A stretch of DNA of 33,844 bases from a virus, in IMG/VR virus record IMGVR_UViG_3300033179_000005, positions 1 through 33,844 of that record. One strand, 5' to 3'. Every line of letters begins with the position of its first letter. Positions within the stretch are counted from its first letter, which is position 1. Under the pieces are notes generated by a model. That model saw nothing but the letters and a program-made list of their open reading frames with translations, was not told where the DNA came from and did no database searches. Positions 1 to 33,844 of the stretch are shown one piece after another. The position numbers were made by a program, and so were the translations under genes.

Positions 1-158
1 CTTCGAATTACCCTCGCCCAGCGGTTCCCAGAAAGGACCCCGAGGCCCTTGCCCCCAGTTGTCGTGAGGCCCCCGGCAGTGGTTGCACAGCCCTGGCCGC
101 GTTCGCGCGCTGTGGGGCCGATCTGGGGCCTTGGCGGGGCATTGGCATGCGGTCGGCT
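1..158. other. Gene-free left edge, possible packaging/terminase leader
   Basis: No convincing gene lies here. An 80-codon minus-strand reading frame crosses the stretch but has low-complexity Arg/Ala/Pro composition and overlaps the end of the next gene, so I reject it. Read on the minus strand the segment is very GC-rich with G runs. Because the leftward operon should continue into terminase, this is where a cos or pac site could sit, but that is inference from gene order only. Confidence 0.3.
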
Positions 159-950
159 TCATGCTGCGAGCTTGGTCGGTTCGCCCCATCGAGCAGTTCG
201 GAGCGCTGTCGCGTACTCCCGGGCGAAGTGGCCAGGGAATGCCCGTTCAACGGTGGTCAGCGCCACGAGCGCGAACTGCAATCGAATGCGGTACTTCACG
301 CTCGACACGAACAGCAGCACGGGCTTGATGCCGTCCGTTGTCTTGATGTAGATGCCCGAAGGCAGATGCTGCACCTTGAGCCCTTGCTTCCATGCGCCGC
401 GCCCGGTGCGCGCTTCACCGCGGCGTGCCACGAAGTAAGACCCGACTGCGCGCTTGGCTCTGCTGCGCTTGCTGCCCGTGGCGTTCTGGCTTGCGCCGGC
501 CAGGTTGAATGCGCCGAGCTGGCTGAGAATCTGCACGATCTGCCCGCGGCTCATGTTCCCGAAGGCATCGAGCTTTGCGCCACCCCCGGGCACGGTGCGC
601 TCGGTGCTCGACAAGATGCCGCGCTGACGCAGCAAATCCTCGAATCGCTTCTGCGGTCGGCTGCCGCCTTCGATCTGCGGCAGCAGGTAGTTCGGCTGCG
701 TGCCGTACTCATCCTTGAGCCACACGCGCGCAGTGAGATCGTCCTTCTTCGCCGGCTTCAGGTACAGACTGTTTAACGTGAAACGTGTGGGCCGGTCGAA
801 GACGCGCGCCATTTCCTTGACGAGATCGGCCTTCACGTCTTGCGCTGTACGTGTGAGCGCGACGGCGCATGCATAGCGCCCTTGCTTGCCCAGCGCATCG
901 AGCTTGGCAGCCACGGCCGGGAAGTTGGTTTGCACGCTGACTGCAACCAC
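159..950 (-). CDS. gpZ-like minor tail / tail-completion protein (putative)
   Basis: A 263-residue basic protein. The N-terminal third is a helical segment beginning VAVSVQTNF, followed by a conserved-looking stretch around FDRPTRFTLNSLYLKPA. The C-terminus carries YRIRLQFALVALTTVERAFPGHF, which recalls the end of lambda gpZ-type tail-completion proteins; that match is by eye and tentative. The start is GTG one base after the upstream stop, so it is translationally coupled as the last visible gene of the leftward early operon. A virion-type protein behind replication genes and far from the tail genes at the right is odd. It fits if terminase and head genes follow just beyond the left edge. 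An HK97-gp10-like virion protein is the main alternative. Confidence 0.5.
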   Translation of the reverse strand: MVAVSVQTNFPAVAAKLDALGKQGRYACAVALTRTAQDVKADLVKEMARVFDRPTRFTLNSLYLKPAKKDDLTARVWLKDEYGTQPNYLLPQIEGGSRPQKRFEDLLRQRGILSSTERTVPGGGAKLDAFGNMSRGQIVQILSQLGAFNLAGASQNATGSKRSRAKRAVGSYFVARRGEARTGRGAWKQGLKVQHLPSGIYIKTTDGIKPVLLFVSSVKYRIRLQFALVALTTVERAFPGHFAREYATALRTARWGEPTKLAA

Positions 951-951
951 G

Positions 952-1143
952 TCAGCCCCCCTCGCTTGGTCTGCGCTCGTCGGCTGCCTTCAGCGCTTCA
1001 AGCGCGCGCCAGCACGCCGGGCAGCGCCAGCGGCGCGAGATCGGCAGGAAGGTCCAGCCCGAGGGCAAGAGCTGATCGTCGAGCACAGTGCGCCCGCAAC
1101 CATCGCGGCACGCTGTGGTGTCGGGCGGCTTCACCGTGGCCAT
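952..1143 (-). CDS. Small zinc-ribbon-like phage protein
   Basis: A 63-residue protein with two cysteine pairs, CRDGC near residues 11-15 and CPAC around 41-44, separated by a WTFLP..RRW segment, which suggests a small zinc-binding fold. I chose the ATG at 1143 because GGAG lies about 9 bases upstream; the reading frame is open to a start at 1167. It overlaps the upstream gene by 13 bases and sits one base before the next start, so it is part of the leftward operon. No specific function is recognised. A nucleic-acid-binding or adaptor role is possible. Confidence 0.6.
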   Translation of the reverse strand: MATVKPPDTTACRDGCGRTVLDDQLLPSGWTFLPISRRWRCPACWRALEALKAADERRPSEGG

Positions 1144-1379
1144 GTCGGCTGATCTCCACGGTTGCACGCGCGAACCAGCTCATGCATGGCCTGCCAGTGA
1201 ACATCGCCGGCCACGGCGTACAGCTCGGCCCGGTACTCGGGCGTGATGTAGCCGACCTGCGCCGCGAAGGCGCAGGCAGGCCCGCGCGATATGCGCCGGG
1301 CTGCGCACACCATGCACCCGGTCGTGAAGCCGTGCCAAGCACGCTCACTCGCGGCGATGCAGTTCGCGCAGTCGGTCAT
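1131..1379 (-). CDS. Small Cys-containing hypothetical phage protein
   Basis: An 82-residue protein beginning MTDCANCIAASERAWHGF with CxxC near the start and CMVC around residues 22-25, so four cysteines could bind one metal. The rest is helical and rich in Ala, His and Trp. Its ATG overlaps the stop of the upstream gene in an ATGA arrangement, typical of coupled translation. The family is not recognised. The preserved frame, tight overlap and paired Cys make it likely to be real. Confidence 0.6.
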   Translation of the reverse strand: MTDCANCIAASERAWHGFTTGCMVCAARRISRGPACAFAAQVGYITPEYRAELYAVAGDVHWQAMHELVRACNRGDQPTWPR

Positions 1380-1666
1380 TCGGCCGGCTCACGCGAGGTC
1401 AGTGCTGCACTGATGCCGACGCTCGCATTGATGAACGACGGGGTTTCGGACGTGCCCACCCAGCCGAGCGAGCCGTGCACGTTGACCTGCACGTTTTTCG
1501 TGTCGTCATCGAGCAGCACGCCGATGAATGCAGCAGCAGCAGCGAGGGCCTGCGCTTGGTCAGCTGAGTGCACGGGCTGCGCTTCCACGATCTTCGCTAG
1601 CTCGGCCTCGACCATGCGCAGCGCTTCGGCTTTGTCGGAAGCGCGGACTACAAACGAGTAACTCAT
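1376..1666 (-). CDS. Hypothetical phage protein
   Basis: A 96-residue soluble protein starting MSYSFVVRASDKAEAL. The first 60 residues look like an alpha/beta fold with an amphipathic helix (ALRMVEAELAKIV), and the later part contains VQVNVHGSLGW. I chose the ATG at 1666 because a strong GAAAGGAA ribosome site lies just upstream; the longer upstream frame is Arg-rich and lies in the 29-base gap and the methyltransferase gene. It follows the methyltransferase in the leftward operon. The function is unknown. Confidence 0.65.
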   Translation of the reverse strand: MSYSFVVRASDKAEALRMVEAELAKIVEAQPVHSADQAQALAAAAAFIGVLLDDDTKNVQVNVHGSLGWVGTSETPSFINASVGISAALTSREPAE

Positions 1667-1695
1667 TCTGGATTTCCTTTCGGGGGTTGTGAACA

Positions 1696-2478
1696 TCAAA
1701 TGCCGGCCGTGTCCATGTAGGCGCGGATCACGGCTGCGGCGGCTTGCGGCACGATCGCGTTCCCGTAGGCGCGCAGTCGTCCCACGCGGCCGGGTATCCC
1801 ATGAGCCAGCGGGAAAACGCCGGATTGAGCTGGTCGCGCTTTGCCGTCTGTGCAGGCGAGCCATTCGACATCGGCCCAACCACGAGTTGCACCTGATTGC
1901 AGAGCTGCTCGCCTTTGGTCCGACCGCCCCGGGTCTGGTACGGCAGCGAGTTCGCGTGTCGATGGTCGCGCGCTGCTGGTGTCGCCCACGAAGAAAACAC
2001 GCGGTCGCGCATGCGGGGCGCCAATGCCAGCAGCCGGGAAATCAACCGCCGCGACGGTGTAGCCGATGTCCTCCAGCTCAGTGCAAACAACGTCGAGCCA
2101 TGCGAGGCCGTCAGCGCTTGCAACCTGTTCGCCAAAGACCACGACAGGTCGGCGCTCGCGGATGAGCCGCGCCCATGCCGGCCAAAGGTGGCGCTCGTCT
2201 TCATGCCCCGCGCCGCGGCCGGCTTTGCTGAAGGGCTGGCAGGGACATGAGCCTGTCCAAACAGGTCGGTCGGCGGGCCAGCCGGCGAGGCGCAGCGCGT
2301 AGGCCCATCCGCCGACACCGGCGAAGAAGTGGCAATGCTCGTAGCCATCGAGTTCCTCGCTCGCCAGGTCGCGCACGTCGCGCGTGTCAACGTGGCCCGA
2401 CGTGATGTGCCCGGCGGCGACGAGATTGCGCAGCCAGTGCGCGCAGTACAGGTCGGTGTCGTTGTAGAAGGCCTGCAT
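1696..2478 (-). CDS. C5-cytosine DNA methyltransferase
   Basis: A 260-residue SAM-dependent DNA cytosine-C5 methyltransferase, likely used to modify phage DNA against host restriction. Visible motifs: motif I FFAGVGGW at 51-58, motif [12 protein letters not shown] at 78-87 with catalytic Cys80, motif VI as GEQV at 116-119 (usually ENV), motif [14 protein letters not shown] at 156-165, and motif X YGNAIVP at 238-244. The target-recognition region between VIII and X is only about 70 residues, so the enzyme is compact. About 50 residues precede motif I, more than in minimal enzymes. ATG at 2478 lies 2 bases after the upstream stop; the longer upstream frame is Arg-rich and overlaps the RusA gene. 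No restriction partner is visible, so it is probably an orphan enzyme. Confidence 0.88.
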
Positions 2479-2480
2479 GG

Positions 2481-2876
2481 TCAGAACGGCAGCGCCGCCT
2501 CTTCGCTGCACAGCACCGGCTCGCCGAGAAGCTCGAACTGCGCGCCGGATGCCGGCGGGCCGAACTCGACGCGCACCGACCACGCCCCACGAATCTGCGC
2601 GTAGGCGTAGCGAACTCGGGCCGAGTAGCGATCGTTCACGCCGAGCCAGTCGGCGATCTGGTCGCGTGCGCCTTTCAGCGCTTGGCGCAGGTTGTCATCG
2701 TCAAGGCCACCGGACGGCGCAACGCGCGTCAGTAGCACCGTGCAGGGAATGCTCGGGCGCTGCGCGGTCGCGAGCATCCATGCGACGGCGGTGCGCTCGC
2801 GCTTCACCCGCCCATGACGCACGCGCCAATCTTCGCGAGCGTTTGAGCCCTTGGTGCGGAGCGGGACCACGATCAC
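2481..2876 (-). CDS. rusA: RusA-like Holliday junction resolvase
   Basis: A 131-residue protein of RusA size. The diagnostic acidic motif GLDDDNLRQALKGARDQI spans about residues 57-74, with Asp59-61, Asn62, Lys68 and Asp72, followed by WLGVND ending in Asp82. These match the metal-binding and catalytic layout of RusA nucleases, which cut four-way junctions made in phage replication and recombination. It starts with GTG overlapping the upstream stop as GTGA, in the leftward replication operon. It would work downstream of the RecT and exonuclease products encoded on the other strand. Confidence 0.85.
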   Translation of the reverse strand: MIVVPLRTKGSNAREDWRVRHGRVKRERTAVAWMLATAQRPSIPCTVLLTRVAPSGGLDDDNLRQALKGARDQIADWLGVNDRYSARVRYAYAQIRGAWSVRVEFGPPASGAQFELLGEPVLCSEEAALPF

Positions 2877-3355
2877 GCGGCCACCTCGGCGGCTTCCTCT
2901 TCGGCGATCTGCTGCCGTGTGAGGTCATGGTGCAAGGCTTCGCGCCACATCGCGCGCTGTGCATCATTGAGGCCGCGCGGGTCGCTTTCCTCGCGGGCCT
3001 TGAGCTTCCACGCCCAGCGCTTCGGGGCTTGCTCGCGCGCTCGCACATGGTCGGCGAAGCGGCGCAGCAACACGCGCAAGCGATCGGGGTCGGTCACGCG
3101 GCGCGAGAACGCGACCGGCTTCGGTTCGCCGCGCAGCCGCGCGCGCTCGGTTTCGTCCCACTGCTGCACCTGCGTGATCTCGGGCCAGCGGTTCGGATCG
3201 GCCCAGGCGTGAGCGCTGCACAGCCGACCGTGACCGACATCGACGCACCAGAGGTTCGGGCAGCCGTGCGCGGCGCACATGCGCTGCGGGTCGAGATCGC
3301 CACCACCGGCACGCGCGTTCGCATCGTGCTTGGCCTTGGCCTGCGCATAGCTCAT
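2873..3355 (-). CDS. Cys/His-containing protein of the replication operon
   Basis: A 160-residue protein. The N-terminal part (about 25-50) has CAAHGCPNLWCVDVGHGRLCSAH, a Cys/His cluster that looks like a zinc-binding knuckle. The remaining two-thirds is helical and highly charged, ending in an acidic tail EEEAAEVAA. Proteins with this N-terminal phrase commonly sit between phage replication initiator and RusA genes. The role is not established; a DNA-binding or replisome accessory function is an inference. Its ATG at 3355 overlaps the stop of the replication gene as ATGA. Confidence 0.65.
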   Translation of the reverse strand: MSYAQAKAKHDANARAGGGDLDPQRMCAAHGCPNLWCVDVGHGRLCSAHAWADPNRWPEITQVQQWDETERARLRGEPKPVAFSRRVTDPDRLRVLLRRFADHVRAREQAPKRWAWKLKAREESDPRGLNDAQRAMWREALHHDLTRQQIAEEEAAEVAA

Positions 3356-4284
3356 TGCATTGCCCTTTCATCGGCGTAGTTGCCATCGATGACCTTGACG
3401 AAGTTCGTCGGCAGCAGCAGCCAATCGAACGTTGCATGCCACACCCGCCCGGTGTCGCGGTTCGGTCGCCCTCGGCCGGTCAGATGCCTCGACTGCGCGG
3501 CATGGCCGAAGTACCAGCGGAACCACTCGAGCCCGGCGTCGGCGTCGAATCGCTCTTGCGCGCAGACCTCGCGCCATCGGGCCCGCAGATGCTCTCGGCG
3601 CGGCTCGTTGAGCACCGACACCGCAGGCAGCATCGGCAGCCCGGCGTGGTACGCCTCGAGCAGCGCGGCATAGGGGCAATCCGGCACCGCGTAGGGCTTC
3701 GGGTTCGGCGGATCAGTGCCCGGAAGCTGCTGTTGCGGGTCGTCCTGCGAAGCCTGGACGACGAGCGGCGCAGCCGCGGTAGTCTTTTCTCCGGTATCAG
3801 GATTCAGGATTCGGGATTCATGATTCAGGGGGTTGCGGCCCCCTCTTGATGGCGGGCCGACTCCTGGAATGTTCTCGGAGTCTTCCGGGAGTGCTCCCGG
3901 AGTCTTGGTGTCTTCATGCGGTCCCGACTCCTGGAATTTCTTCGCAACATGGAGTCGGAGTGGAGGGGGCTTGATGGCACTAGGTTTCTCGGAGTAGTGC
4001 GGGGTCTGATGCTTCTTGAACATCGAAATTTGAATGAAGCGCTCGCCGTCGATCTCGTAGCGCACCACGAATCCATGCGCTTCAAGCTCGGCGAGCAGCG
4101 GCTCGACCTCGATCGAATCGAAGCGGAACAGCTCGCCCTTGATGCGCTTCGGCCGGTCCTCGAGCCGGCCCTCGCGGTCGGCCAATGTCCAGAGGCCGGC
4201 GAAGCACAGGCGCGCTTCGACCGAGCACTCGGCTAGGTCTTCGTTTGCGAAGAAACCGGGCTTGAGGTTGCGTGCGCGCGGCAT
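3352..4284 (-). CDS. Phage replication initiator, lambda O-like organisation
   Basis: A 310-residue protein. Residues 1-100 (MPRARNLKPGFFANEDLAEC, then RLCFAGLWTLADREGR and FIQISMFKKHQTPHYSEKPS) form the winged-helix-type N-domain common to phage replication proteins. A low-complexity linker rich in Pro, Glu and Ser follows at about 105-195. The C-terminal part ends with WHATFDWLLLPTNFVKVIDGNY, a signature of phage replisome organisers that recruit helicase. The linker DNA holds tandem 7-bp iterons (3794-3828), mirroring the lambda origin inside gene O. The start at 4284 overlaps the upstream stop as TGATG; a GTG at 4287 is also possible. No helicase gene follows in the operon, so the host helicase is probably recruited. 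Confidence 0.75.
   Translation of the reverse strand: MPRARNLKPGFFANEDLAECSVEARLCFAGLWTLADREGRLEDRPKRIKGELFRFDSIEVEPLLAELEAHGFVVRYEIDGERFIQISMFKKHQTPHYSEKPSAIKPPPLRLHVAKKFQESGPHEDTKTPGALPEDSENIPGVGPPSRGGRNPLNHESRILNPDTGEKTTAAAPLVVQASQDDPQQQLPGTDPPNPKPYAVPDCPYAALLEAYHAGLPMLPAVSVLNEPRREHLRARWREVCAQERFDADAGLEWFRWYFGHAAQSRHLTGRGRPNRDTGRVWHATFDWLLLPTNFVKVIDGNYADERAMQ
3794..3828. repeat. Five tandem 7-bp iterons, candidate replication origin
   Basis: On the plus strand five contiguous 7-mers read GTATCAG, GATTCAG, GATTCGG, GATTCAT and GATTCAG. They lie in the linker-coding part of the replication gene, where they encode LNHESRILNP on the minus strand. Tandem iterons inside the initiator gene are the classic arrangement of lambdoid origins. 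More direct and inverted repeats follow at 3857-3937. Origin function is inferred. Confidence 0.6.
3857..3937. repeat. Direct and inverted repeats beside the iterons
   Basis: A 14-bp direct repeat CCGACTCCTGGAAT occurs at 3857-3870 and 3924-3937. A 9-bp repeat CGGAGTCTT occurs at 3876-3884 and 3898-3906. A perfect 8-bp inverted repeat TCCGGGAG / CTCCCGGA with a 2-base gap spans 3884-3901. Together with the iterons this makes a dense repeat region in the replication gene that could hold initiator binding sites or a strand-opening element. Confidence 0.5.
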
Positions 4285-4559
4285 CACGCCGGCTCCGTGT
4301 TCGCTGGCTCAGCCGGCGCCGGTGGCGTCGTGAGGCGCAGCGGCGGCGGCACGACGGGCCGATCATCGAGCAGCGTATGCAGCCGCTTGAGCGTCACATA
4401 GCCCGGGTTCGCGATCTTGCCCCGCATGAACTTGCTGAGCCAGGAGTACGAAACGCCGGTCTCGGCCGGGATGTGCTTCCACTGGCCGCGGTGCAGGTCG
4501 AGCAGCCTGCGGACCTCTTCGTCGAGGTTCGGCTCAATGATTTCGGGTGATGTGTTCAC
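4284..4559 (-). CDS. HTH DNA-binding regulator, first gene of leftward operon
   Basis: A protein of about 91 residues with a single helix-turn-helix region: LLDLHRGQWKHIPAETGVSYSWLSKFMRG at roughly 19-47, where the ETGVSYSWLSKFMRG segment is a recognition-helix pattern. It ends in a Pro-rich tail. I chose GTG at 4559 because the sequence upstream (4560-4643) is promoter-like and the residues it would encode look unlike the rest. GTG lies only about 9 bases past the predicted -10 box, so the mRNA may be nearly leaderless. It is divergent from the repressor and is a candidate Cro- or CII-like switch protein. Confidence 0.6.
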   Translation of the reverse strand: MNTSPEIIEPNLDEEVRRLLDLHRGQWKHIPAETGVSYSWLSKFMRGKIANPGYVTLKRLHTLLDDRPVVPPPLRLTTPPAPAEPANTEPA

Positions 4560-4565
4560 CTGACG

Positions 4566-4597
4566 GGAAGCTAGCAACGAATTACGCCGCGTCAAGC
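4566..4597 (-). promoter_or_regulatory. PL-like promoter/operator element
   Basis: Read on the minus strand it begins GCTTGACG and ends GTTGCTAGCTTCC. It offers a -35 TTGACG (4595-4590), a 16-base spacer and a weak -10 TAGCTT (4573-4568). It matches the element at 5143-5174 on the opposite strand at 24 of 32 positions. This suggests a divergent promoter pair controlled by the repressor encoded between them. Confidence 0.55.
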
Positions 4598-4683
4598 ACC
4601 ATTTGGCAAACCCATGCTGGCAGGTGCGGGATGTGCGCCACAATCACGGAGCGAAGCAATTTGTTCCTACTGGAGTCCGCCCT

Positions 4684-5022
4684 ATGCTCAATCACGAACG
4701 ACAGACGATTGCAAAGCGCCTCGAGGTACTGGCCATGAACCTCGAGCAACGAATGCGCGCGAACGGCATGACGGAGTTCTCGCTTGCGACCGCGAGCGGT
4801 ATCTCGCCGCGCACCATCGGCAACTTCCTGCGGCCGGCGAATCGCACCAGCAAACAGGGCACGAGTAAGAGTTTTCCCTCGGGCACCATCGCGAATCTCT
4901 TCAGAATCGCGAAAGCGCTTGACGTGGAGGCATGGGAGCTGCTGTGCGGCGTCGATGCGCGCGATGATTTTCATGCAGCGATCGAAGCGGCATACGCTGA
5001 GCGGCGCAACGCCGAGCGCTGA
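4684..5022 (+). CDS. Phage repressor (Cro/CI-type HTH)
   Basis: A 112-residue protein with an HTH in MTEFSLATASGISPRTIGNF (about residues 29-48), followed by FPSGTIANLFRIAKALDVEAWELL, the C-terminal half of a Cro/CI-type HTH domain. There is no LexA-like peptidase domain, so this is a short repressor that would not be cleaved by RecA. The ATG at 4684 has TGGAG about 9 bases upstream; an internal ATG at 4735 also has a GAGG and would give a product starting at the HTH. It lies between the two outward-facing promoter elements, the position of cI in lambdoid phages, and is the likely immunity repressor. Confidence 0.7.
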   Translation: MLNHERQTIAKRLEVLAMNLEQRMRANGMTEFSLATASGISPRTIGNFLRPANRTSKQGTSKSFPSGTIANLFRIAKALDVEAWELLCGVDARDDFHAAIEAAYAERRNAER

Positions 5023-5035
5023 CCTTTCGTTGAAT

Positions 5036-5055
5036 CTCCCCTTGGATTAGGGGAG
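5036..5055 (+). terminator. Stem-loop after the repressor gene
   Basis: A perfect 7-bp stem CTCCCCT / AGGGGAG with a 6-base loop begins 13 bases after the repressor stop. No U-tract follows, so it may be a weak or factor-dependent terminator, or an mRNA-stabilising hairpin, rather than a canonical intrinsic terminator. Confidence 0.45.
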
Positions 5056-5142
5056 GTTGCCTGCCCGAACGCGCGCGCTTTATACGCGCCTCGGCCGTGC
5101 CTGTCATTCATCCCCCTGCAAAGACATCACACGGAAAAGATT

Positions 5143-5174
5143 GCTTGACGTGAGGCAATCTGTTGCTAGTTTTC
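5143..5174 (+). promoter_or_regulatory. PR-like promoter/operator element
   Basis: It begins GCTTGACG and ends GTTGCTAGTTTTC: -35 TTGACG (5145-5150), a 16-base spacer and -10 TAGTTT (5167-5172). The 6-bp inverted repeat GATTGC (5139-5144) / GCAATC (5155-5160) overlaps the -35 and could be an operator. It is the counterpart of the minus-strand element at 4566-4597 and would drive the rightward recombination operon. Confidence 0.6.
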
Positions 5175-5222
5175 TTCTCTCTGTCATGAACTTTTCACAT
5201 GGCATTCAGGGGAAAAAAAGCA

Positions 5223-5519
5223 ATGGAGACATGCTCACCATCAGCATCGCGCCGCGACATCGCGCAAGCGCTCGCCGGCTATGACGCGGCTCGAAAATTC
5301 AAACCGAAGCGGCGCGATTTCGAGCACATGCAGCTCACGCGCCCGAAGTTCAAACCGCTTGTTCTGAGCGTCCTTCCTACGGCATCGGTGCATCGCGTCG
5401 GCGGCACTTTTGAATGCTTCGTCGGCGGCGAGCATGTGCAGTGCCGCGGCGAGCACACCACGCCCGATCGCGCATGGCTGTGCCTCGCGCGCTTCATCGC
5501 TGCGGGAGCATCGACATGA
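5223..5519 (+). CDS. Hypothetical protein, first gene of rightward operon
   Basis: A 98-residue protein. The N-terminal 45 residues are basic (SRRDIAQALAGYDAARKFKPKRRDF) and the C-terminal half forms a small beta-rich unit with three Cys (FECFVGGEHVQCRGEHTTPDRAWLCLARF). I chose ATG 5223 over 5199 because AGGGGA lies about 10 bases upstream. It is the first gene after the PR-like promoter and its stop overlaps the next start (ATGA). The family is not recognised; by position it could be a regulator or an early accessory protein. Confidence 0.6.
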   Translation: METCSPSASRRDIAQALAGYDAARKFKPKRRDFEHMQLTRPKFKPLVLSVLPTASVHRVGGTFECFVGGEHVQCRGEHTTPDRAWLCLARFIAAGAST

Positions 5520-5671
5520 GCGGCGGCCCACCGACACAAAGCGAGATCGACTACGCGAGCCCGCTCGAGCGCGTGCGCAAGCCTGAGGGCGCGCGCCGCC
5601 CGTGGCTAGCCGTCGTGCTGATCATCGTTGCGGCGATCGCGTTCGGCTGCGTGTGGGGGCTGCAATCATGA
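5516..5671 (+). CDS. Small single-pass membrane protein
   Basis: A 51-residue protein with a polar N-terminal 28 residues (Pro, Arg, Glu) and one strongly hydrophobic segment AVVLIIVAAIAFGCVWGL at about 32-49 reaching the C-terminus. The positive residues ahead of the segment (RRPW) suggest an N-in orientation. ATGA overlaps join it to both neighbours. No function is recognised; small membrane proteins at this place can act in superinfection exclusion, which is a guess here. Confidence 0.6.
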   Translation: MSGGPPTQSEIDYASPLERVRKPEGARRPWLAVVLIIVAAIAFGCVWGLQS

Positions 5672-6612
5672 CGGCTGTGCTTGTCTCCGAACGGCCGCAG
5701 GTCGCGCAGGTTGCAGAGTTGACTGACCTGCTGCCGCCCGGCTTCCCGGGCATCGCGCACGACATCGACATCGAGGTCTATCACGCGATGCTCGGCATCA
5801 GCAAAACCGGCCTCGATGCGATCAACCGCAGCCCGGCGCATTACTTCGGGTGGCACCTCGACCCGATGCGGCCACCACCGAAGGACCGCAGCGGCCAGCT
5901 CGAGGGCCAGCTCGCACACTGCGCGGTGTTGGAGCCTGATGCTTTCTCGAAGCGCTACGCGACGACCCCGCCCGATGCCCCGCGCCGGCCGACCGATGCG
6001 CAGTGGAACGCGAAGAACCCGAGCGATGACAGCCGCGCCGCGATGGACTGGTGGCGCGGGTGGAACGCAGAGCACGAAGGCCGGATCGTGATCGCTGCTG
6101 CGCAGTACGAAACCGCGATGCGCCAGGCGCAGAGCATCCGCCGCTTGCCCGAGATCGCCGAAGCACTCGAGCGTGGTCGGCCCGAAGTGACAGCCATGTG
6201 GATAGACCCGATCACCGGCGAGCCGTGCCGCTGCCGGCCCGATTGGGTGAGCGACTTCGGCGCGCGGCGCGTCGTGCTGCTCGACGTGAAGACCTACAGC
6301 GATGCGAGCGCTGACGAGTTCACGCGGCAGATCGCGCGCAAGCGCTACCACGTGCAGGACGCCTTCTACAGCGACGGCTATGCCTCGGCGACCGGCGTCG
6401 ATGTCATGGGCTTTATCTTCGTCGCGGTCGAGTCCGAGTTTCCGTTTCAGGCCAACGCGATGATGCTCGGCGAGCGCAGCCGCGAGCAGGGGCGCCGTGA
6501 CTACCGGCGCAACCTCGCGACCTACGCATCGTGCCGCAAGCGCGGCCTGTGGCCCGGCTATGGCGATGCGATTCAGCTCATCGAGCTGCCCGGCTACGCG
6601 ATGACGGACTGA
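5668..6612 (+). CDS. PD-(D/E)XK exonuclease, RecE/DUF3799-like
   Basis: A 314-residue nuclease pairing with the RecT annealase two genes downstream. The N-terminal part has YHAMLGISKTGLDAINRSPAHY (38-59) and a GQLAHCAVLEPDAF motif (80-93). The catalytic core is visible as CRPDWV (Asp192), LLDVKT (Asp206, Lys208) and RKRYHVQDAFYSDGY (224-238) with the Gln of motif IV. This is the usual layout of phage RecE C-terminal-type exonucleases that resect double-strand ends to make 3' single strands. The length is typical for the stand-alone form. The ATG at 5668 overlaps the upstream stop; a longer in-frame start is not needed. Confidence 0.85.
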   Translation: MTAVLVSERPQVAQVAELTDLLPPGFPGIAHDIDIEVYHAMLGISKTGLDAINRSPAHYFGWHLDPMRPPPKDRSGQLEGQLAHCAVLEPDAFSKRYATTPPDAPRRPTDAQWNAKNPSDDSRAAMDWWRGWNAEHEGRIVIAAAQYETAMRQAQSIRRLPEIAEALERGRPEVTAMWIDPITGEPCRCRPDWVSDFGARRVVLLDVKTYSDASADEFTRQIARKRYHVQDAFYSDGYASATGVDVMGFIFVAVESEFPFQANAMMLGERSREQGRRDYRRNLATYASCRKRGLWPGYGDAIQLIELPGYAMTD

Positions 6613-6617
6613 GCACC

Positions 6618-6836
6618 ATGCAGCCGCCCAACATCACCGCGTCTGCAATGACGCTACGCGATGTCTTCGCCGCCAAGGCGATGGCATCGATCCTCGCGCG
6701 CGTCGGCAATGACACAGAGCTGAACGAGATCGCGCACACGTCTTACCTGATGGCCGACGAAATGCTCGAGGCGCGCACACGGCAATTGAGCACGTGGCCG
6801 CGCCTGCACACCAACACCGACTTTGCAAAGGAATGA
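6618..6836 (+). CDS. Small conserved phage protein between exonuclease and RecT
   Basis: A 72-residue helical protein with MTLRDVFAAKAMASILAR at about 11-28 and SYLMADEMLEAR further on. Short proteins carrying the MTLRD-FAAKAM phrase recur in phage recombination operons, but no function is known to me. The ATG lies 5 bases after the exonuclease stop, and its own stop overlaps the RecT start as ATGA. Coupled translation suggests it is made with the exonuclease-annealase pair. Confidence 0.65.
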   Translation: MQPPNITASAMTLRDVFAAKAMASILARVGNDTELNEIAHTSYLMADEMLEARTRQLSTWPRLHTNTDFAKE

Positions 6837-7945
6837 CCTTGAACACCGCCACCCTCCCGACGACGACCCTCAAGAATGTTGCAGCCGGCGAGCCCACGCG
6901 CCCGCGCCCTGCGAACTTCCCCGCGATGCTCGATGCTTACCGCGGCGAGATCGCACGCGCGCTGCCGAAGCACTTGAACGCGGACACGATGACGCGCATT
7001 GCGCTGACCTGCTTTCGGATGAACCCGAAGCTCGGCGAGTGCCAGCCTGCATCGGTGTTCGCGTGCGTGATTCAAGCATCGCAGCTCGGGCTTCGTCCTG
7101 GCCTGCTCGGTGAGTGCTACCTGATCCCGTACAAGGATCAATGCACGTTGCAGCTCGGCTATCAGGGCATGCTCGAACTGGTGCGCCGCTCCGGGCTGGT
7201 TGAATCGATCAGCGCGCACCTCGTGCACGAGCGCGATGAGTTTGATGTGCAGTGGGGCACCGAGGCAGGCATCAAACATCGGCCGTACTTCGACGGCGAC
7301 CCGGGGCCGGTGCGGCTGGTCTATGCCGTCGCGCGCTTGAAGGGCGGCGGCGTGCATGCTGAGCTGATGACCTTGACTGACATTGAGCGCATCAAGAATC
7401 GATCGCAGAACGTCATCAATGCCGCGCGCTACGGCAAGCAAACGCCTTGGGATACTGACTTCGGCGAAATGGCCCGCAAGACAGCACTGCGCCGCATCTG
7501 CAAGTACCTGCCGAAATCGACGGACCTCGCGACAGCGCTCGCGATCGATGATGCAGCCTACCGCGGCCGGCAGCAGTTGAACGTGCAGGACGCCATCGCG
7601 AATGCGTTCGTGCCGCCGCAACTCAGCGCGGATGATCCTGACCCGACCGGCGAGGTTGATCCTCCAGCACCACCACCGCCGCCAGCACCGGCGCCAGCCA
7701 CGCAGCAGCGCCGCGGGCCGCGCCCGCGCAAGGGTGGCGGTGCTGAGGCAGCCGAGCCAGCAGAGCAGCAAGTGGCCACCGGGCCAGCGGCGCGCAGCTT
7801 CGATGCGTTCGCAAGCGACATCGCGAACGCTGCCAGCGCCGAGGGTGCAGCGCTGGTGCTCGATGAATCGCGCAGCAGCGCGCTCGATGCGCAAGAGCTT
7901 GACGACCTCGCCGCGCTGTACGAGCGCGAATGGGGCGCAGAGTGA
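6833..7945 (+). CDS. recT: RecT-family single-strand annealing protein
   Basis: A 370-residue annealase that pairs complementary strands exposed by the exonuclease. The core (about 1-260) carries RecT family phrases: LTCFRMNPKLGECQPASVFACVIQASQLGL, LIPYKDQCTLQLGYQGMLELVRRSG, and TPWDTDFGEMARKTALRRICKYLP. A Pro-rich linker (DPPAPPPPPAPAPA) and a basic patch (RRGPRPRKGGG) follow, then a final acidic segment ending LAALYEREWGAE. The tail adds roughly 90 residues to the usual core, and acidic tails of this type may contact host SSB. The ATG at 6833 overlaps the upstream stop. Confidence 0.9.
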   Translation: MTLNTATLPTTTLKNVAAGEPTRPRPANFPAMLDAYRGEIARALPKHLNADTMTRIALTCFRMNPKLGECQPASVFACVIQASQLGLRPGLLGECYLIPYKDQCTLQLGYQGMLELVRRSGLVESISAHLVHERDEFDVQWGTEAGIKHRPYFDGDPGPVRLVYAVARLKGGGVHAELMTLTDIERIKNRSQNVINAARYGKQTPWDTDFGEMARKTALRRICKYLPKSTDLATALAIDDAAYRGRQQLNVQDAIANAFVPPQLSADDPDPTGEVDPPAPPPPPAPAPATQQRRGPRPRKGGGAEAAEPAEQQVATGPAARSFDAFASDIANAASAEGAALVLDESRSSALDAQELDDLAALYEREWGAE

Positions 7946-8766
7946 AGGCCGATCAGCAACCCGACGTGTTCGCGATGCCGGTGCATCCGGCCGCTGCAAT
8001 GTTCCCGATGCTCGCGCCGGATGAGCTGGCAGAGCTGGCGGAAGACATTGCAGCGAACGGGCTTGCATATCCGCTTGTCACGAAAGACGGCCTATTGATC
8101 GACGGGCGCAACAGGCGCGAGGCATGCCGCATCGCGAAGGTGAAGCCGACGACCACTGAGCTGAACGGGCAAGACCCGATTGCCTACATCCTGTCGAGCA
8201 ACATCAACCGCCGGCACATGACCAAGGGCAGCCGCGCGATGGCGGTCGCGATGATCTATCCCAAACCCGAGCAAGGTGTTCGCAAGGGCACGACTTCTGT
8301 AATTCCTACAGAAGTCACGGGCGGCTACCTGAGTCATGCCCGGACGGTCCTGCAATGGGCGAAGGAACTGGCCGAGCCAGTGCTCGCCGGTGCCGAGTCG
8401 CTCGACCGCGCCTATGCCATCGCGGCGGATCGCAAGGGCAAAGCCGAGGCACCGCAGAAGCGACTCGCGAACCTGCGCGCTGTCGATGTTGACTTGGCCG
8501 ACAAGGTCATCGAAGGCGAGCTAGCGCTTGATGATGCAGAAGCGGCAAGCCGCGGGCGGCGCGAGCGCGAACGTGCGCAGCGCCAGGGCCTGTATGACGG
8601 GCTCAAGTCGGTAGAGCAATGGAAGTTTCTGTTCTCCGGTGCAAACCGCGAATACCTCGTATCGATTTGCCGCAACCACCCCGACGAATTGCCAGCGTCG
8701 AGGGTTCACGAACTGCTTCAGGAACTGGCCGACCTATTCAATGCCACCCGAAAGGAGCTGCCATGA
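7942..8766 (+). CDS. ParB/Srx-fold protein
   Basis: A 274-residue protein with an N-terminal ParB-type domain: MLAPDELAELAEDIAANG, then PLVTKDGLLIDGRNRREACRIA (about 46-67), the ParB box that binds or hydrolyses CTP or cleaves DNA in different families. A second segment SSNINRRHMTKGSRAM (about 85-100) matches the helix after the box. The C-terminal half is charged and helical. The GTG start at 7942 overlaps the RecT stop as GTGA; an ATG at 7930 is possible. Its place inside the recombination operon and the lack of a ParA partner argue against plasmid-style partition. A nuclease or transcription-factor role is more likely. Confidence 0.72.
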   Translation: MKADQQPDVFAMPVHPAAAMFPMLAPDELAELAEDIAANGLAYPLVTKDGLLIDGRNRREACRIAKVKPTTTELNGQDPIAYILSSNINRRHMTKGSRAMAVAMIYPKPEQGVRKGTTSVIPTEVTGGYLSHARTVLQWAKELAEPVLAGAESLDRAYAIAADRKGKAEAPQKRLANLRAVDVDLADKVIEGELALDDAEAASRGRRERERAQRQGLYDGLKSVEQWKFLFSGANREYLVSICRNHPDELPASRVHELLQELADLFNATRKELP

Positions 8767-9341
8767 GCGCTGATGATGACCTCGACCCACTGCATGCGGA
8801 AACGCATGAGAGCAACGACGCACCGCAGAAAGGCATCTATCCCATCAAACGACTGCGCCGCGAACTGCGCGGCCCAATCAATGCCGCACTTGGTGCATTG
8901 CGCGGCGGCGAGTTCTCGGTGACCGACACACGCGCTGCAATTCAAAAGGTGCTGCGGAGCATCAACCTCAACGAATATCGCGATGACATCGCGTGGCGTG
9001 TTGAGGAAGCTGAAAGACGCCAGCGCAATTCCAGCTTCGGCAAAGCCATCGCTCGCGCGTTGCGCACCGATGACTTGTTCACCGAAGAACTAGCGCGCGA
9101 AGTGTGGATACCGCTCGGTGACGATAAGCAAGTCTGCCTCGCCGATGCCACGCATCTGCATATGCAACACAAGCGCGAGGAACAGCGCGTCGATCATGAG
9201 AAGGTGTTGCAGGCGATGACGCACACAGATGACTTCATTGCAATGCTTGGCCCGACCTATCGCGCTGATCCGACTGACACCGTAGCAGGCGCAATGCGCC
9301 GCATGGGCCGGTGGTCGCAAGTGGCTACTGCGACAGGGTGA
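8763..9341 (+). CDS. Hypothetical phage protein
   Basis: A 192-residue charged protein, mostly helical, with GIYPIKRLRRELRGPINAAL near residues 24-43 and a probable coiled segment around DDIAWRVEEAERRQRNSSF. There is no signal peptide or membrane segment. Its ATG overlaps the stop of the ParB-like gene (ATGA), so the two may be translated together and could act together. I do not recognise the family. A 9-bp inverted repeat follows its stop. Confidence 0.6.
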   Translation: MSADDDLDPLHAETHESNDAPQKGIYPIKRLRRELRGPINAALGALRGGEFSVTDTRAAIQKVLRSINLNEYRDDIAWRVEEAERRQRNSSFGKAIARALRTDDLFTEELAREVWIPLGDDKQVCLADATHLHMQHKREEQRVDHEKVLQAMTHTDDFIAMLGPTYRADPTDTVAGAMRRMGRWSQVATATG

Positions 9342-9359
9342 GAGATTTCACGGGCGCGT

Positions 9360-9400
9360 CAGGCCGGTTCTTACCTCCTCCCTCCCTGCCTACCGGCCTG
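9360..9400. repeat. 9-bp inverted repeat in a 113-bp gap
   Basis: CAGGCCGGT at 9360-9368 is the exact reverse complement of ACCGGCCTG at 9392-9400, separated by a C/T-rich 23-base loop. There is no U-tract. It sits in the only sizeable gap of the rightward operon between 5223 and 11139. It could be an attenuator, a protein site or an mRNA hairpin. Confidence 0.5.
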
Positions 9401-9454
9401 CTCTGATTACCAGTTCAGACGCCCCCTTTGTTCAACCCGCTAGGAGTCCGACAC

Positions 9455-10090
9455 ATGAACCGCTTCGCACTCTCCGAACTCACGCCCGTCACCGTGATGC
9501 ACGTCAACCTACGCGACGAGCTGCACGGTGATGAGTCTGTGCCCGCGATCGACCTCAAGCTCTCCAAGGAAATGAGCAACGCTGTACTCGACTCATTCAA
9601 GCCGGGCCTGCGCAAGCTGCTCTACTTCAAGTCGAAGACCCCGCGCGAGCCGGCACAGGGTGCGCTTGAACTTGAAGAGCCGAACGACCTGCCCGACCTG
9701 CGCTTTCCTGAGCTGGGCGTCATCAAATGGAAGGCCGATCAAGAAGGCTGCACCCTCACGCTCGACTACGGGCTCGGCGGCAAGTCGAACGTGCGCCTGA
9801 CAGACTGCAAGGCGAACGAGTGGCGCCTCGAATGCAAAGAAGGCGGCACCGTCAAAGTGACCTGGCGCGTGCAGCGCGTGCAGCCTGACAAGCGCGCGGT
9901 CGGCGAGCTGTCGGGCATGCTCAAGCATGAAGTGCAGGCGATGCTCACTGCCTCGCCCGAGACGCTCGCCCTATTGGAAGGCAGCACCAGCGATGAAGAT
10001 GATGCAATGCCGACCGACAAGCCGGCGCGCAATCTGCGCAAGGTCGATGCGACGGATGCGTTTGTCGCGCAGCACGGTGCAGCGGGGTGA
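9455..10090 (+). CDS. Conserved protein of RecT-containing operons
   Basis: A 211-residue protein starting MNRFALSELTPVTVMHVNLRD, with SVPAIDLKLSKEMSNAVLDSFKPGLRKLLY around 31-60 and a beta-rich middle (GCTLTLDYGLGG, VKVTWRVQRVQP). Proteins with this N-terminal phrase are common in phage single-strand annealing clusters; their role is unknown to me. The ATG has AGGAG 8-10 bases upstream. Since the RecT and exonuclease genes lie on the same strand, a role in recombination or DNA handling is a reasonable inference. Confidence 0.7.
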   Translation: MNRFALSELTPVTVMHVNLRDELHGDESVPAIDLKLSKEMSNAVLDSFKPGLRKLLYFKSKTPREPAQGALELEEPNDLPDLRFPELGVIKWKADQEGCTLTLDYGLGGKSNVRLTDCKANEWRLECKEGGTVKVTWRVQRVQPDKRAVGELSGMLKHEVQAMLTASPETLALLEGSTSDEDDAMPTDKPARNLRKVDATDAFVAQHGAAG

Positions 10091-10288
10091 ATGATGTTGC
10101 AACGTCTCTTGATCGCCCTTCGTCTGAAGAAGGCTGCTCCAAGGCTCCCGAAGGCGAAGCCGCTGCCCATGTACCGGGGCCACATTTCGCCGCGCCCTAT
10201 GCCCGCTCCAGCCCCTTGGCGCCGGCCGTTTGAATCGACGAGCAGCGAGCTACCCGCGCAGGAGGCCAGTGATGCCGATCAAGCCTGA
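10091..10288 (+). CDS. Possible small basic protein
   Basis: A 65-residue reading frame beginning ATGATG immediately after the preceding stop, with GGGGTGA acting as a possible ribosome site. The product is basic (RLKKAAPRLPKAKPLP) and Pro-rich with no recognisable domain, and it overlaps the HNH gene by 17 bases. It fills the gap between two solid genes, but low complexity leaves open that it is not translated. Confidence 0.42.
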   Translation: MMLQRLLIALRLKKAAPRLPKAKPLPMYRGHISPRPMPAPAPWRRPFESTSSELPAQEASDADQA

Positions 10289-10673
10289 GAACCGCGACCG
10301 TTACCCGGAAGATTGGGATGACATCCGCGGCCGGGTCTTGACCCGCGCCGGCCATCGTTGCGAGTGGCCCGGCTGCGGTGCGCCGAACTATGCCGGCGGC
10401 TATTGGGATCGCGATCAATTCGTCGTCGTCGGGTTCAGCATCATCGATCCGCGCGAAGCTGTGCAGCTCGCGATTCAAGGGCACCGCCTACTTCGCATCG
10501 TGCTCACGGTCGCGCACTTGGATCACATGCCCGAGCACTGCGACATGGAGAACCTGCGCGCATGGTGCCAACGGCATCACCTGCGGTATGACCTCGACCA
10601 GCACCGCAAGAGCGCCTACATGACGCGCAAAGCGCGGGCCGAGACACGTGACCTCTTCGGAGTTGAATCGTGA
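10272..10673 (+). CDS. HNH endonuclease
   Basis: A 133-residue protein. The N-terminal part has RAGHRCEWPGCGAPN with Cys30 and Cys35. After a 40-residue insert come LTVAHLDHMPEHCDMENLRAWCQRHHLRYD with His82, His85, Asn94 and His102/103, plus Cys90 and Cys99. This is the HNH nuclease pattern with a structural zinc site formed by two Cys pairs. The start has GGAGG about 8 bases upstream. In phages such genes serve packaging, repair or homing; being inside the recombination operon rather than beside terminase points away from a packaging role, but this is not settled. Confidence 0.82.
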   Translation: MPIKPENRDRYPEDWDDIRGRVLTRAGHRCEWPGCGAPNYAGGYWDRDQFVVVGFSIIDPREAVQLAIQGHRLLRIVLTVAHLDHMPEHCDMENLRAWCQRHHLRYDLDQHRKSAYMTRKARAETRDLFGVES

Positions 10674-10909
10674 ACCAATTCAAACAAGAGTGGGAACGGT
10701 GGTCAGCGCTGTGCGTGAATGCCGAGGCGTCGGCACAATCTCGGGAGTCGTTGCAGATTGCCTTCTACAGCGGCGCGATGGCATGGGCGCAGCTAGTGCG
10801 GCGCATTCTGAGCGAGGACGGGCCTGATGCCCACGCGGTGCTCAATGCACTGCTAGAGGAAATGATCGGGTTCGCGAATGCGCGGCGCGGGCCGACTCAG
10901 GTGCAATGA
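10670..10909 (+). CDS. Hypothetical small phage protein
   Basis: A 79-residue helical protein starting from GTG (GTGA overlap with the HNH stop): NQFKQEWERWSALCVNAEASAQSR, then FYSGAMAWAQLVRRIL. It contains no membrane helix or motif I can name. Its stop overlaps the start of the AlpA-type gene, so it lies in the same transcript as the excisionase. Confidence 0.6.
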   Translation: MNQFKQEWERWSALCVNAEASAQSRESLQIAFYSGAMAWAQLVRRILSEDGPDAHAVLNALLEEMIGFANARRGPTQVQ

Positions 10910-11139
10910 TGAATCTCTATCTCGACCTTGCAGGCTTGGCCGAAGCGCTGTCGATCTCTGAATCGACTGTGAAGCGCCTCGTGCGGCAAGATGGATTCCC
11001 TAAACCACGCGAGCTAAGCGGCCGGCGGGTCGGCTGGCTGGTGCGCGAGGTTGTCGAGTGGTGCGAGGCGCGGCCAGTTTCAACGATGCTACCGCCTGAA
11101 GGTCTGCAAGCTGCTCATAGTGGGCGGCCAGCGTCGTAA
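10906..11139 (+). CDS. AlpA-type excisionase / DNA-binding regulator
   Basis: A 77-residue winged-helix protein of MerR/AlpA type: LDLAGLAEALSISESTVKRLVRQDGFPKPRELSGRRVGWLVREVVEWCEAR (about 5-56). The pattern of HTH, then P.P..L..R..W and an E-W/C helix is typical of AlpA and phage Xis proteins. It is the last gene of the rightward operon and converges on the integrase gene, overlapping its 3' end by 140 bases, the expected place for a directionality factor. Transcription from PR would therefore make Xis only in the lytic state. Two ATG codons (10906 and 10909) are possible starts. Confidence 0.78.
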   Translation: MMNLYLDLAGLAEALSISESTVKRLVRQDGFPKPRELSGRRVGWLVREVVEWCEARPVSTMLPPEGLQAAHSGRPAS

Positions 11140-12379
11140 GCCATTGCCGACGCTCTGCATCGTAGCGGTGCAAGTTGTAGATGCCGACGATCCCGGGCGG
11201 CATGTGACCGAGCACTGCCTCGGCCACATCTTGCGGGCACCCTAGCGCCGACAACATGGTGCGACTCGTGCGGCGCAAATCATGCGGCGCCCAATGCGTG
11301 ACCGGCAGCCTTGGCCGCTCCACCTTAGGCCGCGTCGTGCTGTACGGCATGTGATACCACGCAGCCACGCCGAGCGCCTTCTGCTCGATGTGCCCGACAG
11401 CCGATCGGGATTTGAAGAGATACCCCTTCGGGTTCACTGCGAGCAGTCGCCGAACCACGTCTTCAGCGCGACCAATCAAAGGCACGCGCAAATCATGAGC
11501 GCCCTTGCGGCGCGCGTTCTTGGTCTTCGCCTTCGGCACCGTCCACCACAAACCATCGTCCTCGTCCGAAATCTCGCATGCTTCCATGGCGACGAGTTCG
11601 GCGCCCCGGGCACCAGTCCAGAGGTACAGCGTCAGCGCATCACAGACGATGCGGCTGAAGTTCGGCAACCACCGCACCAGCGTGCCGACCTCTGATTCCT
11701 TCAGAACGCGCTTATCGATCCCGACCGGCTTGCCCCCGATGAGCTTGCCCTTTGAGATCAACTGACCGCGCATGATTGAGCGCCAGTGATTCGCTGCATC
11801 TTCGGGCAGCTCGCCGGCATCAAGCGCGCGATCCCATGCCGCGCCCAGCTCTTGCCGCAACTTGGCTGCCTGCACGGGGATGTGTTTGTACGATTCGAGC
11901 AGCCCGAAAGCATCGCGCCGGGTCACCTCCGCGGCAGGCATGTTTTCGATCGGGTCTAGCATCGTGTCGAACATGCGGCGCACTTCAGCCGCGCCCTTCG
12001 GCTTGCGGTTGACATCGACGCGCCCGTCTAGATATGCCTCCACCAGTTTGCGAACCGTGTAGGCGCGCGATGTCTTCGCGGCCTTCTCTGCCGTCGCGCT
12101 CGCTCGCTCGGCTGCCTTCTCTTGCTGCTGCTCAGCGATGACTTCCTGTCCAGCATTGCGAGCTGCGCGCGCTGTCTCCCATGCTGCGACGGCTTCCGTG
12201 CTCGACATCGCGGGCCAATGGCCGAGCTTGACCTGACGCAGCTTGCCGTCGCGCAGGTCGCGATAGCGGTACGTCCAAGCCTTCGTTGTCTGTGTCGATT
12301 CAAGGCGCAAACCAGGGCAGTCGGGAATCGTAAGATGCGCGCCGGGCGCCAGTAGCTTGGCCTGTCTGGAATTGAACAT
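11000..12379 (-). CDS. int: Tyrosine integrase, P4-like
   Basis: A 459-residue site-specific recombinase. The N-terminal arm-binding region has PDCPGLRLESTQTTKAWTYRYR and RQVKLGHWP (about 19-56), the DUF4102-type signature of P4-like integrases. The catalytic residues are visible: Arg258 in TGARGAEL, Lys283 or Lys285 in VPKAKTKN, His366 and Arg369 in HDLRR, His392 in LGH, and Tyr401 in GIYNLHRYDAERR. I prefer ATG 12379 because AGGAA lies 8 bases upstream; ATG 12397 would add six residues. The C-terminal 40 residues are Arg/Ala/Pro-rich and are encoded over the excisionase gene. The promoter region overlaps the first arm-type repeat, so integrase may repress itself. Confidence 0.92.
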   Translation of the reverse strand: MFNSRQAKLLAPGAHLTIPDCPGLRLESTQTTKAWTYRYRDLRDGKLRQVKLGHWPAMSSTEAVAAWETARAARNAGQEVIAEQQQEKAAERASATAEKAAKTSRAYTVRKLVEAYLDGRVDVNRKPKGAAEVRRMFDTMLDPIENMPAAEVTRRDAFGLLESYKHIPVQAAKLRQELGAAWDRALDAGELPEDAANHWRSIMRGQLISKGKLIGGKPVGIDKRVLKESEVGTLVRWLPNFSRIVCDALTLYLWTGARGAELVAMEACEISDEDDGLWWTVPKAKTKNARRKGAHDLRVPLIGRAEDVVRRLLAVNPKGYLFKSRSAVGHIEQKALGVAAWYHMPYSTTRPKVERPRLPVTHWAPHDLRRTSRTMLSALGCPQDVAEAVLGHMPPGIVGIYNLHRYDAERRQWLTTLAAHYEQLADLQAVASLKLAAPRTTRQPRAPASRPAGRLARVV

Positions 12380-12682
12380 GGTATAGGTTCCTATCATGAA
12401 GTTAGCAGTGCCTGCACATGGTATAGCTTTTCGCCTTCAAAACCCATACCAAGCGATGACTGTCACGACCTTTTGTGACCTGATCTGACCGAAAGCTATA
12501 CCGGAACCTACACTGAAAGACGCATTGAAGATCAACAGGTTATCGGCGGAAAGCGAGATTTCATGCGGGCTACAGCCCGACCACGAAAATGCGCATTCAC
12601 CCTTGATGCAGCAGTGCCGACGCTAGGATTGGCGCGGCTTCCAAGGGGTACACCCCCCGAAACCCATACCAGAACCCATACT
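12380..12682. other. attP: Probable attP region with arm-type sites
   Basis: Seven copies of an 11-bp motif near AAACCCATACC or GAACCTATACC lie beside integrase. On the minus strand they are at 12390-12380 and 12430-12420. On the plus strand they are at 12440-12450, 12492-12502, 12504-12514 (weaker), 12660-12670 and 12672-12682. Clusters on both sides of a repeat-poor centre (12515-12655) fit arm sites flanking a core. I could not identify the core. No tRNA 3'-end sequence is visible. Confidence 0.6.
12461..12490. promoter_or_regulatory. Three GACC motifs at exact 10-bp spacing
   Basis: GACC recurs at 12467-12470, 12477-12480 and 12487-12490, two of them as TGACC. One-helical-turn phasing inside the att region resembles binding sites for an excisionase multimer. 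This is a suggestion from spacing only. Confidence 0.35.
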
Positions 12683-12706
12683 TCGCCCGTGTAGAGTGGC
12701 CCTTGC

Positions 12707-12729
12707 TGGTGGCAATGTTGCTGCCACCA
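12707..12729 (+). repeat. 8-bp stem-loop in the leader of the next gene
   Basis: TGGTGGCA at 12707-12714 pairs perfectly with TGCCACCA at 12722-12729 across a 7-base loop, ending 4 bases before the AAAAGGA ribosome site. The hairpin would lie directly upstream of the ribosome site in the mRNA and might affect its access. The rest of 12515-12749 shows only a 6-bp hairpin (CGGGCT / AGCCCG near 12567-12580) and no gene. Confidence 0.45.
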
Positions 12730-12749
12730 ACCCAAAAGGAACCACCCTC

Positions 12750-12875
12750 ATGAAACGCATCTTCCTCATCGCTTCGACGGCCCTCGCTGCACTCTCAGCA
12801 GTGGCCATCACCTACGTCGCCGGGCAAGCCCTGTCGCTGATCCCGAAGGCCATCGCTGCACTTGTGGGAGGTTGA
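12750..12875 (+). CDS. Short membrane or secreted peptide (41 aa)
   Basis: A 41-residue product starting MKRIFLIASTALAALSAVAI: two positive residues followed by a hydrophobic stretch of about 25 residues, so it is either a signal peptide or a single membrane helix, ending ALVGG. AAGGA lies about 10 bases upstream of the ATG. It is the first gene after attP, and in the lysogen it would be next to the host junction, so it might be expressed from the prophage. The small size limits certainty. Confidence 0.5.
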   Translation: MKRIFLIASTALAALSAVAITYVAGQALSLIPKAIAALVGG

Positions 12876-12877
12876 TC

Positions 12878-13093
12878 ATGCAAGTCGAATTCCGAACCGG
12901 GCTCTACTTCATTTCGCACCAGAGGCGGCCAAGTGGCCGAGGCTGCTGGGCGTTTCAGTTTGAAGACAGCCCCGAGCCATGGTTTGCACCGACAGCGCTG
13001 ACCATCAGCGAAGCGAAGAAGGCAGCGACGCAAGAGGCGAACCGTCGCGCTGGCCCTGGCGGCATCCACACAATCGTGGAGGTGCTGCCTTGA
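12878..13093 (+). CDS. Hypothetical small soluble protein
   Basis: A 71-residue protein: QVEFRTGLYFISHQRR, then GRGCWAFQFEDSPEPWFAPTALTISEAKKAATQEANRRAG. The pattern of beta strands followed by an Ala-rich helix suggests a compact alpha/beta fold. ATG 12878 has GGGAGG upstream and follows the preceding stop by 2 bases. No family is recognised. The two genes form a short unit ended by a clear terminator. Confidence 0.6.
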   Translation: MQVEFRTGLYFISHQRRPSGRGCWAFQFEDSPEPWFAPTALTISEAKKAATQEANRRAGPGGIHTIVEVLP

Positions 13094-13148
13094 CAGCGCC
13101 TATCATGGCTACGCCGCACTAGCAGCCGTTGCCTATCCCTAACTTCGC

Positions 13149-13175
13149 AGCCCGTCTACATGGCGGGCTTTTTCT
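13149..13175 (+). terminator. Rho-independent terminator
   Basis: AGCCCG (13149-13154) pairs with CGGGCT (13164-13169) across a 9-base loop and is followed by a T-rich run (13169-13176). It ends the short two-gene unit 12750-13093. The rest of 13094-13298 carries no gene; the next gene should have its own promoter, which I could not place with confidence. Confidence 0.72.
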
Positions 13176-13298
13176 TTGCCCGCGTTTTCTGTGTGGAATT
13201 GTTCACGGCTTCGGGATTTGATGCCGTTGGCAATACATTCCTACTCAGGTGTGTCCGAACAAGTCACACCATCGATTCAAAAACAGGAGCGTGAACCC

Positions 13299-14411
13299 AT
13301 GGCAACGAAATGGACGACCGAAGAGCAGCAAGCCGTCGCGGATGAAGGCGTGCGCTTGTGGAGTGCTGGCAAGGCTTCCTCGCTGATGAAAGCATTCGAC
13401 CTGGCGCAGAGCGTCATCCCGAAGGCCCGGCGCAGGACGATTTCAACGACAAGCAAAGTCCCGTGGTTCGTGTCCGCGCTCAGAGTCCCCAAGAAGGCAC
13501 CAGATCAGCCGCAGAGCGCAAAGCCGCAACAGATTGCTACAGAATCATCACTATCCGAAAAAAACGCCTCTGAGGGCGAATCCGCCAGCCGGCGGCGTGT
13601 GGTCTGGAGCGAGGCCGAGCAGAAGCTGATTTGCACCAACGCAGCGCGCCTGCTCCATGACCTGCAAGCGAACGGCCCGCGCGATGCAATGGAGAAAGCG
13701 CAGCTCGTCGTCCTCCCTCCTGAGCGGCAGCGGCATATCGCCTCGATGACTACCCTCGCGGGCTGGTATCCCGATGGACTGAAGCATGCGAGCGCAGCGC
13801 TGCGCCGCGAACTCGACAAAGCGGCTCAGGCGAAGGCTCGGGATGAAGCGGCGGCAGCGGCAGCAGCAGCGCAGCCGGTGGCCGAAGTCCAAGCGCTCCC
13901 CGCCGTTGTCACCCCCACGACATCAGCGGTCGCATCGATCTTCGGAGACTGGACGCACATACGCGAGCACTTGGTGCAGGAGATCGCGAGCCTCGTCGCC
14001 GAGGGCATTCATCGCGGCCTTGCGAGCGTGCAGCTTGCCGCGCCGCAGGACACCACACCGGCGCGACACACCCCTTTCGTCGTTGATCCCCATCCGAAGA
14101 TTCGACCTCCATCGGTCCTCGTGGCAGGACTGAAGGACGCGACAGCCTCGCAGATCAAAGCCGAGTTCGGATCGAAACTCGATCTCCGTTTCATCACGCC
14201 CGACAAGTCGAAGGACCAGCTCCGGCAGATGACCGAGCAGGCCGAGACAACCATCGCGGTGACCGACTTCCTCTCGCACTCGCACACCGACATCATCAAG
14301 GCGCGTTCAAAGCATCACGTCGAATGCAGCGGCGGCATGACGAGCTTGCGGCAGCACCTTGCGAACATCGCCGGGCTGCAATTGAACGGCAGCAGCGCGC
14401 ACGCAGGCTGA
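13299..14411 (+). CDS. Two-repeat Myb-like plus DUF2325-like protein
   Basis: A 370-residue protein with three parts. Residues 4-57 (KWTTEEQQAVADEGVRLW ... KARRRTISTTSKVPWF) and 102-156 (VWSEAEQKLICTNAARLL ... PERQRHIASMTTLAGW) are two related copies of a Myb/SANT-like or HTH unit. Residues 172-195 are an Ala-rich linker with an 8-Ala run. The C-terminal part, 271-357, contains SVLVAGLKDATASQI and an LSHSHTDIIKARSKHHVEC segment, resembling DUF2325-type domains (conserved D/F-x-SH and a late GG). It follows a terminator and so probably has its own promoter. AGGAG lies about 10 bases before the ATG. A DNA-binding sensor or regulator is plausible; the function is unknown. Confidence 0.68.
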   Translation: MATKWTTEEQQAVADEGVRLWSAGKASSLMKAFDLAQSVIPKARRRTISTTSKVPWFVSALRVPKKAPDQPQSAKPQQIATESSLSEKNASEGESASRRRVVWSEAEQKLICTNAARLLHDLQANGPRDAMEKAQLVVLPPERQRHIASMTTLAGWYPDGLKHASAALRRELDKAAQAKARDEAAAAAAAAQPVAEVQALPAVVTPTTSAVASIFGDWTHIREHLVQEIASLVAEGIHRGLASVQLAAPQDTTPARHTPFVVDPHPKIRPPSVLVAGLKDATASQIKAEFGSKLDLRFITPDKSKDQLRQMTEQAETTIAVTDFLSHSHTDIIKARSKHHVECSGGMTSLRQHLANIAGLQLNGSSAHAG

Positions 14412-14415
14412 AGCC

Positions 14416-14889
14416 ATGCTGTTGGACACTCGACCGCCGCGCGGCGGCGGTGGCGCCGAGCCATGGCGCGACGAGCCGAACCGCGTCGCGTGGCGCGATG
14501 CTGCGACCGGGCTGCAATGCCTGATCCTTCGCGGGCCGCTCGGGGCCCTCAACGGCTACGTGCGCGTGCCGCGCGACCACCCTCTGCACGGCAAGCGCTG
14601 CGGTCAGCGCCGCGTCGAGCGCGGGCTCGTTGTGCATGGCGGGCTCACGTTCTCGGGCTGCCTTCGCACTCGAAGCATGAAGCGCGGGCATTGGTTCGGG
14701 TTCGATTGCGCGCACTGGCGCGACCTCGTGCCGGGGTTGATTGAGCTGCGCGCGGGCCTGCCCGAAGAGCTGGCCGAAATGCTCGCCCAAAACCAAGGCG
14801 CCCCGCTCGAGGTCTATCGGCCTGTCAGCTACGTGCGTGACGAGTGCACAGCGCTCGCGCAGCAGCTCGCACGGAAGGGGACACGATGA
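14416..14889 (+). CDS. Conserved hypothetical phage protein
   Basis: A 157-residue protein with LRGPLGALNGYVRVPRDHPLHGKRC (about 39-63), VHGGLTFSGC (74-83) and HWFGFDCAHWRDLVPG (92-107). The GYV-VP-HP-HGK and HGGLTF...WFGFDCAH blocks recur in phage proteins of unknown function. Conserved His, Asp and Cys suggest a metal-binding or enzymatic site, but no reaction can be named. It starts 5 bases after the preceding gene and opens a run of overlapping genes that extends to 18586. Confidence 0.68.
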   Translation: MLLDTRPPRGGGGAEPWRDEPNRVAWRDAATGLQCLILRGPLGALNGYVRVPRDHPLHGKRCGQRRVERGLVVHGGLTFSGCLRTRSMKRGHWFGFDCAHWRDLVPGLIELRAGLPEELAEMLAQNQGAPLEVYRPVSYVRDECTALAQQLARKGTR

Positions 14890-15506
14890 GCCCGGACCTC
14901 GCCTACATCAGCTCGACCCTGAAAGGCGCGACAGCGAAGATGACGCTCCGCGAGAAGAGCGAGGCGCGCGAGTGCTTCGAGCATTGGCGCAGTGAGTGCC
15001 AGCGCATCGGCCCCAACCCCCCCGAGGTCGTCGCGCACACCGTGCACGCCATCATCGACGAGCGCATGCAGCACATGCTCGCCACGTCCGTGCATGGCCC
15101 CGATGTGCAGTGCCGCAAAGGCTGCGCATCGTGTTGCCGATTGCAAGTCGATGTGTATGCCCACGAGGCCGAGCTGCTGCACCTCATCGCGCGCGTGGAC
15201 GGCATCGAGATCGATGCAGAGAAGCTCGCGCGACAGGCTTCGATGCCGTGGCATCAACTACCGATCGAGGATCGGCGCTGCCTCTTTCTGAGTGCTGACA
15301 ACGAGTGCAGGGTTTACGAACACCGGCCCGGCGCTTGCCGTAAGTACATGGTGAAGTCAGAGCCTGATTTGTGCGACATGGACAAGCACCCGGGCGGTGA
15401 GGTCGCGATCGTTTTCAGCATGGAGGCCGAAATCATCAGCTCGGCCGCGATGACGGTCTACGGCGCTGACAACATGGCAGCGATGCTGCTCAAGACACGG
15501 GGGTAA
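14886..15506 (+). CDS. YkgJ-family cysteine-cluster protein
   Basis: A 206-residue protein of the YkgJ (CxxCxxCC-type, metal-binding) family. The first cluster CRKGCASCC covers Cys76, 80, 83 and 84. Later cysteines sit in RRCLFL (132), NECRVYEHRPGACRKY (141 and 151) and DLCDM (163), matching the family spacing that binds Zn or an Fe-S centre. The family is widespread in bacteria but poorly understood. Here it overlaps the previous gene by ATGA and lies in a phage operon of small genes. The start at 14886 was chosen over an upstream in-frame ATG because of this overlap. Confidence 0.82.
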   Translation: MSPDLAYISSTLKGATAKMTLREKSEARECFEHWRSECQRIGPNPPEVVAHTVHAIIDERMQHMLATSVHGPDVQCRKGCASCCRLQVDVYAHEAELLHLIARVDGIEIDAEKLARQASMPWHQLPIEDRRCLFLSADNECRVYEHRPGACRKYMVKSEPDLCDMDKHPGGEVAIVFSMEAEIISSAAMTVYGADNMAAMLLKTRG

Positions 15507-15511
15507 GAACA

Positions 15512-15748
15512 ATGATCGCTGCTAAGGCTTTTTTCGTCGTCACTGCTGGTGTGCTGCTCGATGAGCCGATGCCCGAGCACTCGCGACAGTGGGGCTACAC
15601 CTCGCAGGACCATGAAGCCGATGCGAAGCTCGAGCATCACGAGCGCACGGCCTTTGAGACTCGGCGCGATGAAGCGCTCGCCTATGCGCGCGACCGCATC
15701 GACCCCGCCAATGTGAATTGGGTGCGGCTGGAGTTCGTGTGGCTCTGA
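15512..15748 (+). CDS. Hypothetical small phage protein
   Basis: A 78-residue protein, MIAAKAFFVVTAGVLLDEPMPEHS with a short hydrophobic N-terminus (about residues 3-16) and a charged helical remainder (HHERTAFETRRDEALAYARDRI) ending in VRLEFVWL. The hydrophobic run is short for a membrane helix. It begins 5 bases after the YkgJ stop. No family is recognised. Confidence 0.55.
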   Translation: MIAAKAFFVVTAGVLLDEPMPEHSRQWGYTSQDHEADAKLEHHERTAFETRRDEALAYARDRIDPANVNWVRLEFVWL

Positions 15749-15765
15749 CCGATGCACTTCTCAGC

Positions 15766-15972
15766 ATGTGGGTGATTTACGACCACCCGAGCGACTTGCC
15801 CGAGCACATCGTGGCGCGGCGGCACGAAGTGCATGCGACCGGGCCGATGCCCACCGACGACCTGATCCTCGGCAACAGCGTGAGGTCCGTGCGCGCCCAA
15901 TTGCCGCAAGGCTTGGATTGCTTGCCGCGCGCGCCTGGAGATGATCCGCACATCATCGAGGTGTGGCTATGA
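15766..15972 (+). CDS. Small conserved phage protein, MWVIYDHP type
   Basis: A 68-residue protein starting MWVIYDHPSDLPEHIVARRHEV and ending DDPHIIEVWL. Proteins with this opening occur widely in phages and prophages of proteobacteria, always small and uncharacterised. I chose ATG 15766 because it reproduces that N-terminus; GTG at 15739 with GGAG upstream is an alternative overlapping the previous gene. The stop overlaps the next start (ATGA). Confidence 0.62.
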   Translation: MWVIYDHPSDLPEHIVARRHEVHATGPMPTDDLILGNSVRSVRAQLPQGLDCLPRAPGDDPHIIEVWL

Positions 15973-16205
15973 CGCGCGTGACGCGGCAGGACGTGGCTGC
16001 TGCAAGCGCAGCGCTCGCGCAGCATCTGCAATCGCTGCGCCGGGCCGAGCCAGTGTCGAAAGCCAAGCCGGTCAAGTGCGACTGCCTGAACTGGTGCGGC
16101 GATGACCCGTGGCTAGAGGATGGTCGCGCGAAGAAGTGCGCGACCTATGCAGCGCTGCACCCGCCCAAGTGTTCCCACTGCGGTGGCACGGGGTACGAGC
16201 CATGA
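15969..16205 (+). CDS. Small zinc-finger-like protein
   Basis: A 78-residue protein. The first 30 residues are an Ala-rich helix (RQDVAAASAALAQHLQSL). The rest holds CDCLNWCGDDPWL around 36-48 and KCATYAALHPPKCSHCGGTGYE at the end, giving two Cys clusters likely to bind zinc. The CSHCGGTGYE ending resembles DnaJ-type zinc knuckles. It overlaps both neighbours by ATGA. Function unknown. Confidence 0.62.
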   Translation: MTRVTRQDVAAASAALAQHLQSLRRAEPVSKAKPVKCDCLNWCGDDPWLEDGRAKKCATYAALHPPKCSHCGGTGYEP

Positions 16206-16564
16206 ACGACACGACCGACAACATCACAGCGCTGCCGACCGCGACTGCGTTGCCTGACAACCCGCTCGGCATCGCGCAGAGACATCCGGGCTTCTGCAAT
16301 CACGAGTCGGTGCTGCTCGATGAGCACTCGCGCACTGTGCAGTGCGCCAAGTGCGGCGCGACGCTCGAGCCTTTCAGTTTCTTGCTCGGCAATGCGCGCT
16401 TGATCGAGCGGGCTTGGCAGAGTCATCGCGAGGTGTCGAGGATCGCGAAAGAGATCGCCGAGCGTGTGCACATGCTGAAGAAAGAAGAGTTGCGACTGCG
16501 CGCGATGGTCAAGCGTTTGCAAGACAAGAGCGGCGCAGTCTTGGACGTGCGAGGGAAGCTATGA
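16202..16564 (+). CDS. Zinc-ribbon plus coiled-coil phage protein
   Basis: A 120-residue protein. Residues 30-60 include GFCNHESVLLDEHSRTVQCAKCGATLEPFSFL, a Cys/His zinc ribbon with CNH and CxxC. The C-terminal half (SRIAKEIAERVHMLKKEELRLRAMVKRLQDKSG) is a strong coiled coil. The ribbon-coil arrangement suggests an oligomeric nucleic-acid-binding protein. The ATG overlaps the stop of the preceding gene; a longer upstream frame reads through it and is rejected. Confidence 0.65.
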   Translation: MNDTTDNITALPTATALPDNPLGIAQRHPGFCNHESVLLDEHSRTVQCAKCGATLEPFSFLLGNARLIERAWQSHREVSRIAKEIAERVHMLKKEELRLRAMVKRLQDKSGAVLDVRGKL

Positions 16565-16800
16565 ACACATTTCACCGCGGCCAGTTCGTGCAGATCACCT
16601 ACGGCGGCGAGACGATCGAGGCCATGGTGATGCTCGCCTCAGCTAACAGCCGGTCGCTCATGCTCGGCTTCAAGGGCGTGCTGTACGCGCACGGCGGCGT
16701 GTACCCCGGCGCAATGCCGGTGCTGATGGATGACGAGGGCGTGTATCGCGACCTCGTGAAAAACCAGCCGGTGCAGATTCAAGCGCGGACCATGCAATGA
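16561..16800 (+). CDS. Small beta-rich phage protein
   Basis: A 79-residue protein, MNTFHRGQFVQITYGGETIE, followed by MVMLASANSRSLMLGFKGVL and a C-terminal VYRDLVKNQPVQIQ. Alternating hydrophobic residues suggest a small beta barrel, as in SH3-like or Sm-like adaptors. The ATGA overlap with the previous stop decides the start. No family is recognised. Confidence 0.6.
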   Translation: MNTFHRGQFVQITYGGETIEAMVMLASANSRSLMLGFKGVLYAHGGVYPGAMPVLMDDEGVYRDLVKNQPVQIQARTMQ

Positions 16801-17018
16801 GCAATGCCCGAGAGCGAATCCTCGAGCGCCGGCTGCAAGCCGCGCACATCGGCCGACCGAAGAGGCCGCGCCGTATCTCGATGCTGTTTGAAGGGCGCGT
16901 TTACAGCGGGCATGCGAGCACGCACAAGCTACGGTCAGGGCGTCGCTATAACTTGCGCCTGCGCATCTGGCGCAGGTTTCACACGGTGCCCATGTTCGGG
17001 CCGAAAGGACAACCATGA
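16797..17018 (+). CDS. Very basic small protein
   Basis: A 73-residue protein with many Arg and Lys residues (RERILERRLQAAHIGRPKRPRRISM, RYNLRLRIWRRF), suggesting nucleic-acid binding. It starts at ATG 16797 in the ATGA overlap. A frame beginning at 16804 overlaps it and is rejected because it breaks the chain of overlaps. Function unknown. Confidence 0.55.
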   Translation: MSNARERILERRLQAAHIGRPKRPRRISMLFEGRVYSGHASTHKLRSGRRYNLRLRIWRRFHTVPMFGPKGQP

Positions 17019-17425
17019 CGGCGGGCGCGGGCAAGTATGACGAGCTGTGCACACAGGTGCGCGAGCAGGCAAACGCCGATGGCGTGGTGCTGTTGATCGT
17101 GAACGGCAGACACGGCAACGGCTTCAGCGTGCAGGCACCGATCGACGTGCATGCCACGCTGCCGACCGTGCTCGAGTCGATCGCTGAAGGCATTCGCGAA
17201 GATTGGACCGGCGACAATGCCGGCCCCATGACCGACCACCACACCGCGGCATTTACGCTGCTCACCCTCGGCAAAGCTGCCGGCATGCTCGACCGCGAGG
17301 ACATCCGCAGCAAGGTGCTCGATGCGCTGCGCGGCGGCACGCTAAACCCGCACTACCTCGTGAAGCTGCGCGATCAGTTGACCGAGGTTCTGATCGCGAG
17401 CCGACCCGTGGAACCGAACGCATGA
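17015..17425 (+). CDS. Conserved phage protein with CTD-like helix
   Basis: A 136-residue protein, with a beta-strand core GVVLLIVNGRHGNGFSVQAP at about 23-42 and a helical tail (MTDHHTAAFTLLTLGKAAGMLDREDIRSKVLDALRGG). The GNGFSVQAP phrase is common in phage proteins of unknown role located in small-gene blocks like this. ATGA overlaps link it to both neighbours. Confidence 0.62.
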   Translation: MTAGAGKYDELCTQVREQANADGVVLLIVNGRHGNGFSVQAPIDVHATLPTVLESIAEGIREDWTGDNAGPMTDHHTAAFTLLTLGKAAGMLDREDIRSKVLDALRGGTLNPHYLVKLRDQLTEVLIASRPVEPNA

Positions 17426-18087
17426 CGAACGAACTACGCGCAGGCTTGCCGCCGCTGCCGCCGAAGATGCAGCGCCTCTACATCGACAGGCGCGGGTTTC
17501 CGGTGCCGTTCTTCGTCGCGATGGTCAACGGCGAGCCCGACCACCGGGTTGTCGATCCGCGCGCGATGCAGGTCTGCCTGCGTCAGTTCCGGTGCTGGAT
17601 TTGCGGCGGGCCCCTCGGCCGGTTCCGTTCGTTCACGATCGGCCCGATGTGCGCGCTCAATCGCATCAACAGCGAGCCGCCGTCACACCTCGAGTGCGCG
17701 CGCTATGCGATGACTGCCTGCCCGTTTTTGTCCAGGCCGCACGCGAAGCGCCGCGAGGGCGGCATGCCGGATCAGCCGCTGAATCAGCCGGCCGGCGTGC
17801 ACCTCGACCGCAACCCCGGAGTTGCGCTGATCTGGACGACGCGCACTTTCAAGCCCTTCAAGGCTTCAGATGGTGTGCTCTTCGACCTCGGGCCCGCCGA
17901 GTCAATGGAGTGGTACGCAGAGGGGCGCGCTGCCACGCGCGCCGAGATCGATGAGTCGATCGCCTCAGGGCTGCAAAAGCTGATCGAAGCGGCGGGGGTT
18001 GACCGCGACGAGAACGACCTGCGCGAGCTGCAACGGCGCATCGATGAGCTGCGCGGCGTCCTCGATCTGGCGTTTGCAGAGGCCTGA
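17422..18087 (+). CDS. Hypothetical phage protein with Cys motif
   Basis: A 221-residue protein. The N-terminal half has FRCWICGGPLGRFRSFTIGPMCALNRINSEPPSHLECARYAMTACPF (about 52-98), with CxxC and three further Cys, a likely metal site. The later part reads TTRTFKPFKASDGVLFDLGPAESMEWYAEGRAATRAEI and ends in a helix. Proteins with the RCWICG..LG..FTIGPMCA..R..SEPP..C phrase are seen in phages and predicted to be enzymes or zinc proteins, with no proven role. The ATG overlaps the upstream stop. Confidence 0.68.
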   Translation: MTNELRAGLPPLPPKMQRLYIDRRGFPVPFFVAMVNGEPDHRVVDPRAMQVCLRQFRCWICGGPLGRFRSFTIGPMCALNRINSEPPSHLECARYAMTACPFLSRPHAKRREGGMPDQPLNQPAGVHLDRNPGVALIWTTRTFKPFKASDGVLFDLGPAESMEWYAEGRAATRAEIDESIASGLQKLIEAAGVDRDENDLRELQRRIDELRGVLDLAFAEA

Positions 18088-18089
18088 CC

Positions 18090-18392
18090 ATGAACACCGA
18101 ACTCGAACAGATGAGCCCGGCCGAGCTGTCAGCGCTACACGATGTGCTTCTGAAGGCTATCGAGCAGATGGATCGGAACGTCCTGCACTTTCGACGGCTG
18201 CGGCTCTTTCTCGCATGGGGCGGGCTCGCGCTGGCCGCGGCCTCGACGGCTGCGCTGTTCGTGGCCGAGAACGTCGTGCAGTTCACGCTCGGCGGCATGC
18301 AGGCCGCGCTTTGGATCGTGATCGCACTGATGAATTTCGGCGGGCCATCGGTTACCGAATTGCTCGCGAAGTGCATCAGAAAGCGGCCATGA
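18090..18392 (+). CDS. Two-helix membrane protein
   Basis: A 100-residue protein with a soluble, charged N-terminal 35 residues and two hydrophobic segments: LFLAWGGLALAAASTAALFVA (about 39-59) and FTLGGMQAALWIVIALMNFGG (about 65-85), ending in a basic KCIRKRP tail. This suits a hairpin inner-membrane protein with both ends inside. It lies 2 bases after the preceding stop. A holin is possible in principle, but it is on the opposite strand from the lysis genes, so superinfection exclusion or an accessory role is as likely. Confidence 0.62.
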   Translation: MNTELEQMSPAELSALHDVLLKAIEQMDRNVLHFRRLRLFLAWGGLALAAASTAALFVAENVVQFTLGGMQAALWIVIALMNFGGPSVTELLAKCIRKRP

Positions 18393-18586
18393 AGACAAAG
18401 CGCGCCACGGTCAGCCGCACCGAAGAGCAGCACGCCGTGCGAATGCTCGACGATGGTTTTGCGCAGGCGCGCGAAGCGATCGAAGAGGCTGCGTGGCTGA
18501 TCTGGAACTCGATACGCAAATTCGACGGCGACCCGTCCGACCAGCTCGGCCACCCGATCGAGTGCGGGTGCATCTACTGCAATTGA
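18389..18586 (+). CDS. Small hypothetical protein ending the accessory operon
   Basis: A 65-residue protein, MKTKRATVSRTEEQHAVRML, with a helical middle and a C-terminal PIECGCIYCN Cys cluster (three Cys in six residues). The start overlaps the previous stop as ATGA. It is the last plus-strand gene before the convergent lysis genes; a repeat element begins 5 bases after its stop. Confidence 0.6.
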   Translation: MKTKRATVSRTEEQHAVRMLDDGFAQAREAIEEAAWLIWNSIRKFDGDPSDQLGHPIECGCIYCN

Positions 18587-18590
18587 GCTG

Positions 18591-18622
18591 CTACTTAGCA
18601 TCTACTTAGGGTCTAAGTAGAT
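18591..18622. repeat. Three 8-bp CTACTTAG units at 11-bp spacing
   Basis: CTACTTAG starts at 18591 and at 18602, and its inverse CTAAGTAG starts at 18613, each exactly 11 bp apart. The last two form a perfect 10-bp inverted repeat ATCTACTTAG / CTAAGTAGAT with a 3-base loop (18600-18622). This A/T-rich element lies between convergent operons. There is no U-tract, so it is not a canonical terminator on either strand. Confidence 0.65.
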
Positions 18623-18681
18623 TGCCCTCGATCTGAGGCGCTCGCAGGCCTTCCCGCTATGGTTGCTCACCCGCAGCGCTT

Positions 18682-19248
18682 TCAGCGCCCCAGGGCCCGA
18701 TCTGTGGCCTCTGCGCGGGCTTTTCTCAGCGCTTGATAGTCCGCGGCGCACTGCTCGCCGCTGATGCTGGCGCTGTCGGCGTAGCGAGCAACGATTCGGC
18801 CAGCCTCGTCCAGCCGGCCGAGCACGTCGGCGAGCAGATCGCCGGGCGTGCTGGCGGCTGGGCCTGCTGCGACAGCGGCGGCACTTCTGGCGGGGCCTCT
18901 ACAGCCGGCGGCAAGGGCGGCAGCGCGGTCGCGCAAGCGGCCAGCAGCGCTATCGGCAGCAGCCGCGTCCAGTGTCGCCAGGTCGCGCGCCTTTCGAGCC
19001 ACGACGGCATTTTCGTCCTGAGCATCTTTCCACTCCTGTTCGGTCGCGCGAAAGCGCTCGGCTTGCTCGCGCGCGGCCTGCTCCATGCGCGCATGTTCTG
19101 CGGCGCGGTCGCGCTGCTCGCTGGCCAGCGCGGCGCGCGCTTCGCTGAGCTGCACTGCCTTCACGCCGGCCAGCGCCACCGCAGCGGCGAGCGCAGCGCC
19201 AGCCGCCCATAGGGCTGCCTTGCCGGTGAGCAGGTCGAGCAGCGCCAT
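18682..19248 (-). CDS. Rz: Rz-like inner-membrane spanin
   Basis: A 188-residue protein with an N-terminal membrane helix (AALWAAGAALAAAVALAGVKAV, about 11-32) and a long charged coiled coil (about 33-100: SEARAALASEQRDRAAEHARMEQAAREQAERF). This is the i-spanin architecture, working in the last step of lysis to fuse inner and outer membranes. The C-terminal part is Ala-rich and ends in a helix that should meet Rz1. The gene immediately follows the endolysin and a lipoprotein-coding frame is nested within it. It is the last late gene. A 5-bp hairpin overlaps its stop. Confidence 0.8.
   Translation of the reverse strand: MALLDLLTGKAALWAAGAALAAAVALAGVKAVQLSEARAALASEQRDRAAEHARMEQAAREQAERFRATEQEWKDAQDENAVVARKARDLATLDAAAADSAAGRLRDRAAALAAGCRGPARSAAAVAAGPAASTPGDLLADVLGRLDEAGRIVARYADSASISGEQCAADYQALRKARAEATDRALGR
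18726..19010 (-). CDS. Rz1: Nested Rz1-like outer-membrane lipoprotein spanin
   Basis: A reading frame wholly inside the Rz gene in another frame. From the ATG at 19010 it encodes 94 residues: a positively charged leader (RRATWRHWTR), a hydrophobic core LLPIALLAAC forming a lipobox with Cys26, and then a Pro-rich mature part (ALPPLPPAVEAPPEVPPL). Basic leader, lipobox and Pro-rich body are the hallmarks of Rz1. A start at 19025 would add five residues. The nested arrangement is known from lambda. It partners with Rz across the periplasm. Confidence 0.78.
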   Translation of the reverse strand: MPSWLERRATWRHWTRLLPIALLAACATALPPLPPAVEAPPEVPPLSQQAQPPARPAICSPTCSAGWTRLAESLLATPTAPASAASSAPRTIKR

Positions 19249-19740
19249 TCAAGCGAGCGCGCCGCCGGCAGCAACAAACGCCGTGCGCAGGTCGGTCAAG
19301 TCGTTTTCGTGTTGGCCGTAGCCAGCCTTGGGCAACGATGCCCACCGGCTCGCGCACTTCGCCACTGCATCATCGAACCGGCCCGCCTCGATGTCGTTGA
19401 CTGCCTTGCACTCGCGGATCATCTGCACCGCGATTAAGTCCTGTGGGTTGTGCCCGAAGTCAGGCAATCCGAGCTGCATGCGGTAGACATCGAAGTAGCG
19501 CATGAGGATCTGATAGCGCCCGGCCGCGGTGGACTGCACCTCCATGTGCGTGCCATCCCTCGCCTTGATCATGAGCGTGATCAATTGCCGCGGGTGGTCT
19601 GCGTAGCTGTCGAACAGATGCACGTCATCCGGCGTCGAGCCGACCAGCACGTTATAGCCGTCGTCGCTCTGCGCCAGGATGTCAGGCCCTAGCTCGCTGT
19701 ACGCGATCATGTCGAGGAAGGCGCGCAGGTTCGGGCTCAT
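19249..19740 (-). CDS. R: Endolysin, lambda R-type lytic transglycosylase
   Basis: A 163-residue endolysin close to lambda gpR in size. Visible matches: AFLDMIAYSE with catalytic Glu16, DGYNVLVGS, YADHPRQLITL, STAAGRYQIL, YRMQLGLPDFG, and CASRWASLPKAGYGQHE. This enzyme cleaves the glycan chain of peptidoglycan, forming anhydro-sugars. It has no signal peptide or membrane anchor, so it needs a holin to cross the inner membrane. The ATG overlaps the stop of the upstream small gene (ATGA). Confidence 0.93.
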   Translation of the reverse strand: MSPNLRAFLDMIAYSELGPDILAQSDDGYNVLVGSTPDDVHLFDSYADHPRQLITLMIKARDGTHMEVQSTAAGRYQILMRYFDVYRMQLGLPDFGHNPQDLIAVQMIRECKAVNDIEAGRFDDAVAKCASRWASLPKAGYGQHENDLTDLRTAFVAAGGALA

Positions 19741-19913
19741 GGCTTGCCGACAGTCGGTTCGTTTGCCGCGGGGGTCACGGGCTGCGAAGGGTCACGGTAG
19801 AACTCGTGCCCGTCGCGCCAATCGCGAAACCAGTTCGGTCGGCCTTCAATCGGTGTTGGGGCTGGTGCCGGCGGGCGGTTCGTCGGGTTGCCGAGCGGGA
19901 AGTTCGTGCTCAT
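19737..19913 (-). CDS. Small Pro-rich hypothetical protein in lysis cassette
   Basis: A 58-residue hydrophilic protein, MSTNFPLGNPTNRPPAPAPTP, with PNWFRDWRDGHEFYRDPS in the middle and no membrane segment. The ATG at 19913 has GAAAGG upstream and overlaps the stop of the holin-like gene; its own stop overlaps the endolysin start. The position between holin and endolysin suggests a lysis-timing role, but nothing in the sequence shows it. Confidence 0.55.
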   Translation of the reverse strand: MSTNFPLGNPTNRPPAPAPTPIEGRPNWFRDWRDGHEFYRDPSQPVTPAANEPTVGKP

Positions 19914-20317
19914 GGTGGTGTGCCTTTCTCTACGTGTTCCGGCGCGAGGTCTGCCGGCCCGGATTCGAGGAACGCGCGCGTTGAGGGATACAGGCGCGCA
20001 ATGAGGCGTTTGAACGAAGCGAACTCGAGTTTCAAGCGCTCGATTTCCTGCTGCTGATAGATGTTCTGGCTCGTCAATCGCGCGATCGATTCGGCATCGA
20101 CTTGACGCACGCGCCATGCCTCGCGCGCGCTCGCAAGCGCGTCGTCACGCTCTTTCAGCAGCAGCGTGAAAAACTCGGACTCGACCCGATCCTTTGTCAT
20201 TTCGGTTTTGTCCCGACTCAAGCGGCGGCGCAGCAGCGCAGCACCACCGGCGGCACCGATCACGGCGGTTGCGGCGGCTGTCCAGCCGACGACTTGCTGC
20301 GTTAGTCCGGTGTCCAT
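19910..20317 (-). CDS. Single-pass membrane protein, holin candidate
   Basis: A 135-residue protein with one membrane helix (VVGWTAAATAVIGAAGGAALL, about 8-28), a basic RRRL stop, and a charged coiled-coil tail (ESEFFTLLLKERDDALASAREAW, NIYQQQEIERLKLEF). Its place directly ahead of the endolysin supports a holin or holin-accessory role, although one-helix proteins with long cytoplasmic coils are not classical S-type holins. The start at 20317 was chosen at MDTGLTQQ; the upstream extension is low-complexity. Confidence 0.6.
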   Translation of the reverse strand: MDTGLTQQVVGWTAAATAVIGAAGGAALLRRRLSRDKTEMTKDRVESEFFTLLLKERDDALASAREAWRVRQVDAESIARLTSQNIYQQQEIERLKLEFASFKRLIARLYPSTRAFLESGPADLAPEHVEKGTPP

Positions 20318-20327
20318 GGGCCTGCCC

Positions 20328-21698
20328 TTAGAGAACAAGGAACATCCGCGACGAGCTGCCGCCGCCACCACCGCCGCCGGTGCCGGTGCCGACAAGAAAG
20401 AGCGCGGCGAAGGCAGCCACCGAATAGGCAGCACCAGCGGAAGCCCACGTTGCAGAAAACGATCCCGTTGGGTTTGCCGGCGGCTGAGCCCACCCGTAGT
20501 AGCTCAGAGGCCCGGCCGGGTTGTTCTCTTCCACCGTGAGGCCACCCGTCACGCTCGAGATCGTTCCCCCGTTCGTGGTCGATGACCCGAAAAACACAAT
20601 CAACAGCTCGTTCGCATTGGCCGGCGTCAGTGTCCCGACAGTGACGGTCACGGTGGTCGTGCCGCTCGCGGTCGCTTGCGCCACTTGATCGAAGTTCACC
20701 GAATTCACATCGACACCGACTTTGCGAATCAGCGCTACGTCGATCCCCCGATAGTGCGAGCCGGAATTGCCGTCGAACGTGAACACCGGGCTCTTTGAAT
20801 CGCCGGTGCTCCATGTCTTCGTATAGAGCAACGCGCCGAGGTTGCTGCTGGCGCGCGCGGTGTATCCCGATGGCGGTGTCGTGACGAACTCGGGGCCGCT
20901 GATCAGCACCGCAACAATGTCGCCGTCTTGGACGTTGATCTGTTCCAGCAACAGCGTTTGATTGAAAGGCGTGGCGCTCGCGGTTAGCTCGTTGTAGAGC
21001 CCACATATCGCAGGCCTTGCAGCGGCGAGCGTGGCTGCCGCTGCGCCCGATGCTTTGAGGGCGATCTGCATGCCGAAATGCAGGACCGATGGACTGCTCA
21101 CGCTCGCCTCGAAATCGCCGGTCGGCGTGCCATTGCTAAGCGCCTTGTCGGCCAATCGCAAGGCAGGCCCGCTACCCGTATTGGCCTGGGCCGTGAGTCC
21201 CGATGGAAGTGGAATGGTTAGCCCACTGCTACCCGCCGAAGCAAAGATGCACAGTAGCCGGCTGCCGTCATAGTTCGGGTTCAAAGAGGGCGCCCGATAC
21301 AGTGAACCCTTCACCGCAAAGGTTGCGGTGCTGCTGAGGAAATTGCAGAAGTTGCTTGCGTCGATGGGGTTCGAAGTGTCGAGCCCGCTGTACGTGATGC
21401 TCGCCGATTCCCACCAGTCGCTGACTGTTGATGACGCGCTAATTCCTGTCGTGGCGTCGCCTCCCTGAAAGGCTCGCCAGCAGACACACATCGGCCCTTG
21501 GTTGTACAGGACCGTATAGCCGGCCGGCGGCGTGATCACCGGAATCGTGATACCGCCGCCGCCGTAGGAATTCCGCGCTTGCACGTAGGCGATGATCGAC
21601 ACGTCACCCGTCGTCACGCCGGCTGCAAGACTGATCGATGTCGAGCTAGCGTTCGAGTTCGGGCCGGTGGTCGGCGTGCCACGTACAGCAATGACCAT
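20328..21698 (-). CDS. Tail appendage / receptor-binding protein with repeated domains
   Basis: A 456-residue beta-rich protein with internal duplication. Halves 1-215 and about 240-440 each hold a unit with GD-(V/I)-x-(I/V)-A-(Y/V) and TPPxGYT, followed by a unit with a second beta cluster (N half ANTGSGPAL..., C half LTVEENNPAG...). The C-terminus is GTGTGGGGGGGSSSRMFLVL, a Gly-rich tail common in phage surface proteins. The mature fold is probably several jelly-roll units. It lies after the fibre gene and just before the lysis genes, where receptor-binding proteins are often found. Confidence 0.62.
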   Translation of the reverse strand: MVIAVRGTPTTGPNSNASSTSISLAAGVTTGDVSIIAYVQARNSYGGGGITIPVITPPAGYTVLYNQGPMCVCWRAFQGGDATTGISASSTVSDWWESASITYSGLDTSNPIDASNFCNFLSSTATFAVKGSLYRAPSLNPNYDGSRLLCIFASAGSSGLTIPLPSGLTAQANTGSGPALRLADKALSNGTPTGDFEASVSSPSVLHFGMQIALKASGAAAATLAAARPAICGLYNELTASATPFNQTLLLEQINVQDGDIVAVLISGPEFVTTPPSGYTARASSNLGALLYTKTWSTGDSKSPVFTFDGNSGSHYRGIDVALIRKVGVDVNSVNFDQVAQATASGTTTVTVTVGTLTPANANELLIVFFGSSTTNGGTISSVTGGLTVEENNPAGPLSYYGWAQPPANPTGSFSATWASAGAAYSVAAFAALFLVGTGTGGGGGGGSSSRMFLVL

Positions 21699-21699
21699 C

Positions 21700-22710
21700 T
21701 TAGAACCCCTTCACCACCGCTACCACGTCGGCAGTCGTTGCGGCGGTGCAGACACATCCGATGCGGTCTTTTTTCGATGCAGTGGTCGTGGCCGTGAAAG
21801 CGGTGATGTCGGTCCCGAACTTGAAGTAGGTTCCTGAGAGCGTCACAAGGCGGCTGCCTGTGCCGTCTTGCGTTAGCTCGACAGTGAAGCGCTGCCCGTC
21901 AGTGCCGTTGCTCAGTTGAACCGTTATGTTCCCGGTCAGCGCGCCGACGCGAATCGTTCCGCCGTCGCTGATCGTCGATAGGTCGATGGTCAGCGTTGAT
22001 GCATACGCGGGGCTTGCAATCGATGGGCTGACCGATTTGTAGAGCGTGTCGAAATAGGTTTTTAGAAACGCCTTGACGTTCGTCCAGGTCGTGCGGATCA
22101 GGCTGAACGATGAAGCGCTATCGGTGCCGTTGACCTCATCGGCATCGACAAGCGTCGTTTTCGCGGACGCTGCATGCAACAAGGTGGCCACGCGCGCGCC
22201 GGTTTCATCGCCGGTGTTCGTGCCGGATACGGACGGCACAGCGCCACCGTCCGCGATCAGCTTGCCGCTCGTGCCGCTGAATACGGCCATGTGTCCCGAG
22301 GTCGCGCTGCCCGGCCCGACGACATCGCCGGTGCCGGCCGTTGCTGCATGGTCGAAGATGCCGCCCGCGCTCTGGCGCTCATCGTGATAGGTCAGCACAC
22401 CCGAGGCGAAGACGGCGCGGCCCACGCGCCCGTATGTCGTCGTGGCATTCCAATTCGTTGTCCCGGTGGCAGTGCTGATCGCGCGCGTCGTGCGGTGCGC
22501 GACGATGTAGTTTGTCGCGTTGTCTGTGCCGGTCACGGTCGCATCAGCGACGGTGTTCGCGTCGAAGTCGCCGCCGTTGATGCCGACCACGAGCCCACTG
22601 TCGGCGGTCACGTCATGGCTGTAGAGGAAGGCCTGCCCGAGCGCGGCAGCGTTCTCGTTGATCGGTACTTCCGGGTTCACTTGCCCGTCAATGATTTGCT
22701 GAGCGCTCAT
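21700..22710 (-). CDS. Tail fibre protein
   Basis: A 336-residue protein: the N-terminal part (NPEVPINENAAALGQAFLYSHD) starts a beta-rich region, SVSGTNTGDETGA (about 169-181) is a common phage fibre phrase, and DADEVNGTDSASSFSLIRTTWTNVKAFLKTYFDTLY (about 197-232) is another fibre motif seen near the C-terminal domain. The last 100 residues form a beta domain (GNITVQLSNGTDGQRFTVELTQDG). The start at 22710 overlaps the stop of the hub gene as ATGA. It should attach to the tail tip. Confidence 0.8.
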   Translation of the reverse strand: MSAQQIIDGQVNPEVPINENAAALGQAFLYSHDVTADSGLVVGINGGDFDANTVADATVTGTDNATNYIVAHRTTRAISTATGTTNWNATTTYGRVGRAVFASGVLTYHDERQSAGGIFDHAATAGTGDVVGPGSATSGHMAVFSGTSGKLIADGGAVPSVSGTNTGDETGARVATLLHAASAKTTLVDADEVNGTDSASSFSLIRTTWTNVKAFLKTYFDTLYKSVSPSIASPAYASTLTIDLSTISDGGTIRVGALTGNITVQLSNGTDGQRFTVELTQDGTGSRLVTLSGTYFKFGTDITAFTATTTASKKDRIGCVCTAATTADVVAVVKGF

Positions 22711-25700
22711 GCTGCTGCCTCGAGTGGATGACCCGCGCCGACCACGGCGCTCGTCTGTGTGATTCGCACGTAGACCGTGCTTTGCAGCGAGCCGAAGTCG
22801 GTCGTCTGCTGCGCGGCGGTGTAAGTGGCGGTCAGCGGGCCGGTCACGGTGATCGTTCGCTTGAGCGTCGTGTAGGCGCTGCTCGCGTAGACCTTGATCG
22901 AATAGGCTTCGCTTGCTTCGCCGAGCGGGACATTGATCCCGCGTGCGCCGACGAAGCGGCAGGCGAGGCGCGTGCGGCGCTTCGCTGTCATCGTGATGTC
23001 GCCGGTCGTCACGTCGCGCAGCGCGCGGAAGTCCACCGGCGCCCACGGCTTGAGACGCTCGGCCATGATCGTTGCCGTGACCGTCGCTGTCCCGCTGATC
23101 GTGTCGCCGATGCTTACGGCCTTGAACGGCAGCGCGACGCCGAGCTGCGAATTGGTCAGCGCCAGGTCGCGCAGGTTCGTGCTCGTCAGCGGCACGGCGT
23201 GCGCGCCGATGACATGGCCGGCCATCGCGAAGCCGGTGCCGCGCCGGCCGCGCAGCAGCCCGCGCAAGGTGTAGCTGCCGTTCGTCTCGAGCGTGGCCTC
23301 GCGGTACTGCAACACCTCCCAGCCGTCCGCGCCTTGGATCGCTATCGCGTTGTTGCCGGCGAGCACACCGGCGCGCGTGGTGTTCGCGAGCGTGCCGCTT
23401 AGAAGCGTCACGTTCACGCTGTTCACTTCGTCGAAGACGTTGCCGCCGGTCCAGTCGCCGAGCGCGGTCGTCGTGAAGCCGAGCGGGCTACCCGGCGCCG
23501 GCATCGTCGCGAGCCGCGTCCAGCCGACCCCGCCATCGGTGCTGTCGTAGATCACCGCGCCGCGCCAGTGCGGCGCGATGCCCCAGGCCGCGACGTAGGC
23601 GCCTGCCGTGTTCTGCGCATCCGCCAGCAGTGCCATGTCGAGGATGACCATCGCTGTCGGCACTTGGATCGATGGCGACTGGCCCGGGAAGGAACCCTGC
23701 ACGCCGATGCTCGTCTGCACGACGACATCGGGGTCATCACCGACGCCTTCCCACTTGATCACGCCGCCGTCTTGCGTGCGCCGCAGGATGCGAACGCGCT
23801 GGCCATCGAGCACGATAGGGTCGCTGGCCGATAGCGCGATGTACTTGCAGTGCGTCGCCCAGGTCAGCCGATCGCGGCTGGCCCAGCGATCGAAGATCAG
23901 CGCGTCGGCGGTGCGCTTGCTCTCGGTCGCTGTCAGCACGACGGCGACGCTGAGCGATTCCTCCTGCCCGGCCTGAATCGCGCGGCGCTCGGCATACTGC
24001 GTGCCGGGCTGATGGTCTGTCGCCGGGTCCGGTGCGGTGATGCTGAAGCGCTTCGGCAGTTCGATTTCCTGCGTGCGCGTCTTCGTGATCGCGTCGTCGG
24101 TCGCCTTGTCGATGCCGGCCGCGCACTCATCGAGCGTGATCGTCGCCACCGTCGCACCGCCGCGCTTGCGAAACACGAGCTGATCGTCTTCCTCGATGCC
24201 CTCGAACTGGAACACGCGCGCGAGCTGCTCGACGGCGCTGACTGCTGGCCCGGCTTGCGCCACCAAGTAGCCGCGCAAAGGGATGCCGATCTCGGAGACA
24301 TCGACATCGGCCGACTCGAGCCCCGAGGCGATGGACAGAAGGCGCACCGCCGCGGCAACGGTCGTGCCGAAATAGTCGAGCTGCCACGGCTGGTACGAGC
24401 CGAGCGCGAGGAACGATCCGCCGCCCTGCGGGAACACGAAGCTATTGCCGAGGCTGCCGGCGCCAGTGACCGCACCCTGATACAGCAACGTGAGCGTCGC
24501 GGCATCGAGAACCGTGACGGCTTCGATGCCCACGACCCCCGACACGATGATGATGCTGTCGGTCGCGCTGTCGAACGTGACGCTGCCGAAGCTGCCGACC
24601 GACATGCCGGCCGGGTAGTCCTGCACTGCCATCACCGGCGGGTCTTCGTCGGTGACGGTCCAGATGCGATTCATGATCACGACGTAGCGCCCGCGCGTCA
24701 GATCGAAGACAGCGAGCGCGCCCTGTGCCGAGCCGTCTGTGAGAAACACCGAGGGCACGGTCGTGATGATCGCGTCGGCTGTCTCTTCGTTGACGAAGCC
24801 GTTCAGGTCGATCGAGCCGGCGTCGGTCAGCTTCCCGTCGTCGGGGCCGGGCGGGACATCGCCGCTATCCCCACCTGAGAACCCGACATTAGGTGTCGTG
24901 TTGATCAGGCGCAGCACATCGACAGCGAAGATGCCGGCGGCGAGCACGACATGACGGCCACCGGCGCAAAGCCATGCCGCGCCGGGGCGGTAGTAGACCC
25001 GGCGCGTGTGCGGTTCCCATTCCATTTTGGCGACGCCGCCGGCCAGCGTGATCGTCGCGACCTGCGCGAACGTCTCGGCGTTGAATCGGTAAATCATCGA
25101 GCCGGTGCCGCTCACCCATACCTCATTGGTCGGGGGCACGTAGCACATGAGGTCGAGGTCGTAGACCTCATTCGATCCTTCGATGGTCGCGTGATCGACC
25201 GAGAGCAGCACCTCGCCGGTGAATTGGTCCAGCAGCTCCAAGCGAATGCCGGTGCTCGTGCCCGGCCCCGTCGATGTCGGATACGTCAGCTTGACCACTG
25301 CGCCGTCTGCGCGCTGCACGGCGCTCATCACGAGCTGACCCCAATCGATGCCTGCAAAGCCAGGGACCAGCACCGGCGCCGGGCCGAGCGCTGTACCGAC
25401 CGACTGCCACTCGCCATCGGCGACGACCTCGCACGTGATGCTCGGCAAGCGGTTGCCGAACTTCTCGAGCGCGAGCCGGTTGAACAGGATGTAGGTAAAC
25501 CCCCGATAGGCCGGCGCATTGCCGACCCCGAGCGCGGCCTCGATGGTCGGGTCGGGTAGCTGATCCTCGCTGCCACCGTAAAACGTGTAGGCCACATCAC
25601 CGGCCGGCGGGAGCACGCTCCCGTCGAAGATCAGCACCGAGTCAGCCCAGATGCGCCGCACACCGCGCGCCGGGCCGTAGCCGAGCAGCACCGCGAACGT

Positions 25701-26021
25701 GCCGAAATAGCTGTAGGTGATCGTCACTTGCGACGGCCCGCCCTTGCCGTCTGCCTCGGTCTCGGTCGTGACTTCCTCGATGTCCTCAGACCAGATGACA
25801 TTGCCGGCCGTGCGCGTGGTGCCGAACAGGTACGGGATCGAGGCGCCGTAGGTGCTGACCTGCACGCGCCGGTCATCGAGGCGCGGGCCGTGCGTGATGA
25901 CGTCGTCCTCGAGCGCCCCGCCGATGAGGCTGCCGATCGCGCCGCCGATCGCACCACCGATCGGGCCGAAGTACGAGCCGATCACCGTGCCGGCGATCTG
26001 GAAGAAGTTCGTCGTGCTCAC
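22707..26021 (-). CDS. Tail hub / tip protein, GTA gp15-like
   Basis: A 1104-residue baseplate hub or host-specificity protein. The N-terminus (13-38) is a Gly-zipper (YFGPIGGAIGGAIGSLIGGAL), then GPRLDDRRVQVSTYGASIPYLFGTTRTAGNVIW (45-77), KGGPSQVTITYSYFGTFAVLLGYGPARGVRRIWADS (93-128), typical of GTA-type tail proteins. About 560-640 returns to the family core (VDVSEIGIPLRGYLVAQ). Between them, about 215-555, lies a long insertion with beta-propeller-like strands. The C-terminal third has fibronectin-like beta strands. The gene is in the order DUF2460, DUF2163, NlpC, hub, as in GTA-like phages. Confidence 0.86.
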   Translation of the reverse strand: MSTTNFFQIAGTVIGSYFGPIGGAIGGAIGSLIGGALEDDVITHGPRLDDRRVQVSTYGASIPYLFGTTRTAGNVIWSEDIEEVTTETEADGKGGPSQVTITYSYFGTFAVLLGYGPARGVRRIWADSVLIFDGSVLPPAGDVAYTFYGGSEDQLPDPTIEAALGVGNAPAYRGFTYILFNRLALEKFGNRLPSITCEVVADGEWQSVGTALGPAPVLVPGFAGIDWGQLVMSAVQRADGAVVKLTYPTSTGPGTSTGIRLELLDQFTGEVLLSVDHATIEGSNEVYDLDLMCYVPPTNEVWVSGTGSMIYRFNAETFAQVATITLAGGVAKMEWEPHTRRVYYRPGAAWLCAGGRHVVLAAGIFAVDVLRLINTTPNVGFSGGDSGDVPPGPDDGKLTDAGSIDLNGFVNEETADAIITTVPSVFLTDGSAQGALAVFDLTRGRYVVIMNRIWTVTDEDPPVMAVQDYPAGMSVGSFGSVTFDSATDSIIIVSGVVGIEAVTVLDAATLTLLYQGAVTGAGSLGNSFVFPQGGGSFLALGSYQPWQLDYFGTTVAAAVRLLSIASGLESADVDVSEIGIPLRGYLVAQAGPAVSAVEQLARVFQFEGIEEDDQLVFRKRGGATVATITLDECAAGIDKATDDAITKTRTQEIELPKRFSITAPDPATDHQPGTQYAERRAIQAGQEESLSVAVVLTATESKRTADALIFDRWASRDRLTWATHCKYIALSASDPIVLDGQRVRILRRTQDGGVIKWEGVGDDPDVVVQTSIGVQGSFPGQSPSIQVPTAMVILDMALLADAQNTAGAYVAAWGIAPHWRGAVIYDSTDGGVGWTRLATMPAPGSPLGFTTTALGDWTGGNVFDEVNSVNVTLLSGTLANTTRAGVLAGNNAIAIQGADGWEVLQYREATLETNGSYTLRGLLRGRRGTGFAMAGHVIGAHAVPLTSTNLRDLALTNSQLGVALPFKAVSIGDTISGTATVTATIMAERLKPWAPVDFRALRDVTTGDITMTAKRRTRLACRFVGARGINVPLGEASEAYSIKVYASSAYTTLKRTITVTGPLTATYTAAQQTTDFGSLQSTVYVRITQTSAVVGAGHPLEAAA

Positions 26022-26461
26022 GGCGCGTACTCCACGCCGGGCAGCGCGTACAGCGCAACGATGCGGCTATGCCAGAGGTCATCGAGGCGGTGCTCGACGA
26101 CGCGCCGGCTTTGCATCAGCGCGTGCACGATGCTGAGCCCGCCGTGCAGGTAGTCGGCGACGATGGCGAGGTGCTGCGGCTCGCGCTCAAAGCGCAGCAG
26201 CGCGACGACGCCGGGCGCGAGCGCAGCGGTCGGCAGCTCGGCGCACTGGCCGCGCATGACTTGGCGCATTTCATCTGCGTTCGGCAGCCGGCCATAGTCG
26301 CGTGAGTCGAAGTCGCTCAGCTCGAGGTCATGCGCGACACACACCACCAAGCCGGCGCAGTCGAGCCCGGCGCGGTTGCGCCCTTGGTGGTGCCAGCGCG
26401 TGCCGATGTAGCTGCGCGCCGTGGCCACGACTTCAGCGGGCGTGACGGGTTCGCCCATCAT
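26018..26461 (-). CDS. NlpC/P60 tail peptidase, GTA gp14-like
   Basis: A 147-residue cysteine peptidase of NlpC/P60 type. TARSYIGTRWHHQGRNRAGLDCAGLVV (14-40) carries nucleophile Cys35; His97 in PQHLAIV is the catalytic His. It should cut peptidoglycan peptides during DNA entry. The first codons are ATGATG; the first ATG overlaps the upstream stop as ATGA. It sits between the DUF2163 gene and the hub gene, as in GTA-like tail modules. Confidence 0.85.
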   Translation of the reverse strand: MMGEPVTPAEVVATARSYIGTRWHHQGRNRAGLDCAGLVVCVAHDLELSDFDSRDYGRLPNADEMRQVMRGQCAELPTAALAPGVVALLRFEREPQHLAIVADYLHGGLSIVHALMQSRRVVEHRLDDLWHSRIVALYALPGVEYAP

Positions 26462-27330
26462 TGCCCGCCGAAACGGTTGACCTTGTCGATACCCGGCAGG
26501 TCGGGGAAGCCGCGGAAGTTCAGGATGTTGCCGAACTCGGCAATGCACACGTCGCGCGCCTTCGAGCAGCCGGCCGACACCGAGAACGTGTCACCGGGCG
26601 CGACCGTGCTGACCATCGGCAACTGCAAGACGAGCGAGCCGTCAACGGCGTAGGTCTTCACCTCCATCTGTCGGCCGGTGTTCGCGCCCGTCAGCCATGT
26701 GATGAGCCCGCCATTGAAGTAGCTGAGCGGCGGCGTGCCGGTACTGCTCGGCGTTAGGCGCACGGTCGCGGCTGCCAGGTCAGTCGAGAACTCGCGGTTG
26801 TCGGTGACGGCTGTCACCTCGCCGAGCGCGGTGTAGTCGGTGAGATCGACTTTGCAGCGCGCATCGCCGACCGTGGCCGAGCAGCCGGGGCCGACCAGCT
26901 CGCCGATCGAGACATTCAAGGCGCCGGCCAGATTGCGCAGCTCGACCGTGTAGCCGGTGCCCACGAATGTGAACTCACCGAACCAGCCGCGCAGTTCTTT
27001 GAGGGTGCCGAGCGTTGGGTCTTTCCAATCGGCTTGGAAGACATGCACTTCGGCGTAGTCCCACATGCCTGCATCGACATCGGCTTCGGTGATGGATTCG
27101 CTGTCGAGGATGCCTTTCGCTTCGAGGTTGTCGATCGACAAGCCCGACGTGCTCACGACGCTGCTCGGATCGAAGCCGGGTTCGTAGGCCAGCGCGCCGA
27201 CCGTCACCGGCTGATCGTGCGAGGTCAGCCCGATCGTGAGCCCGTCGCGCCGGTCGATCTTGATGAACGATGCGAGGCGCGTACTGCTGAGCAGGACATG
27301 CGCCGCGAGGCCGCTCGCCAGGGTCTTCAT
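26458..27330 (-). CDS. DUF2163/BR0599 baseplate protein, GTA gp13-like
   Basis: A 290-residue baseplate component. The N-terminal part (FIKIDRRDGLTIGLTSHDQPVTVGALAYEPGFDPSSVVSTSGLSIDNLE) fits DUF2163. The C-terminal part has GPGCSATVGDARCKVDLTDY and GCSKARDVCIAEFGNILNFRGFPDLPGID, the BR0599 signature with four conserved Cys. It builds the hub ring with the DUF2460 and NlpC proteins. The stop overlaps the NlpC start. Confidence 0.88.
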   Translation of the reverse strand: MKTLASGLAAHVLLSSTRLASFIKIDRRDGLTIGLTSHDQPVTVGALAYEPGFDPSSVVSTSGLSIDNLEAKGILDSESITEADVDAGMWDYAEVHVFQADWKDPTLGTLKELRGWFGEFTFVGTGYTVELRNLAGALNVSIGELVGPGCSATVGDARCKVDLTDYTALGEVTAVTDNREFSTDLAAATVRLTPSSTGTPPLSYFNGGLITWLTGANTGRQMEVKTYAVDGSLVLQLPMVSTVAPGDTFSVSAGCSKARDVCIAEFGNILNFRGFPDLPGIDKVNRFGGQ

Positions 27331-27932
27331 TCGCGCACCTCGACCAGCGGCACCGAGGCCCAGCCGTGCAGCGACCCGGCCTCGGTGAAGTGCACGAGCG
27401 TGCTCTGTAGCTTGTCGGTGTCATACCGCACCGGCACATCGAACTGAAACGCGCACTCGAGCACCGCGGCGCCGGGCGCGCTGCCGAAGGTCACGATGCC
27501 GGTTTCAGCAGCGAGCGTGACGCCCGTCAATACGGTGTCTTTCCAGACCGACAGCGAGCCCGAGACGGGCCGCGTGATCTTGCGGAATTCCTCGAACCCG
27601 CTCACCGCGCCGTACTTCTTGTAGAGCTGGAACGTCGTGCTCGTGATCAGCGTGAGCACGCCCTCGCCGCGCACGGCGGCGTAGTCGGCATGATCCTTGA
27701 AGCGGAACATATGCGCGCGACCGCGGGCCATGCGGAAATGCGCTCCGACCACGGCGAAGTCATCACTCGTCTTGATCCCGTGCGATGCCTCGTACTCGTG
27801 GCGCGAGCGCGACCAGTTCTCGTTACGCTGCTCGTCGCCGCTGCGCAGCCCGGTCACATCGGTGGACCACGTGGGGCCACCGACCGGGCCGGGCGCGATG
27901 TCGATCGGGAAGCGCTGCGACAGGTAGCCCAT
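27327..27932 (-). CDS. DUF2460 distal tail protein, GTA gp12-like
   Basis: A 201-residue protein with FPIDIAPGPVGGPTWSTDV, RNENWSRSRHEYEASHGIKT and ARGRAHMFRFKDHADYAA, matching DUF2460 tail proteins. It is expected at the lower end of the tail tube, linking tape measure and hub. The ATG lies 3 bases after the tape measure stop, and its stop overlaps the next gene (ATGA). Confidence 0.88.
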   Translation of the reverse strand: MGYLSQRFPIDIAPGPVGGPTWSTDVTGLRSGDEQRNENWSRSRHEYEASHGIKTSDDFAVVGAHFRMARGRAHMFRFKDHADYAAVRGEGVLTLITSTTFQLYKKYGAVSGFEEFRKITRPVSGSLSVWKDTVLTGVTLAAETGIVTFGSAPGAAVLECAFQFDVPVRYDTDKLQSTLVHFTEAGSLHGWASVPLVEVRE

Positions 27933-27935
27933 CGC

Positions 27936-30900
27936 TCACCCTCCCCTGCGCCGAAGCGCGCGCTGAATGCCCTGCCCGATTTGCACGCCGCTCTGTGTCA
28001 CGCTGTCGCGGCTGGCCCCGGGCGGCGGTGTCACGTACACGTGCAGCGCCTGCGCCGCGCCTGCCTCCATGCCGGCGGCTTCGCGCTGCATCCCGTGGCC
28101 CCCTGAAACGGCGGCGCTCATCTGGCCGCGCTCGAGCAGGCCGACGACGCCGCCCTCGTGGTAGTGCTCTGCGCGCTGCCAGATCGACGCAGGCAGCGCG
28201 ATCGCGGCGCCCCCTTGGCCCACCAGCCCGCCGGTGTGGAAAGCGCGCGCAGCGACCGGCGCGGCCTCGACGAGCCGGGATAGAAAGCGCTGGAAGGCCA
28301 CGCCGTGCAGGTTGTCTGCATGGCGCGGGTCATCGGCGTGCAGCACTTCCTCGCGCGTGCCCTTCGGCCCGCCCATCAAGATAGCCGGCACCTCGTTCGG
28401 CGCGAGCCCGGCCACGGGCGCGGGGGCCGCTTCAGCACCAGCACCATCGGCCCCGACCGCGCCGCCGTCGTGCATGCGGCGCGCGAGCGCGAACACGCCG
28501 CGCGACACTGGCCGAAGATCGCTGGTCGTGCCGACGATGCCGCCTGCATGAAAGAACAGCTCGAGCGCTGCGTCGGTCGCTTCCGTGCCGCCGGCCGAGC
28601 CCCCGCTGCTGCCACCGAAGAAGCTGCTGAACAGGCTGCCGAGGCCACCGCCACCGCCGCTGCCTGATGAGCTTAGAAGCTGGGTCAGGTAGTTGATGAG
28701 GCCGCCCAGCGCGCCGGGCAAGCCGCCGAGGGCCGTCGTGCCGCGGATCGCGCTCGCGGCCATCGTCGAGATTGCACTGTCGAAGGTCGCCGCGCTGCTC
28801 TGCGCGGTCGTGCCGAGGTTGTCGAGCGACTTCGCTGCGGTGTCGGTGCTCTCGGTGCTCGCATCGGTGGCGACTTGTTCGGCCGATGCCTCTGTGGCTG
28901 GTGTAGCGGCCCCTGGCAGCGCCGATCCGGGTGTCGCTGGTGCAACCGTACCCGGCGGCTTTCCAAGCGCGCCAGAGGCCGCATTTGCTGCATCGGCCAG
29001 CGCTTGCAGTGCCGTGGTGGCTTGATCCGTCGCGGCGAGCTGTGCAGCATCGCCGGTGCCGGCGCTGGCCGTGCTCATCGATGGCAGGGCAACCGGCGTC
29101 GTGTCGTGATCAGTGCGGGTGAAATCGCCTGTCGTGAGCGCGGGCTTCGCCTCGGGCCCGCCCATGCCGAACAGCTTCGCGATGCTGTTGCCGATGCCGC
29201 TCAGCAGCTTGTCACTGCCGCCGCCTGTGCCGCTCGCGCCGAGCCCCTTGATCGCGTTCGTGATCTGGCCGGCGAGCGGCTTTGTGACGAGATCGTGATA
29301 GAGCAGCTTGAACAGGTCTTTGCCGAGCGCGCGCAGCACGTCGCGCAGCTTGCCGCCCTCGAGCTGGGCATTCTCGAACGACTGCGCGATGCTGTCGCCG
29401 GCCTGCGTCGCGAGTTCGTTAAACCGGATCAGCCCCGGGTCTTTGGCATCGAATGCGCGCTCGCGCGCGAGCTTCAGATTTTCGTAGAACGTGAGCAGCG
29501 CCGGGTCGGCAATGCCCTTGTTCAGTTCGGCGCTTCGCTGCACCAGCTCGCCATAGCGCGCGATCTGCGCATCCAGCGCGGTGAGCTGCTGCTCGTGCAG
29601 CGCGAGCAGCCCGCGCTCGGTTTCATTGCGATCCAGCCCGGCGCGCGCGGCGCGGATGTTGAACAGCTCTTCGGCATTGGCCGAGCTTTCGGCGAGCTGC
29701 TGTGCCGAGGCCTGTTCCTTGTTCGCACGGGCTTGCAGGTCGAGCGCGTTCTGCAATGCTGCGAGCCGCGCCGGGTCGCCGCCGGTCTTGCCGCTCAGCA
29801 GCTTGCGCGCGTCGTCCAGGCGCTGAGCATTGCGCAGCAGATCGGCCCCGAACTTGTCGCCGCCGAGATCGGCGAGCTGGGCATCGACATCGCGCAAGCT
29901 CTGCGCGAAGGCTTCGGCCGCGCGCGACTGCTGTACGCCAGCTGTCTCGGCTGACTGCCCGGCTTCGCGGAAGACCTTGGCCTGCTTGGCAATGGCTTCG
30001 CTGATCTTGTTTTCGTCGTCCTGGCGCGCGGTCGGGTCTTTGGTCTTGGCTTCGTGCGCGCGCAGCGCAGCAATCTCGGCCGTGAACCCTTCCTGTTGCT
30101 TGGCCAGGAATTCGAGCTGTGCCTTCGACTTCTCCGCATAGAACTCATCGATGGACAGATCGCCATGCGCGAACAGTTCGGCGAGCCGCTGGTCGGCGAA
30201 CTGGAAAAGGTCTTGCTCTCGCTCGAGCCCGGCCTGCAATGCCTTGAGCCGGCCCTCTAGCTGTTTCTTGAGCAGCGCCTCGGCCTTGTCGCCGGCACCA
30301 GAGACAGGCAGCGCGGGCGCGTCGGTCTTCTCCGGGATCGGCGTCCGGTCGTGGTCCGTGCGCGTGAACTCGCCCGTATTCGCCGGGGTGCCCTTGCGCA
30401 GATTGGCAAGCGCAGCGTTAGCAGCGTCGGCCTTCTCGCGCATTTCAACGAGACGTTTGCTCAGCGCCAGGTCGCCGGGGTCGGCCACGACTTGCGCCTG
30501 AAGCGTCGCGACGACTTGCCCGAGGTGGCGCGCTTTCTCGGCGGTTTGCTCGATCTCGTCAGGCTTGCCGAACAAGTCTTTCGCGAAGTTCGCGCCCGCG
30601 TTCTGTGCCGGGTTCGCGGCGGACAGCGCAGCCAGCACGCCGAGCAGCAGGTTGCCGTCTTTCGCGGCTTCGACAAACTTCTCGCTGATGCGGACCAGCT
30701 CGTCAATGAGCCCACCGGCAAGCGCGATTTTCAGGCGCTGGCTTGACTGCTCGAGCTTCGTGAGGTTGTCGTTGAACTGCTCGGACTTCGCCGCAAGCTC
30801 TGTGCTGATGACGCCGCCGAATTTTTCCAGCTCGGCGCGCGTTTTCTCGAGCCCGTCTTTGCCGCTGTTGAGAAGCGGGATCAGCTTTTCAAAGCTCTTG

Positions 30901-31412
30901 CTGAAAAGTGCATTTCCGATCGCGTTCTTTTTGGCGCCGTCGTTGTAGCTGGCGAACTTCTCGGCGACCGCCTCAAACACCTTGTCGGTCTGCCCAACGT
31001 TGTCCTTCAAGAACTTGGTGCTGATGCCGATGGCATTGAACGCGGCAGCCTGTTCCTGCTCACCGCGCGCAGCCGCGGCAATGTTCAGGCTCAACTTCTT
31101 GAGCCCGATCGCGAGGTCTTCGTTGCTGACATCGGCGAGCTTCGCGGCGAACTCATACGCGCTGAGCGTCTCGACCGAAATGCCGGTCTTCTGATTCAGC
31201 TTGTTCAGCGCGTCAGCCTGATCAATGACTGACTTCGGGTTGAAGTGCTCGAAGGCCGCGACGGCTGCGGTGACTGCTGCGCCGATGCCGGCGAGCCGAC
31301 CGGCGATGCCGACCGCGCTGGTTTGCAGCGTCTGAAAGTTCTTCTGCGCGGACGAGAACGCGGGCCCGGTGGTGTCCTTCGCGCTGAGGATGATCTCGGC
31401 TTTTTCGGCCAT
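27936..31412 (-). CDS. Tape measure protein
   Basis: A 1158-residue tape measure, MAEKAEIILSAKDTTGPAFSSAQ, with a hydrophobic segment at about 36-53, long coiled coils in the middle and Ala/Gly-rich C-terminal regions. At about 1.5 angstroms per residue the tail would be about 170 nm (inference). An FTRTDHD(R/T)TP motif occurs twice (near 349 and 762) and HxGGxVG four times (near 956, 979, 1059 and 1084). The gene follows the tail chaperone frames by 10 bases, as expected. Confidence 0.9.
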   Translation of the reverse strand: MAEKAEIILSAKDTTGPAFSSAQKNFQTLQTSAVGIAGRLAGIGAAVTAAVAAFEHFNPKSVIDQADALNKLNQKTGISVETLSAYEFAAKLADVSNEDLAIGLKKLSLNIAAAARGEQEQAAAFNAIGISTKFLKDNVGQTDKVFEAVAEKFASYNDGAKKNAIGNALFSKSFEKLIPLLNSGKDGLEKTRAELEKFGGVISTELAAKSEQFNDNLTKLEQSSQRLKIALAGGLIDELVRISEKFVEAAKDGNLLLGVLAALSAANPAQNAGANFAKDLFGKPDEIEQTAEKARHLGQVVATLQAQVVADPGDLALSKRLVEMREKADAANAALANLRKGTPANTGEFTRTDHDRTPIPEKTDAPALPVSGAGDKAEALLKKQLEGRLKALQAGLEREQDLFQFADQRLAELFAHGDLSIDEFYAEKSKAQLEFLAKQQEGFTAEIAALRAHEAKTKDPTARQDDENKISEAIAKQAKVFREAGQSAETAGVQQSRAAEAFAQSLRDVDAQLADLGGDKFGADLLRNAQRLDDARKLLSGKTGGDPARLAALQNALDLQARANKEQASAQQLAESSANAEELFNIRAARAGLDRNETERGLLALHEQQLTALDAQIARYGELVQRSAELNKGIADPALLTFYENLKLARERAFDAKDPGLIRFNELATQAGDSIAQSFENAQLEGGKLRDVLRALGKDLFKLLYHDLVTKPLAGQITNAIKGLGASGTGGGSDKLLSGIGNSIAKLFGMGGPEAKPALTTGDFTRTDHDTTPVALPSMSTASAGTGDAAQLAATDQATTALQALADAANAASGALGKPPGTVAPATPGSALPGAATPATEASAEQVATDASTESTDTAAKSLDNLGTTAQSSAATFDSAISTMAASAIRGTTALGGLPGALGGLINYLTQLLSSSGSGGGGGLGSLFSSFFGGSSGGSAGGTEATDAALELFFHAGGIVGTTSDLRPVSRGVFALARRMHDGGAVGADGAGAEAAPAPVAGLAPNEVPAILMGGPKGTREEVLHADDPRHADNLHGVAFQRFLSRLVEAAPVAARAFHTGGLVGQGGAAIALPASIWQRAEHYHEGGVVGLLERGQMSAAVSGGHGMQREAAGMEAGAAQALHVYVTPPPGASRDSVTQSGVQIGQGIQRALRRRGG

Positions 31413-31422
31413 GGCGCGCGCC

Positions 31423-31764
31423 TCAGTTCGGCAAGGTGGTTTGTGCCTTCAGCACGCGCACGAACGCGCGCGCGCTGGCACCTGTGGCGGGCTTCGCGGG
31501 CGGGCGTGGTGCCCACCGGCGCGGCATGAATTCGGCAGCGTGAAACATGCTCTTGTCCTTCTTGCGTAGCGGGCCGTTCGCTGCTGCTGCCATCGACTGC
31601 GCCCAGCGCTCTAGCTCTGCGCCGGGCCCGATCCCTTCCACGTGCATGAAGGCGAGCCAGTCGCCGAACTCAGCGGCCGACATGCGCTCGCCCAGCTCTT
31701 CCACCGTGCAGCCGAAGTGCCAGGCCAGCCAGTGCGCTGCACGCAGCTCCGGCCGGCGGGTCAG
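31423..31764 (-). CDS. Downstream (T-like) half of frameshifted tail chaperone
   Basis: A 113-residue extension made only after a -1 frameshift at A AAA AAC (31770-31764). Its sequence continues as LTRRPELRAAHWLAWHFGCTVEELGERMSAAEFGDWLAFMHVEGIGPGAELERWAQSM, where the WLAWHFGCTVEEL...DWLAFMHVEGIGP part resembles gpT/DUF4035-type chaperone regions. No start with a ribosome site fits this frame alone. The fused product would be about 226 residues and would hold the tape measure during tail assembly. Confidence 0.78.
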   Translation of the reverse strand: MTRRPELRAAHWLAWHFGCTVEELGERMSAAEFGDWLAFMHVEGIGPGAELERWAQSMAAAANGPLRKKDKSMFHAAEFMPRRWAPRPPAKPATGASARAFVRVLKAQTTLPN

Positions 31765-32102
31765 TTTTTTTCGGCGTCCTCGCCGACGCCGCTGAGGCGC
31801 ATCGCGGTGTTGAACAGTTCGATCACGGCTTCGCGATGGTTCGCGCCAAAGATCGACCACTGTGCAGGCGTCATCAGCAGCGCGCCGTCCGCATCGAGCA
31901 CGCAGCCGGCGAGCACGTGCGGGATCGTCATGTACAGCGATGCCGGGTCGTTGCGGTCCAGCCCCGATGCCAATTTCTCCACACCGAGGCGCGTGGCCAA
32001 TCCCATTTGCACGACGGCGACCGAACCACCGAGCGACTCGACTGCAACTTCTTCGCGCAGCCAATCCGCATGCACGAGCGCTGCGCGCTTGATCATCGTC
32101 AT
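31761..32102 (-). CDS. Tail assembly chaperone, upstream (G-like) frame
   Basis: A 113-residue helical protein starting MTMIKRAALVHADWLREEVAVESLGG and ending SGVGEDAEKN. It is the normal product ahead of the slippery site, with the stop one base after AAC. The small size, the place between tail tube and tape measure and the slippery heptamer identify it as the G-type chaperone. The ratio to the fusion product is set by frameshift efficiency. Confidence 0.82.
   Translation of the reverse strand: MTMIKRAALVHADWLREEVAVESLGGSVAVVQMGLATRLGVEKLASGLDRNDPASLYMTIPHVLAGCVLDADGALLMTPAQWSIFGANHREAVIELFNTAMRLSGVGEDAEKN
31764..31770 (-). promoter_or_regulatory. Programmed -1 ribosomal frameshift site
   Basis: On the minus strand the heptamer A AAA AAC (read from 31770 to 31764) sits in the zero frame as GAA AAA AAC followed at once by TGA. 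A -1 slip joins the G-like frame to the T-like frame. The position between tail tube and tape measure is where siphoviruses use this device. No clear stimulating pseudoknot was identified. Confidence 0.82.
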
Positions 32103-32124
32103 GGGTCATGTGCTCCGAAGTCGA

Positions 32125-32772
32125 TCAGCCGTAGACGTTCGGCAGGCCTTGCGACTCGAGGCTGACGTTTGTCTTGACGACCTCTTGCGCGCTGCCGGTC
32201 GGCGCACCGCTCGCAGCGGCGTAGGCGTAGAACACGAACTGCGCGCCATCGCTGAAGGTGAAGACCACTGCCTCGGGCGTGCGGCTCTTCGTGATCGCGA
32301 CGAGCCGCTTCATCGCGGCATCGCCCGGATCGAAGATGCACCCGAAGGTGTAGCTCGACGGCGAGAAGACGGTCGGCACGCGGCGGCGAATCTGATCATG
32401 GATCGTCGTCACGTCGGCGAACTCGGGATCGCCGCCCGAAGCGTTGATGTCCTGCACGGTCGTCATGCTGTCGAACGTCGCGACCGGAACCGCGGTGCCG
32501 CTGATGAACGTCGTGTAGTTCGTCGAGTTCTCGCCCTCGAGTTCCAGCGTGTTGCTCGCCCCGACCACGTTCGCGACGCGGAAGACGCGGTTTTTCAACT
32601 CCACCATGCCGGCCGTGTCGGGCAGGATGATGAAGTCGCCGTTCACCGGGTCAGTGCCGGTGTAGCTGACGACGGCCGGATTCGCCTTGCTGATGGCGGT
32701 GATCGTCAACGCCGTCGCGTGCGTCGCGCCGACCTTGACCTGTACGTTTGACCAGAAGATAGGGTCGCTCAT
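32125..32772 (-). CDS. Major tail tube protein
   Basis: A 215-residue beta-rich protein, MSDPIFWSNVQVKVGATH, with LTITAISKANPAVVSYTGTDPVNGDFIIL and a C-terminal SAQEVVKTNVSLESQGLPNVYG. Its size, composition and order (terminator, tube, chaperones, tape measure) match the tail tube protein of long-tailed phages. Many copies stack to form the tube. It has no extra Ig-like C-terminal domain, unlike lambda gpV. Confidence 0.82.
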   Translation of the reverse strand: MSDPIFWSNVQVKVGATHATALTITAISKANPAVVSYTGTDPVNGDFIILPDTAGMVELKNRVFRVANVVGASNTLELEGENSTNYTTFISGTAVPVATFDSMTTVQDINASGGDPEFADVTTIHDQIRRRVPTVFSPSSYTFGCIFDPGDAAMKRLVAITKSRTPEAVVFTFSDGAQFVFYAYAAASGAPTGSAQEVVKTNVSLESQGLPNVYG

Positions 32773-32799
32773 GATGTGTGCTCTCGTGTGGGGTGGTGG

Positions 32800-33255
32800 T
32801 CAGGCGAACGCCTCGGGGGCAGATGCGCGGGTGCGGAACGTGGCGCGCAAGGTGATGACGACGAGCCCAATCGCGGCTTCGCCTTCGGTGGCCATCGCGC
32901 GTTCGATGCGGCGCAAAGTCACTTGCAGCTTTGAAGCGATGGCGGCGAGCGCATCGACCGGCGGTGTCGGATCGAAGACAGCCGTAAGCGCTTCGGCGCT
33001 GAGCGCATGCAGCGAGTCATCGAGCGCGGCCGTTGCCTTCACGTGGCCGCGCAACTCGACTTGCAGCGCGTGAAGCTGGAACGGGTCCGCGTGCACGGTC
33101 TGCGGCTCCACGTCTTCATCGACGGCGATGACGCGCCATGCCGGCAGCTGGTCCTCGGCGAGCGGCCATGCGCGCGCGGTGAAGACGCCAGCACCCAGCG
33201 TCAACCCGGTGATGCGGGTGGCGAGTGCATGGACGATCTGGCCGGCGGCGAGCAT
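32800..33255 (-). CDS. Tail terminator-like protein (gpU-type)
   Basis: A 151-residue protein starting MLAAGQIVHALATRITGL with a mixed alpha/beta pattern, for example VELRGHVKATAALDDSLHALSAEAL and a final VVITLRATFRTRA strand. Size and position between the connector and tail tube genes fit a gpU-like tail terminator that stops tube growth and joins it to the head. No conserved motif alone settles it; a second connector protein is the alternative. Confidence 0.7.
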   Translation of the reverse strand: MLAAGQIVHALATRITGLTLGAGVFTARAWPLAEDQLPAWRVIAVDEDVEPQTVHADPFQLHALQVELRGHVKATAALDDSLHALSAEALTAVFDPTPPVDALAAIASKLQVTLRRIERAMATEGEAAIGLVVITLRATFRTRASAPEAFA

Positions 33256-33259
33256 GTCG

Positions 33260-33595
33260 TCACCCCTTGGCCAGCGTCACGCGCTGATAGCCGCCCTCGG
33301 CCACCGGCAGCACCGCGCGCACCTTGTACGTGCCGAGCGCTGTCGCTGCATCGTCCAGCCGCGTGAGCGTGATGCTGTCGCCTTCGGCCGTCAGCGGCGC
33401 GACATCGGGCGTTTTCAGCAGCGTCGGCCGGTTCACGACCACATCGAATTCATCGACGGTCGCATAGGCCGCATCGAACACGACGTTGCCGACGACCGGC
33501 GTGATGATCCCGGTGTGCAGAAAGCTCGCCTGCGCGTTCGGGAACCGCCGGAAGATGGCAGCCGTTGCGCGAGCTTCGATGCCGGCGAAGGACAT
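33260..33595 (-). CDS. Head-tail joining protein (gpFII-like)
   Basis: A 111-residue protein: MSFAGIEARATAAIFRRFPNAQASFLHTG, then VDEFDVVVNRPTLLKTPDVAPLTAEGDSITL and YKVRAVLPVAEGGYQRVTLAKG. This layout resembles gpFII-type joining proteins (also annotated ATP-binding sugar transporter-like). It starts 15 bases after the capsid gene stop, and its stop lies 4 bases ahead of the tail terminator start, so it bridges the head and tail modules. Confidence 0.7.
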   Translation of the reverse strand: MSFAGIEARATAAIFRRFPNAQASFLHTGIITPVVGNVVFDAAYATVDEFDVVVNRPTLLKTPDVAPLTAEGDSITLTRLDDAATALGTYKVRAVLPVAEGGYQRVTLAKG

Positions 33596-33610
33596 GGCCG
33601 CAGCGCTCGC

Positions 33611-33844
33611 TCAGGTCGCGACCGGCACGGCCGATTCGATCAGCATCTTGACGGTTGCGGACGGGTTCGCCGCAGCAGCAACGGCAATGCCGACCTGCTG
33701 CTGCGCGGTGCTCGTCTTGTTGACGACGCTGTTCGTTGCGTCCCAAAACAGCCGATCACCGACCGAGATCGCGAGCGCGCTCGTCTTGGCGATCTCGATG
33801 ACCCCCTCGACGATGAAAGAGCTTGCGGTGCCGCTGACGGCATC
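33611..33844 (-). CDS. DUF2190 capsid decoration/cement protein (partial)
   Basis: The C-terminal 77 residues are visible; the N-terminus lies beyond the right edge. The sequence has SFIVEGVIEIAKTSALAISVGDRLFWDATNSVV, then QQQVGIAVAAAANPSATVKMLIESAV, matching DUF2190 with its VEGV, GD-x-(L/V)-x-W-D and G-x-A features. These proteins are small beta-barrel head components that coat or stabilise capsids, normally encoded near the capsid gene. It marks the head module just off the right edge. Confidence 0.72.
   Translation of the reverse strand, partial: DAVSGTASSFIVEGVIEIAKTSALAISVGDRLFWDATNSVVNKTSTAQQQVGIAVAAAANPSATVKMLIESAVPVAT

Follow-up and report, generated by a model that had tools for sequence, protein, structure and literature searches.

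The window, a stretch of 33,844 nt comprising positions 1 to 33,844 of the linear virus record IMGVR_UViG_3300033179_000005, carries at 13299-14411 a gene for a protein of 370 amino acids. The open reading frame starts with an ATG at 13299 and runs over 370 codons, as read from the sequence. The gene and the features surrounding it are:

11000-12397, minus strand: tyrosine integrase, 51-53% identical to the integrases of Acidovorax phage Aval and Burkholderia phage KS9
12594-12614, plus strand: attP core, codons H-S-P-L-M-Q-Q (compare HTPMMQQ in MutS)
13149-13169, plus strand: terminator-like hairpin with T-run, separating the attP-side genes from the gene for the 370-aa protein
13285-13289, plus strand: Shine-Dalgarno-like AGGAG, 9 nt before the ATG (read from the sequence)
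13299-14411, plus strand: coding sequence of the 370-aa protein, with two N-terminal repeats, a helical middle part and a C-terminal DUF2325-like domain
14416-18586, plus strand: rest of the operon, about a dozen small genes, many with 4-nt overlaps

The sequence-only reading had placed the gene behind a terminator and just past attP. The attP core indeed lies about 700 bp upstream, and the hairpin is present, but it is terminator-like only, and since the scan returned 2 sites versus 1.8 expected in shuffles, it says little by itself. A simple scan of 12300-13700, not decisive in itself, gave no sigma-70-like promoter. The gene heads about a dozen closely packed plus-strand genes (13299-18586), including phrog_2164, a CxxCxxCC protein and phrog_1621, and the operon faces the lysis genes on the opposite strand; the next gene begins 4 bases past the stop of the 370-aa coding sequence. 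In the related phage L003 the distal operon is present and the gene for the 370-aa protein is absent, and the L003 contig ends there. Among the operon partners, the phrog_2164 protein (14416-14889) has distant relatives in Streptococcus, Bacillus G and Mycobacterium phages, and 14886-15506 encodes the CxxCxxCC zinc/iron-chelating protein (PF03692, E=1.3e-8).

To find relatives, the 370-aa protein was subjected to tblastn, which gave no match in 50,697 phages or 72,556 plasmids; the relatives L077 and L083 gave nothing against phages and plasmids, nor did cellular DUF2325 domains against phages. In a protein search of 399 Burkholderiales genomes, matches reached 15-17 bits only, which is noise. 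NCBIfam held no match for the 370-aa protein, and none of 14 family members matched PHROGs at E<=0.01. PHROGs matches of the whole protein to head fibre and head morphogenesis families (E=0.02-0.03) were rejected, as they cover only an Ala-rich helix. Single-protein peptide-pattern scans of viral and genome contigs returned no relative because the automatically chosen patterns fell in variable parts, and alignments combining the 370-aa protein with cellular DUF2325 domains yielded no confirmed relative. Two loci, L062 and L055, came up with a degenerate DNA pattern designed for T-x-F-[VLI]-S-H and then G-G-M-T, and a profile search with an alignment including both led to 16 loci in metagenomic viral contigs (L072-L087), among which the contigs of L062 and L055 are counted again as L072 and L073. 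Three profile searches of genomes (369-399 genomes each, in overlapping sets) gave no confirmed relative; as these sets are too small to carry a claim that the family is confined to viruses, we state that it has so far been found only in viruses from environmental DNA.

Within the 370-aa protein the following parts were delimited, all on the plus strand:

13308-13466: repeat 1 (aa 4-56), helices at aa 7-22, 29-39 and 55-62, pLDDT about 86-97
13596-13760: repeat 2 (aa 100-154), helices at aa 105-120, 127-138 and 150-156, pLDDT about 80-93 over most of the repeat and 66 at its end
13776-13871: long helix (aa 160-191) in the AlphaFold2 model, possibly a coiled coil
14106-14372: C-terminal DUF2325-like domain (aa 270-358), four beta-alpha units, pLDDT 91-97
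14262-14279: aa 322-327, T-[KD]-F-[IL]-S-H, a conserved motif located where strand 3 ends

The sequence-only reading had proposed looking for the same architecture in other prophages next to attP, and the architecture was found in other phages. Two repeats plus the C-terminal domain are shared by the 370-aa protein, L072, L074 and L075, and in L074 and L075 the family gene lies a little upstream of an integrase; BLAST aligned the 370-aa protein with the L074 and L075 proteins over the full length at 24-27% identity (E about 1e-12). One repeat precedes the C-terminal domain in seven loci, some of them near-identical (L078, L079, L081, L083 and L085-L087). The C-terminal domain stands alone, with 91-99 aa, in L076 and L077, it carries a C-terminal extension in L073, L080 and L084, and in L082 it is joined to an unrelated N-terminus.

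To characterize the N-terminal part, the protein was aligned with itself. The claimed alignment of two segments (4-57 and 102-156) holds far above chance: the internal repeat reached a local alignment score of 63, compared to 24.6 +/- 4.5 in shuffles, and 0 of 5000 shuffles reached 63. With a repeat profile built from the relatives only, aa 4-56 scored 30.0 bits and aa 100-154 scored 29.0 bits, while the best of 2,000 shuffles scored 8.7 bits. Repeat 1 shows the pattern W-[ST]-x-x-E ... AxxxAQ ... P..RRR. Both repeats are basic (pI 10.7 and 9.2), as are those of four one-repeat relatives (10.0-11.4), and AlphaFold2 predicted three helices per repeat with confidence. The repeats had been called Myb-like; two small helical repeats were obtained, but neither a profile nor a structure match connects them to Myb. 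PF00249 gave no match at E<=10 in the window or in seven relatives, and as a control it matched in 10 of 14 control genomes, in one above the cut-off. Searching Pfam with each repeat and the PDB sequences with the repeat profile gave no Myb/SANT match either, and no Myb/SANT chain is among the listed PDB fold matches of the 370-aa protein. Like Myb/SANT repeats, the phage repeats are small, three-helical and begin with W-x-x-x-E, and their W-[ST]-x-x-E start accounts for the Myb guess. However, the phage repeats conserve the first Trp of the Myb pattern but not the second and third, and the first helix and the spacing between helices 1 and 2 are longer. The N-terminal repeat domain as a whole had no match in Pfam, PHROGs or PDB. 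Because no DNA-binding family was matched by the repeats (Pfam, PDB sequences, PF00249), the helix-turn-helix claim is drawn from helices and charge only; the repeats would probably bind nucleic acid.

The C-terminal part had been described as DUF2325-like over aa 271-357, and this kinship was recovered as a remote one. The whole protein matched DUF2325 (PF10087) with E=0.01 (16.4 bits) and the excised C-terminal domain with E=0.00089 (19.8 bits, over 83 residues), both scores lying below the curated Pfam cut-off of 33.6 bits. DUF2325 was matched by 8 of the 14 family members, with a best E of 1.1e-6. When the viral C-terminal domain was compared with 14 cellular DUF2325 domains by hhalign, a probability of 97.1% was obtained (E=6e-11, 84 columns); the negative control, the repeats versus DUF2325, gave 0.3%. 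Using a profile lacking the 370-aa protein, its C-terminal domain scored 71.4 bits, and 2,000 shuffles reached at most 8.6. When all fetched loci were scanned in six frames, the C-terminal profile matched the family and then, with far lower scores, mostly cellular DUF2325 proteins, and the repeat profile matched the family only. The family matches to DUF2325, the hhalign kinship and a fold match to a viral protein named for DUF2325 together identify the domain as a divergent branch of the DUF2325 superfamily and not as a member by Pfam's cut-off. It shares with DUF2325 the fold pattern, the length, an S-H motif after strand 3 and a full-length profile alignment, but VGGR and HHDGG, motifs of the long chromosomal branch, are missing and G-L, T-K-F-I-S-H and N-G-G occur in their place, and the domain is joined to another N-terminus.

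Structure prediction with the 14-sequence alignment resulted in a mean pLDDT of 77; a model made without the alignment (pLDDT 44.8) was discarded. As the pTM was low (0.34), the model gives no relative placement of the domains. Following the repeats, long helices were predicted at aa 160-191 and 218-242. The C-terminal domain was predicted as a Rossmann-like fold of four beta-alpha units with strands at 272-276, 295-299, 317-321 and 339-343, and the invariant S326-H327 follow strand 3. In 14 aligned proteins T322, F324, S326 and H327 are invariant, and the invariant residues G277, L278, T322, F324, S326, H327 and G345 lie immediately behind strands 1, 3 and 4. In Rossmann- and receiver-type folds this strand-end edge usually holds the ligand or the active site. 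The pocket residues are conserved far better than the remaining protein; the 370-aa protein itself has Asp in place of the Lys of T-K-F-I-S-H.

Foldseek against PDB listed mostly Rossmann-type dehydrogenases and CheY-like receivers (best E=0.025, none below 0.001), and the family had no sequence match among solved structures. In BFVD the best fold matches were A0A8D4GMA3 (E=5e-13) and A0A6J5RMQ4 from an uncultured Caudovirales phage (E=1.5e-10), both about 21% identical to the 370-aa protein over about 276 columns; unlike it, they correspond in size, with 251-271 aa, to the one-repeat form, and have no function recorded. The third, A0A8S5RIN7 of virus ctHG14 (E=1.9e-4), is a DUF2325 domain-containing protein, but with 484 aa and only 11% identity. 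Taken together, the viral family is real and was previously uncatalogued in the libraries searched, and it is of the DUF2325 type with a new N-terminal repeat.

The surroundings of the relatives were then compared. In L074 and L075 a YqaJ recombinase and other early genes precede the family gene and the integrase, and in L077 RuvC and DUF2800 precede it. The L076 gene lies between the B and A subunits of a gyrase/topoisomerase (type II topoisomerase). In L082 a small helix-turn-helix-like gene (judged by eye) comes before and a ParA-type ATPase after. The genes of the L078 group adjoin DUF932, and in L062/L072, judged by eye, head genes are adjacent on the opposite strand and an XRE-type gene follows. 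No neighbour is common to all relatives; DNA metabolism appears to recur around them. Across L078, L081, L083 and L085-L087 the DUF932 protein is 82-99% identical, while the family protein beside it is only 31-36% identical between some of these loci. Upstream in L081 (143-1021) and L085 (351-1205), histone-deacetylase-like proteins of the acetoin utilisation type were recognized by eye only.

Starting from the directly supported family, domain borders, predicted folds, DUF2325 kinship, invariant-residue positions and operon position, we tentatively propose, with a probability of roughly 40%, that the 370-aa protein is an early phage accessory protein, a one-component factor whose binding to nucleic acid is gated by a ligand. 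Contact with DNA would be made by the two basic three-helix modules, a dimer may be held together by the long helices, and the C-terminal domain would bind a small ligand in a pocket formed by G-L, T-x-F-x-S-H and G-G, located where strands 1, 3 and 4, respectively, end. Ligand in this pocket would control nucleic-acid binding, and the target process would most likely be phage DNA transactions (recombination, replication, segregation) or early transcription. The basic, confidently helical repeats, the invariant residues at the ligand side and the DNA-metabolism neighbourhoods argue for this proposal, whereas the lack of a DNA-binding family match, of a neighbour common to all relatives and of a reported DUF2325 ligand argue against it. 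As the C-terminal domain also occurs alone (L076, L077) or with a C-terminal extension (L073, L080, L084), an N-terminal DNA tether is not general in the family. Of the roles that the sequence-only reading had offered, a sensor-regulator is possible and close to our proposal, while lysogenic conversion is weakened, because the gene heads an operon and its relatives have genes for recombination, topoisomerase or partition functions around them.

A rival view is that the gene is a moron which the lysogen expresses from the end near attP, where it would serve defence, superinfection exclusion or some other trait of the host. Its reading direction leads away from attP, past the terminator-like hairpin, and at the same place KS9 and Aval hold short, lineage-specific accessory genes that also read away from attP (TIGR02391 in KS9); in addition, no relative of the gene occurs in the related phages checked. 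However, it heads about a dozen packed genes and does not stand alone, no PADLOC model of known anti-phage defence matches the 370-aa protein or three operon partners, and its relatives lie in early DNA-metabolism neighbourhoods and not at a fixed prophage end, so that we regard a moron as unlikely. Small, fast-changing early phage genes with shuffled N-terminal parts often target host proteins. An early lytic inhibitor or host-takeover protein, in which the partner of the helical modules would be a host protein instead of DNA and the C-terminal domain would be a binding module, would suit such a small and fast-changing early gene with 0, 1 or 2 repeats or an unrelated N-terminus (L082); yet the conservation of the pocket residues is more in keeping with a common ligand than with diverse protein targets and the repeats are strongly basic, and this role is likewise improbable. 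Catalysis by the C-terminal domain (e.g. on a nucleotide), with T, S and H as catalytic residues and the N-terminus bringing the domain to DNA, is very unlikely: the invariant polar T322, S326 and H327 cluster at strand ends and the domain also occurs free-standing, but it is small, and the Asp in place of the Lys of T-K-F-I-S-H implies that a highly conserved side chain is dispensable in the 370-aa protein.

The proposed ligand-gated factor bears on DUF2325 as a whole. This domain occurs in several bacterial phyla and one filamentous phage ORF carries the annotation, and neither a function for DUF2325 nor a ligand for any DUF2325 protein is reported in the literature found, which is thin. The Campylobacter jejuni DUF2325 protein Cj1384 is strongly induced by light and oxidative stress, its gene showing the highest induction of all in that study, with no function assigned (PMC9426514). 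The viral family thus offers an entry point to the domain, and its branch with a minimal pocket (G-L, T-x-F-x-S-H, G-G) and forms of 91-99 aa is an easier object for ligand finding. That a metagenome-only viral DUF2325 branch with a new nucleic-acid-binding domain constitutes a new class of phage regulators that bind DNA in response to a ligand is doubtful at present; if true, the ligand would give DUF2325 its first function. The family further illustrates that phage proteins present in some 16 environmental contigs can escape searches of cultured phages entirely.

Regarding the phage itself, no terminase, portal or capsid gene is among the annotated ORFs of 1-4287 and 31423-33844, and the relative L054 continues beyond the right end of the window; as the record is linear, it is therefore probably incomplete or permuted. 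The attP core sits between arm-type repeats, which lie at about 12380-12512 and 12661-12681. Integration into mutS has been described (PMC5296598). Two Burkholderia prophages and L009, all with related integrases, are inserted in mutS at HTPMMQQ or ETPMMQQ and give it a new start as well as a new N-terminus; a similar motif, HTPMM, is present in Aval. In the attP region of the window (12398-12700), a TTG-started frame from 12525 continues in frame into the attP core, so that integration probably provides MutS with a new N-terminus encoded by the phage, as is the case in L004, L005 and L009. The last of these, a 42.5 kb viral contig, ends inside mutS with a phage-supplied start (L009:1-340, MDKAVQEITESKQEVAGRSASRETPMMQQYLRIKADHP).
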